DNA of 64,000 bases from NCBI GenBank assembly GCA_024401275.1, contig JAKSLJ010000002.1, positions 113,132-177,131 of the forward strand, given 5' to 3'. The position numbers were made by a program, and so were the translations under genes. Below are positions 1 through 64,000 of the stretch, piece after piece. The DNA comes from Bacteroidaceae bacterium (GTDB lineage Bacteria > Bacteroidota > Bacteroidia > Bacteroidales > Bacteroidaceae). Position 1 is the stretch's first letter; every line of letters begins with the position of its first letter. The notes under the pieces were generated by a model. That model was not told the origin of the DNA. It searched no databases and saw only the letters and a program-made list of their open reading frames with translations.

Positions 1-1584
1 GAGATAAACATCTGTGCCGTTTATGGCGGTACCTCCCTCGAACCACAAATACGACAGCTGAAGAAAGGTGCGCAGATTGTCGTGGCTACTCCAGGCCGAC
101 TCCTTGACCTCATGGAGCGCCGCTGTGCCGACCTTTCAAACGTGAAGAACGTCGTTCTGGACGAAGCTGACGAAATGCTCAACATGGGTTTCTCGGACAG
201 CATAAACGCCATTCTTGAAGGCGTTCCAGAGCAGCGTCATATCCTTCTCTTCTCTGCTACAATGAGTCGCGAGATTGAGAAAATTGCCAAGTCTTATCTG
301 AAGGACTATCAGGAGATTGTCGTTGGCTCAAGAAACGAGGGTGCTGAGCATGTCAACCACGTTTACTACATGGTAAATGCGAAGGACAAATACTTGGCTC
401 TCAAGCGTATTGTCGATTTCAATCCTAAGATTTACGCCATCGTCTTCTGTCGCACAAAGCTTGAAACTCAGGAGATTGCCGACAAGCTTATCCGCGATGG
501 CTATAACGCGGAGTCGCTCCATGGCGACCTCTCCCAGCAGCAGCGTGACCTTACCATGCAGAAGTTCCGCAACCATCTTACGCAGCTTCTCGTTGCTACA
601 GATGTTGCAGCTCGTGGTTTGGACGTTGATGAACTTACCCACGTCATAAACTACGGTCTGCCAGACGACATTGAAAGCTACACCCACCGTTCCGGTCGTA
701 CTGGTCGTGCAGGCAGAAAGGGTACTTCCATCGCCATCATCCACACTCGCGAGCGCGGCAAGATGCGCAATATCGAGAAGGAAATCGGCAAGAAGTTTGT
801 AGAGGGCGAGATACCTACGCCACAGGAAATCTGCAAGAAGCAGCTCTACAAGGTGATGGATCAGATAGTGAAGACCGATGTCGATGAGGAGCAGATTGCT
901 CCTTTCATGCAAGACATCAGTCGCTATTTTGACTATATCGACAAGGATGATGTCATCAAGAAAATCGTGCAGATGCAGTTCGGCCATTTCCTTGAATACT
1001 ACAAGAACGCTCCTGTCATTGAGAAACCGATGGTGGAGAAAGAGCGCAAGAATGCTCGTGACAATCACCACACAAGCGGAAAGTTCAACGGCAAGACTTA
1101 CCAGGCAGAGAAGGGCTATGCCAAGCTCTTCATCAATCTCGGCAAGATGGACGGCTTCTACCCAGGCGAGGTTATGCAGTATCTGAACAAGCATGTTCAA
1201 GGTCGTCAGGCTGTCGGTCACATTGAACTGCTCCGTAACATCTCTTACATTGAGGTTCCTGAGCATGATGCACAGAAGGTAATGGAAGCCCTCAACGGCA
1301 CATACTACAAGAATCGAGAGGTTCGCTGCAACCGTGCCGATGGTGGTGGTCGTGCAGATGGTGGTAAACGTGCCGAAGGTGTTGGCCGTAAACGTGCCGA
1401 TGGTGACAGCGGCAAGAAAAATTATGCTAAGTTAGAGAAGAAAAGCAAGGCTCCTAAGCGCGACAAGAGTCGCCAGAAGCGCAATGCCTTTGACGATAAT
1501 GAGAATCCGTTTGCCATTTTCGACAAGAAACTCAAGAACAAGAATCTGCCTGAAGGCCATGCGCGCCGTAGGCCTAAAAAGTAA
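1..1584 (+). CDS. DEAD-box RNA helicase, 5' end cut by window
   Basis: ATP-dependent RNA helicase of the DeaD/CsdA/DbpA type, cytoplasmic, expected to unwind structured RNA or assist ribosome assembly. The reading frame is open from base 1, so the N-terminus (Q motif, Walker A) is outside the window; a GTG at 82 is internal and should not be taken as the start. Visible motifs are TPGR, VLDEADEML (the DEAD box), SATMS and HRSGRTGRAGRKG. A DbpA-type RNA-binding domain follows (around KLFINLGKMDGFYPGEV). The last roughly 90 residues are very basic, with an imperfect RADGGG/RADGGK/RAEGVG/RADGDSGK repeat, typical of RNA-binding tails. The gene is separated from atpD by about 200 bases holding the atp promoter. 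Family assignment is firm; the exact paralogue is not. Confidence 0.93.
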   Translation, partial: EINICAVYGGTSLEPQIRQLKKGAQIVVATPGRLLDLMERRCADLSNVKNVVLDEADEMLNMGFSDSINAILEGVPEQRHILLFSATMSREIEKIAKSYLKDYQEIVVGSRNEGAEHVNHVYYMVNAKDKYLALKRIVDFNPKIYAIVFCRTKLETQEIADKLIRDGYNAESLHGDLSQQQRDLTMQKFRNHLTQLLVATDVAARGLDVDELTHVINYGLPDDIESYTHRSGRTGRAGRKGTSIAIIHTRERGKMRNIEKEIGKKFVEGEIPTPQEICKKQLYKVMDQIVKTDVDEEQIAPFMQDISRYFDYIDKDDVIKKIVQMQFGHFLEYYKNAPVIEKPMVEKERKNARDNHHTSGKFNGKTYQAEKGYAKLFINLGKMDGFYPGEVMQYLNKHVQGRQAVGHIELLRNISYIEVPEHDAQKVMEALNGTYYKNREVRCNRADGGGRADGGKRAEGVGRKRADGDSGKKNYAKLEKKSKAPKRDKSRQKRNAFDDNENPFAIFDKKLKNKNLPEGHARRRPKK

Positions 1585-1643
1585 TCAGTATTGCTTCAAA
1601 AGCGTTACAATTTTAACTTTTTTTTGATTTTTTTATCGATTTA

Positions 1644-1675
1644 TTTGCGTAATATAAAACAATTTTATAATTTTG
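1644..1675 (+). promoter_or_regulatory. Promoter of the atp operon
   Basis: TTTG at 1644-1647 and TAATTTTG at 1668-1675, separated by 20 bases. This matches the Bacteroidetes -33 (TTTG) and -7 (TAnnTTTG) consensus. It lies about 108 bases upstream of the atpD start, leaving an AT-rich leader of roughly 100 bases. Confidence 0.7.
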
Positions 1676-1780
1676 CCCTCGTAAATTATTAAAACTTTGT
1701 TTGTATAATACGCAGAAAAACGCAATTCAATACACTCAAACTCTAATTTAGTACGTAGATAACACATTAATAATATATAG

Positions 1781-3292
<1,512 letters not shown>

Positions 3293-3302
3293 TCCGCTTT
3301 TT

Positions 3303-3545
3303 ATGCTTACATTAAGAATAATATCACCAGAAAAGATACTCTTTGAAGGCGGCGCTTCGCTTGTCAAGGTGCCGGGAGTAAGTGGTGAATTCGAGATTCT
3401 CGACAACCATGCTCCTATCATTTCCGCTCTGCAGGCAGGCACTGTGGAAGTGGAAAGCAACGGCGAGCGTAATTCGTTCAGCATCATGGGTGGCTTTGTG
3501 GAAGTACATAAGAACATGGTGGATCTCTGTGTAGAGATGGAATAA
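3303..3545 (+). CDS. atpC: F1Fo ATP synthase subunit epsilon (short form)
   Basis: Epsilon subunit of the central stalk, coupling rotation to catalysis. Only 80 residues: it has the N-terminal beta-sandwich (LTLRIISPEKILFEGGASLV, with VPGVSGEFEILDNHAPII) but lacks the C-terminal helical hairpin that inhibits ATP hydrolysis in E. coli. This short form is common in Bacteroidetes. The start at 3303 is chosen because homology begins at MLTLRIISPEK; the frame stays open upstream to 3186, but that part overlaps atpD. Autoinhibition by this subunit is therefore not expected. Confidence 0.95.
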   Translation: MLTLRIISPEKILFEGGASLVKVPGVSGEFEILDNHAPIISALQAGTVEVESNGERNSFSIMGGFVEVHKNMVDLCVEME

Positions 3546-3555
3546 GCAGGAAAAG

Positions 3556-3882
3556 ATGAACATTGCTGTAATCATTATCACGGTGCTTATGCATCTGATA
3601 CTTACGGGCATGGCATTCTTTATTCTGAAGACCGTCATGAAGTCGAACCCTTCGGCTGTGTTGAAGTCCATCTTCGCCATCATGGGTGTACGCTTCGTTT
3701 TCCCGCTTGCGTTCTATGCAGCATGCCTCTTCGGATGGAAAGACTACGGTTGGGAATTGGGAGAAATAAAGGTTTTCACAATCTTCTACCTCATCCTTTA
3801 CCTTCTTTTCCTTGCTATTGACACCGTGTACTTCTATTTTACTCTTAAGAATTCAGACAAAAACAATAAAGAAGAAAAATGA
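3556..3882 (+). CDS. Small membrane protein in the AtpI position
   Basis: 108 residues with about three hydrophobic segments (starting IAVIIITVLMHLILTGMAFF, then FAIMGVRFVFPLAFYAACLF and VFTIFYLILYLLFLAI) and a charged tail (NSDKNNKEEK). It occupies the place of AtpI, the helper of c-ring assembly, just before atpB, and overlaps atpB by four bases (ATGA). The overlap suggests translational coupling. Sequence similarity to classical AtpI is not evident to me, so the role is inferred from position only. Confidence 0.85.
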   Translation: MNIAVIIITVLMHLILTGMAFFILKTVMKSNPSAVLKSIFAIMGVRFVFPLAFYAACLFGWKDYGWELGEIKVFTIFYLILYLLFLAIDTVYFYFTLKNSDKNNKEEK

Positions 3883-4979
3883 AATATCTCAAATCCATAA
3901 CACTTATACTGGCACTTGCTTTCTTTGCATGCACAGCAGCCTTTGCGCAGGAGCATGGCGAGGAGGCCGAAAAGGAAGGTATAAGCTTGAAGGAGATATT
4001 GTTCGGACACGTTCAGGACTCCTACAACTGGCATCTCTTTGATGTTAATGGGCATCCTGTCGTGATAGATCTTCCGATGATTTTCTACAGTCAGCAGAGC
4101 GGATTCCACGTTCTTTGCACATCGCAGTTTGAGCATCATCCAAATGCAGAACTGCTTCGTGAAGGTCCTGACGGATTCGCTATCCAGGGCTCTGCAGAAG
4201 AGAAAGGCAAGATTGTGGAGAATGTTAATGGCGAATGGCAGCCTGTCTGCTTCGACATTTCCATCACAAAGCAGGTTTGCGTGGTGTTCATCGACGCCAT
4301 CATCCTCCTTCTCTGCATCCTTATCCCTGCACGCTGGTGCAAGAAGCATAAGATTGACGACGAAGCTCCAAAGGGTTTCACTGGTTTGATGCACATGTTT
4401 ATCATGTCGGTCTATGACGACCTTATCAAATCTACCCTTGGCGAGAAAGCTGACAAGTATGCTCCTTACCTTCTCACTTGCTTCTTCTTCATCTTCTTCG
4501 CAAACCTCATGGGTGTTATGCCTTTCCCTCCAGGCGGCGGTAACATCACGGGTAACATTGCGGTGACTGCTTTCCTTGCCATCTGTACTTTCCTCATCAC
4601 GAATGCTACAGGCAACAAGCATTACTGGATGGAGATCTTCTGGCCTGAAGTGCCAACATGGTTGAAGTGCCCAGTGCCTTTGATGCCGGTTATCGAGCTC
4701 TTCGGTGTGTTCATCAAGCCTATCGTGCTCTGTGTCCGACTCTTCGCAAACATGCTTGCAGGCCACGCCATTGCAATCTCGCTTACTTGTATGATTTTCA
4801 TCATGTTCGCAATTGGTGGTTTCATGGGCAATCTCCTCGGAGGATTCATAACTCCTGTCAGCGTACTCATGAGCATCTTCATGATGGCTCTTGAACTCCT
4901 TGTCTGCTACATCCAGGCAATGGTATTTACTCTCCTTAGTGCGATTTACATCCAGATGTCGCACGCAACTCATCATTAA
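3879..4979 (+). CDS. atpB: F1Fo ATP synthase subunit a
   Basis: Fo subunit a, the stator channel through which protons reach the c-ring. 366 residues, longer than the roughly 270 of E. coli because of an N-terminal extension of about 130 residues. This extension starts with a signal-peptide-like segment (LILALAFFACTAAFA) and so is probably periplasmic, a Bacteroidetes trait. The essential arginine is R287 in IVLCVRLFANMLAGH. Several transmembrane segments follow residue 130. It starts inside the end of the preceding small membrane protein gene (ATGA overlap). Confidence 0.96.
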   Translation: MKYLKSITLILALAFFACTAAFAQEHGEEAEKEGISLKEILFGHVQDSYNWHLFDVNGHPVVIDLPMIFYSQQSGFHVLCTSQFEHHPNAELLREGPDGFAIQGSAEEKGKIVENVNGEWQPVCFDISITKQVCVVFIDAIILLLCILIPARWCKKHKIDDEAPKGFTGLMHMFIMSVYDDLIKSTLGEKADKYAPYLLTCFFFIFFANLMGVMPFPPGGGNITGNIAVTAFLAICTFLITNATGNKHYWMEIFWPEVPTWLKCPVPLMPVIELFGVFIKPIVLCVRLFANMLAGHAIAISLTCMIFIMFAIGGFMGNLLGGFITPVSVLMSIFMMALELLVCYIQAMVFTLLSAIYIQMSHATHH

Positions 4980-5016
4980 AAACAAATAATAAACAATAAT
5001 TTAATACATTACGACT

Positions 5017-5256
5017 ATGATTTCAATGTTTTTAGCAGAAGCACTGGCAACGCTCGGTGCAACTATCGGTGGTGGTTTGGCAGTTATCGGTGCAGGTCTT
5101 GGTATCGGTAGAATTGGTGGACAGGCTATGGACGCTATGGCTCGCCAGCCAGAGATTCAGGGTAAGCTCCAGTCTTCAATGATTGTTGCTGCTGCTCTCG
5201 TTGAGGGTGCTACATTCTTTACGCTGATTATCTCACTCCTCGCACTCTTCGTATAA
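5017..5256 (+). CDS. atpE: F1Fo ATP synthase subunit c
   Basis: Ring-forming proteolipid of Fo, 79 residues, two membrane helices joined by a polar loop (ARQPEI). The ion-binding carboxylate is E63 in AALVEGATFF. Residue 64 is Gly where sodium-type c subunits have Ser, and I30, 33 residues before E63, stands where they have Gln. By established rules for Na+ binding this points to a proton-coupled ring. It lies 37 bases after atpB in an A/T-rich leader. Confidence 0.97.
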   Translation: MISMFLAEALATLGATIGGGLAVIGAGLGIGRIGGQAMDAMARQPEIQGKLQSSMIVAAALVEGATFFTLIISLLALFV

Positions 5257-5275
5257 TACCCAACAAAAATCCAAC

Positions 5276-5764
5276 ATGTCATTATTAACGCCTGATTTTG
5301 GTTTGTTCTTTTGGATGACTGTCGTCTTCCTCTGTGTGCTCGGCATACTCTGGAAGTGGGGATTTCCTGTGATCATCAACATGGTTAATGAGCGCAAGGA
5401 ATACATCGACGGCAGCCTGAAGAAGGCACACGAGGCAACAGAACGTCTCGCCAATATACAAAAGGAGGGCGAAGAACTTTTACGTGAGGCTCGTGAGAAG
5501 CAGGCTTCTATTCTTAAGGAGGCTAAGGAAACTCACGACACCATCGTAGCAAAGGCTGAAAGCGATGCACGCGAACAGGCAAACAAGATGATTGCCGAAG
5601 CTAAGTCGCAGATAGAGGCTGAGAAAGCAGCAGCTATCCGTGAGATACGTTCGCAGGTTGCCGAGCTTTCAGTGCAGATTGCAGAGAAGGTGATTCGCCA
5701 GAATCTGAGCAGCGACAAGGCTCAGATGCAGCTTATTGACAAACTGCTGGATGAGGTGAAATAA
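5276..5764 (+). CDS. atpF: F1Fo ATP synthase subunit b
   Basis: Peripheral stalk subunit b, 162 residues. One N-terminal membrane helix (FGLFFWMTVVFLCVLGILWK) is followed by a long charged coiled coil (residues about 40-140, rich in Glu, Lys, Ala) that clamps the F1 head through delta. Starts 19 bases after atpE. Confidence 0.97.
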   Translation: MSLLTPDFGLFFWMTVVFLCVLGILWKWGFPVIINMVNERKEYIDGSLKKAHEATERLANIQKEGEELLREAREKQASILKEAKETHDTIVAKAESDAREQANKMIAEAKSQIEAEKAAAIREIRSQVAELSVQIAEKVIRQNLSSDKAQMQLIDKLLDEVK

Positions 5765-5807
5765 AAATTGGCTCATTAAACTAAAAAATAAAACCTAAAA
5801 CCTTAAA

Positions 5808-6341
5808 ATGGACATAGGTGTAATATCTGTCAGATATGCGAGAGCACTTCTCAAAAGTGCCACTCAACAGAAGGTTCAGGCTGATGTATATAAGGATATG
5901 CAACAGCTCGCCGATTCCTTCATGCAGCTGCCAAGGCTGCGTCAGGTCATCGACAACCCTATGCTGAGTGCCGACAAGAAGGAGTCTCTCCTGCTTGCTG
6001 CTGTTGGAGAGAAACCGGCAGAACTTTCAGCAAAGTTCGTAAAGCTGATTCTCAAAGAAGGCAGAGAGGCGATGGCGCAGTTTATTGCCAATTCGTATAT
6101 CACTCTGTACAGAAAACAGCAGAACCTCATTCGTGGACGTCTCATCACTGCCACAGAAGTTGCTCCGGAAACGGAAGCCAAACTGCGTGGCATGGTGGAG
6201 AGCAGAACAAACGGCAAGGTTGAGTTCAAGTCGGAAGTGAACCCTGATATCATCGGCGGTTTCATCCTTGAATACGATACTTACCGTATGGATGCCAGTG
6301 TGAAAAGTCAGTTGAGAAATATTCTCAATGCTCTAAACTAA
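5808..6341 (+). CDS. atpH: F1Fo ATP synthase subunit delta
   Basis: Delta subunit (OSCP homologue), which joins the peripheral stalk to the alpha3beta3 head. 177 residues; typical start with ISVRYARALLKSA and C-terminal domain with GGFILEYDTYRMDASVKSQL. The stop codon is the first triplet of a heptanucleotide repeat array that fills the gap before atpA. Confidence 0.96.
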   Translation: MDIGVISVRYARALLKSATQQKVQADVYKDMQQLADSFMQLPRLRQVIDNPMLSADKKESLLLAAVGEKPAELSAKFVKLILKEGREAMAQFIANSYITLYRKQQNLIRGRLITATEVAPETEAKLRGMVESRTNGKVEFKSEVNPDIIGGFILEYDTYRMDASVKSQLRNILNALN

Positions 6342-6420
6342 TGGATAATTGATAATGGATAATGGATAATTCATTCGCAATGTCCAATTATCAATTTTCA
6401 ATTATCAATTTTCAATTAAA
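6339..6420 (+). repeat. Heptad repeat, inverted, between atpH and atpA
   Basis: Five direct heptads (TAATGGA, TAATTGA, TAATGGA, TAATGGA, TAATTCA) run from 6339 to 6373; the first TAA is the atpH stop codon. After a 12-base centre, five complementary heptads (AATTATC, AATTTTC, AATTATC, AATTTTC, AATTAAA) run from 6386 to 6420. The two arms can fold into a long AT-rich hairpin ending 5 bases before the atpA start. Role unknown; it may affect mRNA stability or alpha-subunit translation. Confidence 0.85.
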
Positions 6421-6425
6421 TATTT

Positions 6426-8006
6426 ATGTCAGACAAAATAAAACCAAGTGAAGTCTCTGAAGTTCTTCTCCAGCAGCTCAACGGCATTGAGGGCGGACAG
6501 GACTTTGATGAAGTAGGTACAGTGCTTACTGTCAGCGATGGTGTGGCTCGTATCTACGGACTCCGCAACGCAGAGGCTAACGAACTTCTTGAGTTTGAGA
6601 ATGGCACGATGGCGATTGTGATGAACCTTGAGGAAGACAACGTTGGTTGTGTCCTTCTCGGTCCTACAAGCGGAATCAAGGAGGGTCAAGTTGTGAAGCG
6701 TACAAAGCGTATCGCTTCCATTCGCGTGAACGACAATATGCTCGGTCGCGTTATCAACCCTATCGGTCAGGCTATCGACGGTCTTGGCGACATCGACCTC
6801 ACAAACTCATTCGAAATGCCACTCGACCGCAAGGCTCCTGGTGTGATCTATCGTCAGCCGGTAAAGGAACCTTTGCAGACTGGTCTTAAGGCTGTCGATT
6901 CAATGATTCCTATCGGACGTGGTCAGCGTGAGCTTATCATCGGCGACCGTCAGACAGGTAAGACTGCTATTGCCATCGATACTATCATCAACCAGAAGAG
7001 CTTCTATGAGGCTGGCGAACCTGTTTACTGTATCTATGTTGCCATCGGTCAGAAGGCTTCTACAGTAGCTGCCCTCGTACAGAACCTCAAAGAGCACGGC
7101 GCTCTTCCTTATACTATCATCGTTGCCGCTACAGCTGCTGATCCTGCTGCTATGCAGTATTACGCACCTTTCGCTGGTGCTGCCATCGGTGAGTATTTCC
7201 GCGACCGTGGTTTCTCTGCACTCGTAGTATATGATGACCTCTCAAAGCAGGCTGTTGCTTATCGTGAGGTTTCTTTGATCCTTCGTCGTCCTTCTGGTCG
7301 TGAAGCTTACCCTGGTGATGTGTTCTACCTTCACTCTCGTCTCCTCGAGCGTGCTGCAAAAATCAACGCTCAGCAAGAAGTGGCAGAGAAGATGAACGAC
7401 CTCCCAGAATGTCTCAAGGGACATGTCAAGGGTGGCGGTTCGCTTACAGCGCTCCCAATCATCGAGACTCAGGCTGGCGACGTTTCGGCTTACATCCCTA
7501 CAAACGTAATCTCTATCACAGACGGTCAGATCTTCCTTGAGTCAGACCTCTTCAACCAGGGCTTCCGTCCAGCCATCAATGTAGGTATCTCCGTATCTCG
7601 TGTGGGTGGTTCTGCACAGATCAAGTCTATGAAGAAGGTTGCTGGTACCTTGAAGATCGACCAGGCACAGTATCGTGAGCTTGAGTCGTTCGCAAAGTTC
7701 TCAAGCGATATGGATGCCGTTACAGCCATGACTCTCGACCGTGGTCGTAAGAACAATCAGCTCCTCATCCAGTCACAGTATTCTCCAATGCCTGTAGGCG
7801 AGCAGATTGCCATCCTCTACTGCGGTGTTCACGGTCTTATGGCAAAGGTGCCAATCGAGAAGGTTCGTGAGTGTCAGGACTCATTCCTTGAGACAATGCG
7901 CACTTCTCACGCTGATGTTATCGCTACTCTCGGCAGCGGTAAGATCGACGACGATGTAACAAAGGTTATCGAGGAAGTGATGGCTAACGTAGCAGGACAA
8001 TACTAA
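6426..8006 (+). CDS. atpA: F1Fo ATP synthase subunit alpha
   Basis: Non-catalytic, regulatory alpha subunit of F1, 526 residues. Walker A GDRQTGKT at residues 173-180; the arginine finger region is [13 protein letters not shown]. Start ATG at 6426 comes directly after the inverted heptad array, so its translation could depend on melting that hairpin. The alpha, beta, gamma, delta, epsilon, a, b and c genes are all present and intact here. Confidence 0.98.
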
Positions 8007-8009
8007 TCA

Positions 8010-8088
8010 TTTGCTGATTTGCTGACTTGTTGATTTATTGATTTTAAGTTGATAAATCATCAAATCGTCAAATCGTCAAATCGAAAAA
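8010..8088 (+). repeat. Octad repeat, inverted, between atpA and atpG
   Basis: Direct octads TTTGCTGA, TTTGCTGA, CTTGTTGA, TTTATTGA (8010-8041) are followed by near-complementary octads TCATCAAA, TCGTCAAA, TCGTCAAA, TCGAAAAA (8057-8088). The arms can form an imperfect hairpin. It has the same design as the heptad array one gene upstream but a different unit. Confidence 0.8.
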
Positions 8089-8095
8089 TGACAAG

Positions 8096-9067
8096 ATGTC
8101 TTCATTAAAAGAAATAAAAACTCGAATAGGTTCTGTCAACAACACTCGCAAGATTACGAGTGCCATGAAGATGGTTGCCTCATCAAAACTGCACCATGCG
8201 CAGCGAATGATTGAGAACATGTACCCTTACGCTACATTGCTCAAGGGTATGCTCAAGACATTCCTCCAGGCGGAAGTAGATGTGGAGAGCGACCTTGTTC
8301 GTGAGCGTCAGGAGATCAAGCGCATTGCCATCATTGCATTCTCAAGCAATTCCAGCATGTGTGGCGGTTACAACAACAATGTAATCAAGCTCGCCATGCA
8401 AGTTGCAGAGGAATACGCTCATCTTGGCAAGGAGAACATACTGATCTATCCTATTGGCAGAAAGATTGCGGAAAAGGTCACCAAGTTAGGTTACAAGCCT
8501 GCTGGCAATTTCGTTCAGCTTGCCGACAAACCTAATGCACAGCAGTGTGCAGAGATAGCACGCGAAGTGGCTGACATGTACCGCAACCACGAGATAGACC
8601 GCGTGGAGCTCATTTTCCACCACTTCAAAAGTGCCGGTTCGCAGATTCTCACTCGCGACACGCTCCTTCCTATCGACCTCAAGAAGGAACTTGACAAGAA
8701 CATCTATCGCGACCTCACTTCTACTGTTACCACAAAGGATGCGCAGCAGTATATTCGTGAGAATGGTCCTGGAGAAGAGAAGCACGAGAAGGTTAAGGCA
8801 TTCGAGGTGAACGACTATTATCTCATTGAGCCAGACCGCGAGACTGTTTTGAGCACCCTTATTCCTAAGGTCATCAACCTTCAGGTGTATGTGGCACTTC
8901 TTGATAGTAATGCTTCTGAACACGCTGCCAGAATGGTGGCAATGCAGACAGCTACTGACAATGCAGACGAACTGCTCCGTCAGCTCAACCTGCAGTACAA
9001 CAAGTCGCGTCAGCAAGCTATCACAAGCGAACTTCTTGACATCGTCGGCGGTTCTATCAACAACTAA
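8096..9067 (+). CDS. atpG: F1Fo ATP synthase subunit gamma
   Basis: Central shaft of the rotor. 323 residues, somewhat longer than the E. coli protein (about 287). N-terminal helix SLKEIKTRIGSVNNTRKITSAMKMV and C-terminal helix with AARMVAMQTATDNADELL form the coiled coil. Last gene of the operon; a strong hairpin terminator follows 38 bases after the stop. Confidence 0.97.
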   Translation: MSSLKEIKTRIGSVNNTRKITSAMKMVASSKLHHAQRMIENMYPYATLLKGMLKTFLQAEVDVESDLVRERQEIKRIAIIAFSSNSSMCGGYNNNVIKLAMQVAEEYAHLGKENILIYPIGRKIAEKVTKLGYKPAGNFVQLADKPNAQQCAEIAREVADMYRNHEIDRVELIFHHFKSAGSQILTRDTLLPIDLKKELDKNIYRDLTSTVTTKDAQQYIRENGPGEEKHEKVKAFEVNDYYLIEPDRETVLSTLIPKVINLQVYVALLDSNASEHAARMVAMQTATDNADELLRQLNLQYNKSRQQAITSELLDIVGGSINN

Positions 9068-9105
9068 TTTACTTTTTATTACCACGAATAGACTTTAGAT
9101 TAAGT

Positions 9106-9146
9106 GAAACGAGACTCCCTACAAGGAGCCTCGTTTCCTTTTTTAC
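9106..9146 (+). terminator. Terminator of the atp operon
   Basis: Stem GAAACGAGACTCC (9106-9118) pairs with GGAGCCTCGTTTC (9125-9137), with one A/C mismatch, followed by CCTTTTTT. Position just after atpG and the T-run on the plus strand make it the operon's rho-independent terminator. Confidence 0.85.
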
Positions 9147-9402
9147 AAATTCAAGTGAATAGGCCAAATCTCGTGATACGCTAAAGCAAAGTGTTAGCAA
9201 ATGTGCAAATTAGCTTACAATTTGTGCAAATTTATTGAGGTGTCCTTATAGGAGATGTCCTCCCCTCAGGACAGATACCGCAAAAACTAATCTAAGTAAG
9301 GAAGGAAGTATATAATAAGTAGATAAGGCTACAAGATAATAAAGTAAGGAAGGAAGTGGGAAAAAGATAGGTAATGACACTCTTGAATTAACAGAAACAA
9401 AG
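9147..9402. other. Non-coding gap between convergent atpG and GH31 genes
   Basis: No credible gene. It contains a perfect 16-base direct repeat (AAGTAAGGAAGGAAGT at 9294-9309 and 9342-9357, 48 bases apart), a GTCCT/AGGAC-containing hairpin near 9242-9272, and a GCTTACA...TTTG..CAAAT stretch (9213-9232) that resembles one at 31436-31461. Purpose unknown. Confidence 0.6.
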
Positions 9403-9428
9403 AAGGGATGCCCATGTGGACATCCCTT
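9403..9428 (-). terminator. Terminator of the GH31 gene
   Basis: Stem AAGGGATG (9403-9410) / CATCCCTT (9421-9428) with a 10-base loop. Read on the minus strand it is followed by a T-rich tract (CTTTGTTTCTG). It sits 27 bases downstream of the GH31 stop codon. Confidence 0.65.
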
Positions 9429-9455
9429 TGTTTATTGATTGTCAGAAAAATCAAC

Positions 9456-12350
9456 TTAGAGCTTTACGCTAACTACCTTGCCGCTATAGTCAACAGACTT
9501 CATCTGCTTTGCAGCGTTTGCTGAAGTCTCGCCCTTCTTCTGAAGGATGACATTGAACTTGCGGTTCTTGAGCTGACCAGGGAATGAACCCTTTGTGTCG
9601 CCGATTGTTACTGTCTTTGAAGCGTTGTCGTAAGAGATGAGGATTGTAGCGTACTTACCCTTTTCGTAGTTGTAGTTAGTACCCTCGTCCTCGTAGATCT
9701 CGAACTGACCGTTAGCGCCGTCGTAGATAGTGATAGTGATGACCTCGCCCTTTTTCTGGTCACTCCATTCCATATCCTCGCCCATAGGAAGGATAGCGCC
9801 TTCTGGTGCGAATACAGGGATTGACTCGTAAGGAGCATCAGCCTCGATAGTCTGACCACCAGCATAGAACTTGCCGTCGCGGATGTCATACCAACCCTTC
9901 TGCTTTGGAAGGTAAACTTCACGAGAGCGAGCGCCGTAGTAACCTACAGGACAAGCCATGAGCGATGGACCGAACATCCACTGATCCTTGATGTTCTCTA
10001 CATTCTTGTCGCCGTTGAAGTCCATTATGAGACCGCGCATCATTGTGTAGTCCTTGAAGTGTACCCAACCAGCCATAGAGTAGATGTAAGGCATCATGCG
10101 GTAGCGGAGCTTGTGGTACTTCACGATAGATTCGTAGCAAGGATGTCCCTGAGGAGCGATGTTCCAAACCTCACGGAGAGGCCACTGACCGTGAGCACGA
10201 TAGAGAGGGATGAAGCAGCCGAACTGGTTCCAGCGGTTCTGGAGTTCGCGCCATTCCTTGAGGTCTTCTGTCTCAACGCCTGTCTGGTCAAACTCACGCT
10301 GTGCAGCCTCGTAGCGCTTCTCTACGCAGAAACCACCCTGGTCCATACCCCACATTGGGAGACCAGCGAGAGAGTAGTTGATACCGGCAGTCATCTGAGC
10401 ACGCATATCTTCCCAACGAGTACCGATGTCGCCAGACCAAGTGGCAGTAGAGTAACGCTGCTCACCAGCGAAACCAGAACGAGTGAGGAGGAATACACGA
10501 GTATTGTTGTTTACAGAGCGCTGTCCGTTGTAGATAGCGTCAGCATTTACGATAGAATAAGCGTTGAAGTACTCTGTAGAAGAACCGAGAGCAGTAGGAC
10601 CACAGAGAGCCTTGCGATACCACATTGGCGTACAGTCGCGAACATTAGGCTCAGAAGCATCCATCCACCAAGCGTCGATGCCCTGCTTGTACTTTGTGTA
10701 GAGGTTGTCGTTCATCTGCTTCCAGAAGAGCTTGCGAGCGCCTGCTGAGTAAGCATCATAGAAAGAACCAACATAACCAGGACCTACCCAGTCCTTAATC
10801 TGGTCCTTAACAGCCTGACCGTACATCCAACCCTTAGCGTCGAGAGCCTTGTAGTTGTCTGTGTTGCAGTAGAACTTAGGCCAAACAGAGATCATGAAAC
10901 GACCGTTCATAGCGTGAACAGAGTCGAGCATAGCCTGTGGATTAGGGAAACGAGACTTCTCGAACTCATGGCTACCCCACTGATCCTCTGGCCAGTAGTT
11001 CCAGTCCTGAACGATAACATCGATTGGAATATGACGCTTGCGGAACTCGCCGAGAGTCTGCTCAATATCCTCTGAAGTCTTGTAACGCTCGCGTGACTGC
11101 CAGAAACCGTAAGACCACTTTGGATAAACAGAAGCCTTACCAGTAAGAGTACGATAGCCAGAGATAACCTCGTCAGCATTCTGACCAGCGATGAAGTAGT
11201 AGTCCATGTCGCGTGACATCTCGCTCCAGATGCTCATCATGCCCTGCTCCTTCTCTGTGCGAGGAGTAGCAGCACGGAGAGAACAGTAAGCAGCGCCTCC
11301 GTCTGGTTCCCACTCGATGCGGATAGGAGTCTTCTTGCCCTTCTTGAGGGCGCAAACGAACTTGTATGAGTTAGGGTTCCAAGCTGTACGCCAACGCTCA
11401 GTAACAACCTCCTTGTTGTCGATGAACATGCGAACATAGCCTGAATAGTAAGCGAGCCAACGATAGTTGCAGTCAACAGGTGACTCGATGAAACCTTCGA
11501 AAGTTACCTTTGAACCGTCGAGAGTGATCTCCTTTGGAAGACGGTCAAGTTCGAAAGCGTGGTCGTAATAAACAGAATCTTCTTCACGAACAACCTTCTT
11601 GCCCTTTGCATCCTTGTAAGTTACCGTAAGACCGCCACGAGAACCGCCACGGTTGTAAACCTTGAATGCCTTAGAGAGCTGCTGATAGTCATCAGGATTA
11701 CCCCAACGGCAGTAAGAGTAGCTGTCCCAAAGCACACCGTAGTTCTTGTTTGAAACCACGAAAGGAACACTCACCTTTGTGTTGTACTGGAAGAGTTCCT
11801 CGTTTACGCCCTTGTAGTTGATGTCCTCTGACTGGTGCTGACCGAGACCATAGAAAGCCTCGTCGTCAGGAGATTCGAAGAGAGCGTGCCATGTCCAAGC
11901 GTTGCGCTCCTTGTCTGTAAGTGTTCCTACGCCAACTTCGTTCTCAGGAACAGAAAAGCGCTTGAAGGTCTTGCCCTTTGCAGCCTCGTCGAGAAGAACT
12001 TTTCCGGAAGCGTCCTTGAAAGTGATGCGACCAGTCTGCTTGTCAACTACAGCCTGGACATTCTTTGCCTTTACGATTACGTTGTTGCCATCTTCTTCCA
12101 CAGTGTAGTTTGCCTTAGCCTTCTGTGGAACGATAATCAGGCTCTTCTTTGTTGGGAACTGAGCTTCAGGAGTAGCGACAACGCGGATGATGTTGTCGTT
12201 TACAACCTCCAGCTTTACGAGTTTTACAGCTTCGTCAGCCTGATTGTCCAGCTTCACAGTAATGCCGTTTGCCGACTTGCTGTAGTTTGCCGCATTGGCT
12301 ATTGAAACCGATGCAAGCAAGATTGCGGTTAGAAATGTTTTTATTTTCAT
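9456..12350 (-). CDS. Secreted GH31 glycosidase with PA14 insert
   Basis: Retaining alpha-glycosidase of family GH31 (alpha-glucosidase or alpha-xylosidase), 964 residues. A signal peptide (first 20 residues, ending ASVSIANA) sends it to the periplasm or surface. N-terminal beta-sandwich to about 235; an inserted PA14-like domain about 235-365 (YYSGYVRMFIDNKEVVTERW, IRIEWEPDGG); then the catalytic barrel. The expected nucleophile is D564 in WWMDASEPN and the acid/base D641 in WSGDIGTRW. Family knowledge: GH31 with this PA14 insert includes Bacteroides xyloglucan alpha-xylosidase, so xyloside specificity is plausible but unproven. It stands alone, divergent from the DUF4199 gene. No SusC/D neighbours. 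Confidence 0.93.
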   Translation of the reverse strand: MKIKTFLTAILLASVSIANAANYSKSANGITVKLDNQADEAVKLVKLEVVNDNIIRVVATPEAQFPTKKSLIIVPQKAKANYTVEEDGNNVIVKAKNVQAVVDKQTGRITFKDASGKVLLDEAAKGKTFKRFSVPENEVGVGTLTDKERNAWTWHALFESPDDEAFYGLGQHQSEDINYKGVNEELFQYNTKVSVPFVVSNKNYGVLWDSYSYCRWGNPDDYQQLSKAFKVYNRGGSRGGLTVTYKDAKGKKVVREEDSVYYDHAFELDRLPKEITLDGSKVTFEGFIESPVDCNYRWLAYYSGYVRMFIDNKEVVTERWRTAWNPNSYKFVCALKKGKKTPIRIEWEPDGGAAYCSLRAATPRTEKEQGMMSIWSEMSRDMDYYFIAGQNADEVISGYRTLTGKASVYPKWSYGFWQSRERYKTSEDIEQTLGEFRKRHIPIDVIVQDWNYWPEDQWGSHEFEKSRFPNPQAMLDSVHAMNGRFMISVWPKFYCNTDNYKALDAKGWMYGQAVKDQIKDWVGPGYVGSFYDAYSAGARKLFWKQMNDNLYTKYKQGIDAWWMDASEPNVRDCTPMWYRKALCGPTALGSSTEYFNAYSIVNADAIYNGQRSVNNNTRVFLLTRSGFAGEQRYSTATWSGDIGTRWEDMRAQMTAGINYSLAGLPMWGMDQGGFCVEKRYEAAQREFDQTGVETEDLKEWRELQNRWNQFGCFIPLYRAHGQWPLREVWNIAPQGHPCYESIVKYHKLRYRMMPYIYSMAGWVHFKDYTMMRGLIMDFNGDKNVENIKDQWMFGPSLMACPVGYYGARSREVYLPKQKGWYDIRDGKFYAGGQTIEADAPYESIPVFAPEGAILPMGEDMEWSDQKKGEVITITIYDGANGQFEIYEDEGTNYNYEKGKYATILISYDNASKTVTIGDTKGSFPGQLKNRKFNVILQKKGETSANAAKQMKSVDYSGKVVSVKL

Positions 12351-12392
12351 TATTAGAATAATTGGTTGCTATTGATATCTGATAGTTGGTTG

Positions 12393-12400
12393 CAAAGTTA
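12393..12400 (-). promoter_or_regulatory. -7 box for GH31 gene
   Basis: TAACTTTG on the minus strand, 43 bases upstream of the start codon, matches TAnnTTTG. No good TTTG lies at the -33 distance, so the promoter is incomplete or needs an activator. Confidence 0.45.
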
Positions 12401-12536
12401 CAAAAGTTTATTGAGAGTAGGAGAATTTTTGCTAAAAAAGTATCAATTGGCATCTAAATACCTTGCTTTTGGTCATTATTACTCTTGCAATAATCATTAA
12501 AAAGTGTGGAAAATGTTAAATTGTGTTGCAATTATT

Positions 12537-12566
12537 TTTGTATTATTTTCAATTTTAGTAACTTTG
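12537..12566 (+). promoter_or_regulatory. Promoter of the DUF4199 operon
   Basis: TTTG at 12537-12540 and TAACTTTG at 12559-12566, 18 bases apart (slightly shorter than the usual 19-21). 28 bases separate the -7 box from the start at 12595. Confidence 0.6.
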
Positions 12567-12594
12567 CCGCGATTATTATATTAATAAAGAACGC

Positions 12595-13146
12595 ATGACA
12601 TTAGAACAATATAAAGAACTAAAGTCCAAGGCTTCATTCGAAGGTTTTTATGTAGGTCTTCTGTGGCTCTTTTCTTTCGCGGCATTCGTGATGCAATTTT
12701 CCATTCCGAATCTCTCGCTGATATCCATGGGATCAGCAGCAGTTTCCGTTGTGTTGGTGATTGTAAGATTGAGGCGCCACCGTAATGAACACCTTGACGA
12801 ATTGCCATATTTCAAGGCCTTTATGTATAGCTTGCTGGTGTTTTTCTATGCTTCGCTGGTAATGGCACTCGGCCAATGGCTTTATTTCCAGTACATAGAC
12901 CAGGGATTCTTGATGCAGAGTTACATCAAACAGTTGGAAAGTCCTGAATTCAAGGAATTGATGAAAGGGGTGTCAGACTTGAAACCTGAGGATGTGAAAC
13001 TGATGCTTGAGGAAGTAGGCGAGCTTCGCGCGATAGATATTGCGATGCAGTTCCTTTCAACAAACATAGTGATAAGTGTTGTACTCTCAATGATAACAGC
13101 TTTTTTCTCTGCGGGCAAAGCAACTCTTCCGCTTGCAAAAAGATAA
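12595..13146 (+). CDS. DUF4199 membrane protein
   Basis: 183 residues with four predicted membrane segments: two near residues 20-60 (FYVGLLWLFSFAAFVMQF and MGSAAVSVVLVIVRL), one at about 80-97 and one near the C-terminus (ISVVLSMITAFFSAG). This is the DUF4199 pattern, common in Bacteroidetes next to a family 2 glycosyltransferase as here (29 bases apart, same strand). Function unknown; co-transcription suggests a role in envelope polysaccharide or lipid-linked sugar handling. Confidence 0.85.
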   Translation: MTLEQYKELKSKASFEGFYVGLLWLFSFAAFVMQFSIPNLSLISMGSAAVSVVLVIVRLRRHRNEHLDELPYFKAFMYSLLVFFYASLVMALGQWLYFQYIDQGFLMQSYIKQLESPEFKELMKGVSDLKPEDVKLMLEEVGELRAIDIAMQFLSTNIVISVVLSMITAFFSAGKATLPLAKR

Positions 13147-13175
13147 ATCAAAACAAGAAAATATAAATTCTAGAT

Positions 13176-14135
13176 ATGGATATTTCGGTAATTGTTCCAC
13201 TATATAACGAAGACGAATCACTTCCAGAACTCCACAAGTGGATTGCGAGAGTGATGAAGGAAAACAATTTCACTTACGAGATAATCTTTGTGAACGACGG
13301 TTCTACAGATCACTCTTGGGAAGTGATAGAAAGACTTTCCAAAGAGAATGAGGAAGTCCGTGGCATTAAGTTCCGCCGTAATTATGGTAAGTCGCCAGCT
13401 CTCTACTGTGGCTTCAAGGAAGCTAAGGGAAATGTCGTGATTACGATGGACGCTGACCTTCAAGATTCTCCAGACGAGATTCCTGAACTTTATCGCATGA
13501 TAACTGAAGATGGTTATGATCTGGTTTCTGGCTATAAGCAGAACCGCAAGCAGGGCGATCCGCTTTCAAAGACCATACCGACAAAGCTCTTCAATGCTAC
13601 GGCTCGTAAGGTTAGCGGCATAAAAAATCTGCATGACTTCAACTGTGGTTTGAAAGCTTACCGCTCTGAGGTGGTGAAGAACATTGAGGTTTATGGCGAG
13701 ATGCACCGCTATATTCCTTATCTTGCAAAGAATGCTGGTTTCTCAAAGATTGGCGAAAAACCTGTACACCATCAAGCAAGAAAGTTCGGAACTTCAAAGT
13801 TCATGGGATGGAATCGCTTCGTGAACGGCTATCTTGACCTCATCACGCTGTGGTTCCTTGACAGTTTTGGAAGAAAGCCTATGCATGTTTTCGGCTTCAT
13901 CGGAACGCTTGTATTCATGATAGGTTTCATTTCAGCCTTCATTCTTGGAGCAAACAAGATTTATTGCCTTGCTGCAGACATTCCTGCTCGCTTGGTGACT
14001 GATTCTCCATATTTCTACATCGCTCTAACTATGATGATGATTGGCACGCAGCTCTTCCTTGCAGGTTTCATCGGTGACCTTATCAGCCGTAACTCGGAAG
14101 GAAGAAATGACTACCAGATTGAGAAGACTGTTTAA
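13176..14135 (+). CDS. Family 2 glycosyltransferase, DPM1/GtrB type
   Basis: Membrane-bound glycosyltransferase, 319 residues. GT-A fold with VIVPLYNEDESL at the start, VNDGSTD, and the metal-binding MDADLQDSPDEIP. Two C-terminal membrane helices (HVFGFIGTLVFMIGFISAFI and FYIALTMMMIGTQLFLAGFI). By family it moves a sugar from a nucleotide donor to a lipid carrier such as undecaprenyl phosphate. The sugar cannot be read from the sequence. Confidence 0.93.
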   Translation: MDISVIVPLYNEDESLPELHKWIARVMKENNFTYEIIFVNDGSTDHSWEVIERLSKENEEVRGIKFRRNYGKSPALYCGFKEAKGNVVITMDADLQDSPDEIPELYRMITEDGYDLVSGYKQNRKQGDPLSKTIPTKLFNATARKVSGIKNLHDFNCGLKAYRSEVVKNIEVYGEMHRYIPYLAKNAGFSKIGEKPVHHQARKFGTSKFMGWNRFVNGYLDLITLWFLDSFGRKPMHVFGFIGTLVFMIGFISAFILGANKIYCLAADIPARLVTDSPYFYIALTMMMIGTQLFLAGFIGDLISRNSEGRNDYQIEKTV

Positions 14136-14184
14136 GATGAGATAATTAAATTTATAATAAAAAGGGTAAAAGATTTAAGACTAA

Positions 14185-14664
14185 GTGAATTTCAGAACTC
14201 TCATATTATTTTTCTCCGTAATGGTGGGACTTGCTGCCTGCACTTCAATAGAGTGCCCGATGAACAGTCATGTCTTTGCCAATTATGGTTTTTATATTAA
14301 CGGAGATACGGCAGTTGCAATAAATGGGCTGACTGTTACCACAACCCGTAATGACGGAAACGACACGACTCTCGTAAACAAACTGTCTGGCTCGCATAAT
14401 GTTACGCTGCCAATGAGTTTTATTCATGACACAGATACGCTTCGTTTCACTCTTGCCGACGAAACAGGCGAGCAAACTGATGTTATGCATGTGAAGAAAA
14501 CGAACGAGATGCATTTTGAATCGGTAGAATGTGGAGCAAATTATTTCCACAAGATACTCTCTATAGAAACAACTCACAACTTTATTGACTCGGTTGTTAT
14601 AAAAAAAGACAATGTAAACTATGACGCTACTGAAGAACATGTACACATTTACCTCAAACGCTAA
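14185..14664 (+). CDS. DUF6452-like lipoprotein
   Basis: 159 residues beginning with a GTG start codon. Signal sequence with lipobox LAAC (LFFSVMVGLAACTSIECP), so a lipid-anchored outer-membrane or periplasmic protein. Short beta-rich body with conserved-looking CP and ECGANYFHK. Matches the DUF6452 pattern as I recall it. The next gene (DUF6048-like) starts inside its 3' end, a pairing seen in other Bacteroidetes. Confidence 0.8.
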   Translation: MNFRTLILFFSVMVGLAACTSIECPMNSHVFANYGFYINGDTAVAINGLTVTTTRNDGNDTTLVNKLSGSHNVTLPMSFIHDTDTLRFTLADETGEQTDVMHVKKTNEMHFESVECGANYFHKILSIETTHNFIDSVVIKKDNVNYDATEEHVHIYLKR

Positions 14665-15577
14665 GCATAGTTTCCGTTGCTTATTGGCTTTTGTTGTCAG
14701 TCTATTTCTGTTCTCTGCAGAGAGTTCAGCGCAGAAATATGTTGAAACAGAAGTTGCAAAAGAGAAGGCTGCAAAGTTGGCTGCCGAGAAGGCAAATCGC
14801 CCCAAGAAACTAGTTTATGCTGTGGAAAAGAAAAATATCCTCCAGAAGTTTCTTGAGGATTCTACGGCTGTGATAAATGGCATTCAGGTAAATGCAGACC
14901 TTGTTGGTCCTGTCCAGTCTTTGCTTTCTGATAAAAAATACTATGAGCTGGGCGCAAGAATCAGCATAAAGGATAGAATATTTCCAGCCATCGAACTTGG
15001 TTATGGAAATACAGATTACAACGATGTTGAGTCAGGAACCTTCTACAATTGTGGAGGTGTGTACGGAAGACTTGGTTTCGACTTTAATGTGATGAAGAAT
15101 AAGCATGATGACTACAAGCTTTTCCTTGGAGCTCGCGCGGCTTATTCAAACTTCAAATACGACCTTTCCATTCCTGATGCTGTGGATCCAGTTTGGGGTG
15201 GTAATGCAGAATACAAAATAACCGATGCTTCTTGTAACTATCTTTGGCTTGAAGTCCTTGCGGGTGTAGATGCTAGAATAATAGGTCCTGTTCATCTCGG
15301 ATGGACTATGCGATACAAAAGAAAGCTGCATAGCGGTTATGATGGTATTGACAAGGCTTGGTATGTGCCAGGTTATGGTAACGACGACACATCGGGTTTT
15401 GGAGCAACTTTTACGGTAGGTGTTGAAATCTTCGACATGTTCCACAAGAAGAAAGCCAGTAAGGTTGATGCTATCCTGAATGAACTTGACAATTTAGGCA
15501 ATAATGAGTCAATTACCCCAAAAGCTGATGAAAATAAAACTCCGGAACAGAATGCTGTAATAGAAGAAATAAAATAA
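14639..15577 (+). CDS. DUF6048-like outer-membrane protein
   Basis: 312 residues from ATG 14639; an in-frame ATG at 14621 would add six residues. Signal peptide ending near SSAQ, then alternating hydrophobic strands ending in aromatic residues (YYELGARISIKD, FPAIELGYGNTDY, VYGRLGFDFNV), consistent with a beta-barrel. The charged tail NELDNLGNNESITPK... is probably periplasmic. It overlaps the DUF6452 gene by 26 bases, suggesting translational coupling and a joint lipoprotein-barrel function. No known activity. Confidence 0.8.
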   Translation: MYTFTSNAKHSFRCLLAFVVSLFLFSAESSAQKYVETEVAKEKAAKLAAEKANRPKKLVYAVEKKNILQKFLEDSTAVINGIQVNADLVGPVQSLLSDKKYYELGARISIKDRIFPAIELGYGNTDYNDVESGTFYNCGGVYGRLGFDFNVMKNKHDDYKLFLGARAAYSNFKYDLSIPDAVDPVWGGNAEYKITDASCNYLWLEVLAGVDARIIGPVHLGWTMRYKRKLHSGYDGIDKAWYVPGYGNDDTSGFGATFTVGVEIFDMFHKKKASKVDAILNELDNLGNNESITPKADENKTPEQNAVIEEIK

Positions 15578-15582
15578 AAACG

Positions 15583-16599
15583 ATGAACAAGAAGAACGTA
15601 ATAAAAACATTATTCCTTGTGGTGACTCTTTCTGCCATTTGCTTGCGAATGTGCAATGGTGGTGGAAAGATGACTTATTTGTCGAATCAAGGAAGTGTTT
15701 TTGGTACTACATATAGCATAACTTACGAGTGGACAGAAGATTTGTCTGCCGAGATTCAGCAGACTATGAAGGATGTAGATTTCTCGCTTTCTCCTTTTAA
15801 TGATTCTTCCGTCATTACTCAGATTAACAACAATAAGGAAATTGCGCTTGACAAACACTTTGTGAAGGTTTTCGAGACAGCCATGAATGTTTCCGAAGAC
15901 ACAGACGGCGCGTTTGATATAACCGTAGCTCCTTTGGTTAATGCTTGGGGCTTTGGTTTCAAGACAAAGCAAATGCCAGGACAGGAACAGGTAGATAGCC
16001 TTCTTCAGCTTGTAGGTTACAAGAAGGTGAAGATGGAAAACGGCAAGGTGGTCAAGGAGAATCCTAACACTATGCTTGACTGTTCTGCTATAGCAAAAGG
16101 TTATGGCGTAGATGCTGTAGCTGATATGTTGACAGAAAAAGGCGTGAAGAATTTCATGGTTGAGATAGGAGGCGAAGTTGTAACTAAAGGCTTAAACTCA
16201 AGGAACTCGGCATGGAAAATTGGTATCGTAGAACCAACCGACGATTCTCTCAGCATCGGAAATGAGGTAAAAGAGGTTCTTGAGGTTCAGGACATGGCTA
16301 TGGCAACAAGCGGAAACTACCGTAAGTTCTATGTAAAAGATGGTAAGAAATACGCTCACACCATAGATCCAAAATCAGGTTATCCTGTTCAGCACAACAT
16401 TCTTTCTGCTACAGTTCTCGGACCTACTTGTACCATCTGCGATGCTTATGCGACCTCGTTCATGGTTGTAGGCTTGGAGGAAGCAAAGAAAGTTCTTGAC
16501 CGTCATCCGGAACTTATGGCTTACCTAATATATAATAATGACAAAGGCGAAAATAAGGTATGGTATTCGCCAAAGCTAAAGAAGCTTCTCGGCAAATAA
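15583..16599 (+). CDS. apbE: FAD:protein FMN transferase (ApbE)
   Basis: Attaches FMN covalently to threonine or serine of exported flavoproteins such as Nqr/Rnf subunits. 338 residues, N-terminal hydrophobic export segment (IKTLFLVVTLSAICL). Family motifs visible: DVDFSLSPFNDSS, DCSAIAKGYGVDAVA, GGEV, HTIDPKSGYPV and DAYATSFMVVGLEEA (metal/FAD-binding region). Starts 5 bases after the DUF6048 gene, so in the same transcript. Exported placement agrees with the periplasmic role of ApbE. Confidence 0.93.
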   Translation: MNKKNVIKTLFLVVTLSAICLRMCNGGGKMTYLSNQGSVFGTTYSITYEWTEDLSAEIQQTMKDVDFSLSPFNDSSVITQINNNKEIALDKHFVKVFETAMNVSEDTDGAFDITVAPLVNAWGFGFKTKQMPGQEQVDSLLQLVGYKKVKMENGKVVKENPNTMLDCSAIAKGYGVDAVADMLTEKGVKNFMVEIGGEVVTKGLNSRNSAWKIGIVEPTDDSLSIGNEVKEVLEVQDMAMATSGNYRKFYVKDGKKYAHTIDPKSGYPVQHNILSATVLGPTCTICDAYATSFMVVGLEEAKKVLDRHPELMAYLIYNNDKGENKVWYSPKLKKLLGK

Positions 16600-16666
16600 A
16601 AGCCCCATAGCGCCCAGTGCTTAAAATTCCCCTCGAGTCCGAAGCGTAAAATAGATCCTCCCTCGA

Positions 16667-16695
16667 GCCCCTGTGCCGGAAGCGTCAGCTTCTGG
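16667..16695 (+). repeat. Dispersed palindromic element, intergenic copy
   Basis: GCCCCTGTG then CCGGAAGC-GTCA-GCTTCTGG, a hairpin with 8-base arms (one G/T pair). The same sequence occurs inside two genes at 25966-25994 and 39741-39769. A partial second copy (CCTCGAG...CCGAAGCGT, 16631-16646) lies just upstream and shares the CCTCGAG flank at 16661-16667. Confidence 0.8.
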
Positions 16696-16724
16696 TCTTA
16701 AACAAAAATAATCAAACCCAAAAT

Positions 16725-18830
16725 ATGAGTAATCCTTTTTTCAAGAAATTCAATACTCCCCACGAAACATATCCTTTCAACGAGATAAAGTTCGAACATT
16801 ACGAAGAGGCTTTCATGGAAGGAATGCGCCGCGAAAAAGAGCGCATGGAGAGAATAATAAATAATCCGGAAACACCAACTTTCTGGAACACAATTGTTAT
16901 TGTGGAGGAAGAGGAAGACGAATACTATGATCTTCTTGATAATGTTGAAACGGTCTTCGGCAATCTGATGAGTGCCGAGACAAACGACGAAATGGAAGAA
17001 CTTGCGGAAAAACTTCAGCCGCTTCTCACACAACATTCAAACGACATCTCGCTCAATCCGAAACTCTTTGAACGAATCAAATACATCTACCACAACCACG
17101 AGCCCCTTACTGACGAGGAAGAGCGTCTTCTCAAGGACACATACGAAGGATTTGTTCGTAGTGGTGCTCTTCTTGATGAAGCTGGAAAAGATAAGCTCCG
17201 CGCTCTTACGGAAGAAGCTGGTCTTCTAGGCTTGAAGTTCTCAGAGAATCTACGCAAGGAGAAGAAGGCTTTCGTCCTTCATATTACAGACGAGAAAGAC
17301 CTTGCCGGCTTGAAGGAACACGACATCGAGATGGCTAAGGCAACGGCAAAGGAGAAGAAACTCGATGGTTGGGTGTTCACGCTAGACGGTCCTTCTTACG
17401 GTCCTTTCATGTCTCATGCCGACAACCGAGAGCTTCGTAAGCAGATGTACATGGCTTACAATACTCTCTGCATCAAGGACAACGAATACAACAACCTTGA
17501 GATATGCAAGCGCATCGTGAACATCCGCCTCGAACTTGCCAATCTTCTTGGCTATAAGTCATACGCAGATTATGTCATGGTTCATCGTATGGCAGGCACT
17601 ACAAAGAAGGTAAACGAATTCCTCAAGACTCTCAAAAACGCTTATAAGAGTGCTGGATTTGCTGACGCGAAGGAAATACGCGAATATGCTCGCAAGCGCA
17701 ACAAAGACCGCAAGTTCAAGCTTGAGCCTTGGGATTTCAGCTATTATTCTCATCATCTTCAGAAGGAAAAGTACAACATAGAGTCTGACATGTTCCGACC
17801 TTACTTGAAACTTGAGAATGTTATTGACGGCGTTTTCGGTTTGGCAAATCGTCTTTACGGCATCACTTTCAAGGAGAATCCTGATATTCAGGTTTATCAT
17901 CCCGATGTGAAAGCTTACGACGTGATAGACAAAGACGGCAGTTTCCTTGCTGTTTTCTATGCCGACTTCTTCCCACGCGACGGCAAGCAAGGTGGCGCTT
18001 GGATGACTGAATACAACTGCCAATGGATAAGTCATAAGGGCGTTAACCATCGTCCACATGTTTCCGTTGTCATGAACTTCACAAAACCAACGGAAGACAA
18101 ACCTTCGCTCCTTACACTTGGCGAGGTAGAAACCTTCCTTCATGAGTTTGGTCATTCGCTTCACGGCATGTTCGCCAACACTCGTTTCGGCGCTATGTCC
18201 GGCACAAGTGTTTATTGGGATTTTGTGGAACTCCCATCGCAAATTATGGAGAACTACACAGCAAACCGCAAGTTCCTTAACACGTTTGCTTTCCACTATA
18301 AGACCGGAAAAACAGTTCCGGCGACACTTCTCAATCGCCTGAAGAAAACAAAGCATTACCTTGCTGCCTACAGCTGTATGCGTCAGGTTTCTTTCGGACT
18401 TCTCGACATGGCTTTCCATTCTATAAAGAAGCCGTTCGACAAGGAGATAATGCCTTTTGAACATGATGCTTGGAAGAGTGCCTTGATCCTTCCGCAGGTT
18501 CCTGGTACTTGTATGACATCTCAGTTCTCGCACATCATGGCTGGCGGTTATTCCGCAGGATACTACAGCTACAAGTGGGCGGAAGTGCTTGAGGCAGATG
18601 CGTTTAGCGTGTTCAAGGAGAAGGGAATCTTCAATACAGAAGTGGCACAATCCTTCCGCGACAACATTCTTTCTAAAGGTGGCACGAAAGATCCGATGGA
18701 ACTTTATATTGCTTTCCGTGGAAAAGAGCCAACCATAGATGCTCTCCTGAAGCGCAACGGCATTAAGCCTATAAAGAAAGCAAATAAGCCGCTAAAGAAA
18801 ACCAACAAGACAACTAAGAAAGCAAAGTAA
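16725..18830 (+). CDS. M3 family zinc metallopeptidase (Dcp/oligopeptidase A type)
   Basis: Cytoplasmic thimet-type peptidase, 701 residues, degrading short peptides. Zinc motif HEFGHSLHGMF (HExxH) with the downstream glutamate expected in the SGTSVYWDFVELPSQ segment. No signal peptide. Typical C-terminal M3 motifs ILPQVPGTCMTSQFSHIMAG and YSYKWAEVLEADAF. Dcp and OpdA cannot be separated with confidence by eye. Lysine-rich tail after residue 675. Its stop codon is part of an imperfect tandem repeat. Confidence 0.92.
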   Translation: MSNPFFKKFNTPHETYPFNEIKFEHYEEAFMEGMRREKERMERIINNPETPTFWNTIVIVEEEEDEYYDLLDNVETVFGNLMSAETNDEMEELAEKLQPLLTQHSNDISLNPKLFERIKYIYHNHEPLTDEEERLLKDTYEGFVRSGALLDEAGKDKLRALTEEAGLLGLKFSENLRKEKKAFVLHITDEKDLAGLKEHDIEMAKATAKEKKLDGWVFTLDGPSYGPFMSHADNRELRKQMYMAYNTLCIKDNEYNNLEICKRIVNIRLELANLLGYKSYADYVMVHRMAGTTKKVNEFLKTLKNAYKSAGFADAKEIREYARKRNKDRKFKLEPWDFSYYSHHLQKEKYNIESDMFRPYLKLENVIDGVFGLANRLYGITFKENPDIQVYHPDVKAYDVIDKDGSFLAVFYADFFPRDGKQGGAWMTEYNCQWISHKGVNHRPHVSVVMNFTKPTEDKPSLLTLGEVETFLHEFGHSLHGMFANTRFGAMSGTSVYWDFVELPSQIMENYTANRKFLNTFAFHYKTGKTVPATLLNRLKKTKHYLAAYSCMRQVSFGLLDMAFHSIKKPFDKEIMPFEHDAWKSALILPQVPGTCMTSQFSHIMAGGYSAGYYSYKWAEVLEADAFSVFKEKGIFNTEVAQSFRDNILSKGGTKDPMELYIAFRGKEPTIDALLKRNGIKPIKKANKPLKKTNKTTKKAK

Positions 18831-18894
18831 CAGTATAAGGAGAAAAAACTCCTTATAAGCTTAGTAACAGCAAAAGGAATAACTCCTTAGAAGC
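18827..18894 (+). repeat. Stop-anchored imperfect repeat after the M3 peptidase
   Basis: Two copies of GTAACAG-nA-nAAGGA...AACTCCTTA-nAAGC begin at 18827 and 18864 (offset 37). The first contains the TAA stop of the peptidase gene. Copy 1 forms a perfect hairpin, ATAAGGAG/CTCCTTAT at 18835-18856. Confidence 0.7.
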
Positions 18895-18906
18895 AAAAGT
18901 TTGGCT

Positions 18907-19326
18907 ATGGAAGATAAACAGAAAACACTCGACTCACGCTACCTTCGTATGGCGCGAATTTGGGCAGAGAATAGCTATTGCAAGCGTCGTCAGGTAGGAG
19001 CACTCGTTGTAAAAGGACAGCGTATCATATCTGACGGCTATAACGGTACGCCGTCTGGCTTTGAAAATTGCTGTGAGGATGAAGGAAATGTAACAAAGCC
19101 TTATGTCCTTCATGCTGAGGCAAATGCTATCACGAAGCTTGCTCGCAGCCACAACAATTCTGACGGTGCTACTATCTACATCACGGCTTCGCCATGTATT
19201 GAGTGTGCAAAGCTCATCATCCAGTCTGGAATAAAGCGTGTTGTCTATGGCGAGAACTATCGACTTGATGACGGCATTCAGCTTTTGCGTCGCGCTGGTA
19301 TAGAGGTTGAACTGCTGGAAGAGTAG
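18907..19326 (+). CDS. dCMP/cytidine deaminase family protein (ComEB-like)
   Basis: Zinc-dependent deoxycytidylate deaminase family, 139 residues; converts dCMP to dUMP for thymidylate synthesis. Zinc motifs HAEAN (in VLHAEANAI) and PCIEC (in ITASPCIECAKL). The ATG at 18907 is preferred to the upstream TTG at 18901. Related to ComE operon protein 2. Sits between the M3 peptidase and the S41 protease. Confidence 0.92.
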   Translation: MEDKQKTLDSRYLRMARIWAENSYCKRRQVGALVVKGQRIISDGYNGTPSGFENCCEDEGNVTKPYVLHAEANAITKLARSHNNSDGATIYITASPCIECAKLIIQSGIKRVVYGENYRLDDGIQLLRRAGIEVELLEE

Positions 19327-19373
19327 GGGGGAAAAGCGATAAAAGTAAAAAGGAAAAGAAGTAAAGAAAAGAT

Positions 19374-21056
19374 ATGAAGAAAAACGTATTAATGCCACTG
19401 ATTATGGCTGTCTGCGTTATTGTAGGCATCCTTATCGGAACTTTTTGTGCAAATCATTTTGCTGGCGATCGTTTGCAGATAATAAATTCCGGAAGCAGCC
19501 GATTGACAAATTTGCTGCATGTTATTGACGATCAGTATGTTGATGCTGTTGATATTGACTCGCTCGTCGATAGATCAATTCCGCAAATTCTTAGCGAACT
19601 TGATCCTCATTCAGTCTATATTCCTGCCTCTGAAGCGACGCAGGCATCTGATGAGTTGAAAGGCTCATTCTCAGGTATTGGCATAGAGTTCAATATCCGC
19701 GAAGATACTATCCGCGTACAGAATGTAATTGCCAACGGACCTTCCGAGCGTGCAGGTCTGCTTGCCGGTGACAAGATTGTTTCCGTTGATGGCAAGACAT
19801 TCGTTGGTAAGGATGTTACTAACGAGAAAGCTATAAAAACGCTCAAGGGCCCTGAAGGTTCAAAGATAAAGGTTGGCGTTCTTCGTTATGGAAGCAAGAA
19901 GGAGCATATCTATGAGATTACTCGTGGAAATGTTGTCCAGCATAGCATTACTTCCACTTATATGCTAAACGAGGAAACTGGTTACATCAAGATAAGAAAC
20001 TTTGGCGAGAATACATTTGCAGAGTTCCTTTCCTCTCTCGCTTTTCTTTCCCAGAGTAATGCCAAGAGTCTTGTAATAGATCTCCGTGACAATACAGGAG
20101 GTCTTCTCCAGGCTGTCGTATTAATGGCAAACGAGTTCCTTGAGAGGGACCAGCTTATAGTCTATACTCAAGGTCGTAAGGTGGCACGTGAAGATTTCCG
20201 TGCTGATGGTCGCGGTTCATACAAGAATATTCCGCTTGTCGTACTTACAAACGAGATTTCTGCTTCGGCAAGTGAGATTTTTGCGGGTGCTATTCAAGAT
20301 AATGACCGCGGAACCATTATTGGTCGCCGTTCATTCGGTAAGGGCTTAGTTCAGCAGCAAATAGGTTTCTCCGACGGTTCTCTTCTCCGTCTTACTGTTG
20401 CTCGTTATTATACCCCTTCAGGTCGTTGTATTCAGAAGCCTTATGAACCGGGTAAGGGTGCACAATATGAAGAGGATCTTCTCCAGCGTTACCAGAATGG
20501 CGAAATTTATTCTGCCGACTCAATTCACAACAACGGCAAGGCATTCAAGACATCTATCGGTCGTACAGTTTATGATGGCGGTGGTATTACTCCTGATATT
20601 TTCGTTCCGGAAGATACAACTTCCATGACATCTTACTATAAGGAAGCTGCTATGAGCGGTCTCATTTTGCAGTATGCCTTTAACTATACCGACCGCAATC
20701 GTAATGCCCTGAAGAAATATAAGGATTCAGAGTCGCTTGATAAATACCTCAAAACGCTTCCTCTCGTTGAGGAATTTGCCGATTTTGCAGAAAGTAAAGG
20801 CATGCAACGCCGTAACCTTATGATTCAGAAATCGCACACGCTCTTTGAACGTTACATACATAGCCGTATTATCTATAACATGCTGAATGATAATGCCTTG
20901 ATGCAATATCTCAATCAAGATGACAAAGCTATAGAAGAAGCTCTCCGAGTGTTTGAAAATGGTACTTCACGCCCTACGCTAAAGACGTCTTTCTTCCTTC
21001 CATGTCCTGCTGATTTTAGAGATAACATCCTCTATAGCGGTTCATGTATGTGTTGA
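19374..21056 (+). CDS. S41 C-terminal processing protease (Ctp/Prc family)
   Basis: Periplasmic serine protease, 560 residues, with an N-terminal membrane anchor (LMPLIMAVCVIVGILIGTF). PDZ domain about 95-180 (GSFSGIGIEFNI, AGLLAGDKIVSVDG). Catalytic dyad S298 in ISASASEIFAGAI and K323 in RRSFGKGLVQ, 25 residues apart as in E. coli Prc. The last 150 residues are a C-terminal extension of no recognised fold. Substrates unknown. Confidence 0.94.
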   Translation: MKKNVLMPLIMAVCVIVGILIGTFCANHFAGDRLQIINSGSSRLTNLLHVIDDQYVDAVDIDSLVDRSIPQILSELDPHSVYIPASEATQASDELKGSFSGIGIEFNIREDTIRVQNVIANGPSERAGLLAGDKIVSVDGKTFVGKDVTNEKAIKTLKGPEGSKIKVGVLRYGSKKEHIYEITRGNVVQHSITSTYMLNEETGYIKIRNFGENTFAEFLSSLAFLSQSNAKSLVIDLRDNTGGLLQAVVLMANEFLERDQLIVYTQGRKVAREDFRADGRGSYKNIPLVVLTNEISASASEIFAGAIQDNDRGTIIGRRSFGKGLVQQQIGFSDGSLLRLTVARYYTPSGRCIQKPYEPGKGAQYEEDLLQRYQNGEIYSADSIHNNGKAFKTSIGRTVYDGGGITPDIFVPEDTTSMTSYYKEAAMSGLILQYAFNYTDRNRNALKKYKDSESLDKYLKTLPLVEEFADFAESKGMQRRNLMIQKSHTLFERYIHSRIIYNMLNDNALMQYLNQDDKAIEEALRVFENGTSRPTLKTSFFLPCPADFRDNILYSGSCMC

Positions 21057-21072
21057 ACAAATGTAAAAAGTT

Positions 21073-21312
21073 ATGCAACAGATTAATCCAAACGATTTTA
21101 GAATAAAGCCACTTCAGATAATCCTCTATTTTATAGTTACAGGTACTCTGATGTTCCTTTGCCTGATGAATGGCTTTTCGCTTCTAAGCGCTTCCCTTAT
21201 GTCACTTGGTGTTATGATAGCGCTCATTCTTCTTGAATATCTTATTATTGGTTTCTTGGAAAAGCGCCAGGAAGACAAGGAATGGGAAGAAGAACACGGA
21301 ACTAATAAATAA
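21073..21312 (+). CDS. Small two-helix membrane protein
   Basis: 79 residues, two hydrophobic segments (QIILYFIVTGTLMFLCLMNG and LLSASLMSLGVMIALILLEY) and an acidic tail (EDKEWEEEHGTNK). Begins 16 bases after the S41 protease and ends 14 bases before the kinase fusion. I do not recognise the family; compact placement in the run supports it being real. Confidence 0.65.
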   Translation: MQQINPNDFRIKPLQIILYFIVTGTLMFLCLMNGFSLLSASLMSLGVMIALILLEYLIIGFLEKRQEDKEWEEEHGTNK

Positions 21313-21326
21313 GTGTATCGATTTCG

Positions 21327-23669
21327 ATGCACGCCTCCCTCCTTATGCAAGAACTAAAAGAACTTTACATAAAGACCTTTTTCCGCGAACCGAAGACGGT
21401 AGAGCAGCTCAAAGGTGCAGGAAGCAATCGCCAGTACTATCGTTTCTGCGATGTCAATGGCGAGTCGGTTATTGGTGCCATAGGAACTTCCGTCGAAGAG
21501 AACGATGCCTTCATCTATCTCTCTCGCCATTTCCGCCATCATCAGCTTCCTGTACCCGAAGTCTTTGCCGTTTCAGAAGACCGTCTGCGATATCTTCAGC
21601 AAGACCTTGGATCGCGTTCGCTCTTTGATGCTATTGCAGGTGGTAGAGAAAGCGGCGGTCGCTACAACCTAGAAGAACAGCAGCTTCTCGAGAAGACCAT
21701 TCGCGAACTTCCTCGCCTTCAGATAAAGGGAGCAGAAGGACTTGACTGGAATGTCTGTTATCCGCAGCCATCGTTCGACAAACAGAATGTCTTCTTCGAC
21801 CTCAACTACTTCAAGTATTGCTTCCTGAAAGCTACCGAGCTCGATTTCAACGAGATACGCCTTGAAGCTGATTTCCGGCTGCTTGCAAAAGATCTTACGG
21901 AAGAAAGTACAGATGCTGTTTCCAGCTCCACTTCCAATGTCTCCGTTTCTCATGTCTTCATGTATCGCGATTTCCAGGCGCGCAATATCATGCTTGATCG
22001 TGAGGGAAATTCTCTCTTTATCGATTTCCAAGGCGGTCGTCGTGGTCCTTGTTATTACGACCTAGCTTCCTTCCTCTGGCAAGCTTCTGCCAAGTATTCG
22101 CACAAGCTTCGCCGCCGTCTTGTAAAAGAATATTACGAGGCACTTAAGCAATATACGGAAGTTCCTGATATTAGAACTTTTGTCAACCGGCTTTCGCTCT
22201 TCGTTCTCTTCCGCATCATTCAGGTTCTCGGCGCTTACGGTTTCCGTGGTTATTTTGAGAAGAAGGAACACTTCATAAAGAGCATTCCGCCAGCTATGCA
22301 GAATCTTCGTGAATTGCTTGCCGACATGAAGTTCCCTTATCCATATCTCGTGGATGTCCTTACAAGACTCACGCAGTTGCCTCAGTTTGAAACAGCCGAG
22401 AATGTTCATGAAGCTCATGCCATGGATGGTCCTGCCTCAGTTTCGAAGTACGATGGCAAAGGTCCTCTTACCGTTCGTATCTTCTCGTTCTCATTCAAGA
22501 AAGGCATTCCTGAGGATCCTTCTGGTAATGGCGGAGGTTATGTCTTTGACTGCCGTAGCACTCACAATCCTGGTCGCTATGAGCCTTACAAGAAGATAAC
22601 CGGACTTCATGAGCCTGTGATCCGTTTCCTTGAAGACGATGGCGAGATACTCACCTTCCTGGATAGCGTCTATAAGCTTGCTGATGCCCATATTGAGCGT
22701 TATATCCAGCGCGGTTTCACATCCCTTATGTTCTGCTTCGGTTGTACTGGCGGACAGCATCGGTCGGTTTATTCGGCTCAACATCTTGCCGATCGCATTC
22801 GCAAGAAATTTCCTATGGTAAACGTAGAACTAACACATCGCGAGCAGGAACGTCCTCGCGCACTCATCTTCGCTGCTGGCTTGGGGACACGACTCAAACC
22901 GCTTACAGACAAAATGCCAAAGGCTCTCGTTCCTGTATGCAGAAAGACTCTTCTCCAACGTACTATCGAGACTCTCAAAGCAACAGGCATAGACCACATG
23001 ACTGTTAATGTTCACCATTTCTCCGACCAGATTATCAACTTCCTCAAGGAGAACAAGTTTGGCGTTGACATTCAGGTTTCTGACGAGACAGAAAAACTCC
23101 TTGACACAGGCGGCGGACTTCTCAAGGCACGCTCTCAGTTCAACGGCATAGCGCCTATCCTTATCCATAATGTTGACATCATTTCCAATGCTAATCTCAA
23201 CGGTCTTATGGCAGAATCAAAGGATAACGACGCAGTAGCCACACTCCTTGTCAGCCAGCGAGAGACTTCACGCTATCTCCTCTTTGATGATGACAACACG
23301 CTCGTTGGATGGATGAACCTAAAGACCGGCGAACTCAAAGGTCCTGTTGCTGAGATCATTGCGAAGAATCCGGAAGCTAAAAAGCTTTATAAGATGTTCG
23401 CCTTCTCTGGCATCCACATCGTGAAGCAAAGCATCTTCCCACTTTTGGAAGAATATGCTACAATCGTTAAGACAGAATGTAGCAATCAGAACGAAGAAAA
23501 TGCTATACGGAATGAAGAAGCCGAGAAGGCTAACGAAGTAAAGTTCGGCATAATCGATTTCTACCTTTGGGCTTGCTCTCGTGTCAAAGTCAAGTGCATG
23601 CTCCAGTCAGACCTGAACCTTACCGATGTAGGCAAACTTGACACTCTGAATAACATAAAGATTGATTAA
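21327..23669 (+). CDS. Sugar kinase / RapZ-C / nucleotidyltransferase fusion
   Basis: 780 residues in three parts. About 1-345 is an aminoglycoside-phosphotransferase-fold kinase like AmgK (catalytic YRDFQARNIML at 213-223, metal site FIDFQGG at 231-237). About 375-507 matches the RapZ C-terminal domain (FSFSFKKGIP, YVFDCRSTHNPGRYEPY, FGCTGGQHRSV). About 510-780 is a MurU/GlmU-like nucleotidyltransferase (FAAGLGTRLKPLTDKMPKAL at 515-534, LLDTGGGLLKA, HNVDI). AmgK and MurU together turn MurNAc or GlcNAc into UDP-MurNAc in cell-wall recycling, so peptidoglycan-sugar salvage is the likely role; RapZ-C senses amino-sugar phosphate in enterobacteria. In-frame ATG codons at 21327 and 21345 are both possible starts. 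Confidence 0.9.
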   Translation: MHASLLMQELKELYIKTFFREPKTVEQLKGAGSNRQYYRFCDVNGESVIGAIGTSVEENDAFIYLSRHFRHHQLPVPEVFAVSEDRLRYLQQDLGSRSLFDAIAGGRESGGRYNLEEQQLLEKTIRELPRLQIKGAEGLDWNVCYPQPSFDKQNVFFDLNYFKYCFLKATELDFNEIRLEADFRLLAKDLTEESTDAVSSSTSNVSVSHVFMYRDFQARNIMLDREGNSLFIDFQGGRRGPCYYDLASFLWQASAKYSHKLRRRLVKEYYEALKQYTEVPDIRTFVNRLSLFVLFRIIQVLGAYGFRGYFEKKEHFIKSIPPAMQNLRELLADMKFPYPYLVDVLTRLTQLPQFETAENVHEAHAMDGPASVSKYDGKGPLTVRIFSFSFKKGIPEDPSGNGGGYVFDCRSTHNPGRYEPYKKITGLHEPVIRFLEDDGEILTFLDSVYKLADAHIERYIQRGFTSLMFCFGCTGGQHRSVYSAQHLADRIRKKFPMVNVELTHREQERPRALIFAAGLGTRLKPLTDKMPKALVPVCRKTLLQRTIETLKATGIDHMTVNVHHFSDQIINFLKENKFGVDIQVSDETEKLLDTGGGLLKARSQFNGIAPILIHNVDIISNANLNGLMAESKDNDAVATLLVSQRETSRYLLFDDDNTLVGWMNLKTGELKGPVAEIIAKNPEAKKLYKMFAFSGIHIVKQSIFPLLEEYATIVKTECSNQNEENAIRNEEAEKANEVKFGIIDFYLWACSRVKVKCMLQSDLNLTDVGKLDTLNNIKID

Positions 23670-23683
23670 GCCTTATACTAAAA

Positions 23684-23749
23684 ATAAATGGCCGAAAGCT
23701 ACATAATAAATGGCCGAAAGCTACAAAATAAATGGCCGAAAGCTACAAA
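23684..23749 (+). repeat. 22-base tandem repeat, three units
   Basis: Three units of ATAAATGGCCGAAAGCTACA plus two bases (23684-23705, 23706-23727, 23728-23749), differing at one base. Each unit carries an ATG (MAESY if read), but the units change frame, so this is not a coding extension of pspC. Fills the gap between the fusion gene and pspC. Confidence 0.9.
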
Positions 23750-23768
23750 AAATATAATTCAAAAATCT

Positions 23769-23963
23769 ATGAACAAAAGATTGACTCGCTCTAACAGAGA
23801 TAAGATTCTCGGCGGAGTTTGTGGTGGAATAGCAGAATACTTTTCACTCGATCCTGCACTCGTAAGAATAGGTTATGCCGCCCTTACCCTTTTCACGGTA
23901 GGCTTTCCTGGCATCATCCTCTATTTCATCATGCTCTTTGTTGTGCCAGAGAAGATTGACTGA
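23769..23963 (+). CDS. PspC domain protein
   Basis: 64-residue PspC-domain membrane protein. [20 protein letters not shown] is the family signature, followed by one long hydrophobic segment ([20 protein letters not shown]) and VVPEKID. PspC proteins act in envelope stress sensing. The start at 23769 is chosen because upstream residues in frame come from the tandem repeat and do not belong to the domain. Confidence 0.9.
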
Positions 23964-24025
23964 TTTTTTACTTTGGCATATATCTGCGTTCAAAAATATT
24001 AATTAATTACCTATATATAATAAAT

Positions 24026-24220
24026 ATGTTTGGATTAAGACTCCCCGAATTGCTTGTCATAGCTCTCGTTATTCTGCTTCTTTTCGGAGGTAAGAAGTTA
24101 CCTGAGCTCATGAAAGGTCTCGGCAAAGGTATCAAAGGTTTCAAGGACGGAATGAAGGATATTGAAGAGACTTCAGATGAAGAAAAGCCAAAATCGTCAA
24201 ATCAATCCGTAAATTCGTAA
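24026..24220 (+). CDS. tatA: Sec-independent translocase TatA
   Basis: Pore-forming TatA/E subunit, 64 residues: one membrane helix ([19 protein letters not shown]), the [20 protein letters not shown] amphipathic helix and a charged tail. The C-terminus (SSNQSVNS) is encoded by simple-sequence DNA (TCGTCAAATCAATCCGTAAA), as if a repeat had grown into the gene end. tatC follows after 17 bases; no tatB is present, which is normal for Bacteroidetes. Confidence 0.94.
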
Positions 24221-24237
24221 ATCTGAAATATCCGTAA

Positions 24238-24963
24238 ATGGCTTTGACATTTTGGGATCATCTTGACGAATTGCGCTCTACGCTCATTAGGATAGTCATA
24301 GCTACAGCTGTTACTTCTGCCATAGCATTCTCGTTCAAGGATGCTCTCTTCGACATAATTCTCGCACCACATCGTAGCGATTTCATTACATATCGTCTGC
24401 TTCATGCTGAGGATTTCAACATAAGTTTGATGAATGTCGGGCTTACTGAGCAGTTTTTGGTACACGTTAAGGCGGCTTTCTGCGTAGGCGTTTTAGTGGC
24501 ATCGCCTTATATCCTGCTTCTGCTTTTCCGTTTTGTCTCTCCTGCGCTCTATGATAATGAGAAGAAGTATGGCAAAGGATTGGTTAGTGGTGGATATCTG
24601 ATGTTTCTTTTGGGAACGATCGTCAACTATTTCCTGATATTCCCACTAACTGTAAGATTCCTCGGCACATATCAAGTTAGTACTGATGTTTCGAACATGC
24701 TAACGCTCGATTCGTATATTGACAACCTGATGATGATGACGCTTGTCATGGGACTTGTCTTTGAACTACCTGTTGTGTGCTGGCTTCTTGGCAAGATGGG
24801 GCTTATAAACGCCCCAATGATGGCTCGATACCGTCGACATGCCTTTGTCGCGATTCTAATCGTAGCAGCCGTCATTACTCCTACTGGCGACCCATTCACA
24901 CTCTTTGCCGTTAGCCTGCCTATATGGTTGCTATATGAAGTAAGCATAAGAATAATAAAATAA
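24238..24963 (+). CDS. tatC: Sec-independent translocase TatC
   Basis: Signal-recognition subunit of the Tat pathway, 241 residues, six membrane helices. N-terminal FWDHLDELRSTLIR is the family hallmark, with FLLGTIVNYFLIFPL and TPTGDPFTLFAVSLPIWLLY further on. Together with tatA it forms a minimal TatAC system. The TAA stop at 24961 is the beginning of a 20-base tandem repeat. A Tat substrate gene lies 4.4 kb downstream. Confidence 0.96.
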   Translation: MALTFWDHLDELRSTLIRIVIATAVTSAIAFSFKDALFDIILAPHRSDFITYRLLHAEDFNISLMNVGLTEQFLVHVKAAFCVGVLVASPYILLLLFRFVSPALYDNEKKYGKGLVSGGYLMFLLGTIVNYFLIFPLTVRFLGTYQVSTDVSNMLTLDSYIDNLMMMTLVMGLVFELPVVCWLLGKMGLINAPMMARYRRHAFVAILIVAAVITPTGDPFTLFAVSLPIWLLYEVSIRIIK

Positions 24964-25019
24964 GCAATTAGCCAAATATAAAAGCAATTAGCCAAATATA
25001 AAAGCAATTAGCCAAATTT
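24962..25019 (+). repeat. 20-base tandem repeat after tatC
   Basis: Three units of AAGCAATTAGCCAAATATAA (24962, 24982, 25002; the last ends TTGG). The first overlaps the tatC stop codon. Units contain TAG and TAA which, because 20 is not divisible by 3, fall in different reading frames. Confidence 0.9.
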
Positions 25020-25077
25020 GGATAATAGCCCCACAATTACAAATAACCCTAAAACTAAGAACTAAAACCTTAATAAA

Positions 25078-26634
25078 ATGTTGAAAATTGTTCGCCGTAC
25101 GCTTGCCGCCCTTGTTGGTTTGGCCATGCTACTGATGTTTCTTGACTTTACTGGCACTTTCCATGCCTGGTTTGCGTGGCTTGCCAAGATTCAGCTTCTT
25201 CCTGCCATTCTTGCCGTAAACATCGGCGTGCTTGTGACACTTGTTGTCTTGACTTTTGTCTTTGGAAGAATCTATTGCTCCGTTATTTGTCCGCTAGGCA
25301 TCATGCAGGACTTCATAGCGCGTCTTGGTCGCATTCGTCGCAAGAATCCTTATTCATATTCCAAGCCTAAGAACTGGCTTCGCTATGCCTTTCTTGTGCT
25401 GATGGTCATAGCTTTAGTGGCATCCGTATCTATAATAGTAGAAGTTCTTGCACCTTATAGCACTTTCGGTCGTATAGTAGCAACACTTTTCCAGCCGCTT
25501 TACATTCTGGCAAATAATGTGCTTGCCTCTATTTCTGAAAGTGTTGACAGCTATGCATTCTACAAGAAGGAACTCTGGATAGAGTCGGGCATTTTCCTCG
25601 CAGTAACTGCTGTCCATTTCCTTATTATTGCGGTTCTTGCATGGCGAAATGGTAGAACATACTGCAATACCATTTGTCCTGTCGGAACTCTTCTCGGCTT
25701 CATTTCTCGCTTCTCTCTCTTGAGAATAAAGATAGACCAGACAAAATGCCGTAAGTGTGGCAAGTGTGCAAAGAATTGTAAGGCTGCTTGTATCGACTCC
25801 AAGGGCATGACTGTTGATTACAGCCGCTGTGTGGCTTGCGGAAATTGCCTTGAGAACTGCTCATTCGGAGCCCTCTCTTATGGTTTTAAGAAAACTGTCG
25901 TTTCTAATGTTTCTGCAGATAATGAACCTATTTCTGCTGACAACGCCCCTATGTCTACCGATAACGCTCCTGTGTCTGAAGCGTCAGCTTCTGAAGAAAC
26001 TATCGACAAGAGCAAGCGCGCTTTCCTTCTCTCCGCGGCTATGGCTACAACTGCCGCAGCTTTTGCTGAGGATAAGATAAAGCTCGACGGTGGACTCGCG
26101 AATATAGAAGGCAAACAATCGCCAAAGCGCAAGACTCCTATCACGCCTCCAGGTTCGCTTTCTGCGCAGAATCTTGCCAAGAACTGTACAGCCTGTCAGC
26201 TATGTATAAGCGAATGTCCAAATAATGTTCTTCGCCCATCTACAGCCCTTGACAGTTTCATGCAGCCGGTTGTTTCATACGACCGTGGCTATTGCCGCCT
26301 TGAGTGTAACCGTTGTTCAAGCGTGTGTCCTACATCTGCTATTCGTCCTATTGATAAAGAAGAGCGTACAGCAATTCAAGTTGGTCATGCTGTCCTTATC
26401 AAGAAGAACTGTATTTCTGCTACAGGCGAAGCTTCTTGTGGAAACTGTGCCCGCCATTGTCCTGTTCAGGCTATAGAGATGGTGCCTACGAATCCTGATG
26501 ACAACGAGTCGCCAAAGATTCCGGCTATCGACGAGATCAAGTGTATCGGCTGTGGTGCTTGCGAGAATCTCTGTCCGGTACGACCTTTCTCTGCTATTTA
26601 TGTAGAAGGCCACGAGCGCCACAAGGAAATTTAA
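25078..26634 (+). CDS. Membrane polyferredoxin (NapH/NosR-like, multiple 4Fe-4S)
   Basis: 518-residue integral membrane Fe-S protein, probably an electron carrier across or along the inner membrane. Membrane part 1-215 with two NapH/NosR-type motifs YCSVICP (C67, C71) and YCNTICP (C196, C200). Two 4Fe-4S motifs follow (C224-C234 and C251-C261). A Ser/Asp/Pro/Ala linker (about 275-310) with repeats SADNEP, SADNAP, STDNAP is followed by a Tat-signal-like segment SKRAFLLSAAMATTAAAF (312-329). Then come four further cysteine groups (C370-C380, C406-C417, C445-C461, C489-C499). A palindromic element encodes APVSEASASEE in the linker. Neighbours tatAC and a Tat-exported Fe-S reductase suggest a shared redox pathway. 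Partner enzymes are unknown. Confidence 0.88.
   Translation: MLKIVRRTLAALVGLAMLLMFLDFTGTFHAWFAWLAKIQLLPAILAVNIGVLVTLVVLTFVFGRIYCSVICPLGIMQDFIARLGRIRRKNPYSYSKPKNWLRYAFLVLMVIALVASVSIIVEVLAPYSTFGRIVATLFQPLYILANNVLASISESVDSYAFYKKELWIESGIFLAVTAVHFLIIAVLAWRNGRTYCNTICPVGTLLGFISRFSLLRIKIDQTKCRKCGKCAKNCKAACIDSKGMTVDYSRCVACGNCLENCSFGALSYGFKKTVVSNVSADNEPISADNAPMSTDNAPVSEASASEETIDKSKRAFLLSAAMATTAAAFAEDKIKLDGGLANIEGKQSPKRKTPITPPGSLSAQNLAKNCTACQLCISECPNNVLRPSTALDSFMQPVVSYDRGYCRLECNRCSSVCPTSAIRPIDKEERTAIQVGHAVLIKKNCISATGEASCGNCARHCPVQAIEMVPTNPDDNESPKIPAIDEIKCIGCGACENLCPVRPFSAIYVEGHERHKEI
25966..25994 (+). repeat. Dispersed palindromic element inside the polyferredoxin gene
   Basis: GCTCCTGTG then TCTGAAGC-GTCA-GCTTCTGA. 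Read as Ala-Pro-Val-Ser-Glu-Ala-Ser-Ala-Ser in the polyferredoxin linker. Same element as 16667-16695 and 39741-39769. Confidence 0.8.
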
Positions 26635-26659
26635 AAAATAAACTACAACCTAAATAAAA

Positions 26660-29242
26660 ATGAAAAAAACATTTATAACCCTTTGCACCGCTTTGTTTTC
26701 TGCAGCCGTTTTGTTGCCTCCAACAGCTGTTGCGCAAGACTTGAAGATCAACGACAAAGAGTATTTTGAGCGTCAAGGCGTGAATGTCCTCGTCTATAGC
26801 AACCTCTTCTCTGGCGGTTTCAACGACGAGAAGAACTCTGGTATCGAACTCATCCACCACGGCGTGCGTACGGCTCAGGGCGGTGCTATCCGTCTCAGCA
26901 ATACACCAGAACAGTGGGACCTCGTTCCAGAAACCACCAACCGCAAGGTTGATACAGCAAACAACAGCATTGAGGTGGCTCTTCGCTACAAGGAGTTCAA
27001 CTTTGACTCTCGCGTTGTTGTTACAGGCAAGGGCAAGGCTATTGAGATTGCAGTCTATCTCGACAAGCCAGTTCCAGAAGAACTTGAAGGTGACGCAGGC
27101 TTCAACCTTGAGTTCCTTCCTTCGCAATATTGGAACAAGTCTTACTTCGTTGATGGCGAGGCAGATCGTTTCCCACGCTATGCTGTTAGTACAACCATCA
27201 CTCGCCCAAATAGCGAGAAGGTTCGCCAATACAAGGGTTATAAGACATACGATGACCGTGGCACAGACCGCTTCGTTGATCCGCTTCCACTTTCTACAGG
27301 TCGCAACTTCCTCTTCGCTCCAGAAGAGCCTGAACGCATGGTTCGCGTTTCTTCTACTGATGCCGACATCAACCTCTACGACGGTCGTATGCTTGCGCAG
27401 AACGGTTGGTATGTTCTCCGTTCCGTTCTTCCAGCTGGCAAGATAGGCAAGGTTGTTTCTTGGACTATCGAGCCAAATGCCGTTGAAGGATGGGTTCGCA
27501 AGCCAAACATCGGTTTCTCTCAGGTAGGCTATATGCCATCGCAGCCAAAGGTTGCCGTTATCGAACTTGACAAGATGGACAAGGTTCTTGCCGACGCTTC
27601 TGTCTATAAGGTATCCGAAGGCAAGAACGAGAAGGTCTTCACAGGTGCTGTGGCAGAGTGGGGTAGATACTACAAGTACAACTACGTTCGCTTCGATTTC
27701 TCAAGTCTTTCAGAACCAGGTGTTTACTACATTCAGTATGGCGATACAAAGACAGAGAACTTCATCATCGGCGATAAGGTTTACGATAAGATTGGCGATG
27801 CCACAAGCGACGTTTGGATTCCTATCCACATGAACCACATGACCGTGAACGAAGCTTACCGCATCTGGCACGGTGAACCTTTCAAGGAAGGCTATCTCCA
27901 GGCACCTGCAAACACTGACCACTTCGACCTCCACTGTCAGGGTGTTATCGATACAAAGTACAAGCCTCTCGAACTCATCCCTGGTCTTAACATCGGTGGT
28001 TATTTTGATGCCGGCGACTACGACATCGAGACAGGTTCTAACATCAGCGTTGTCCAGAACATGGTAAATATCTGGGAGAAGTTCAAGCCACAGCGCGACG
28101 AGACTTTCGTAAGCCAGGAGCAGCGTTATGTTGACCTCCATCGTCCGGACGGCAAGCCTGATATGCTTCAGTACATAGAGCATGGCGTTCTCAACCTCAT
28201 CGCTCAGTCGGAGAATATCGGTCACATGGCACAATGTCTCTCTAACTCTGTCCTTGACAACTACCACCACCTTGGCGACATCTCGGCTATTACTGACGGT
28301 CTCCATTACGACCCTTCTTTGAAGCCTTACGAGGTTTCAGCTGACGGCAAGTCAAGCGGTACTCCTGACGATATGTGGGCTTTTACAACACGCAATCCTG
28401 ACCTCGACTTCCGCGCAGCTACCATGTTTGCCGCTGCAAGCCGTGTGCTTCGTGGCTATAACGACAACCTCGCTGAGCGTGCTCTCTCTGAGTCAAAGCG
28501 CCTTCAGTCGGAGGCTCGCGAACTGATGAAGAAGGAAGCAAAGGAAGAGGAGGAAGATTTGGAGAACCTCGCTATGATTCTTTCGGCTCATCCACACCTC
28601 GCTCGTGGCATCATCTCAGAGATGGCAACAAACCTCCAGCTCTATATCGCTACTGGCGAAAAGCAGTACATCAAGACATTCGAGAAGCAGATTTGGCCAG
28701 CTCTCGACCATCAGCTCACAAATGTCATAGCAAACGCTCTTGACGCTATTCCATACATGGACGCAAAGTATCAGAAGAAGCTTCGTCCTTACATTATAAA
28801 ATATAAGGAATATCTCGACGGACTTGAGAAGAACAACCCTTACGGCGTGCCTGTAGGTCTCTCTAACTGGGCAGGCAACGGCGGTGTTATCCAGTTTGGT
28901 CAGAATGTTTGCCAGGCATCTTACTATTTCCCAGATGTCATCGACAAGAGCTACGCATTCAAGGTTGCAGCATGGCTCTATGGCTGCCACCCTTACCACA
29001 ACTACTCTTTCGTGGCAACCGTTGGCGCTACCCGTCCTAAGAACGTGTTCTACGGCAACAACCGTGCCGACCTCTCGTTCATTCCGGGCAACGTAGCTCC
29101 TGGTGTTCTCTTCCGTAAGCCAGACCACTTCGAGAACTACGACGATTGGCCATTCCTTTGGGGTGAGAATGAAGGTACCATTGCCAACAACACAAGTTAC
29201 CTCAACTTCTGCCACGCTCTTCAGAACCTGATAAAGAAGTAA
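26660..29242 (+). CDS. Secreted GH9-family glycoside hydrolase
   Basis: 860 residues with a signal peptide (cleavage near AVAQ, residue 26). The N-terminal region 27-280 is beta-rich, of no family I recognise. An Ig-like CelD N-terminal domain is at about 283-375 (FSQVGYMPSQPKVAVIEL). The GH9 alpha6/alpha6 catalytic domain runs from about 380. Catalytic candidates are D450 and D453 in GGYFDAGDYD and E838 in WGENEGTIANN. The usual histidine-arginine motif near the C-terminus is replaced by FVATVGATRPKNVFYGNN, so substrate specificity may differ from ordinary cellulase. Beta-1,4-glucan or xyloglucan is plausible. Lies between two Fe-S protein genes with no obvious functional link. Confidence 0.85.
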   Translation: MKKTFITLCTALFSAAVLLPPTAVAQDLKINDKEYFERQGVNVLVYSNLFSGGFNDEKNSGIELIHHGVRTAQGGAIRLSNTPEQWDLVPETTNRKVDTANNSIEVALRYKEFNFDSRVVVTGKGKAIEIAVYLDKPVPEELEGDAGFNLEFLPSQYWNKSYFVDGEADRFPRYAVSTTITRPNSEKVRQYKGYKTYDDRGTDRFVDPLPLSTGRNFLFAPEEPERMVRVSSTDADINLYDGRMLAQNGWYVLRSVLPAGKIGKVVSWTIEPNAVEGWVRKPNIGFSQVGYMPSQPKVAVIELDKMDKVLADASVYKVSEGKNEKVFTGAVAEWGRYYKYNYVRFDFSSLSEPGVYYIQYGDTKTENFIIGDKVYDKIGDATSDVWIPIHMNHMTVNEAYRIWHGEPFKEGYLQAPANTDHFDLHCQGVIDTKYKPLELIPGLNIGGYFDAGDYDIETGSNISVVQNMVNIWEKFKPQRDETFVSQEQRYVDLHRPDGKPDMLQYIEHGVLNLIAQSENIGHMAQCLSNSVLDNYHHLGDISAITDGLHYDPSLKPYEVSADGKSSGTPDDMWAFTTRNPDLDFRAATMFAAASRVLRGYNDNLAERALSESKRLQSEARELMKKEAKEEEEDLENLAMILSAHPHLARGIISEMATNLQLYIATGEKQYIKTFEKQIWPALDHQLTNVIANALDAIPYMDAKYQKKLRPYIIKYKEYLDGLEKNNPYGVPVGLSNWAGNGGVIQFGQNVCQASYYFPDVIDKSYAFKVAAWLYGCHPYHNYSFVATVGATRPKNVFYGNNRADLSFIPGNVAPGVLFRKPDHFENYDDWPFLWGENEGTIANNTSYLNFCHALQNLIKK

Positions 29243-29272
29243 TTCTGTAAATTGTAAATCAGTATGATTATT

Positions 29273-29295
29273 CCCTGCCGTTCTGGGCAGGGCTC
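29273..29295 (+). repeat. Palindromic repeat CCCTGCC/GGCAGGG, copy 1
   Basis: CCCTGCC-GTTCTG-GGCAGGG followed by CTC, in the gap upstream of the aldo/keto reductase. A second copy with the same flank (GCTC..AATC) is at 36172-36194. Confidence 0.75.
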
Positions 29296-29329
29296 AAATC
29301 CGAAAATTGTAAATCTGAAAATAACAACC

Positions 29330-30742
29330 ATGGATATATCAAGACGAGATTTTCTAAAGACTATGGGCGCTGTGGTTGGAACTGCAGCTGTAGGAAGCCA
29401 GTTGGCTAGCTGCGGAAACAACCCGGATTCCGATCTTGACAACTACAAAAACGACGAATACGAGAGTCAGCAGGAGCCGGCAACAGGCAAGATGACTTAT
29501 CGCACAACTCCTTCTACAGGCGACAAGGTGTCTATTCTCGGTTACGGAATGATGCGTCTGCCTATGGTGGAGAAGGACGAGGACAATCAGGATGCTCCGG
29601 ACGAGATAGATCAGGAGCAGGTGAACAAACTGGTGGATTATGCTATGGAGCATGGCATAAACTATTACGACACTTCGCCTGTATATTGTCAGGGTAAGTC
29701 TGAGCGTGCCACTGGCATCGCCTTGAAGCGTCATCCTCGCGAAAGCTTCTATGTTGCGACAAAGCTCTCAAACTTCTCTGAGCCGGCATGGAGCAAAGAA
29801 GGTGCTATCGCCATGTACCGAAACTCCATGAAGGAACTACAGGTTGACTACATCGACTACTACCTTCTCCATGCTGTTGGCGGAGGCGGTATGGAAAACC
29901 TTCACCAGCGCTATCTCGACAGCGGCATCATGGACTTCCTCATGGAAGAGCGCAAAGCGGGCAGAATACGCAATCTTGGTTTCTCTTTCCATGGCGAGGT
30001 AGAAGTGTTTGACTGGCTTCTTGAGCATCACGACCAGTACCATTGGGACTTCGTGCAGATTCAGATGAACTATGTCGATTGGCTACCAAACTATACTGAG
30101 GAGCAGAAGAGTGTCGCAGCCTCTTATCTCTATGCAGAACTTGAGAAGCGTGGCATTCCGGCTGTCATCATGGAGCCGCTCCTCGGCGGACGATTGGCAA
30201 AGCTGCCGAAGTTCGTCATCAAGAAACTCAAGGAGCGTGCGCCAGAGCAGAGCCTTGCCTCATGGGCATTCCGCTATTGTGGTACGCCTAAAAACATCCT
30301 TACCGTACTCAGCGGCATGACCTTCATGGAACATCTCAAGGATAATCTTCTCTCATATAGTCCGCTCAAGCCGCTCACAAACGAGGAGATGAGCTTCCTC
30401 TACGATGTGGCTGATGACATCCGTAGCGTACAGAACATTCCTTGTACATCATGCGCCTACTGTATGCCATGTCCTTATGGTCTTGACATCCCAACCATCT
30501 TCACGCATTACAATAAGTGTCTGAACGATGGCGTCCTGCCGTCAAATCCTAACGATTCGGAATATGCTCGCCTTCGTCGCAACTATCTCATCGGACTTTC
30601 GCGAAAGGTGGCTCCAGAGCGTCAGCCAGACCATTGCATCGGCTGTAACGAGTGTGTGTCACATTGTCCACAGAAGATCAAGATTCCGAACGAAATGCGC
30701 AAGATCGATGAGTTTATTAACGGTCTCAAAGCAAGCATGTGA
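29330..30742 (+). CDS. Tat-exported aldo/keto reductase with 4Fe-4S motifs
   Basis: 470 residues. Starts with a clear twin-arginine signal, SRRDFLKTMGAVVGTAAVGS, followed by LASC. An aldo/keto reductase barrel follows (GYGMMRLPM, HGINYYDTSPVYCQG, YYLLHAVGG). At the C-terminus are two cysteine clusters, CTSCAYCMPCPYGLD and CIGCNECVSHCPQKI, typical of the ferredoxin-tailed AKR branch. The start at 29330 is chosen because the Tat signal begins there; upstream in-frame codons lie in a palindromic repeat. Cofactor and substrate unknown. Export by Tat means it folds with its cofactors in the cytoplasm. Confidence 0.93.
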   Translation: MDISRRDFLKTMGAVVGTAAVGSQLASCGNNPDSDLDNYKNDEYESQQEPATGKMTYRTTPSTGDKVSILGYGMMRLPMVEKDEDNQDAPDEIDQEQVNKLVDYAMEHGINYYDTSPVYCQGKSERATGIALKRHPRESFYVATKLSNFSEPAWSKEGAIAMYRNSMKELQVDYIDYYLLHAVGGGGMENLHQRYLDSGIMDFLMEERKAGRIRNLGFSFHGEVEVFDWLLEHHDQYHWDFVQIQMNYVDWLPNYTEEQKSVAASYLYAELEKRGIPAVIMEPLLGGRLAKLPKFVIKKLKERAPEQSLASWAFRYCGTPKNILTVLSGMTFMEHLKDNLLSYSPLKPLTNEEMSFLYDVADDIRSVQNIPCTSCAYCMPCPYGLDIPTIFTHYNKCLNDGVLPSNPNDSEYARLRRNYLIGLSRKVAPERQPDHCIGCNECVSHCPQKIKIPNEMRKIDEFINGLKASM

Positions 30743-30789
30743 TTTTTTATATGTACTTAAAGTCTAACCAAAGTATCTTTATGATGGTA

Positions 30790-30857
30790 TTTTGCGGACG
30801 GATGAACGCTTTTTTGACAAGCTTTTTGTCCGTCCGTCCGTCTGTCCGTCCGCAAAA
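30790..30857 (+). terminator. Hairpin after the aldo/keto reductase
   Basis: TTTTGCGGACGGA (30790-30802) pairs perfectly with TCCGTCCGCAAAA (30845-30857) around a T-rich loop. It is the first strong hairpin downstream of the reductase stop and may end its transcript, though the T-tail is weak. The stem is built from GTCC microsatellite sequence. Confidence 0.4.
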
Positions 30858-30982
30858 ATTATGGATCTAAAATATGCCCTACACATCTATATATAATTAA
30901 TTTAATTAAAGAAAGATGATAATAAGAATAGGGAGTAAAAATATATTGTGGTAGATTTTTTTCGGACGGACAGACGGACGGA
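30830..30982. repeat. Inverted repeat of GGAC/GTCC units
   Basis: TCCGTCCGTCTGTCCGTCCG (30834-30853) and its exact complement CGGACGGACAGACGGACGGA (30963-30982) flank about 110 AT-rich bases. Together with the half copy at 30794 this could form alternative hairpins or mark a small insertion. Confidence 0.75.
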
Positions 30983-31206
30983 TATCTAACACTGCTTTTA
31001 CATATTGTTGGTAAAACTCCACATCCGCTTACACTTTGCTTTCTTGAAACTCATTTTCCTGGGTTTATATTGTGCGAGTGCATAAGTATGCGCAAATATC
31101 AAATCCTCGCAAAATCGTAACTGTCTGATAATCAGCTAATATTATTCTTGAACCACGATGATGTTGTTGAAAATCGGAGTATGTCACGCATTTTCGGGCT
31201 CTCTTT

Positions 31207-31296
31207 CGCATCAAAAACGCCCTGCGAAACGCATCAAAAACGCCCTGCGAAACGCATCAAAACTCCCTGCGAAGTTACACAAAACTGACTGCGAAA
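31207..31296 (+). repeat. Tandem 22-23-base hairpin units
   Basis: Four adjacent units: two identical CGCATCAAAAACGCCCTGCG-AAA (31207-31229, 31230-31252) and two diverged (31253-31274, 31275-31296). Each boundary provides TTTCGCA/TGCGAAA arms, so successive units share hairpin stems. No spacers, so not a CRISPR array. Confidence 0.85.
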
Positions 31297-31516
31297 TGGG
31301 AACGACAGCTCCTGGGGTCGTTATTTAGCGATAAATGGCGTCGTTGGAGGCCATTTTCTGTTTTTCTCCAAATTATCTGCCCGAAAATCCGTACAACGCC
31401 CGACCTGACATTTTGTAAGCCTTTCGCAGCATTTTGCTTACATCACCATAAAATTTGCAAATAGGGGGCAGACTTAGGTCGTCAAGTTAAGTTTGCAAGA
31501 ATTTGTTTTTTGTTTT

Positions 31517-32149
31517 TCAGTCCTTATGCTTTCTTCTTTTCTCTTCTCCGATATTAATTTTTGGCAACTCAATCTTGTAGTGCCAGCCTATGAGACGGAT
31601 GATGACGATGAAGAGGAATGTGGCTACGGAAATGATGATCGGGGAAAGTCCACAGCGCAGCATGAGAGAATAGAAGCAGCCACCCATGATGGAGGACATG
31701 GCATAGATGTCTTTCTGGAAAATCACTGGCTTGATACTTGCCAGCGTGTCGCGTATCACACCTCCTGCAACTCCCGTTATGCAGCCCATCATGACCGCTA
31801 CCCACATAGGTTGACCGCAGTCGAGCGTCTTCTGCAAGCCGGCAATGGTGAAAAGTGCCAAGCCGAGGGTGTCAAAGAAGAGCCAGGCAGTGTTCATCTT
31901 GTCCATCAGACGGCCGAATACCTGAACAAGCACTACGGCAAAGAGGGTGCAGAGGAAATACATAGGACTCGTCATCCAGAATGGCGTCTGTCCGAGCATG
32001 CAGTCGCGTAGCGTTCCGCCGCCAACGGCTGTTACCCATGCAAGCACGAAACCGCCGAAAATGTCGTATTCGCGGCGTCCTGCCAGTCGCACTCCCGAGA
32101 TGGCGAAAGCGATGGTTCCTATCAGTTCTATGAGGTATGTTATGGTCAT
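31517..32149 (-). CDS. TRIC-type (UPF0126/YicG) cation channel protein
   Basis: 210 residues, about seven membrane helices. Two repeat halves carry the TRIC signatures VGGGTLRDCMLG and AGGVIRDTL. By family it is a trimeric intracellular-cation-channel homologue, monovalent-cation permeable; the bacterial physiological role is unclear. The start at 32149 is chosen because homology begins at MTITYLIELIGT and a consensus promoter lies just upstream; the frame runs open to 32521 but would overlap tatD. A basic tail (EEKRRKHKD) ends the protein. Confidence 0.92.
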   Translation of the reverse strand: MTITYLIELIGTIAFAISGVRLAGRREYDIFGGFVLAWVTAVGGGTLRDCMLGQTPFWMTSPMYFLCTLFAVVLVQVFGRLMDKMNTAWLFFDTLGLALFTIAGLQKTLDCGQPMWVAVMMGCITGVAGGVIRDTLASIKPVIFQKDIYAMSSIMGGCFYSLMLRCGLSPIIISVATFLFIVIIRLIGWHYKIELPKINIGEEKRRKHKD

Positions 32150-32158
32150 AAGCGGCGG

Positions 32159-32189
32159 CAAAGTTACGAATATGTGATAAAATAACAAA
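32159..32189 (-). promoter_or_regulatory. Promoter of the TRIC gene, next to the start codon
   Basis: On the minus strand TTTG (32186-32189), 19 bases, then TAACTTTG (32159-32166). Only nine bases separate the -7 box from the ATG, so the mRNA should have almost no leader. Confidence 0.75.
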
Positions 32190-32226
32190 CAAAAGTGGGG
32201 AAAATGTGCGGCAAAGGCGAGATTGT

Positions 32227-32258
32227 CTTGCGTTTTTGATATTTTCTTTTTAACTTTG
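32227..32258 (+). promoter_or_regulatory. Promoter of tatD
   Basis: CTTG (32227-32230), 20 bases, TAACTTTG (32251-32258), then 23 bases to the start codon. Divergent from the TRIC promoter about 40 bases away. Confidence 0.65.
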
Positions 32259-32281
32259 CACGCGTAGAAACTGACATTAAC

Positions 32282-33079
32282 ATGATAGACACTCACATAC
32301 ACATCGACGGCGAGGAGTTTGCAGAAGACCTCTGCGAAGTTGTGGCTCGTGCCAAGGAGGCGGGCTGCGAAATGATGCTCGTGCCAGCCATAAACCTTCA
32401 GTCCATAACCGACGTTCCGCGCGTCTGCAACCAGTTTCCCGACTTCATGAAGCCTATGATGGGCTTGCATCCGGAAGATGTGAAGGAGGACTGGCGTGAG
32501 GTTCTTGCGCAGATGAAGCAAGAGCTTACTTCACAAACAAAAGACGCAAGTGAATCAAAAACTCAGCGCTATATCGCTATCGGCGAGGTCGGACTTGACT
32601 ATTACTGGAGTCGCGAGTTTGAGAGGGAGCAGTTGCTTGCCTTTGAGGAACAGGTGAAGTGGAGTGTGGAAACCCGTTTGCCTCTGATGATTCATTGTCG
32701 TAAGGCGCAGAACGAGATGGTAAAGCTTCTCCGACAGTACAAGAAAGACTTGCCTGGTGGCGTGTTCCATTGCTTCACGGGCAATGCTCATGAGGCAGAG
32801 GAACTTCTTGAATTTGAGAATTTTACCCTCGGTATAGGTGGCGTTCTTACCTTTAAGAAGAGTAATCTCCCGGAAACTTTGAAGGAGGCTGTTCCGCTGT
32901 CTCGTATAGTCCTTGAGACTGACGCTCCGTACATGGCTCCTGTGCCTATGCGCGGCAAGCGAAACGAGAGCGCTTTCATTCAATACATTATAGAGAAACT
33001 TGCGGAAATCTACGAGAAAACGCCTGCCGAAATTGACGCCATTACAACGGCTACGGCAAAGCAAATCTTTGGTATTTAA
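32282..33079 (+). CDS. TatD family metal-dependent hydrolase
   Basis: 265 residues; cytoplasmic TIM-barrel nuclease/hydrolase. Metal ligands in MIDTHIHIDGEEF (HxH), EVGLDYYW, MIHCRKA, VFHCFTG and LETDAPYM. Not part of Tat export despite the name. Members act as 3'-5' DNA exonucleases or D-aminoacyl-tRNA deacylases; which applies is unknown. Divergent from the TRIC gene. Confidence 0.93.
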   Translation: MIDTHIHIDGEEFAEDLCEVVARAKEAGCEMMLVPAINLQSITDVPRVCNQFPDFMKPMMGLHPEDVKEDWREVLAQMKQELTSQTKDASESKTQRYIAIGEVGLDYYWSREFEREQLLAFEEQVKWSVETRLPLMIHCRKAQNEMVKLLRQYKKDLPGGVFHCFTGNAHEAEELLEFENFTLGIGGVLTFKKSNLPETLKEAVPLSRIVLETDAPYMAPVPMRGKRNESAFIQYIIEKLAEIYEKTPAEIDAITTATAKQIFGI

Positions 33080-33132
33080 GGTTTGAAACTTAGAGGTTAT
33101 AGATTATAGCTTAATGATTAAATATTAATATT

Positions 33133-34158
33133 ATGAAAAAACTACTTCTTCTCTTCGCGACATTCTTCGCCCTCTGCTCAATGACTCAGGACGATGTGCA
33201 GACTATGTTCATGATTGGCGACTCCACAATGGCGAACAAGGACACTACGAAAGGTCCTGAACGCGGATGGGGTATGATGGTTCAGGAATACTTTGACGAG
33301 ACAAAACTTATTGTTGATAATCACGCGGTCAACGGTCGCTCATCAAAGAGCTTTATAGACGAGGGCCGCTGGCAGAAAGTGCTTGACAAGATAAAGCCGG
33401 GAGACTATGTTGTCATCCAGTTCGGACATAACGATGAGAAGTCTGCTCCAGAGCGTCATACGGAACCAGGCTCAACATTTGACGACAATATCCGCAAGTT
33501 CATCCGTGAAACTCGTGCCAAGGGTGGTAAGCCTATCGTGATGAACGCTTGCGTGCGCCGTAACTTCTACAAAAAAGTGCCTAAGAATGACGATGATGAG
33601 GCTCTCCGCAACACGATTGACTCTCCAACACAGTCTGCCCCTGCAGGTCAGGAGGAAGGCGACATCCTTTATGACACTCACGGCTACTACCGCTACTCTC
33701 CTCGTGAGGTGGCTCTTGAGGAAGGTGCTACTTTCGTTGACGCCAACAAGCTTACTCATCAGCTTGAGCAGGCTCTTGGTCGTGAGCGTTCAAAGATGAT
33801 CCACATGTGGTATAAGGCTGGCGAGATTCCTGAGATACCTGAAGGTCGTCAGGACAATACTCATTACAATATTACGGGAGCCAAGGCTATCGCTCGTTTG
33901 CTCGTTGATGGAATGTGCAAGGAAATGCCTGAGCTCTATCGCTACATGAAGGGCGGCAGATTCCCTAGCTTTGGCGGTCAGCGTGGCCCTGGTGCTCCAC
34001 AGATGCGCGGCAATGGCGGTCAGATGCGCGGCAATGGTCAGCGTGGCGGTGGTCGTCGTGGCGGCTTTGGCAATGGCAACGGTGGTTTCAACGGTGGCTT
34101 TGGCGGTGGTAATGGTGATTGGCAGCAATGGAACGGGCAAGGTGACGATAACCAATAA
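33133..34158 (+). CDS. SGNH-hydrolase, rhamnogalacturonan acetylesterase-like (CE12)
   Basis: Secreted esterase removing acetyl groups from pectin, 341 residues. Signal peptide in the first 18-20 residues. Catalytic blocks: GDSTMA (serine), NGRSSKSF (glycine block), FGHNDEK (asparagine) and DNTHYN (Asp-His pair). Downstream of about residue 275 is an unusual tail of Gly, Arg, Asn and Gln (RGGGRRGGFGNGNGGFNGGF) that resembles RGG low-complexity regions and is not part of the enzyme family. It stands before metA without functional linkage. Confidence 0.9.
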   Translation: MKKLLLLFATFFALCSMTQDDVQTMFMIGDSTMANKDTTKGPERGWGMMVQEYFDETKLIVDNHAVNGRSSKSFIDEGRWQKVLDKIKPGDYVVIQFGHNDEKSAPERHTEPGSTFDDNIRKFIRETRAKGGKPIVMNACVRRNFYKKVPKNDDDEALRNTIDSPTQSAPAGQEEGDILYDTHGYYRYSPREVALEEGATFVDANKLTHQLEQALGRERSKMIHMWYKAGEIPEIPEGRQDNTHYNITGAKAIARLLVDGMCKEMPELYRYMKGGRFPSFGGQRGPGAPQMRGNGGQMRGNGQRGGGRRGGFGNGNGGFNGGFGGGNGDWQQWNGQGDDNQ

Positions 34159-34198
34159 TAAAAAAACTGCCTCAAATGTGCTAAAATAGTCGATAATT

Positions 34199-34230
34199 CT
34201 TGCATACCTCTTTGATTTTTTATAATTTTG
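34199..34230 (+). promoter_or_regulatory. Promoter of metA
   Basis: CTTG (34199-34202), 20 bases, TAATTTTG (34223-34230), then 21 bases to the metA start. Confidence 0.65.
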
Positions 34231-34251
34231 CGCGCAAAATAAACAATAAAT

Positions 34252-35172
34252 ATGCCAGTAAGAATTCCAGAAAAACTTCCGGCTATTGAGATACTCAAAG
34301 AGGAAAACATCTTCGTCATGGACTCTACGCGAGCCCACAATCAGGACATCCGTCCGCTGAAGATTGTCGTGCTCAATCTCATGCCGATAAAGGTAACTAC
34401 GGAGACAGACCTTATCCGTCTGCTTTCGAATACTCCGCTCCAGGTTGACCTGACGCTCATGAAGCTTGAAAGCCACACATCAAAGAATACTCCCGTGGAG
34501 CACATGATGGCTTTCTATCGCCCATTCTCGGAACTTCAGTATGAGAAATTCGACGGAATGATCATTACAGGAGCGCCTGTAGAGCAATATAACTTCGAGG
34601 ATGTGAACTATTGGGAAGAGCTCACCCAGATTTTCTCTTGGGCTCGTACAAATGTTTACAGCACTCTCTATATCTGCTGGGCTTCGCAAGCCGGTCTCTA
34701 CTACCACTACGGAGTTGACAAGTGCGATATTCCGATGAAGCAATTCGGCATCTTCGAGCACTTCTGCGTGGAGAAGCAAGACCCTATCTTCCGCGGTTTC
34801 GACGATACTTTCTTCATGCCGCAGTCGCGACACACGGAGATTGTCCGCGAGCAGGTAGAGGCGAATCCGGAACTTCAGATCATTGCCGATTCGGAAGAAA
34901 GCGGAATGGGCATTATCAAGGCTCGTGGCGGTCGTGAGTTCTTTATCACCGGACACATGGAGTATTCGCCAAACACGCTTCACAACGAATATATGCGCGA
35001 CCTCGGCAAGCGTGATGATGTCGGTCTTCCACAGCATTACTACAAGGACGACAATCCGCAGAACGAACCTATCGTACGCTGGCGTGCCCATGCAAACCTC
35101 TTCTATCACAACTGGCTCAACTACTACATCTATCAGCCAACTCCGTTCAACATAGAAGACATTTGCGAGTAA
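34252..35172 (+). CDS. metA: Homoserine O-acyltransferase, predicted acetyl-CoA type
   Basis: First committed step of methionine synthesis from homoserine. 306 residues, cytoplasmic. Catalytic C142 in YICWASQAG; the histidine is expected in [10 protein letters not shown]. Residue 111, just after GAPV, is Glu; published work on this family ties Glu111 to acetyl-CoA and Gly111 to succinyl-CoA, so the product should be O-acetylhomoserine even though the usual name is succinyltransferase. Own promoter immediately upstream. Confidence 0.95.
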
Positions 35173-35198
35173 AAACCAAAAATTAAAAACCAAAAACC
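35171..35198 (+). repeat. Heptad repeat AAAAACC between metA and purC
   Basis: AAAAACC, AAAAATT, AAAAACC, AAAAACC directly after (and overlapping) the metA stop, ending six bases before the purC start. The same heptad lies upstream of uxaB on the minus strand (57501-57535). Confidence 0.8.
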
Positions 35199-35203
35199 AC
35201 ATA

Positions 35204-36151
35204 ATGAAAGCTCTTACTCAAACAGAATTCAACTTTCCTAACCAGAAAAGTGTTTATCACGGCAAAGTTCGTGACGTTTATAACATTGGCGACGACAAGA
35301 TCGTGATGGTTGCTACAGACCGTATCTCTGCTTTTGATACTGTTCTTCCTAAAGGCATTCCTTTCAAGGGCCAGGTGCTCAATCAGATTGCAGCTAAGTT
35401 CCTCGACGCTTGTCAGGATATCTGTCCAAACTGGAAGCTCGCTACTCCGGATCCAATGGTAACTGTTGGTCTCAAGTGCGAAGGTTTCCGCGTAGAGATG
35501 ATCATCCGTTCTATCCTTACTGGTTCTGCATGGCGCGAGTACAAGAACGGCTGCCGCGAACTTTGTGGCGTAAAGCTTCCTGAAGGAATGCGCGAGAACG
35601 AGCGTTTCCCAGAGCCTATCATCACACCTACTACAAAGGCAGACGAAGGCCACGACATGAACATCTCTAAGGAAGAGATTATCGCTCAGGGCATCGTAAG
35701 CAAGGAGGACTACGAAGTGATGGAAGATTACACTCGCAAGATCTTCGCTCGCGGTCAGGAAATTGCTGCAAAGCAGGGACTTATCCTCGTTGATACAAAG
35801 TACGAGTTCGGTAAGCGCGACGGTAAGGTTTACCTCATCGACGAGATTCATACTCCTGACTCTTCACGCTACTTCTATGCTGATGGTTATGAGGAGAAGC
35901 TCGCAGCAGGCGAACCACAGAAGCAGCTCTCTAAGGAGTTCGTTCGTCAGTGGCTCATCGAGCATGATTTCATGAACGAGCCTGGTCAGGTTCTCCCTGA
36001 GATTACAGACGAATATGCTGACAGCGTGGCTGACCGCTACATTGAACTCTATGAGCACATTACAGGCGAGAAGTTCAGTAAGGAAGAAACTGACGAGGAC
36101 ATCGCAGCTCGTATCGAGAAGAATGTGGCTGAGTGGCTTGCTGCAAACTAG
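35204..36151 (+). CDS. purC: SAICAR synthase
   Basis: Phosphoribosylaminoimidazole-succinocarboxamide synthase of purine synthesis; joins aspartate to CAIR using ATP. 315 residues, the longer (yeast-like) form. Motifs: [51 protein letters not shown], and [12 protein letters not shown]. Starts 31 bases after metA, perhaps in the same transcript. Confidence 0.96.
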
Positions 36152-36171
36152 AAGCCCTAACATTGACTATC

Positions 36172-36194
36172 CCCTGCCGTTTTCGGCAGGGCTC
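36172..36194 (+). repeat. Palindromic repeat CCCTGCC/GGCAGGG, copy 2
   Basis: CCCTGCCG-TTTT-CGGCAGGG followed by CTC, between purC and speA. Pairs with the copy at 29273-29295. Confidence 0.75.
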
Positions 36195-36210
36195 TTAATC
36201 GAAATCTATA

Positions 36211-38103
36211 ATGAAGAAATGGCATGTTGAGGATGCAGCAGAGATGTATAACATCAAAGGCTGGGGAGCATCTTATTTTGACATAAACGACAAAGGTCAT
36301 GTCGTGGTTAAGCCGAAGAAAGACGGCGTGGAAATAGATCTTCGCGAATTGATGGACGAACTCTCTCTGCGAGATATATCGGCACCTGTCCTGCTGCGTT
36401 TCCCTGACATCATAGACAATCGTATCGAGACCATCTCCACTTGCTACAAGAAAGCGGCTAAGGAGTATGGTTTCAACGGCGAGTGCTTCTCGGTTTTTCC
36501 TATAAAGGTAAACCAGATGCAGCCTGTCGTTGAGGAGATTGTAGCCCACGGCAAGAAATATAACCTCGGTCTGGAGGCCGGTAGCAAGCCTGAGTTGCAT
36601 GCTGTTTTGGCTGCTAATGCCAACGACGACACGCTCATCATCTGCAACGGCTATAAGGACGAAAGTTTCATAGAACTTGCTCTTCTTGCACAGAAGATGG
36701 GTAAGCGCATCTTCCTTGTTGCGGAAAAACTTAACGAGCTGAACCTCATAGCGCGAATCTCAAAGCGCCTTAAGGTGCGTCCGAACATTGGAATCCGTAT
36801 TAAACTGGCTTCTTCCGGTAGCGGAAAATGGGAGGATAGCGGAGGCGATGCAAGCAAGTTTGGCTTGACTTCCAGTGAGTTGCTTGCGGCGCTTGACATC
36901 CTTAACGAAAGGGGACTTGACGATTGTCTGAAGCTTATTCACTTCCACATCGGTTCTCAGGTTACGAATATCCGCCACATAAAGTCGGCTATTCTTGAGG
37001 CTTCGCAGTTCTATGTGCAGCTGAGAAAACTTAATTTCCCAATTGAGTTTGTTGATGCCGGCGGCGGACTTGGTGTGGACTACGACGGAACGCGCTCTGC
37101 AAGCAACTGTTCTTCCGTAAACTACAGCATTCAGGAATATGTGAACGACATCATGTACCAAATTCAGGATGCTGCGGATAAGAACGAACTTCCTCATCCA
37201 AACATCATTACAGAATCTGGTCGTGCGCTTTCTGCTCATCATTCAGTGCTCGTTATGGAGGTTCTGGAACATGCGGAACTGCCAGAAATGGAGGAGAGTT
37301 TCGAGATTTCGGAGGAAGATCATCAGCTTGTAAAGGAGTTGGCTTCTATTTGGGACAATCTTTCACAGCGTTCTGCACTTGAAAGCTGGCACGATGCTCA
37401 GGAGATTCGCGACGAGTCGCTCCGTATGTTCTCTTACGGTATTATCGACCTTAAGACTCGTGCGCAGATAGAGAAACTCTATTGGAGTGTAACTCGTGAG
37501 ATAAGTAACATTGCCTCTCATAGCAAGCGTCTGCCAGAGGAACTTTATGGCGTTCGCAAGCTTCTCGCCGACAAATATTTCTGCAATTTCTCTCTCTTCC
37601 AGTCGCTTCCTGACTCTTGGGCGATAGACCAGGTGTTCCCGATAATGCCAATTCATCGTCTTGACGAGCGACCAACACGCCGTGCCACTCTTCAGGACAT
37701 GACTTGCGACTCTGACGGTAAGATTGCGTCGTATATTGCTGAAGGTCAGATATCATCGTCTCTTCCTGTACATGCCCTAAAGTCTAATGAACCTTACTAT
37801 CTTGCTGTATTCCTCGTAGGTGCTTATCAGGAAATTCTTGGCGATATGCACAATTTGTTTGGCGATACTAATGCTGTGCATGTTTCTGTAGGAAAAGATA
37901 GCTACACGATAGACAAGACTATTGACGGCGAAACGGTTGACGATGTGCTTGACTATGTGGAATTTGATACGAAGAAGCTCGTACGCCAGCTTGAGACTTG
38001 GGTAACTAAGTCGGTAAAGCAAGGCAAGATTACGCTTGAAGAGGGAAAGGAATTCCTCTCAAACTACAAGAGCGGTCTTTATGGTTATACATATCTTGAG
38101 TAA
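36211..38103 (+). CDS. speA: Biosynthetic arginine decarboxylase
   Basis: PLP enzyme making agmatine from arginine, first step of polyamine synthesis. 630 residues, the usual length of the large SpeA. PLP lysine K99 in CFSVFPIKVNQ; other motifs GLEAGSKPEL, FHIGSQVTNIRHIK, EFVDAGGGLGVDYDG and ITESGRALSAHH. Agmatine deiminase, the next enzyme, is also in the window (62558-63544). A strong terminator follows. Confidence 0.96.
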   Translation: MKKWHVEDAAEMYNIKGWGASYFDINDKGHVVVKPKKDGVEIDLRELMDELSLRDISAPVLLRFPDIIDNRIETISTCYKKAAKEYGFNGECFSVFPIKVNQMQPVVEEIVAHGKKYNLGLEAGSKPELHAVLAANANDDTLIICNGYKDESFIELALLAQKMGKRIFLVAEKLNELNLIARISKRLKVRPNIGIRIKLASSGSGKWEDSGGDASKFGLTSSELLAALDILNERGLDDCLKLIHFHIGSQVTNIRHIKSAILEASQFYVQLRKLNFPIEFVDAGGGLGVDYDGTRSASNCSSVNYSIQEYVNDIMYQIQDAADKNELPHPNIITESGRALSAHHSVLVMEVLEHAELPEMEESFEISEEDHQLVKELASIWDNLSQRSALESWHDAQEIRDESLRMFSYGIIDLKTRAQIEKLYWSVTREISNIASHSKRLPEELYGVRKLLADKYFCNFSLFQSLPDSWAIDQVFPIMPIHRLDERPTRRATLQDMTCDSDGKIASYIAEGQISSSLPVHALKSNEPYYLAVFLVGAYQEILGDMHNLFGDTNAVHVSVGKDSYTIDKTIDGETVDDVLDYVEFDTKKLVRQLETWVTKSVKQGKITLEEGKEFLSNYKSGLYGYTYLE

Positions 38104-38156
38104 ATGCATTAAGTTGTCAACATAAGCGTTATACATTTATAAGGCAAAATAATAAA

Positions 38157-38201
38157 ATTCCCCAAGGCAAATGCTTAGTTTGCTTTGGGGAATATTTTTT
38201 T
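38157..38201 (+). terminator. Terminator of speA, possibly bidirectional
   Basis: 15-base stem ATTCCCCAAGGCAAA / TTTGCTTTGGGGAAT (one G/T pair), seven-base loop, then ATTTTTTTT. The A-rich stretch on the other side could let it also serve the convergent amylase gene. Confidence 0.9.
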
Positions 38202-38212
38202 GTGATTATAAA

Positions 38213-40243
38213 TCAATACTCCAAGATAAGGCTCTGGCGTGGCTTGAGTTTGAAATCTTCGGAGATGTTGTACTTGCGACCAGTCGTAACGTCCTTGGCA
38301 ATTGTTGCTGCCGGTACTGCTTCCTGATAGCGCTTTGCCTGGAATGTTGCTTCGGAATTAGTGCCGTTAAGGACAACGAGTACATTCTTGCCTTGGTAAG
38401 AGCGGTTGATGACGTAAACTCCGTCAAGCGGACACCATTGTGTTTGTTCGCCCTTGATGATAACCTCGTTGTTCTGTCGCCAGTGGAGCAGTTTTGATGT
38501 CCAGCGGAGCATCTGCTTTTCTGCCTGCGTCATGCCCTCGCCAGTGAAGGCATTCTTTTTGTCGCCTTCCCATCCGCCAGGGAAATCGCAACGGACATAG
38601 CCGTCAGTTATTCGCTTTGTTCCGTTCATAAGAATCTCCGTTCCATAATAGAGCTGTGGAATACGCTTTATGGTGAGAAGCACGGAGAGAGCTTGCTTCA
38701 AGGCGAGAGTGTCTTTCTTGCTTTCGCCAAGGAAACGGTCAGTGTCGTGATTGTCAAGGAAAGCCATCACAGAGGCAGGGTTAGGGTAGAGGTAGTCATA
38801 GACAAGATTGTTATAGATCTTGTTGAAACCGTTCCACCAAGCGTCTGTCTCCTCAAACTTTGTGGCAGCTCCAATCTTCTCGTAGAAAGCAAAATCCATT
38901 ACTGTAGGAAGGTTGGAGTTGGTAATATTAGAGGATGAAGAAGCAAAGTCTTTCTGCCAAGCTGCTGTGTAAGCTGGCTCTGTAACCCATGTCTCGCCAA
39001 CGACGTTGTAGTTAGGATATTCTGCGAGCAGCTCCTTCATCCATTGTGCCATACCTTCCTTGAAAGCGTATGGGTAAGTGTCCATGCGGATGCCATCTAT
39101 TCCGACAGTTTCTATCCACCAGAAAGAGTTCTGTATAAGATAGCGCATGACGTGAGGATTACGCTGGTTGAGGTCTGGCATTGAAGGCACAAACCAACCT
39201 TCGGTGGTTTCTTTAAGGTCTATCTTTGAGGCATACGGATCAAGGACAGGAGTGAGCTTGTAGTTCGTCTGGACATACTCTTCGTTTGTCGGAGGAGTTG
39301 CCATGACGGATTGACCTTCTGCGTTCTGGCTTTGGTTTTGAGTGTTATCCTTATTCTTTGCCTGAGCCTCAGGAGAGAGCCATTCCGGTGTGTTGAACCA
39401 ATCCTTTGAAGGCATGTCGGCTACCCAAGGATGGTCGAAACCACAATGGTTGAAGATCATGTCCATAACAATCTTCAAGCCCTTCTTGTGAGCTTCGTCA
39501 GTAAGCTGACGGTACTGCTCGTTTGTGCCGAAGAGAGGTTCTACGCGGTAGTAGTCGGTTGTTGCGTAGCCGTGGTATGTACTCTGATCGCCGGCATCAG
39601 GAGAGTTGTTCTCAAGGACAGGAGTAAACCATAGGGCAGTTACGCCAAGTTCTGTAAAGTAGTCAAGATGCTGGCGAATGCCTTCAAGGTTTCCGCCGTG
39701 ACGGAGGGAAGGCTTCTCGCGGTTTATTATGCGGAGCTTATCCGAAGCTGACGCTCCGGACACAGGGGCTTTCTTGGCGGATTTCGCCTTTGCTGTAGCG
39801 GCGTTTGCCATTGTAGCGGCGTTTTGAGGAGCAGAGGCAAAGCGGTCGGGCATAAGCATGTATAGAACATCGGCGTTTGTGAAGCCCTTGCGCTTTGAGC
39901 CAGCCATCTCGCGGCTCTTTAGCTCGTAGGTTTGCTTGATGGTTTTCTTGCCAAGCTTGAAGGATAGAGTCATCTCGCCTGCCTGTGCATTTGCAATATC
40001 CAGATAGACAAGGAGATAGTTTGGCGATTCAAGACGAACGACTTCGTCAATCTTCACGCCTGCATAGTCGGTACTAACCTCGGCTTCACGAATGCCCTTA
40101 CTATATACCATGAGCTGGAGCTTTGGATTCTTCATTCCTACATACCAGTTTGTCGGATCTATTCGTAGGGGTTGCTTCGGAGCGGCGTTGGTTGTTAGTA
40201 ACATACTGTTGAGGGCTAAAAGGAGGAAAAGGATTTTTTTCAT
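38213..40243 (-). CDS. Secreted GH13 alpha-amylase/neopullulanase (SusA-like)
   Basis: Starch-cleaving retaining amylase, 676 residues, signal peptide ending near TTNA. N-terminal Ig-like domain, then the GH13 barrel: GIRMDTYPY (nucleophile Asp), NVVGETWV (acid/base Glu), FLDNHDTDRF (third Asp). About 60 residues longer than Bacteroides SusA. Two low-complexity insertions explain much of this: residues about 137-170 (Ala/Lys-rich, with APVSGASASDK from the palindromic element) and about 292-320 (Asn/Gln-rich). Both fall in loops. Last gene of the starch cluster, 82 bases after pulA. Confidence 0.93.
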   Translation of the reverse strand: MKKILFLLLALNSMLLTTNAAPKQPLRIDPTNWYVGMKNPKLQLMVYSKGIREAEVSTDYAGVKIDEVVRLESPNYLLVYLDIANAQAGEMTLSFKLGKKTIKQTYELKSREMAGSKRKGFTNADVLYMLMPDRFASAPQNAATMANAATAKAKSAKKAPVSGASASDKLRIINREKPSLRHGGNLEGIRQHLDYFTELGVTALWFTPVLENNSPDAGDQSTYHGYATTDYYRVEPLFGTNEQYRQLTDEAHKKGLKIVMDMIFNHCGFDHPWVADMPSKDWFNTPEWLSPEAQAKNKDNTQNQSQNAEGQSVMATPPTNEEYVQTNYKLTPVLDPYASKIDLKETTEGWFVPSMPDLNQRNPHVMRYLIQNSFWWIETVGIDGIRMDTYPYAFKEGMAQWMKELLAEYPNYNVVGETWVTEPAYTAAWQKDFASSSSNITNSNLPTVMDFAFYEKIGAATKFEETDAWWNGFNKIYNNLVYDYLYPNPASVMAFLDNHDTDRFLGESKKDTLALKQALSVLLTIKRIPQLYYGTEILMNGTKRITDGYVRCDFPGGWEGDKKNAFTGEGMTQAEKQMLRWTSKLLHWRQNNEVIIKGEQTQWCPLDGVYVINRSYQGKNVLVVLNGTNSEATFQAKRYQEAVPAATIAKDVTTGRKYNISEDFKLKPRQSLILEY
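39741..39769 (-). repeat. Dispersed palindromic element inside the SusA-like gene
   Basis: On the minus strand GCCCCTGTG then TCCGGAGC-GTCA-GCTTCGGA. It encodes Ala-Pro-Val-Ser-Gly-Ala-Ser-Ala-Ser from residue 159, in the same frame and orientation as the copy in the polyferredoxin gene. Confidence 0.8.
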
Positions 40244-40261
40244 TGTTTATATTTTTTAAGA

Positions 40262-40325
40262 CCAACGGAAAAGCGTTGGGAACGGTGGCGGGATGCCCAA
40301 CGGCAAAACCGTTGGGAACGGTGGC
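40262..40325. repeat. Two palindromic repeats between pulA and the amylase gene
   Basis: CCAACG-GAAAAG-CGTTGG (40262-40279) and CCCAACGG-CAAAA-CCGTTGGG (40296-40316), each followed by AACGGTGGC. The second directly abuts the pulA stop codon. A third, diverged copy is at 57544-57572. Confidence 0.8.
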
Positions 40326-42233
40326 TTAGTTGTGGAGGATTACGGCAGATTGTGGCGAAACGGTTACGGTAGTGTCGTGAACGGTTTGGATTCCGTGTTC
40401 ATCTACGATTCCGTCTTTGCAGACAACTGTGTAGGAAGAAAGTGGCGTGCTTAATTCTACTTCCTTCTTTGTGCCGTTGAGAATGACAATTATGTCCTTC
40501 CATTCATCACCTCCGGCATTATCCTTCAGACGGAAGGCAACAACGCCTTCGCTCGCAGGAAGGAACTCCAAATGCTTGCGTACGAGGTCGGCATCACCAA
40601 GTCGGAAAGCAGGATGGTTTGTGCGAAGAGCGATGAGTCGGCGGTAATAATCGAATACCTGAGGATATTTCTTGAGGTTGTTCCAGTCAAGGTGGTTCAC
40701 TTCATCTGGTGAGTTGTAGCTGTTATGAACTCCCTTCTTGTCGCGCATCATCTCTTCACCTGCAAGCATGAAAGGTACGCCTTGGGAAGTAAGCACGGCT
40801 GTCTGTGCAAGAAGGTCAAGACGGATAAGCTCTTCCTCTGTAATATTAGGAATGCTTGTACGAAGTCGGTCGGTAAGGCACATGTCGTCGTGGCAGCTAA
40901 CGTATGCAATCATCTGCGAAGGTTGCTTTGCCCAGAATGCCTGAGTATAGTTTACTTTCTTAACATCAACCTGCGGATGCTCTACTGCACCTGCTATACC
41001 GAACTTTATGCTCTCTTCATTACCCGGAAGACCTCCGAGGAAAGCCGTTTTCTTATCATCGGAGAAAGGGCCGCGGAGAGCATCACGCATCTCGTCAGAG
41101 AAAGCCGCAATGCCGTCAAGTTTGTGGGTGTTTACCTTCATAGCAAGCTGAGATTCTGGTAATTGAGGACTTTCTGCCGCCCAACCTTCTCCGTAGATAA
41201 AGGCTGAAGGGTTAATCTCACGCACTACTTTTGCTATGAGATTCATGGTCTCAATATCATGAATACCCATGAGATCGACGCGGAAACCGTCTATGTGATA
41301 TTCCTTCGCCCAATACTTGAACGACTCAATCATATACTGTCGCATGTAAGGCTTTTCGGAAGCTGTTTCGTTTCCGCAGCCGCTGCCGTTGGCAAGTGAG
41401 CCGTCTTTCTTCAGACGATAGAAATAATCAGGATAAGTGCGCTGGAAATTGCTGTTCTCAACATCCATAGTATGGTTGAGCACAACGTCCATGATAACGC
41501 GGATTCCGGCATCGTGAAGCGCAAGAACCATTTCCTTGAACTCACGGATTCTCGTTTCCGGCTTATAAGGGTCGGTAGAGTAAGAACCTTCCGGCACATT
41601 GTAGTTCAGAGGGTCGTAACCCCAATTGAACTGTGGAACCTCAAGGTGCGACTCATCAACGGAAGCAAAGTCGAACGAAGGCTGAAAGTGAACAGCATTG
41701 ACGCCAAGTTGACGAAGATGGTCAATCGCCTTGAAATGAGTGAGAGCCAGGTACTTTCCGCCATCTTTTATTCCAGCAGATTCGTCTATGGAATAGTCGC
41801 GATGGTGCATTTCGTAGATTACGAGGTCGCAAGGATTCTTCGTATAAACGAAATCATCCTTGTCCCAACCGATAGGATTTGTCTTTGCCAAATCAATAAT
41901 TGCAGCACGCTTTCCGTTGATGCCGACAGCTTTGGCAAACACGCCAGGACATTCGCCCTTACCGACATCAAAGGTGTAGAACAATCCCTTGAGATTGCCC
42001 TTGACAAGAGCTGCGAAAGAATCTTTCCCCGCACGCTTCATCTTGACCGTTTTGATAGCTTTGCCACCCTCGCCGTCTTTATAGATGCGAAGCTTAGGCT
42101 TACTGCCGTCAGGAGCAAGGAGAGAGAAGGAAGTTGATTTTTCGCTATAGGAAAATTCCTGGAAATCTTGTGCACTTGCAGATACTATAGTCATGGAGAA
42201 TAGTATTGAAAGAATGAATGTTTTGGTATTCAT
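40326..42233 (-). CDS. pulA: Type I pullulanase, GH13
   Basis: Debranching enzyme cutting alpha-1,6 bonds in pullulan and starch. 635 residues with signal peptide (SMTIVSASAQ). Carries the type I pullulanase motif FNWGYDPLNYN; catalytic barrel motifs IDGFRVDLMG, FIYGEGWAA and SCHDDMCLTDRL. Secreted, so it acts on oligosaccharides in the periplasm or at the surface. Placed between GH97 and SusA-like genes; a plus-strand gene interrupts the cluster upstream. Confidence 0.93.
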   Translation of the reverse strand: MNTKTFILSILFSMTIVSASAQDFQEFSYSEKSTSFSLLAPDGSKPKLRIYKDGEGGKAIKTVKMKRAGKDSFAALVKGNLKGLFYTFDVGKGECPGVFAKAVGINGKRAAIIDLAKTNPIGWDKDDFVYTKNPCDLVIYEMHHRDYSIDESAGIKDGGKYLALTHFKAIDHLRQLGVNAVHFQPSFDFASVDESHLEVPQFNWGYDPLNYNVPEGSYSTDPYKPETRIREFKEMVLALHDAGIRVIMDVVLNHTMDVENSNFQRTYPDYFYRLKKDGSLANGSGCGNETASEKPYMRQYMIESFKYWAKEYHIDGFRVDLMGIHDIETMNLIAKVVREINPSAFIYGEGWAAESPQLPESQLAMKVNTHKLDGIAAFSDEMRDALRGPFSDDKKTAFLGGLPGNEESIKFGIAGAVEHPQVDVKKVNYTQAFWAKQPSQMIAYVSCHDDMCLTDRLRTSIPNITEEELIRLDLLAQTAVLTSQGVPFMLAGEEMMRDKKGVHNSYNSPDEVNHLDWNNLKKYPQVFDYYRRLIALRTNHPAFRLGDADLVRKHLEFLPASEGVVAFRLKDNAGGDEWKDIIVILNGTKKEVELSTPLSSYTVVCKDGIVDEHGIQTVHDTTVTVSPQSAVILHN

Positions 42234-42288
42234 TTCTGTAGTTTTGGAGATTATTTTTATGTTTTTGGCTTATTTTTCCGCTGATAGA

Positions 42289-42319
42289 CTTGCTATGACG
42301 AAAAAAAAGTTTACCTTTG
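42289..42319 (+). promoter_or_regulatory. Promoter of the small exported protein gene
   Basis: CTTG (42289-42292), 19 bases, TACCTTTG (42312-42319), about 46 bases before the start at 42366. Confidence 0.6.
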
Positions 42320-42365
42320 CGCTGTGAATACGTATTTTTCTATCATCTTTAATATAAAAGCAATT

Positions 42366-42890
42366 ATGAAAAACTTCAAATTCGTTTTGCTGCTCGTGGC
42401 AATGTTTGTTGCAACAACAGCTATGGCAAAGGACATCTGGGAGATTCAGATAACATGTAACCCAGAAGGAAAACTCGGCGATCACTCTAAGCTTATCAAG
42501 TCAATTCTCAAGGAGAATGTCAAGGGCTATGATGACTTTGATATTAAGGAGAAGACAAAGACACTGATCGTTCGCTTTGACTATGACAAGACTGATCCTG
42601 CTACAATCGTCAATATCTTGAACGAGAAAGATCACGGTCTTAAGGCTACACTCTCAACTTCTGTTCAGCCAATCTCTCTGTCTCTTGAGAAGGCAATGCA
42701 GAAGTTTGAGGACGCTAAGAAGGATCGCTCGAAGGCTGTTGACAAGCTGAAGAACGAATGCAGTGACTATGATTCAGCTTACAAGAAGCTCATGGAAGAA
42801 CTCAACAAGGCTACTCAGCGTGGCTACATCCAGCAGAGCGAAATCGTAAGAACTAAGATTGAAGTCAAGGAAGAAACCGTTAAGGATTAA
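42366..42890 (+). CDS. Small exported protein of unknown function
   Basis: 174 residues; signal peptide (LLVAMFVATTAMA), then a roughly 80-residue alpha/beta domain (IWEIQITCNPEGKLGD ... TKTLIVRFDYDKTDPATIVN) whose strand-helix order resembles a heavy-metal-associated fold but without CxxC. The C-terminal half is helical and charged (KFEDAKKDRSKAVDKLKN). The start at 42366 fits both signal peptide and promoter. It lies on the opposite strand inside the starch cluster; connection to it is unknown. Confidence 0.82.
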   Translation: MKNFKFVLLLVAMFVATTAMAKDIWEIQITCNPEGKLGDHSKLIKSILKENVKGYDDFDIKEKTKTLIVRFDYDKTDPATIVNILNEKDHGLKATLSTSVQPISLSLEKAMQKFEDAKKDRSKAVDKLKNECSDYDSAYKKLMEELNKATQRGYIQQSEIVRTKIEVKEETVKD

Positions 42891-42914
42891 TCAGAGCTTC
42901 TTTTGATTCTTAAT

Positions 42915-42947
42915 AATGTAGGGCAAAATCAATTGCCCTACATTTTT

Positions 42948-42949
<2 letters not shown>
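42915..42949 (+). terminator. Terminator between convergent genes
   Basis: Perfect 12-base stem AATGTAGGGCAA / TTGCCCTACATT, six-base loop, then TTTTT. Ends the small-protein transcript; lies right at the end of the GH97 gene. Confidence 0.9.
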
Positions 42950-45080
<2,131 letters not shown>

Positions 45081-45097
45081 TTAGTTTTTGGAGATGG

Positions 45098-45121
45098 GGA
45101 TAAACCGAACTCGGTTTATCC
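45098..45121 (-). promoter_or_regulatory. Palindrome upstream of GH97: candidate operator
   Basis: GGATAAACCGA-AC-TCGGTTTATCC, 11-base perfect arms, 24 bases before the GH97 start. It could be an operator for the cluster's LacI-type regulator or a leader hairpin. The sequence alone does not decide. Confidence 0.4.
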
Positions 45122-45138
45122 TTTAATATCGGTAATTA

Positions 45139-45180
45139 CTCCCCTCCCATTAGGGGGAGGGGCTAGGGGGTGGGGCTTTT
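45139..45180. repeat. GC-rich palindromic repeat between GH97 and malQ
   Basis: CCCCTCCC-ATTAGG-GGGAGGGG then CTAGGGGGTGGGGCTTTT. Similar C-run/G-run hairpins lie at 55786-55805 and 57598-57622. Typical of intergenic Bacteroidetes repeats; could act as a terminator-like barrier after malQ. Confidence 0.65.
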
Positions 45181-47620
45181 ATCTTCCCGCAGCTTGGATC
45201 ATTGTCTTCAATTCTTCGTTGTATTCAGTTTCTGCGATGAGGTCCTCGATGTTCAGGTGCATGCGGTAGCGCCAATAGTGCTTTGGATTTGCAGGGATAT
45301 TGATTCGCTCTGCATTTGCGTCTGGCAAGCGGAGCTTTTCGCTGATGGCAAGAAGGTCTTGAATGCTGAGAACGCAGAGCATGCTAGGACAAGCGAGATG
45401 ACGATAGATCATGTCCTTTGCAAGCCAACCTGGAAGTGGATGTGGCGCTGCATCATTGCGATGAAGCATGGTGTTGTAGTAAGTCTGAGTGCGGTCGTAA
45501 TCCTCATCCCACCACATACGCATCGTTGCCATATCGTGGCTTGAGATTGTACAAACAGAACGGTAAGGATTGCGAGAAAGATGACCGAAGCGTACATTTG
45601 GATCCTTTGGCATCGTTTGAAGTTCAAGAGAGAGAATCTTCAGCTCATTCATTACCCAAGGCACACAATCTGGCACCATACCGAGATCTTCTGCGCAGAC
45701 AAGCATACGAGTGGCATCAATAAGCTTTGGCATCTTCTTCATTGCCTCGTCATACCAGAACTGGTTGTGTCGCTTGTAGAAGAAGTCGCAGCGCAGATTC
45801 CAGTAGGCACGCTTTTCGTTGTCTGGAAGTTTGTTGTAGAATTCTGTGAGATGACCAGAAATCATTGGGTGATAAAGTCCCTTCTTCTTATGGTCTTCAA
45901 GGAAGAGTTCCTCGTAGAATGGCATTCCGTAAGACTCGATCTCAGCCTTTGTCATCGGAAGGGCAGGGGAGAATTGGCCCTTCAAACCGCTTGCTTCAGG
46001 CATAGGGATTTCCCAAATGCGGAAGAAACCAAGCACATGATCGATGCGATAAGCGTCAAAGTACTTCTGCATATTCGTGAAGCGGCGCACCCACCAGAGG
46101 CAGTCGTCCTTGAGCATCTCGTCCCAGTTGTAAGTAGGGAATCCCCAGTTCTGACCGTCAACAGCGAAATCATCAGGTGGAGCACCCGCCTGTCCGTTCA
46201 TGTTAAAGTAGCGAGGTTCCTGCCAAGCATCACAGCCGAAACGGTTTACGCCGATAGGAATATCGCCTTTGAGTACAACACTCTTTGCGCGAGCATGATC
46301 GTGAGCTTCCATCATCTGCTCCTGAAGAACGAACTGGAGGAAATAGTAATAGGCAACTTCCTTGTAAGCCTTTGTGCGTGAGTTGCTCAGCTGTTCACGG
46401 TCGGCTTCGTTCCATTGGTTATGGTCAGGCCATTCAGCATAAACTGCAGTACCGAACTTATCGCGAAGGGTAGAATACTGAGCGTAAGGTACGAGCCAGT
46501 GCTTTTCCTCCTCGAAGAACTTCTTGAACTTCTCTGTCTTCATAATCTTGGCACCTTCCTGCTTAAAGATTATCTGCAGATATTCGTTCTTGGCATCGTT
46601 AACGCGCTCATAGTCAATCTGTGGAAGTGCGTTGAGTTCTTCCTGGAGAGCTGCAAAACGCTTGCGAGTTTCCTCGTCCTTAATCTCTGGAAGAGCCTTG
46701 AGATTGGCGTATTGAGGATGAAGTGCAAAGATGGAAATGCTTGAATATGGATAGGAATCTGTCCATGTGTGGGTAATTGTTGAATCGTTGATTGGAAGAA
46801 TCTGCAGAACCTTCTGTCCTGTAAGTGACACCCAATCAATCATCTTCTTCAAGTCGCCGAAGTCACCAACGCCGAAACTGTCCTTTGAGCGCAGTGAGAA
46901 TACAGGCACGAGAGTTCCTGCAACACGAATGTTGCTGAAAGCGAAGAATGCCTGATCGAGTTCATAGCTGACAAGTTCGCCGCGAGTCATTTCTGGAAGA
47001 GAAATGCTGCGGTTAAAGCCTTCCTCCCAGAAATAAGAGCGCTGATTGTCATCATTGAAGGCAACAAACTTGAACTCAAAATAGCGACGCTTTAGCTTTG
47101 TCTCGTCAATTTCTATTGTCCATTCGTTTATGTCGTTTTCCTTCATTGGAGTTGCAAGCGAAATATTCCATTCTCCAAGGCAAGCTTCATCGCCGAGAAT
47201 CGCCAGGCGCTGACCTTTCTGAAGCTGTGGCGCACGTACTTTTATTCGCACTACCTGACCGTATTCCTTATCTTCTACAAGAGCAGAAGAGTGAGGCGTA
47301 ATGCACTCTGTGAAAGCACTGCTGTAGAGGTAGCTGTCTTCTGGTATCTGTGACCAACGGTCGTAGAGTTTATAGCGCTCACAACGAGTCTTTAGCGTTA
47401 TTGTATGCGGAATCATCGCCCATTCCTTACGCTCAATAACGCCTTCTTTTTCAACGGTATAGAAGTACTTGTAAGGTGTGCTTTTTGGTGTGTTGATAGT
47501 GTGGAGATAAGTCCAATGGTAGTCATCACAACTTTCCATCGGTAGCGCTTGTCCTTCGAAATTCAGTACAAGTTTTTCTCCATTATATACCTTGTAATCA
47601 AGATTAAAGTATAATTCCAT
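45179..47620 (-). CDS. malQ: 4-alpha-glucanotransferase with two CBM20-like domains (GH77)
   Basis: Amylomaltase moving glucan units between maltodextrins, 813 residues, cytoplasmic (no signal peptide). Two N-terminal starch-binding modules (about 1-115 and 120-225; WTYLHTINTPKSTPYKYFY and AILGDEACLGEWNISLATPM), then the GH77 barrel with DAYRIDHVLGFFRIWEIP (nucleophile Asp) and LVCAEDLGMVPDCV (Glu). This layout equals plant DPE2 and Bacteroides MalQ. 30 bases after the transporter gene, so co-transcribed with it. Confidence 0.95.
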   Translation of the reverse strand: MELYFNLDYKVYNGEKLVLNFEGQALPMESCDDYHWTYLHTINTPKSTPYKYFYTVEKEGVIERKEWAMIPHTITLKTRCERYKLYDRWSQIPEDSYLYSSAFTECITPHSSALVEDKEYGQVVRIKVRAPQLQKGQRLAILGDEACLGEWNISLATPMKENDINEWTIEIDETKLKRRYFEFKFVAFNDDNQRSYFWEEGFNRSISLPEMTRGELVSYELDQAFFAFSNIRVAGTLVPVFSLRSKDSFGVGDFGDLKKMIDWVSLTGQKVLQILPINDSTITHTWTDSYPYSSISIFALHPQYANLKALPEIKDEETRKRFAALQEELNALPQIDYERVNDAKNEYLQIIFKQEGAKIMKTEKFKKFFEEEKHWLVPYAQYSTLRDKFGTAVYAEWPDHNQWNEADREQLSNSRTKAYKEVAYYYFLQFVLQEQMMEAHDHARAKSVVLKGDIPIGVNRFGCDAWQEPRYFNMNGQAGAPPDDFAVDGQNWGFPTYNWDEMLKDDCLWWVRRFTNMQKYFDAYRIDHVLGFFRIWEIPMPEASGLKGQFSPALPMTKAEIESYGMPFYEELFLEDHKKKGLYHPMISGHLTEFYNKLPDNEKRAYWNLRCDFFYKRHNQFWYDEAMKKMPKLIDATRMLVCAEDLGMVPDCVPWVMNELKILSLELQTMPKDPNVRFGHLSRNPYRSVCTISSHDMATMRMWWDEDYDRTQTYYNTMLHRNDAAPHPLPGWLAKDMIYRHLACPSMLCVLSIQDLLAISEKLRLPDANAERINIPANPKHYWRYRMHLNIEDLIAETEYNEELKTMIQAAGR

Positions 47621-47650
47621 TTTGCTGATATTTTATAAGGATTATATGGA

Positions 47651-48976
47651 TTATTTCTTTTCTTTAATTGCGAAAACAGCTACTGCTCCTAATACAAGGA
47701 GTACGCCAGCCACAATCATCATGTTTGGTTGTGAAGAGCCAACGAGTGAGAGAATGCCGCCACCACAAACGGCAGCCACGATTTGAGGCAAGCATATTGT
47801 GCCGTTGAAGAGTCCAAGGTATTGTCCCATGTGACCATAACCCTGAAGAGCGTTTGTAACCATTGTGAAAGGCATTGCGAGCATAGCAGCCCATCCGCAA
47901 CCAATCATTACGAAAGGCAGGAACAGAACGTATTTCGCAACTTCTACGCCGCCGCAGAGTTCTGCTGAGAACACTGGTATAAGAGCGAAGCCGAGACCTC
48001 CGATGATAAGACTTAGTGAATAGCCAACCTTTGTGTTCTTGATGTTCGGAAGTATAGCAGCCCAAAGAACAGCGCCAATAGCTTGTACGGCGTAGAGAAC
48101 TCCTACCCAGTTTCCGGCTACCTGGTAAGCCTCAGAGGAAGCATCAGTCGTGCCCCAGACTGTCTCGGACACAGCTCCGTTGACATAGCTCCACATATAC
48201 ATGAACGCTGCCCAGCAGAAGAACTGCACAAGACCTACCTGCCAGAAAGCCTTTGGAGCATTCTTTAGAAGAGTGAATGTGTTTGCGCTGTCTTCCTTTG
48301 CGTCTGCAACCGGATTGTACTGAGCATATTCTTCCGGATTCCATTCCTTCACCTTTGCTGTTGTATAGAAAACGCAAAGAATCAGTATTGCTGCTCCGAT
48401 ATAGAACGACCAGATAACAGAATCAGGTACAACTCCAGGAGCGGCTATATTGCTGATACCGAGCGCTGTAAAGAGGAACGGGAAGATGTAACCGGCTACA
48501 GAACCAGCATTGCAGAGGAACGACTGTATGGAGTAAGCTTTCTTCTTCTGCTCTTCGTTTACCATATCGCCCACAAGCATCTTGAAAGGCTGCATCGCCA
48601 TATTTATAGATGTGTCGAGAAGCATGAGCATGATAAGGCCGAAAGCCATTACTGCACTTAGAGCCAAGCCTAAAGAACCAGCATTAGGAAGCAGACACAT
48701 AACGGCAACGGCTACAGTGGCGCCGATAAACAGATATGGAATACGGCGACCGAACTTACACCAAGTCTTGTCGGAAGCAGCTCCGACAATAGGCTGAACG
48801 ATTATGCCCATGAGCGGTGGCAATATCCAGAAATAGCTCAGGTTATGCGGATCTGCACCGAGAGTTGCAAATATTCTTGAGATGTTGGCGCTTTGTAGGG
48901 CGTAAGCTATCTGAACTCCGAAGAATCCGAAACTCAGATTCCATAATTTCCAGAATGATAGGTTTGGCTTTTGCAT
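47651..48976 (-). CDS. MFS sugar transporter, SLC45-like
   Basis: 441 residues, about twelve membrane helices; probable maltose/maltodextrin importer across the inner membrane. Signature stretches: FFGVQIAYALQSANISRIFA and GAASDKTWCKFGRRIPY (between helices 2 and 3). The start at 48976 is chosen because homology begins MQKPNLSFWKLWN; upstream in-frame codons to 49021 overlap a palindrome. It follows lacI-type regulator and precedes malQ. Substrate inferred from neighbours. Confidence 0.9.
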   Translation of the reverse strand: MQKPNLSFWKLWNLSFGFFGVQIAYALQSANISRIFATLGADPHNLSYFWILPPLMGIIVQPIVGAASDKTWCKFGRRIPYLFIGATVAVAVMCLLPNAGSLGLALSAVMAFGLIMLMLLDTSINMAMQPFKMLVGDMVNEEQKKKAYSIQSFLCNAGSVAGYIFPFLFTALGISNIAAPGVVPDSVIWSFYIGAAILILCVFYTTAKVKEWNPEEYAQYNPVADAKEDSANTFTLLKNAPKAFWQVGLVQFFCWAAFMYMWSYVNGAVSETVWGTTDASSEAYQVAGNWVGVLYAVQAIGAVLWAAILPNIKNTKVGYSLSLIIGGLGFALIPVFSAELCGGVEVAKYVLFLPFVMIGCGWAAMLAMPFTMVTNALQGYGHMGQYLGLFNGTICLPQIVAAVCGGGILSLVGSSQPNMMIVAGVLLVLGAVAVFAIKEKK

Positions 48977-48998
48977 ATTATGAGTTTTTTTGTATAGA

Positions 48999-49018
48999 TT
49001 CAAAGTTGATGCTTTGAA
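48999..49018 (-). promoter_or_regulatory. Palindrome upstream of the MFS gene: candidate operator
   Basis: TTCAAAG-TTGATG-CTTTGAA, seven-base perfect arms, 23 bases upstream of the transporter start. A possible site for the adjacent LacI-type repressor, but it does not match the palindrome upstream of GH97. Confidence 0.35.
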
Positions 49019-49053
49019 CACGGGGGGTATGAGGTTTCTAAATGCTCGTGAAT

Positions 49054-50100
49054 TTAGTAGCTATTCTCGGGCAGACGTTTTGTTGTACCGCGAATGATGA
49101 GGCGAGTTTTTACGATACGCTTATCTATTTTGTTTTTTGGAGTTTCGCCTTTAATGTGTTTTATCAACACGTCAACAGCTTCACGCCCGATTTTTGTTCC
49201 TCGCTGCTCAACAGTTGTCAGCATCGGTTCGCAAGAGATGGCTCGTATTCCGTTTGAAAAACCGCAAATCTGTATGTCGGTTGGAATTCTAAAGCCCATT
49301 CTTTTAGCTGAGTATAGAATGCCCAGAGCCGTATCATCATTAATGGCGAAGAAACCGTCAGGACGGTTGTCTTTGCTAAGGATTTCAGGTGTAATGTCTT
49401 CAGCATCAGCACGATTGTCGCAAACTATTTCTATTTCCGGATCAACGGGAAGATGATGCTTAAGTAGGGCGTCGCGATAGCCATTGTAGCGGTTTTTCGT
49501 TATCTCAATCTTCATCGGTGTTCGATAGAATGCAATTCGTTTGCAACCGCATTTTATGAGATACTCTACAGCCGAGAAAGCACCTTGGTAGTCATCTACC
49601 ACAACTCTGCTTGTGTTCAAGCCTGTGCAGATTCGATCGTAGAAAACGAGCGGGATATTAGAGTCTATAAGTTTCTGGAAATGACTGTATTCCACAGTGT
49701 CCTTTGCCTGTGAGACAATCACGCCGCACACTCTAGTCTTACGAAAGGCTTCGCAAATCTCCACCTCGCGTTCAAACATCTCGTCGCTCTGTGCCGCAAT
49801 AATCATGTAGTCATGTTTGCTTGCTTCTTCCTCCATGCCGGAAAGTACCGTAGAGAAATAGTAGTGAGCAATTTGCGGAATAATTACACCTATGATGTTC
49901 AGTTGCTGTCCTTTCGAACTGTTTCTTAGGTTTGAGGCAAGAAGATTTGGCGTGAAGTTATGCTCTTCGGCGTATTTTTGAATCTTTTCACGCACATCCT
50001 TGCTGATTAACTTGCTGTTTTTCAATGAACGAGAGACAGTAGCAACGGAAACATTCAGTTCCCGTGCAATATCCTTCATTGTTATCGTTTTCTCGTTCAT
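49054..50100 (-). CDS. LacI family transcriptional regulator
   Basis: 348 residues. Helix-turn-helix at residues 8-27 (MKDIARELNVSVATVSRSLK), hinge, and periplasmic-binding-protein-like sensor domain (IIGVIIPQIAHYYFSTVLSG, GFFAINDDTALGILYSAKRM). Likely controls the downstream maltodextrin genes, with a maltose-type sugar as ligand (inference from position). The MFS gene begins 77 bases after its stop. Confidence 0.93.
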   Translation of the reverse strand: MNEKTITMKDIARELNVSVATVSRSLKNSKLISKDVREKIQKYAEEHNFTPNLLASNLRNSSKGQQLNIIGVIIPQIAHYYFSTVLSGMEEEASKHDYMIIAAQSDEMFEREVEICEAFRKTRVCGVIVSQAKDTVEYSHFQKLIDSNIPLVFYDRICTGLNTSRVVVDDYQGAFSAVEYLIKCGCKRIAFYRTPMKIEITKNRYNGYRDALLKHHLPVDPEIEIVCDNRADAEDITPEILSKDNRPDGFFAINDDTALGILYSAKRMGFRIPTDIQICGFSNGIRAISCEPMLTTVEQRGTKIGREAVDVLIKHIKGETPKNKIDKRIVKTRLIIRGTTKRLPENSY

Positions 50101-50153
50101 TCCGACTTTAGTTTTTTTGTTTTGCAGTGCTCATGGATTTCTGTTTCTTGCTG

Positions 50154-50161
50154 CAAAGTTA
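50154..50161 (-). promoter_or_regulatory. -7 box for the LacI-type regulator
   Basis: TAACTTTG on the minus strand, 53 bases upstream of the start. No clear TTTG at -33. Confidence 0.45.
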
Positions 50162-50274
50162 ACACATTATTAATAAACATGTTGCATATTAAGCCGAATA
50201 TTTGCCGCAATACTCGTGAAATCGTTTGCACAACTGCTTTGAAAATAAGTGCGATCTAGTTGACCGCACTATTA

Positions 50275-51063
50275 TTATCGATTAAAATACTGTTCAGAAG
50301 GCAAAGATGTATTCCCGAATTGAGGATTGTATCTAGGCATGTGGTATTGTGGATACGAATGCTCCTCAACAGACAATTGTACGCTGAATGATTCTGAGAA
50401 ATTGTACTTTACGGCAGCTCCAATCTTGTCGCCTACTTCATCCCAATAGTACATTGGGCGAGAGAAGAAATTGTTGGTTTGGATAATAGACTTTTGGCCA
50501 TAAACGTAAGCTTCCCATTTCTCGTTGAATCTATAACCTAATACAGCAGAAAATCCAGCATTTCTGTAAGTGTCTCTCTGCCAATATATATTATTAATGT
50601 ATCCACCTACGGAAAGTGATAGCTTGTCCGTCAGCGGAGTAGCATACTGAAGGGCTATGTTATGCCCGAATCCCGCACCGCGATGAGCATGTTTTCCGAA
50701 TTCTGCAAACACGCTTGCTCTCATGTTTACATTCAGTCCTTCATGAAGTCTCCATGACGAAAAAACTCCCCAATTTGGATACATGCCAAGATAATTGTAG
50801 GATGGCACTTGCCCGAAATCATTGAGCAATGGGAGATGAAGCGAATCGTTCTGAAGAACTGGCATCTGCAAGCTTTTGTCAAATTCCGGTTCTGCTATTT
50901 CATGCTTCACTTTTATCGGAAAAGTCTCCTGTTCCGGAGTGGATGCCAACTCTTGGGAATGTGTGGAAGCCACTTCTTGGGAATGTGTGGAAACCACCTC
51001 TTGGGCATGAATGGAAAAATTGATTATGATGAGTGAAATTATTAGTAAAAGAATCTTTTTCAT
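50275..51063 (-). CDS. Probable outer-membrane beta-barrel protein
   Basis: 262 residues of no family I recognise. Signal peptide (IISLIIINFSIHAQ), then an eight-residue repeat, QEVVSTHS, QEVASTHS, QELASTPE, encoded by 24-base tandem DNA repeats, then strands with alternating hydrophobic residues (LSLSVGGYINNIYWQ, WEAYVYGQKSIIQTN, IGAAVKYNFSESFSVQLSV) suggesting a small barrel. Has its own promoter. Monocistronic. Confidence 0.78.
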   Translation of the reverse strand: MKKILLLIISLIIINFSIHAQEVVSTHSQEVASTHSQELASTPEQETFPIKVKHEIAEPEFDKSLQMPVLQNDSLHLPLLNDFGQVPSYNYLGMYPNWGVFSSWRLHEGLNVNMRASVFAEFGKHAHRGAGFGHNIALQYATPLTDKLSLSVGGYINNIYWQRDTYRNAGFSAVLGYRFNEKWEAYVYGQKSIIQTNNFFSRPMYYWDEVGDKIGAAVKYNFSESFSVQLSVEEHSYPQYHMPRYNPQFGNTSLPSEQYFNR

Positions 51064-51103
51064 TATTTGTTATTGCTGTGTTTCTTACTGTTTATTCTGT
51101 CTG

Positions 51104-51135
51104 CAAAACTACGAATAATGTGAAAAAACTCCAAA
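51104..51135 (-). promoter_or_regulatory. Promoter of the beta-barrel-like gene
   Basis: Minus strand TTTG (51132-51135), 20 bases, TAGTTTTG (51104-51111), about 40 bases before the start at 51063. Confidence 0.65.
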
Positions 51136-51248
51136 AAGAGCATGGATTTTTTAAGTAAAAACTACTTTTTTTAGGTATTTTTTGCCGAAAAAACGATTTT
51201 TTACCCCTAGAAAGTTAATTTTTCCATGTGTGTTCTAAATGTTTTTTA

Positions 51249-51448
51249 TAATTTTGCAGCCGGAAAATAATTAATGGCTTACGCTAACAAATAGTGTGAT
51301 GGCAGGAAAACAAAAGGATGAAATAATATAAGGTTAATATAAAAAGAAGAGAAGAAATAAAAGGAATATTATTTTTTATTAATAGGTAAAGGTTAATTGT
51401 TGATTGAAGGCGACATGCTAAGTGATTAGCGTGCCGCCTTGCTTTTTT
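51249..51448 (+). ncRNA. Candidate small RNA with own promoter and terminator
   Basis: Plus-strand -7 box TAATTTTG (51249-51256) is followed about 150 bases later by a hairpin (AAGGCG...CGCCTT, 51407-51440) with a TTTTTT tail, oriented on the plus strand. Both neighbouring genes are on the minus strand, so neither signal serves them. Expected transcript about 185 nt. ACGCTAA near its 5' end (51272-51278) can pair with TTAGCGT in the terminator stem. The only frames are 6 and 10 codons long. No RNA family recognised; the -33 box is weak. Confidence 0.5.
51407..51448 (+). terminator. Rho-independent terminator on the plus strand
   Basis: Stem AAGGCG-A-CATGCTAA / TTAGCGTG-C-CGCCTT with GTGA loop, then GCTTTTTT. 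The reverse strand lacks a T-run after the stem, so it is directional. Confidence 0.75.
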
Positions 51449-51531
51449 AGAATTCCATGGTTCCAATTTTAGAATTCTATGGTTCCAATTTTAGAATTCC
51501 ATGGTTCAAATATTTAGAATTTCACGGTTCC
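51445..51531 (-). repeat. 22-base repeats copied from the 3' end of the GH3 gene
   Basis: Three units of TTTTAGAATTCCATGGTTCC-AA (51445, 51467, 51489) lie directly downstream of the GH3 stop. The last 18 bases of the gene itself (51514-51531) are a fourth copy with two mismatches. On the gene strand each unit ends in TTCTAA, so each repeats the stop codon. Confidence 0.88.
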
Positions 51532-54102
51532 TATCTTCTTCGCATTCTCGCTTGAAGTTCCGACATAGATCTCATATGGATTGCCAGGAATGACGCGCAT
51601 TGTGTTAGTGCCTTCGTCCCAAAGAGCGAAATCTTCGCGAGAGAGTGGGATGGTTACATTCTGAGATTCGCCAGCCTTGAGAGTTACGCGCTTGAAGCCA
51701 CGGAGAGTCTTGATAGGTCCTTTCTTGTCCTTTGGATTCTTGATGTAAACCTGAACGATTTCCGTACCTTCACGCTTGCCAGTGTTCTTCACGCTGAGCT
51801 GAACGCCTTGGCTGCCCTTGTTGTACTTTGCTGTGCCGAGAGAGAAAGTTGTGTAAGAAAGACCGTAGCCGAAAGGATAGAGAGGCTTGCCCTTGAAGTA
51901 GCGGTAAGTGCGGTTTTCCATTGAGTAGTTCTCGAAGCCATCGAAGCCGGCAGGAAGCTGTGAGTCGTCCTTGTAGAATGTTACAGGGAGTTTTCCGGAA
52001 GGATTGTAGTCGCCGAAGAGAATGTCGGCAATGGCGTTGCCACCTTCCTCGCCTGCATACCAAGCCTGGATGATGGCATCGCAAGATTCAGTCTCCGGAG
52101 TGAGAGCAACGGCAGAACCAGAGCAGTTTACGAGGATAACCTTCTTTCCAGCCTTGTGAAGAGCCTTGAGAATGTCGCGCTGCACCTGTGGAAATTCTAT
52201 GCTTGTGCGGTCACCTTTGTCGAAGCCAACAGTCGTTACGCTTGTTTCCTCACGCTCATAGAGAGGACTGATACCGCCAACATAGATCACTGTCTCCACA
52301 TCCTTTGCGGCAGCCACGGCATCTTCTACGCTGACATTGTACTTCTCCTTTGGATTGAAACCGAGAGAAGCTACCTGAGCAGCGTTCTTGTAGTCAAGCT
52401 GGATAGTGTATTCCTGTCCCTTTTTCATCTTGATTGCCTTATTTCCGTAAGAGTAGCGGTCTTCACGCCAACGGTTAAGCAGTGTGTCGCCGTTCACGAT
52501 GATGCGGAGAGAGTTGGTGTATTTGTAGTCAAGGAGAATCTCTGCGTCCTTGTCGGCAGTGAGTTTTCCCTTGAATGAAGCCGAGAAGTTGAAGAGGTTG
52601 ACGCCTCCCTCAAAAGCTGTGTCGCCACCGCCATCGAAAGAAAGCGGATTCGTGTAAACCTTGGTCAATACAGGTTCGCCTTCCATCTTCTCGTTGTTCC
52701 AATACTTTGCCTCCATGCCTGGGCGCCCGTCCATGGTCTTTATGGCAGAGAAGCAAGAGCGGTCGAGAGTCATTGCAGTGAGTTCGCTGCCCTTGTAGAA
52801 AGGCACTTTGCCAACGGCGTTCTCAATACCTTCCTGGATAGTCACTGTGTGAGGTGTCTGACCGTAATAGATACCCCAGAGCATCATTGAGTCAGCTGCA
52901 TTTGGACCCATGAGCATGATGTTGCGATTGTCCTTCTTGAGAGGGAGAATATTGTTCTTGTTCTGAAGGAGAACAGTCTGCTGACGAGCAGCTTCGCGAG
53001 CGAGGTCACGGTGCTTCTTGCAGTTTACAACGGAAGTCGGAATCTTTGTCCATTCAACGAGATTGTCATCATCAAACTCACCGAGACGGAAACGCATTTC
53101 GAGAAGTCGAAGAATGCTCTCGTCAATCTTTGCCTCTGTGATAAGACCTTGAGCAACAGCCTTGTCAAGGTTTCTGTAGTCGCTACCACATTCTACGTCG
53201 GTACCAGCGATAACGCCCTTTGCTGAAGCTTCAGTGGCATTGCTTACTACCTCGTGATGCCCCTTGCGCCAGAAGTCGGAGATGGCGCCACAGTCGGAAA
53301 CAACCAAGCCCTTGAAGCCCCAATCGTTGCGTAGAATCTGCTGGAGAAGCTTGTTGCTGCCACAGCAAGGTTCGCCTTCAAAGCGCTGGTAAGCACACAT
53401 CACTTCGGCAACGCGGGCTTTCTGCACAAGATCCTGGAAGGCAGGGAGATAAGTCTCGTAAAGGTCGCGAGTGGAAAGGTCGTTGATGTCGAGAGTGTGG
53501 CGAGTCTTTTCCGGTCCGCTATGAACGGCGAAGTGCTTTGCACAAGCAAGGAGCTTTGCGTATTTTGCGTCGGCAGGACCTTGAAGACCGCGAACGACAG
53601 CCTGTCCCATAACAGAGTTCATGAAGACATCCTCGCCGTAAGTTTCCTGACCACGTCCCCAACGAGGGTCGCGGAAGATGTTGATGTTTGGTGTCCAGAA
53701 CGAGAGGCACTGGTATTTTCCAACGCGACCCTTTCTGCGAAGGGCAGTGTTCTTTGCACGCGCCTCATCGCTGACGGCTGTATAGATCTGCTCTACGAGT
53801 TCCGGATTGAACGCAGAGGCAACGCCGATGCAAGAAGGGAAAGTGGTAGAGAAACCGTTGCGACCAACACCGTGAAGCGCTTCACTCCACCAGTCGAACT
53901 GAGGGATGTGGATGTCAGCGCGATGAATCTCAGGCGAACTGTTCATCATCAGCTTCTTCTTCTCGTCGAGAGTGAGACGCTTGCAAAGGTCCTTCGCACG
54001 TTCTTCAGGCGAGAGTTTTGGGTTGAGATACGGATACTGCTGTGCCGCAGCGTTTGAAAGCCCCAGTACAAAAAGGGCGATGACAAGGGTTATTTTCTTC
54101 AT
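51514..54102 (-). CDS. Secreted GH3 beta-glycosidase with PA14 insert
   Basis: 862 residues, signal peptide ending SNAAAQQ. GH3 barrel with nucleophile D270 in LVVSDCGAISDFW; PA14 domain about 440-600 inserted in the second domain (LNRWREDRYSYGNKAIKM); C-terminal fibronectin-like domain. This architecture is known from Prevotella and Bacteroides beta-xylosidases/beta-glucosidases, so xylan or beta-glucan oligosaccharide cleavage is likely. Stands alone. Confidence 0.93.
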   Translation of the reverse strand: MKKITLVIALFVLGLSNAAAQQYPYLNPKLSPEERAKDLCKRLTLDEKKKLMMNSSPEIHRADIHIPQFDWWSEALHGVGRNGFSTTFPSCIGVASAFNPELVEQIYTAVSDEARAKNTALRRKGRVGKYQCLSFWTPNINIFRDPRWGRGQETYGEDVFMNSVMGQAVVRGLQGPADAKYAKLLACAKHFAVHSGPEKTRHTLDINDLSTRDLYETYLPAFQDLVQKARVAEVMCAYQRFEGEPCCGSNKLLQQILRNDWGFKGLVVSDCGAISDFWRKGHHEVVSNATEASAKGVIAGTDVECGSDYRNLDKAVAQGLITEAKIDESILRLLEMRFRLGEFDDDNLVEWTKIPTSVVNCKKHRDLAREAARQQTVLLQNKNNILPLKKDNRNIMLMGPNAADSMMLWGIYYGQTPHTVTIQEGIENAVGKVPFYKGSELTAMTLDRSCFSAIKTMDGRPGMEAKYWNNEKMEGEPVLTKVYTNPLSFDGGGDTAFEGGVNLFNFSASFKGKLTADKDAEILLDYKYTNSLRIIVNGDTLLNRWREDRYSYGNKAIKMKKGQEYTIQLDYKNAAQVASLGFNPKEKYNVSVEDAVAAAKDVETVIYVGGISPLYEREETSVTTVGFDKGDRTSIEFPQVQRDILKALHKAGKKVILVNCSGSAVALTPETESCDAIIQAWYAGEEGGNAIADILFGDYNPSGKLPVTFYKDDSQLPAGFDGFENYSMENRTYRYFKGKPLYPFGYGLSYTTFSLGTAKYNKGSQGVQLSVKNTGKREGTEIVQVYIKNPKDKKGPIKTLRGFKRVTLKAGESQNVTIPLSREDFALWDEGTNTMRVIPGNPYEIYVGTSSENAKKIGTVKF

Positions 54103-54110
54103 ATTGTCAG

Positions 54111-54141
54111 TTGATGATTAGACGATTAGACGATTTGATGA
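54111..54141 (-). repeat. Octad repeat upstream of GH3
   Basis: TTGATGA, TTAGACGA, TTAGACGA, TTTGATGA in tandem, 9 bases upstream of the GH3 start codon, so it lies in the 5' leader. Same octad style as the array between atpA and atpG. Confidence 0.7.
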
Positions 54142-54158
54142 TTTTATTTTTATTACTG

Positions 54159-54166
54159 CAAAATTA
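54159..54166 (-). promoter_or_regulatory. -7 box for GH3 gene
   Basis: TAATTTTG on the minus strand, 57 bases upstream of the start. No clear -33 box. Confidence 0.45.
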
Positions 54167-54282
54167 TTAAAATATTCGGTAATTCGGCTAAATCTGCTGC
54201 TTAAAAATAAACTTATGTGAATAATTCCCCCAAAATTAACAAATTATACCCAAGAATAAAGGGATAAAACACATGAAAGTCG

Positions 54283-54290
54283 TAACTTTG
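54283..54290 (+). promoter_or_regulatory. -7 box touching the DMT transporter start
   Basis: TAACTTTG nine bases before the ATG at 54300 and downstream of an in-frame ATG at 54273. It therefore argues for the later start and a near-leaderless mRNA. -33 box not evident. Confidence 0.45.
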
Positions 54291-54299
54291 CCATCGATT

Positions 54300-55211
54300 A
54301 TGAACACTAAGATACAAAAGATTTCAGGACACCTTGCCGCGTTTTGCGCTTACTCCATATTCGGATTCAACATTATACTGACGAAGGATCTGACGAATTC
54401 CCATATATTCCAGCCGCTTTCACTCTTCACCCTGAGAGCCATCGGCGCTGGACTTCTGTTTTGGACCTTGTCCTTGTTTACGAGAAAAGAGCATGTGGGG
54501 GGAAAAGACCTGTTCAGGATATTCCTTGCCAGTCTTCTTGGCTTCTTCGTTACGCAGATCACCTTCCTCGTCGGCATAAACTATTCCACGCCTCTTGACT
54601 GTGCCATAATATCAACCCTGGCGCCTGTTTTCACCATGATAACGGCTGCCTTTGCGCTGAAGGAACCTATAACGAAACTGAAGGCAGGAGGCGTTGTCCT
54701 GAGTTTTCTCGGAATATTGATGCTGATATTGAGCAGCTCTTCTACGATGAACGATCCTTCGCGTGTAACAACGCCGTTCGGAATCGTCATGCTTCTGCTG
54801 AATTGTCTCTCCTTTGCCATGTATCTGGGCATCTTCCGTCCCTTGATACAGAAGTATTCGGTAGTGACTTTCATGAAGTGGATTTTCCTTTATTCCTTCA
54901 TCATATCGGTGCCATTTTCCGCGCCAGACATACTCTCGGTCAATTATGCGGCTGTTCCGGGTAAGTGCTATTTCGACCTTGGCTATCTTATTTTGTTTGC
55001 GACTTTCTTCTCATATTTCCTCATTCCAGTCGGACAGAAATTCCTTCGTCCTACGCTTGTGAGCCTATATTCCTATGTCCAGCCGATCATTGCTTCCGTT
55101 TTGGGCATTTGTCTTGGCATGGATACGCTCTCGGTAGGGAAGTCCTTGTCCATCGTTGCCGTGGTTCTCGGAGTCATATTGGTGAATGAGTCGAAGGGAA
55201 GGGACGAGTGA
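54300..55211 (+). CDS. DMT superfamily (EamA) transporter
   Basis: 303 residues, ten membrane helices in two EamA repeats (each about 140 residues; e.g. GHLAAFCAYSIFGFNIILT, TLVSLYSYVQPIIASVLGIC). Exports or imports small metabolites; substrate not predictable. Start 54300 preferred over 54273 because a -7 promoter element lies between them. Confidence 0.9.
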   Translation: MNTKIQKISGHLAAFCAYSIFGFNIILTKDLTNSHIFQPLSLFTLRAIGAGLLFWTLSLFTRKEHVGGKDLFRIFLASLLGFFVTQITFLVGINYSTPLDCAIISTLAPVFTMITAAFALKEPITKLKAGGVVLSFLGILMLILSSSSTMNDPSRVTTPFGIVMLLLNCLSFAMYLGIFRPLIQKYSVVTFMKWIFLYSFIISVPFSAPDILSVNYAAVPGKCYFDLGYLILFATFFSYFLIPVGQKFLRPTLVSLYSYVQPIIASVLGICLGMDTLSVGKSLSIVAVVLGVILVNESKGRDE

Positions 55212-55248
55212 TGTGGTGAGTGCAGCTCACCTTTGAACAAACAAAAAA

Positions 55249-55283
55249 ACAGGGCATTCTCCGCGTGATGGAGAGTGTCCTGT
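55249..55283 (-). terminator. Terminator shared by DMT and HU-like genes
   Basis: 14-base stem ACAGGGCATTCTCC / GGAGAGTGTCCTGT. On the minus strand it is followed at once by TTTTTTTG, a strong signal for the HU-like gene; on the plus strand by TTAGCGTTTTTAG. Confidence 0.85.
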
Positions 55284-55292
55284 TTAGCGTTT

Positions 55293-55694
55293 TTAGTCGA
55301 TAGAGTACTTATCAGCTTCTCTGATTCTGATAGCCTTCTTGATGGATGTAGTAGAGCATTTTCCAGTGCCACGAGCGTTGAAAGAGTAGCTGCGGATCTT
55401 GTCTGGAGTAGCCTCATTGGCAGTGTCAGATGGCTTGCAGTGAACGCCGAGCGAGAAGATCGCGAGATCCTGGAGCTTTACGGTCTTGCCGTCTAAGAGA
55501 AGCTCTTTGATACAGTTCACTGCGTCGCAGAGAATACCGCGTATTGTGCCCTGAGAGTATGGCGTGTTGTGGTCTGCCATGTGCTCAGCGAGTTTATCTA
55601 CATCCACTTGTTCTCCGCTCTTTATGCGGATGAACCATTTTCCGTTAGCGCCTTCGAGGGTGCTTTTTGACTGATACTTTTGATAACGAATCAT
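55293..55694 (-). CDS. HU-like DNA-binding protein
   Basis: 133 residues of the extended HU/IHF-like type common in Bacteroidetes. Starts IRYQKYQSKSTLEGANGKWF; the core helix-strand part includes VDKLAEHMADHNTPYSQGTI and GKTVKLQDLAIFSLGV. Binds DNA non-specifically. The start at 55694 is preferred; upstream in-frame codons are poly-Lys from a poly-A tract. Confidence 0.88.
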   Translation of the reverse strand: MIRYQKYQSKSTLEGANGKWFIRIKSGEQVDVDKLAEHMADHNTPYSQGTIRGILCDAVNCIKELLLDGKTVKLQDLAIFSLGVHCKPSDTANEATPDKIRSYSFNARGTGKCSTTSIKKAIRIREADKYSID

Positions 55695-55764
55695 TTTTTT
55701 CTTTCCTTTCTTTTTTTTTTGTTTTGGCCTTGCAGAAAACTGCAAGGAATAATCTGATTTCATA

Positions 55765-55812
55765 ACCGCAAGTCACTTTAACATCCTTCCCTTCGGGAGG
55801 GCTTGGTTAGGC
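55765..55812. repeat. Palindromic repeat with ACCGCAAGTCA flank
   Basis: ACCGCAAGTCA-CTTTAA followed by CCTTCCC-TTC-GGGAGGG. The same 11-base flank and a similar C/G hairpin occur at 57578-57620. Confidence 0.65.
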
Positions 55813-55907
55813 TATAGGTTTTTCATCTTTTTCCTATATACATTAATATATATATAGGCGGGAAAGTCAAATCCGAAAGGTTGGGGATTTCCCGTTTTGT
55901 TAGCTTC

Positions 55908-55986
55908 ATCGTAGGGCGAGGATTTCCGAGCCGTTTCCGCCGCACAATAAAGCCAGAATCGCGGCTCAGTAAACTTCGCCCTGCAT
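55908..55986. repeat. Nested hairpin element downstream of uxaB
   Basis: AGGGCGA (55914) pairs with TCGCCCT near 55977-55983, enclosing CGAGCCG (55928) paired with CGGCTC near 55955. Compact, GC-rich, no gene. Looks like a small palindromic repeat; could act as 3' structure of uxaB mRNA. Confidence 0.55.
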
Positions 55987-55997
55987 CATTTATTACA

Positions 55998-57476
55998 TTA
56001 GAGGATAGACTCTACAGTAGCGAGCATGCCCTTTGACTGGATGTCGTCGAGGAAGCCCTTGATCATTGCAGTGAGACCTGGAATCTCGTTGAGGTCGCTC
56101 TTCCATACTTCTGTCATAGCGAGAACGCCTTCTGCAACCTTCTGAGTGTCGCCTGTTGCCCAAAGGTCTGTGAGCTTCTGCATGATTGCTGGGTCGTCGT
56201 TTGGAGTGATAGGAGCACCGTCCTCACGAACACCACCCTTGTAGTATGTGATGATGGCAGCAAGACCGAGAACAAGACCCTTAGGGAGTTCGCCCTTGCG
56301 CTCAAGGTAGATCTTGAGACCTGGGAGGTCGCGTGTCTCATACTTAGGGAATGAGTTAAGCATGATAGATGTTACCTGGTGGTCAACGAATGGGTTGTTG
56401 AAGCGCTCGAGTACGTCAGCACCGAACTTCTCAAGTTCTTCCATTGGGAGGTTGAGAGTCTGCATGAGCTCTTCGAACTGCACCTTGTGGATGTACTTGC
56501 CGAGGATAGGGTGGTTGCAAGCGTCGCGAACGATGTTCACGCCTGAGAGATAAGTAACAGGAGAGAGAACAGTGTGAGGGCCGTTGAGGAGAGTAACCTT
56601 ACGCTCGTGGTATGGCTTCTCTGACTCAGCGATGAGTACGTGGAGACCAGCCTTCTCTGCAGGGAATTCCTTGCGGAGGTCTTCGATGGACATGTTCTCT
56701 GGCTTCTCGATAACCCAGAGGTGGAAGATTTCTGCCTGAACAACGAGGTTGTCGTTGTAAGAGATCTTCTCGCGGATTTCGTTGATCTCGTGGCGTGGGA
56801 AACCAGGAACGATACGGTCAACGAGAGTAGCACATACGTAGTTGTACTTCTCAACCCACTCCTTGAAGCCTTCGTAGTCAGCACCGAAGTCGTCCTTCCA
56901 GAGCTCGATGTACTGAGCGATGCACTCCTTGAGCTTGTGGCCGTTGAGGAAGATGAGTTCGCAAGGCATGATGATAAGACCCTTCTCAGGATCGCCAGCG
57001 AATGTCTGGTAACGACGATAGAGGAACTGAACGAGCTTGCCTGGGTAAGAAGAAGCTGGAGCGTCAGAAAGCTTGCAAGCAGGATCGAAAGCGATACCAG
57101 CCTCAGTAGTGTTAGAGATTACGAAGCGGATTTCTGGCTGATCAGCGAGAGCCATGTAAGCCCAGTTCTGTGAGTATGGGTTGATAGCGCGAGAGATAAC
57201 GTCGATACGCTCGAGAGTGTTCACTGGTTCGCCGTTCTCACGACCCTGAAGGTTTACGTGGTAGAGACAGTCCTGACCGTTGAGCCAGTCAACCATACCG
57301 CGCTCGATAGGCTGAACAACTACAACAGAGCCGTTGAAGTCTGTCTTCTGGTCCATGTTCCATACAATCCAATCTACGAATGCGCGGAGGAAGTTACCCT
57401 CGCCAAACTGAACGATTTTCTCAGGCATCACGCTCTTAGGAGCGGTGCGCTTGTTGAGTTCTTGAAGTTTTGCCAT
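55998..57476 (-). CDS. uxaB: Tagaturonate reductase (altronate oxidoreductase)
   Basis: NAD-dependent enzyme of galacturonate breakdown, tagaturonate to altronate. 492 residues, mannitol-dehydrogenase superfamily. N-terminal IVQFGEGNFLRAFVDW (nucleotide-binding region), KVTLLNGPHTVLSPV (catalytic lysine/asparagine region). Fits pectin use together with the CE12 esterase. Upstream leader carries AAAAACC-type heptads. Confidence 0.93.
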   Translation of the reverse strand: MAKLQELNKRTAPKSVMPEKIVQFGEGNFLRAFVDWIVWNMDQKTDFNGSVVVVQPIERGMVDWLNGQDCLYHVNLQGRENGEPVNTLERIDVISRAINPYSQNWAYMALADQPEIRFVISNTTEAGIAFDPACKLSDAPASSYPGKLVQFLYRRYQTFAGDPEKGLIIMPCELIFLNGHKLKECIAQYIELWKDDFGADYEGFKEWVEKYNYVCATLVDRIVPGFPRHEINEIREKISYNDNLVVQAEIFHLWVIEKPENMSIEDLRKEFPAEKAGLHVLIAESEKPYHERKVTLLNGPHTVLSPVTYLSGVNIVRDACNHPILGKYIHKVQFEELMQTLNLPMEELEKFGADVLERFNNPFVDHQVTSIMLNSFPKYETRDLPGLKIYLERKGELPKGLVLGLAAIITYYKGGVREDGAPITPNDDPAIMQKLTDLWATGDTQKVAEGVLAMTEVWKSDLNEIPGLTAMIKGFLDDIQSKGMLATVESIL

Positions 57477-57500
57477 TTTTGTTTGTTAGTTATTTATAAA

Positions 57501-57535
57501 AGTTTTTGGTTTTTAGTTTTCGGTTTTCGGTTTTT
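57501..57535 (-). repeat. Heptad repeat upstream of uxaB
   Basis: Five heptads (plus strand AGTTTTT, GGTTTTT, AGTTTTC, GGTTTTC, GGTTTTT); on the uxaB strand they read AAAAACC/GAAAACC, the same unit as the metA-purC array at 35171-35198. Confidence 0.8.
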
Positions 57536-57543
57536 GGGGGAGA

Positions 57544-57625
57544 CCCAACGGAAAACCGCTGGGCACGGGGACTGTTCACCGCAAGTCAATTAAAAGTTCC
57601 CCTACGGGGGGGAGGGGGCTTTTAC
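57544..57625. repeat. Two palindromic repeats between rlmH and uxaB
   Basis: CCCAACGG-AAAA-CCGCTGGG (57544-57563), a diverged copy of the 40262-40325 family, then ACCGCAAGTCA (57578-57588) and CCCC-TACG-GGGG followed by GGAGGGGGCTTTT (57599-57622). Repeat families found separately elsewhere are joined here in one gap. Confidence 0.7.
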
Positions 57626-58092
57626 TCATGGTGGTACGGCTCTCCTTTAATTATAGTACAGGCGCGATAGAGCTGCTCGGCGAAGATGAGTCTGACCATC
57701 TGGTGGGAGAAAGTCATCTTTGAGAGTGAGATCTTTTCGTTAGCGCGGGCATAGACATCTTTCGAGAAACCGTAAGGTCCGCCGATGATGAACACCAGCC
57801 TCTTAGCCGTTTGCTGCTTCTTTTCTATCCATTGGGCATATTCCACGCTGCGGAACTCCTTTCCGTGTTCGTCTAGAAGAACAACGGTGTCGGATGTCTG
57901 AAGAAGCTTCAGTATGAGTTCGCCCTCCTTTTGCTTCTGCTGTTCCTCGGAAAGATTCTTCGAGTTCTTGAGGTCGGCAATGACCTGAATGTCGAACGGG
58001 ATGTAGTGGTTTATGCGCGAAACATAGTCTTCAATCGCAGCTTGATACATCTTATTGTCCGTCTTTCCTATGAGAATAAGGGTGGCTTTCAT
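57622..58092 (-). CDS. rlmH: 23S rRNA pseudouridine1915 N3-methyltransferase
   Basis: 156 residues (E. coli RlmH 155), SPOUT-knot methyltransferase. Typical start KATLILIGKTDNKMYQAAIE and SAM-binding VFIIGGPYGFSKDVYARANE, ending with FAEQLYRACTIIKGEPYHHE. The start at 58092 matches family length and lies just after a consensus promoter; a further upstream frame to 58134 overlaps the promoter. Confidence 0.95.
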   Translation of the reverse strand: MKATLILIGKTDNKMYQAAIEDYVSRINHYIPFDIQVIADLKNSKNLSEEQQKQKEGELILKLLQTSDTVVLLDEHGKEFRSVEYAQWIEKKQQTAKRLVFIIGGPYGFSKDVYARANEKISLSKMTFSHQMVRLIFAEQLYRACTIIKGEPYHHE

Positions 58093-58097
58093 AGCCG

Positions 58098-58129
58098 CAA
58101 AGTTACGATTAAAATTTCGATTTTGCAAA
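58098..58129 (-). promoter_or_regulatory. Promoter of rlmH, next to the start codon
   Basis: Minus strand TTTG (58126-58129), 20 bases, TAACTTTG (58098-58105). Only five bases to the ATG: transcription should start at or within a base or two of the start codon, giving a leaderless mRNA. Confidence 0.75.
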
Positions 58130-58210
58130 ATCAACTTTGCAAAAATTGACTCTAAATGATAAAAAAGTGATTTTTTGTCAATATATTAAACAGATGGCAT
58201 TACTATTTAT

Positions 58211-58218
58211 TAATTTTG
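58211..58218 (+). promoter_or_regulatory. -7 box for tamB
   Basis: TAATTTTG, 72 bases upstream of the tamB start. No TTTG at the proper -33 distance. Confidence 0.4.
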
Positions 58219-58290
58219 CAAAGCAAATAAGCCAGACTTATGGCCGCGCTCAATGAAGAAAAAAGCTTATGTGGGAAGCCGGCCAGGTGA

Positions 58291-61200
58291 ATGAAATATA
58301 TAAGTAAATTCATACAATTTGTCGTCTGGACAGTGGCGTTGTTATATTTTGTTGCCATTGTCCTGACTCATATTCCAGCCGTGCAGAAACGACTGGGAGA
58401 GGAAGCGTCTGCCATCATTGCGAAGGAACTTGGCACTTATTGCTCTATCGGTTCCGTGAATCTGGGCTACCTGAACAGAGTGGTTGTTGAGGATGTAGAA
58501 CTGAAGGACCAGGCTCACAATCCCTTTCTGAAGGCTAACAGCATTGCCGTCACTCCCGATCTTTGGGACATACTGAACGGAAAAATCACTATTTCAGATG
58601 CGCAGCTTTTCGGAGCGGACATCAGTATCTACAAGGACAGCGAGGACGGAGAGCTGAATTGCCAGTTCTTCATCGACAAACTGAGCGATCCTGACAGCAA
58701 GGAACCGAGCAAGCTGAACCTTCGCATAAATACGCTGATCATTAGGAACACGAAGCTTTCGTATAACCTGAACTACAAACCGCGAAACGCCACAGCCATA
58801 CTCGATCCGAACCATATCGTGCTGGATAACCTGCGCTCAAACATTGTTCTCTACGGACTTAAGGACGGAGATATTGAACTGGCAGTAAGGAAGTTAGCGT
58901 TTAAGGAGAAGAACGGACTGGAACTTCAGGGACTTTCGTGCGACTTTGAGAAGCATAATGACCTTCTCACGCTGAAGGATGTTGACATGAAACTCACAGA
59001 CGGTTTCCTGAAGAGCGACTCCATAGTCTATAATACCGAGCGAAACAGGGTTCACGGCGATGTTGAAGCAAGATATAGGGACCTGAATGTCAGCGCTAGA
59101 GTCTTTGGAAGCAAGGAGCAGATTCTCGTTGACAGAATCAGTTTGGAGAACGACGCAAAGAGCCTCCGACTCAACGGAAGCGGAAGTGTCGGCATGCTCC
59201 AGGCTAAAGGCACTACTTGGGACGCCGATATCAAGGATTCGAATGTAGAGATAGCCGAGCTCCGCCATGTCCTTTCCTCTTTGTTCAATGTTAACATCGG
59301 ACAACTTCCGACAGCCCTTGAAAGCGCAATGTTCCTGAGTTTCAAGGGAAAAACAGCGGGCGTTCTGGAGAATGGCTTCAATATGAATCCGCTTGATGCC
59401 ATAAACGGTTCCATTGATGGCGAGATAAAGTCGGGCATCGGAAATCTGATGCTCAATGTCATCAAGACTCGTGAGCAGCTGAAAGCCAATGTAAAAACGC
59501 AGGATTTGAAGCTCGGAACGCTACTTGCAGACAATCGTTTCAACCTGGTTTCGGCTGATGTTGAGGCAGTTGCGCCAATGTCTCTTATCCAGAAACTTAC
59601 AACGACTGGACTTCAATTTCCTGACATAAAAGACCTTTCCGTGAAGGCTGATGTGCGCCATTTCGACTTTGACGGCAATGTTTTCAAGAACATTTTTGCC
59701 GACCTGACTCTCTCGAATAGCATTCTCGACGGAAAACTCAATGTGGCTCCGCAGAATATTGCATCGTTCATTGCCGATATGCACCTTGACATCAGTAAGC
59801 TTACGGAGAAGAATCTTACGGGCAAACTTACGCTCAATAACCTCGCTTACGACAAGTATCATCTGGAAAAGGTTGTGGCTGACCTCAAAGGCGACGCAGT
59901 TGATTTGATGACAGATGTAGGAAATGTTTCACTATCAGGCGATTTGGACAAGAAGTACATCAATTCTACCATTCATGTAAGCGACATGGCTAAGCTGGAC
60001 AAACTTCTAGATTTGGACTTGGATGCGCAGGGTAGGGTAGATGCCGAACTGAAGCTTCGTGGCGATTCCGTCTTTGGAAAGATTCTCTCGCCAGAGCTAA
60101 CCGTAGCTTCGCTTAATCTACATAATGTAGATGCCGATTTCAACGCCTTGGGCAAACGCATTGACTCAAACATAAAGCTCGATAACGGAAACCACAGTAA
60201 CAGTCTTCGTGTTGCGCTGAATTCTTCCGTCAAACTGCTTGAAAATTCAAAGGGAGGAATCAGTGGAGCCAGCGTAAACATCAAGCCTTCAGAGCTTTAT
60301 GTTCGCGACACTCTCTTCCGTATTTCGGAGAGTAACATTGTCTATAACGATGACGTTCTCGCCATAAAGGACCTTGAGATAGGCCATAACCAACAGCACA
60401 TCATAGTAAATGGTCGTGCCGACCGTCATTCGTCCGATTCCATCGTGGCGGACATCAACGACATAGATGTTGCCTATATACTTGATTTCGTGAAGTTCCA
60501 TGCCGTAGATTTCACGGGCAAGGCTTCCGGTTTCGCTGTTGTGAAGAAGCTTTTCTCTACGCCAGAAGCGAGTGCCATGCTCACTGTCGAAGATTTCACC
60601 TTTGAACACGGACGAATGGGAACGCTCATGGCAAAGGCAAGCTGGAACAACGAGGAGAGCCAGATTGACATTGACGCGCTCTGTGACGACGAAAGACGCT
60701 ATACAAAGATTGACGGCTTTGTCTCTCCGTCGCGCAACTACATTGATTTGGGCATCAAAGCCGACCGAACTCGCGGCGAATTTGTCGGAAAATATTGCAG
60801 CAGTTTCCTCTCCAAAGTTGACCTTTCCGTTGATGGCGAATGCCGTCTTTGGGGCGATCTCAGCTACATTAACCTTACGGGAATCCTCAATGCTACTGGT
60901 TCGGTTCATGTTAACGCTCTGGGCACGGATTATACTCTGAAGAACCAGCTTGTGGAACTCATACCGAACGAGATTTGCTTCATGAACGACACTGTTTATG
61001 ACAAGTATGGACATCATGGCGTAGTCAGCGGTCAGCTACATCACCAATACCTCTCTCGCCTTACCTTTGATGTGAATGTCAAGCCGTATAAGATGCTCTG
61101 TTACGACATTCCTACCTACGGAAGTGATATATTCTACGGAAAAGCCTTCGCCTCAGGTAGTTGCGACATTATCGGTCGTCCTGGACAAATCACCTTCAAT

Positions 61201-62364
61201 GTGAATGCGAAAGCCGAGAAAGGCTCGTTCGTTGAGTATAACGCTTCAAATCCGGACGCCATTACCGGTCAGAAGTTTATCAACTGGAACGACCGGACAA
61301 TCTACAAGAATCAGATACCAAGCATTGTGGATGATGACTTCAAATCAGACCTGCGACTTAATATTACGGCAAATGTTGACGCTAATTCCACATTGCGTGT
61401 GCTGATGGACAGCAAGAGTGGCGATAAGATTGTGCTTCATGGCAACGGCGACCTTCGTGCCACATATTACAATAAAGGTAAGTTCGCGCTCTTCGGAAAC
61501 TATCAGGTGGAGTCGGGAAACTACAATATGACAATCCAGAACCTTATTCAGAAGAACTTCCAGTTCCAGCCGGGAAGTCAGATTGTTTTCGGTGGCGAAC
61601 CTTATGAGGCTCAGCTTTCTCTGAAGGCAAAATATCCGGTCAACGGCGTACCTTTGAGCGACCTTCAGATTGGCAACAGTTTCAAGAACAACAATGTCCA
61701 TGTGGATTGTCTGATGAACATTAACGGTACTCCGGAACATCCGGAAGTGGACTTCGATTTGGATCTTCCTACCGTAAATGCCGACGCCAAGTCTATGATT
61801 TATTCTTTGCTCAACTCAGAGCAGGAGAAAAATCAGCAGGTGGTCTATCTTCTTGCCGTAGGTCGTTTCTATTCCGGAAACAATGTCACTGGCGACGATG
61901 CTGCGCGTCAGAGTCAGGCTTCGCTTGCCATGCAGAGTTTCCTCAGCGGAACTATCAGTCAGCAGATAAACAACGCCCTCGGAAGCGTGACGAAGAGCAA
62001 TAACTGGAATCTCGGTGCAAACATCTCTACGGGTGACGATGGATTCTACAACGCTGAGTATGAAGGCCTTCTTTCCGGCTCTCTTCTCAACGACCGACTT
62101 CTCATCAACGGTCAGTTTGGCTATCGCGACAACCCTAACTCAACATCTTCGTTCATTGGCGACTTCGATGTGCGTTATCTTCTTGTGCCGAGTGGCAACA
62201 TTGCCGTTCGCGTTTATAACCAGACAAACGACCGTTACTTCACTCGTTCGTCGCTCAATACGCAAGGTCTTGGTATGATTTTCAAGTACGATTTTCAGCG
62301 CCTCTTCAACAAGCGACGCAAAGCCATTCAGAAAGACCTCAAGGAAGCAAGCAAAAAAGAGTAA
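58291..62364 (+). CDS. tamB: TamB-like translocation/assembly module protein
   Basis: 1357 residues, AsmA/TamB superfamily. One N-terminal membrane anchor (FIQFVVWTVALLYFVAIVLT), a very long repetitive beta-rich body forming a hydrophobic groove, and a C-terminal DUF490-type domain (from about residue 1000). Spans the periplasm; in proteobacteria it works with TamA in barrel assembly and phospholipid transport. In Bacteroidetes TamA is not always present; none is next to it here. Confidence 0.9.
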   Translation: MKYISKFIQFVVWTVALLYFVAIVLTHIPAVQKRLGEEASAIIAKELGTYCSIGSVNLGYLNRVVVEDVELKDQAHNPFLKANSIAVTPDLWDILNGKITISDAQLFGADISIYKDSEDGELNCQFFIDKLSDPDSKEPSKLNLRINTLIIRNTKLSYNLNYKPRNATAILDPNHIVLDNLRSNIVLYGLKDGDIELAVRKLAFKEKNGLELQGLSCDFEKHNDLLTLKDVDMKLTDGFLKSDSIVYNTERNRVHGDVEARYRDLNVSARVFGSKEQILVDRISLENDAKSLRLNGSGSVGMLQAKGTTWDADIKDSNVEIAELRHVLSSLFNVNIGQLPTALESAMFLSFKGKTAGVLENGFNMNPLDAINGSIDGEIKSGIGNLMLNVIKTREQLKANVKTQDLKLGTLLADNRFNLVSADVEAVAPMSLIQKLTTTGLQFPDIKDLSVKADVRHFDFDGNVFKNIFADLTLSNSILDGKLNVAPQNIASFIADMHLDISKLTEKNLTGKLTLNNLAYDKYHLEKVVADLKGDAVDLMTDVGNVSLSGDLDKKYINSTIHVSDMAKLDKLLDLDLDAQGRVDAELKLRGDSVFGKILSPELTVASLNLHNVDADFNALGKRIDSNIKLDNGNHSNSLRVALNSSVKLLENSKGGISGASVNIKPSELYVRDTLFRISESNIVYNDDVLAIKDLEIGHNQQHIIVNGRADRHSSDSIVADINDIDVAYILDFVKFHAVDFTGKASGFAVVKKLFSTPEASAMLTVEDFTFEHGRMGTLMAKASWNNEESQIDIDALCDDERRYTKIDGFVSPSRNYIDLGIKADRTRGEFVGKYCSSFLSKVDLSVDGECRLWGDLSYINLTGILNATGSVHVNALGTDYTLKNQLVELIPNEICFMNDTVYDKYGHHGVVSGQLHHQYLSRLTFDVNVKPYKMLCYDIPTYGSDIFYGKAFASGSCDIIGRPGQITFNVNAKAEKGSFVEYNASNPDAITGQKFINWNDRTIYKNQIPSIVDDDFKSDLRLNITANVDANSTLRVLMDSKSGDKIVLHGNGDLRATYYNKGKFALFGNYQVESGNYNMTIQNLIQKNFQFQPGSQIVFGGEPYEAQLSLKAKYPVNGVPLSDLQIGNSFKNNNVHVDCLMNINGTPEHPEVDFDLDLPTVNADAKSMIYSLLNSEQEKNQQVVYLLAVGRFYSGNNVTGDDAARQSQASLAMQSFLSGTISQQINNALGSVTKSNNWNLGANISTGDDGFYNAEYEGLLSGSLLNDRLLINGQFGYRDNPNSTSSFIGDFDVRYLLVPSGNIAVRVYNQTNDRYFTRSSLNTQGLGMIFKYDFQRLFNKRRKAIQKDLKEASKKE

Positions 62365-62467
62365 TGACCACAGAATTTCAGTAATGCATATTATTCTTTC
62401 AATACAACAGCATCGTAATTAGAGAATCGCCGTATGCCGAACGGCACATACGGTGGTATGAGATGGC

Positions 62468-62523
62468 GGAAAACGAAAGTAGGCGGAAAACGAAGTAGAG
62501 TTTTCTTCCTACTTTCGTTTTCC
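62468..62523 (+). terminator. Long hairpin downstream of tamB
   Basis: GGAAAACGAAAGTAGG (62468-62483) pairs perfectly with CCTACTTTCGTTTTCC (62508-62523). Contains a partial second direct copy of the left arm (GGCGGAAAACGAAGTAG). No strong T-run follows, so it may be a palindromic repeat acting as a 3' barrier, serving tamB and the convergent agmatine deiminase gene. Confidence 0.5.
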
Positions 62524-62557
62524 TCCTACTTGATTGTTTGTTGGGAATAGTTAGTTG

Positions 62558-63544
62558 TTACGCCTTGGGGAACTGCATGGTGACGCAATGGAGGGAACCG
62601 TGCTGCTTCACGAGAACGCGACAGTCTATGCCTACGATTTCGCGGTCAGGGAAGGCTGTCTGAAGAGCGTTCATGGCTTCCTGGTCTTTCTCTGGCTGAC
62701 CGTATGTAGGCATGAGAACAGCGCCATTTATGATGAGGAAATTGGCGTAGGTGGCAGGAAGTATCTCGTCTTCAAAGACTACCGGCGCAGGCATTGGCAA
62801 CTGAACAAGACGATAGGGTTTTCCTTCGCGTGTGCGGAAGGCTTCCAACTGACTCTTCATGCTCTTTAATCCCCATGACTGGACTGACTGGTCAGTATCT
62901 TCGTAGATGTAAACTATTGTGTCGTCAGGAGCAAAGCGGGCAAGGGTGTCTATGTGGGAATCGGTGTCGTCGCCTGTGAGTCCTACATCCTTCAGCCAAA
63001 GCACACGATCTGCGCCAAACTTCTCGCGGAAAATCTGCTCAAAGCATTCCTTGCTCTCAAAGTTATTGCGGTTTGGTGCCATGAGGCAGTCTTCGGTAGT
63101 GAGGATGGTTCCCTTGCCGTCGCTCTCAATGGAGCCGCCTTCGAGCACAATCTTCATGCAGTCGTTATAGCCGGCATTAAGGAAATATTCGCTAAAGATG
63201 TTTGCTACGCCATTCTCCTTTGCCTCTTTTGCTGACGTGAGAATCTGGGTGTTAATCTGGTTGTCGTTGTTGGCTGCAAACTTCAAGCCCCATCCGTTGA
63301 ACTGGAAGTCGTTTAGAAGGAGCGTGCCATCGTCGTTTGTGGTTGTGATGAAACCATGGTCGCGCGCCCAAGTGTCGTTTATGTCGCCACGGAAGATGAA
63401 GAGCGGTTCGCGCTTGCTTATTTCGTCTGCTATGTGATTGTAGCATTCTATAGCCTCATCAAGATAAGGCTTCCAGTCGGTTTCTTCTGTTGGCCATGTG
63501 AGCTGTACGAAAGCCTGTTCTGACCATTCTGGGAGGAGAGTCAT
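62558..63544 (-). CDS. aguA: Agmatine deiminase
   Basis: Converts agmatine to N-carbamoylputrescine, second step from arginine to putrescine. 328 residues, peptidyl-arginine-deiminase fold. Catalytic C320 in HGSLHCVTMQ near the C-terminus; other motifs NDTWARDHGF, VLEGGSIESDGKG and LTGDDTDSHIDTLARF. The start at 63544 is chosen because the family begins at TLLPEWSEQAFVQLTWP; upstream frame lies inside a terminator hairpin. Works with SpeA in this window. Confidence 0.94.
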   Translation of the reverse strand: MTLLPEWSEQAFVQLTWPTEETDWKPYLDEAIECYNHIADEISKREPLFIFRGDINDTWARDHGFITTTNDDGTLLLNDFQFNGWGLKFAANNDNQINTQILTSAKEAKENGVANIFSEYFLNAGYNDCMKIVLEGGSIESDGKGTILTTEDCLMAPNRNNFESKECFEQIFREKFGADRVLWLKDVGLTGDDTDSHIDTLARFAPDDTIVYIYEDTDQSVQSWGLKSMKSQLEAFRTREGKPYRLVQLPMPAPVVFEDEILPATYANFLIINGAVLMPTYGQPEKDQEAMNALQTAFPDREIVGIDCRVLVKQHGSLHCVTMQFPKA

Positions 63545-63564
63545 GTTTTGCGTTAAATTTGAAA

Positions 63565-63609
63565 AAGCATAAAGCCGAAGTGTCCTTTTGTTTTGAGACA
63601 CCTCGGCTT
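63565..63609 (-). terminator. Terminator of gdhA
   Basis: On the minus strand AAGCCGAGGTGTC / GACACTTCGGCTT, 13-base stem with one G/T pair, 12-base loop, followed by ATGCTTTTTC. Ends the gdhA transcript about 90 bases after its stop. Confidence 0.85.
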
Positions 63610-63642
63610 GTTTATAAGCTATGTTATAATGTAAGATTCAGA

Positions 63643-63719
63643 TTATACAATACCCTGAGCCATTCAAATGGTGAACCTTTGACGGCTCAGCTTATAATTA
63701 AACAATACCCTGAGCCATC
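63643..63719 (-). repeat. Duplicated 3' end of gdhA
   Basis: The last 22 bases of gdhA around its stop (63698-63719, encoding MAQGIV-stop) recur at 63643-63664 with one mismatch; the copy also reads MAQGIV-stop. Offset 55 bases. Between them GCTGAGCC can pair with GGCTCAG of the copy. Confidence 0.85.
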
Positions 63720-64000
63720 ATAGCCTTAGCAACCTTCATGAAGCCTGCTACGTTAGCACCCTTCACGTAGTTTACATAGCCGTCTTCCTCAGTACCGTAC
63801 TTCACGCAGTTCTCGTGGATGTTCTCCATGATCCAGAGGAGCTTAGCGTCAACCTCTTCTGAAGTCCAGTTGAGACGCTGTGAGTTCTGAGCCATTTCGA
63901 GACCTGATACTGATACACCACCAGCGTTAGAAGCCTTACCTGGAGAGTAGAGGATCTTAGCGTCCTGGAATACCTTGATAGCCTCTGGAGTAGTAGGCAT
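63698..64000 (-). CDS. gdhA: Glutamate dehydrogenase, C-terminal part only
   Basis: C-terminal 100 residues of a hexameric, probably NADP-dependent glutamate dehydrogenase, ammonia assimilation. Recognisable family sequence PGKASNAGGVSVSGLEMAQN and VKGANVAGFMKVAKAM. The gene runs off the window at base 64000, so the start and catalytic lysine region are not seen. Confidence 0.92.
   Translation of the reverse strand: MPTTPEAIKVFQDAKILYSPGKASNAGGVSVSGLEMAQNSQRLNWTSEEVDAKLLWIMENIHENCVKYGTEEDGYVNYVKGANVAGFMKVAKAMMAQGIV

Follow-up and report, generated by a model that had tools for sequence, protein, structure and literature searches.

A short palindromic repeat that lies in frame in unrelated Prevotella genes and mostly points with transcription

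A palindromic element of 29-30 nt occurs both between genes and in frame inside unrelated protein genes of an uncultured gut Prevotella and two relatives, and as a palindromic element inserting in frame it works like the Rickettsia palindromic elements (RPEs), a conclusion that is supported by the evidence laid out below. The best explanation, to which we give a probability of about three in four, is that it is a small non-autonomous palindromic repeat of Prevotella (the genus in the broad sense) that probably spreads as a hairpin and tends to point with transcription. The window, which is the whole 64-kb stretch of DNA that was analysed (C12:113132-177131), belongs to a genome of 3,201,998 bases in 71 contigs (G000). 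Two features go beyond the first-pass annotation of the window: the strong sense orientation of the copies, including those between genes, and the existence of stem variants that share one 9-base head.

A 28-base pattern covering the three copies that had been reported, with up to three mismatches allowed, gave three matches in the window, each with 0 mismatches, and a mean of 0.00 matches in 100 dinucleotide shuffles of the window. These copies, all of the GTG type, are exactly where the first-pass annotation had placed them. The copy at 16667..16695 (+) has an ApbE-family gene (15583-16599, +) on one side and a peptidase M3 gene (16725-18830, +) on the other, and is sense to both. The copy at 25966..25994 (+) lies in a polyferredoxin gene with Fer4 domains (25078..26634, +) and encodes APVSEASASE, while the copy at 39741..39769 (-) lies in the gene for a SusA-like GH13 amylase/cyclomaltodextrinase (38213..40243, -) and encodes APVSGASASD; as had been claimed, both are read in the same orientation and frame, namely sense and frame 0. 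Four more copies, all on the minus strand, had been missed. Two GTT-type units form a head-to-tail pair upstream of the amylase gene, the first of which (40296..40325, -) has a 5-base loop, directly follows a pullulanase-like gene (40326-42233) and is weak in covariance model R2 (E 0.087, with shifted ends), and the second of which (40261..40289, -) is matched by R2 with an E of 1.1e-5. A copy with a changed but mostly paired stem lies at 48999..49027 (-) between a LacI-type gene (49054-50100) and an MFS-type gene (47651-49021); the listed GTG start of the MFS-type ORF overlaps the element, and the longest-ORF caller takes a later ATG. The remaining copy, at 57544..57572 (-), has the stem CCCAGCGG/CCGTTGGG and the loop TTTT, was found by both the scan and R2, and is flanked by genes for a SPOUT methyltransferase (57622-58134) and a member of the mannitol dehydrogenase family (55998-57476). 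In total, pattern scans and R2 place seven copies in the window, of which the model scores one weakly. A scan match at 22111, with two head mismatches and six of eight pairs, was taken for chance. Just upstream of the 16667 copy (window 16600-16666), the sequence CCTCGAGTCCGAAGCG looks like part of another, decayed copy. Rfam models at their gathering score gave no match in the window.

The element consists of a 9-base head, GCC[CA]C-N-GT[GT], followed by an 8-bp stem with a loop of 4-5 bases, and the unit is conserved over 29-30 nt. The core GNAGCGTCAGCTTC is present at 14 places in G000 and a 29-nt pattern (up to three mismatches) at 24 places, and the reversed-pattern control gave 0 for each; the genome-wide counts, the other ground on which the proposal might have failed, thus lie far above the controls. 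The 24 copies depart from the head GCCCC-N-GTG by no more than one change (three have GTT), and their stem is 8 bp long; 17 of them have GTCA as the 4-base loop. The search pattern for this set required the inner five pairs, which are mostly GAAGC/GCTTC, and left the outer arm positions mostly free. The hairpin originally described, GAAGC-GTCA-GCTTC, is correct but too short, as three outer pairs extend it and vary in a paired fashion (CCC/GGG, TCC/GGA, TTC/GAA, CTT/AAG, CTCC/GGAG). Covariation of the outer stem in the 24 copies amounts to 17 double-changed cells against a shuffled mean of 3.7, a value reached in 0 of 500 shuffles; a 106-copy set is not used as proof of covariation because most of its copies were chosen on pairing. 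Among 46 intergenic copies chosen regardless of the outer pairs, these three pairs are Watson-Crick in 37, 44 and 40. A wider scan found the same head joined to other stems and loops, for example CCCAGCGG-TTTT-CCGTTGGG, and GTG or GTT stands at the foot of the hairpin in 125 of 128 classed copies.

The search of the genome and its sisters with a covariance model of the hairpin, which had been suggested as a check, gave at least 83 copies in G000, at least 108 in G120 and at least 83 in G096 (R2, E<=0.01), these being lower bounds with 150 candidates scored per genome, so that each of the three carries roughly a hundred copies or more. A match to model R1 at E<1e-3 was found in 14 of 120 genomes of the genus, G000 included, and only G000, G120 and G096 had more than 50 R1 matches at E<=1 (about 55 candidates scored per genome). 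Elsewhere in the order, none of 148 further genomes matched R2 at E<=0.001, with filters by which weak matches are missed. In a scan of named genomes for the amylase gene, the best 80 loci were led by a horse-faeces metagenome-assembled genome (MAG) with 83% identity, and in these 80 loci (662 kb) R2 found one strong copy, in the same MAG, the next match having an E of 0.0036. The analysed stretches of G096 have a GC content of 56% compared with 47% in G000 and G120, and several G096 copies sit within runs of the heptamer CCCTCAA, in some cases in genes (L102-L114). The four copies listed for G061 are all on one 104-kb contig (C37), which suggests a recent transfer or a mis-binned contig. Contig C104 of G033 (L047) carries four tandem copies with a period of 42 nt.

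Comparison with orthologues and sister species demonstrates that the copies are insertions and that the sites turn over. The first-pass annotation had held that its proposal would fail if distant orthologues carried the same peptide, but the peptide is absent from 79 of 81 aligned amylases, being present in the window protein and its sister-species orthologue only, and from 22 of 23 aligned polyferredoxins, in which the linker is variable and the window protein alone carries it. Residues 141-172 of the amylase, which hold the element, are unaligned in the best solved relative, 9dcq. A synteny alignment of the window with the sister contig C61 (G120) aligned five pieces. The 25966 copy is absent from the sister DNA, and so is the 16667 copy, where the stretch between two matches is 11 nt instead of 144 nt (about 130 bases shorter). 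The sister also lacks a G000 intergenic array of about 112 nt. Additional units are present in the sister: a single one of 37 nt, differing in its stem, at a separate site, and two of 36 nt within an NMN-transporter family gene. In a QueA-type gene the outer stem is CCC/GGG in one sister species and TCA/TGA in the other, and other sites are unchanged between the two. Because the difference between orthologous gaps often exceeds a single unit, base-exact insertions are few, and a target-site duplication was not established. Some genes contain partial tandem copies of the head. In some coding linkers one sister has the element and the other has different repeats, either heptamer runs or palindromes of the CCCCCACAGGGGG and CCCCTTGAGGGGGTTGGGG kinds (L240, on C71 of G000, opposite L082:19562; L098 at about 4917; L082 opposite L241:4958), and the same protein linkers seem to be used by several repeat families.

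Frame-0 copies were found in 49 ORFs of the analysed stretches. The statement that the host proteins are unrelated holds well beyond the two window genes, as homology at 1e-10 among the 49 is limited to five G000-G120 pairs. Pfam was read for 24 of 51 hosts (these 49 and two with antisense copies), and the names include RlmN, a QueA-type enzyme, a pseudouridine synthase and an O-methyltransferase; DsbD-type and ComEC-type proteins, an outer-membrane efflux protein and a SusD-type protein; and GH10, GH31, GH43/GH28 and GH106 enzymes. In the two hosts that were examined closely, the element is in a loop or linker. The hairpin has left its mark on the peptides. A choice by sequence that put no constraint on the outer three pairs gave 54 coding frame-0 copies: 21 combine Pro at position 4 with Gly at position 10, 16 combine Ser with Asp/Glu, the mixed combinations number 1 and 2, and the remaining 14 carry different residues (Fisher p 4e-8). 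An earlier count (25, 2, 2, 15) included copies chosen partly on pairing, and the sequence-only repeat gave 21, 1, 2, 16. Base pairing of positions 10 and 29 of the element explains this covariation, for which there is no evident protein reason. In the coding GTG-type copies of G000 and G120, the third position of codon 2 is T in 20 of 23 and C in 0 of 23, compared with C in 17 of 34 intergenic copies; T.T at the pair that joins two third codon positions occurs in 10 of 23 coding versus 7 of 34 intergenic copies, and the hairpin is thus not strictly kept in coding copies of this type.

The orientation of the copies was determined for 128 copies in G000, G120 and G096 with a codon-usage gene caller, which replaced a crude longest-ORF caller; the script omitted matches near stretch ends, duplicates and those that combined an unlisted loop with fewer than 7 paired bases, and a scan match at L117:6084, with an unrelated stem, was dropped as chance before the count. 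It was determined that 125 of the 128 are sense to the containing or upstream gene. Within genes (65 copies), 59 are sense in frame 0, four, all in G096, remain in sense frames 1 or 2 under the codon-usage caller, and two are antisense in frame 0, in a CbiC fusion and in MurB, both confirmed as genes by Pfam. Between genes (63 copies), 57 are sense to both neighbours, five are sense to the upstream gene with a convergent neighbour and one is antisense. Co-directional gaps hold 57 sense copies to 1 antisense copy, and divergent gaps hold 0 of the 63. By length, co-directional gaps make up 65% of the gaps in the window, convergent gaps 21% and divergent gaps 15%. Each of the 82 copies of the GTG type is sense, and the three antisense copies are of the GTT type. 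Binomial tests gave p values of 1e-16 (coding orientation), 4e-16 (co-directional gaps), 9e-24 (frame) and 1e-4 (divergent gaps), which overestimate the significance, as copies common to the sisters are not independent. When copies were chosen by sequence only, 102 of 104 were sense. The 57 intergenic copies lie at a median of 30 nt from the upstream gene and 41 nt from the next gene, and the seven close pairs (within 100 nt) in the analysed stretches of the three genomes are all head to tail.

Other repeats in the same DNA served as controls. Palindromic repeat F2, found with a loose pattern at 19 places, is sense in 9 and antisense in 7 of 16 informative places (4 and 4 between co-directional genes; 5 and 3 inside genes, in two frames), the other three having a convergent or missing neighbour. 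Heptamer F5 is sense in 7 and antisense in 7 of 14 places, and heptamer F6 leans to sense (5 versus 1 in 6 places). A RAYT-type REP and F4 were each found at 3 places, all in convergent gaps; F3 (21 places) is nearly its own reverse complement and is uninformative, and none was found for F7. In 3-kb loci of other species that have few copies of the element, 13 of 23 copies are sense, 9 antisense and 1 unclear, with four of the 9 in one tandem array and one probably a chance match. Given this mixed orientation in few-copy species, the sense orientation is shown for the three rich genomes only.

Several known systems resemble the element. RPEs occur between genes and in frame in many unrelated protein genes (PMC2229807, PMC10969869, PMC3733652), and the likeness that had been drawn to them holds for the in-frame palindromic insertion, since 59 of the 128 copies are sense frame-0 coding and 63 are intergenic. 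It does not extend to membership of that family. RPEs are given as 105-146 bp (PMC2229807) or about 150 bp (PMC10969869), whereas the element is a unit of 29-30 nt, unlike the RPE-1 kind of about 100-150 bp with terminal inverted repeats; it has another head, is found in another phylum, in Prevotella instead of Rickettsia (Prevotella and 148 other genomes of the order were searched), and even between genes lies mostly on the sense strand. PMC3733652 classes the REP-sized RPE-4 and RPE-6 as REPs of the CGTC type; the CGTC tag that they carry is absent from the element. REPs of the GTAG kind are described in the same paper as hairpins of 20-40 bp with a short unpaired tag and a high copy number, located mostly downstream of genes and sometimes within them. 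The element is like them in hairpin size, in its tag at one end, in copy number and in location, but it lacks GTAG, no RAYT flanked by it was found, its pairs run head to tail and it is sense-oriented. For CGTC REPs, PMC3733652 gives an 8-bp stem in two families, a 4-base loop in one and occurrence in Bacteroidetes among other phyla, all of which match the element; the consensus of the 106 copies, however, lacks the terminal CGTC, the A/T first two stem pairs and the CCA tail. Inverted repeats are also kept inside functional protein genes of Nematomorpha mitochondria (PMC6649704), although these are much longer and perfect and do not form a dispersed family with one head. In-frame palindromic elements are known mainly from Rickettsia, and intragenic REPs from some other bacteria (PMC2229807, PMC3733652). 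Structured-RNA candidates near uvrC that are restricted to Prevotella, and palindromic candidates in Bacteroidetes, have been reported (PMC8040213), and no description of the element in Prevotella was found in the literature searched, mostly without subscription papers. The element works like RPEs and REPs, yet it fails their tag, RAYT or length tests, and its unexplained sense orientation could be a property that might set it beyond the known kinds.

Four other explanations of the family were weighed. A hairpin that is functional in mRNA (in stability, processing or translation coupling), selected in the sense orientation and spread secondarily, would account for the orientation between genes, the short gaps with their medians of 30 and 41 nt, the empty divergent gaps and the RNA energy model, which favours the sense strand by 2 kcal/mol while the DNA model hardly does. 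We consider it doubtful nevertheless, as 43 of the 100 classed copies of G000 and G120 are frame-0 coding, at varied positions along genes whose proteins are unrelated, the sites differ between sister species, and the element is missing from the majority of Prevotella, with matches in 14 of 120 genomes. Mobilisation in trans by a RAYT (a Y1 tyrosine transposase), as for a REP of the GTAG kind, is unlikely. The REP-like size, the short conserved tag at the foot of the hairpin and the position mostly downstream of genes all fit, and G000 has one good Y1_Tnp gene whose own flanking repeats open similarly, with GCCCCTAG before CCCAGGG. However, these flanking repeats are a different repeat, and the sole nearby copy of the element is inside a separate ORF; the tag is GTG or GTT and not GTAG; and the close pairs of the element run head to tail in 7 of 7 cases, while in many REP families such pairs are mostly opposed (PMC3733652). 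Y1_Tnp was searched in G000 and ten other genomes, with no match in G139. None of the 25 Y1 loci from G000 and nine other genomes (about 1.5 kb around the match) has copies on both sides, three having any match: L039 with one (the copy near the G000 gene), L042 with two on the same side and L129 with one. The richest genome, G120, yielded no more than partial Y1 matches (covering 39-120 and 39-87 of the 121 positions). A RAYT as the present carrier was rejected, as no scanned Y1 locus has the element on both sides. At L043:2727-3090 and ~3160-3615 (C21 of G000), a Y1 transposase gene with its own repeats, AGCCCCTAGCCCAGGGC...CCCTGGGT and CGCCCTGAAAGGGC, forms a RAYT/REP-like pair that is unrelated to the element save for a similar head.

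It is quite improbable that the family is a linker repeat at the protein level, spreading by recombination between coding copies with the intergenic copies as strays. The coding GTG-type copies of G000 and G120 are more uniform than the intergenic ones and partial tandem head copies exist inside genes, but about half of all copies (63 of 128) are intergenic with their outer pairs kept, and the end residues covary in the way that the hairpin requires. A family of intrinsic terminators would fit the intergenic copies that often stand a few bases to a few tens of bases from the end of the upstream gene; yet no T run follows the stem, the bases past position 30 being mixed in 57 GTG-type copies, a co-directional gene follows 57 of the 63 intergenic copies, and about half of the copies are inside genes, which leaves this explanation highly improbable.

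For the small palindromic repeat that we favour, the hairpin would be the unit recognised during spread, which points to spread as a folded single strand. Copies in other frames may have been purged by selection, because frame 0 yields a mild linker peptide, A-P/T-V-P/S-E-A-S-A-S-G/D. Purging at the peptide level alone fails to explain the sense orientation, since the antisense frame 0 is also open and mild and the orientation also holds between genes. The orientation would require that the element inserts into the displaced coding strand or that the mRNA hairpin is under selection; most likely, it is the coding (mRNA-like) strand whose hairpin is used in insertion or retained by selection. 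Energy models give the sense consensus -16.7 and the antisense -14.7 kcal/mol as RNA, and -10.1 and -9.8, hardly different, as DNA. The loop type, C-GNNA-G, is known to be very stable in single-stranded DNA, and this hint diverges from that of the RNA model, which favours the sense strand where the DNA strands are near equal. No mobilising enzyme was found in the analysis. A possible route, which we hold only tentatively, is a mobile DNA hairpin coupled to transcription, in which the single strand, once folded, would insert where transcription has displaced the coding strand; nearly every copy in the rich genomes would then be sense, both between and inside genes. To our knowledge, no bacterial repeat has been described as oriented by transcription in this way.

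The element accounts for peptides that recur in unrelated Prevotella proteins, such as APVSEASASD, and that might otherwise pass for a protein motif. If insertion is indeed coupled to transcription, host proteins would gain linkers of 10-12 residues in one frame. The sense orientation is a new clue to the mechanism. With a 29-base in-frame palindrome in gut Prevotella, and with sister species that differ in their copies, the spread of such elements and their tolerance by proteins become testable in free-living bacteria.
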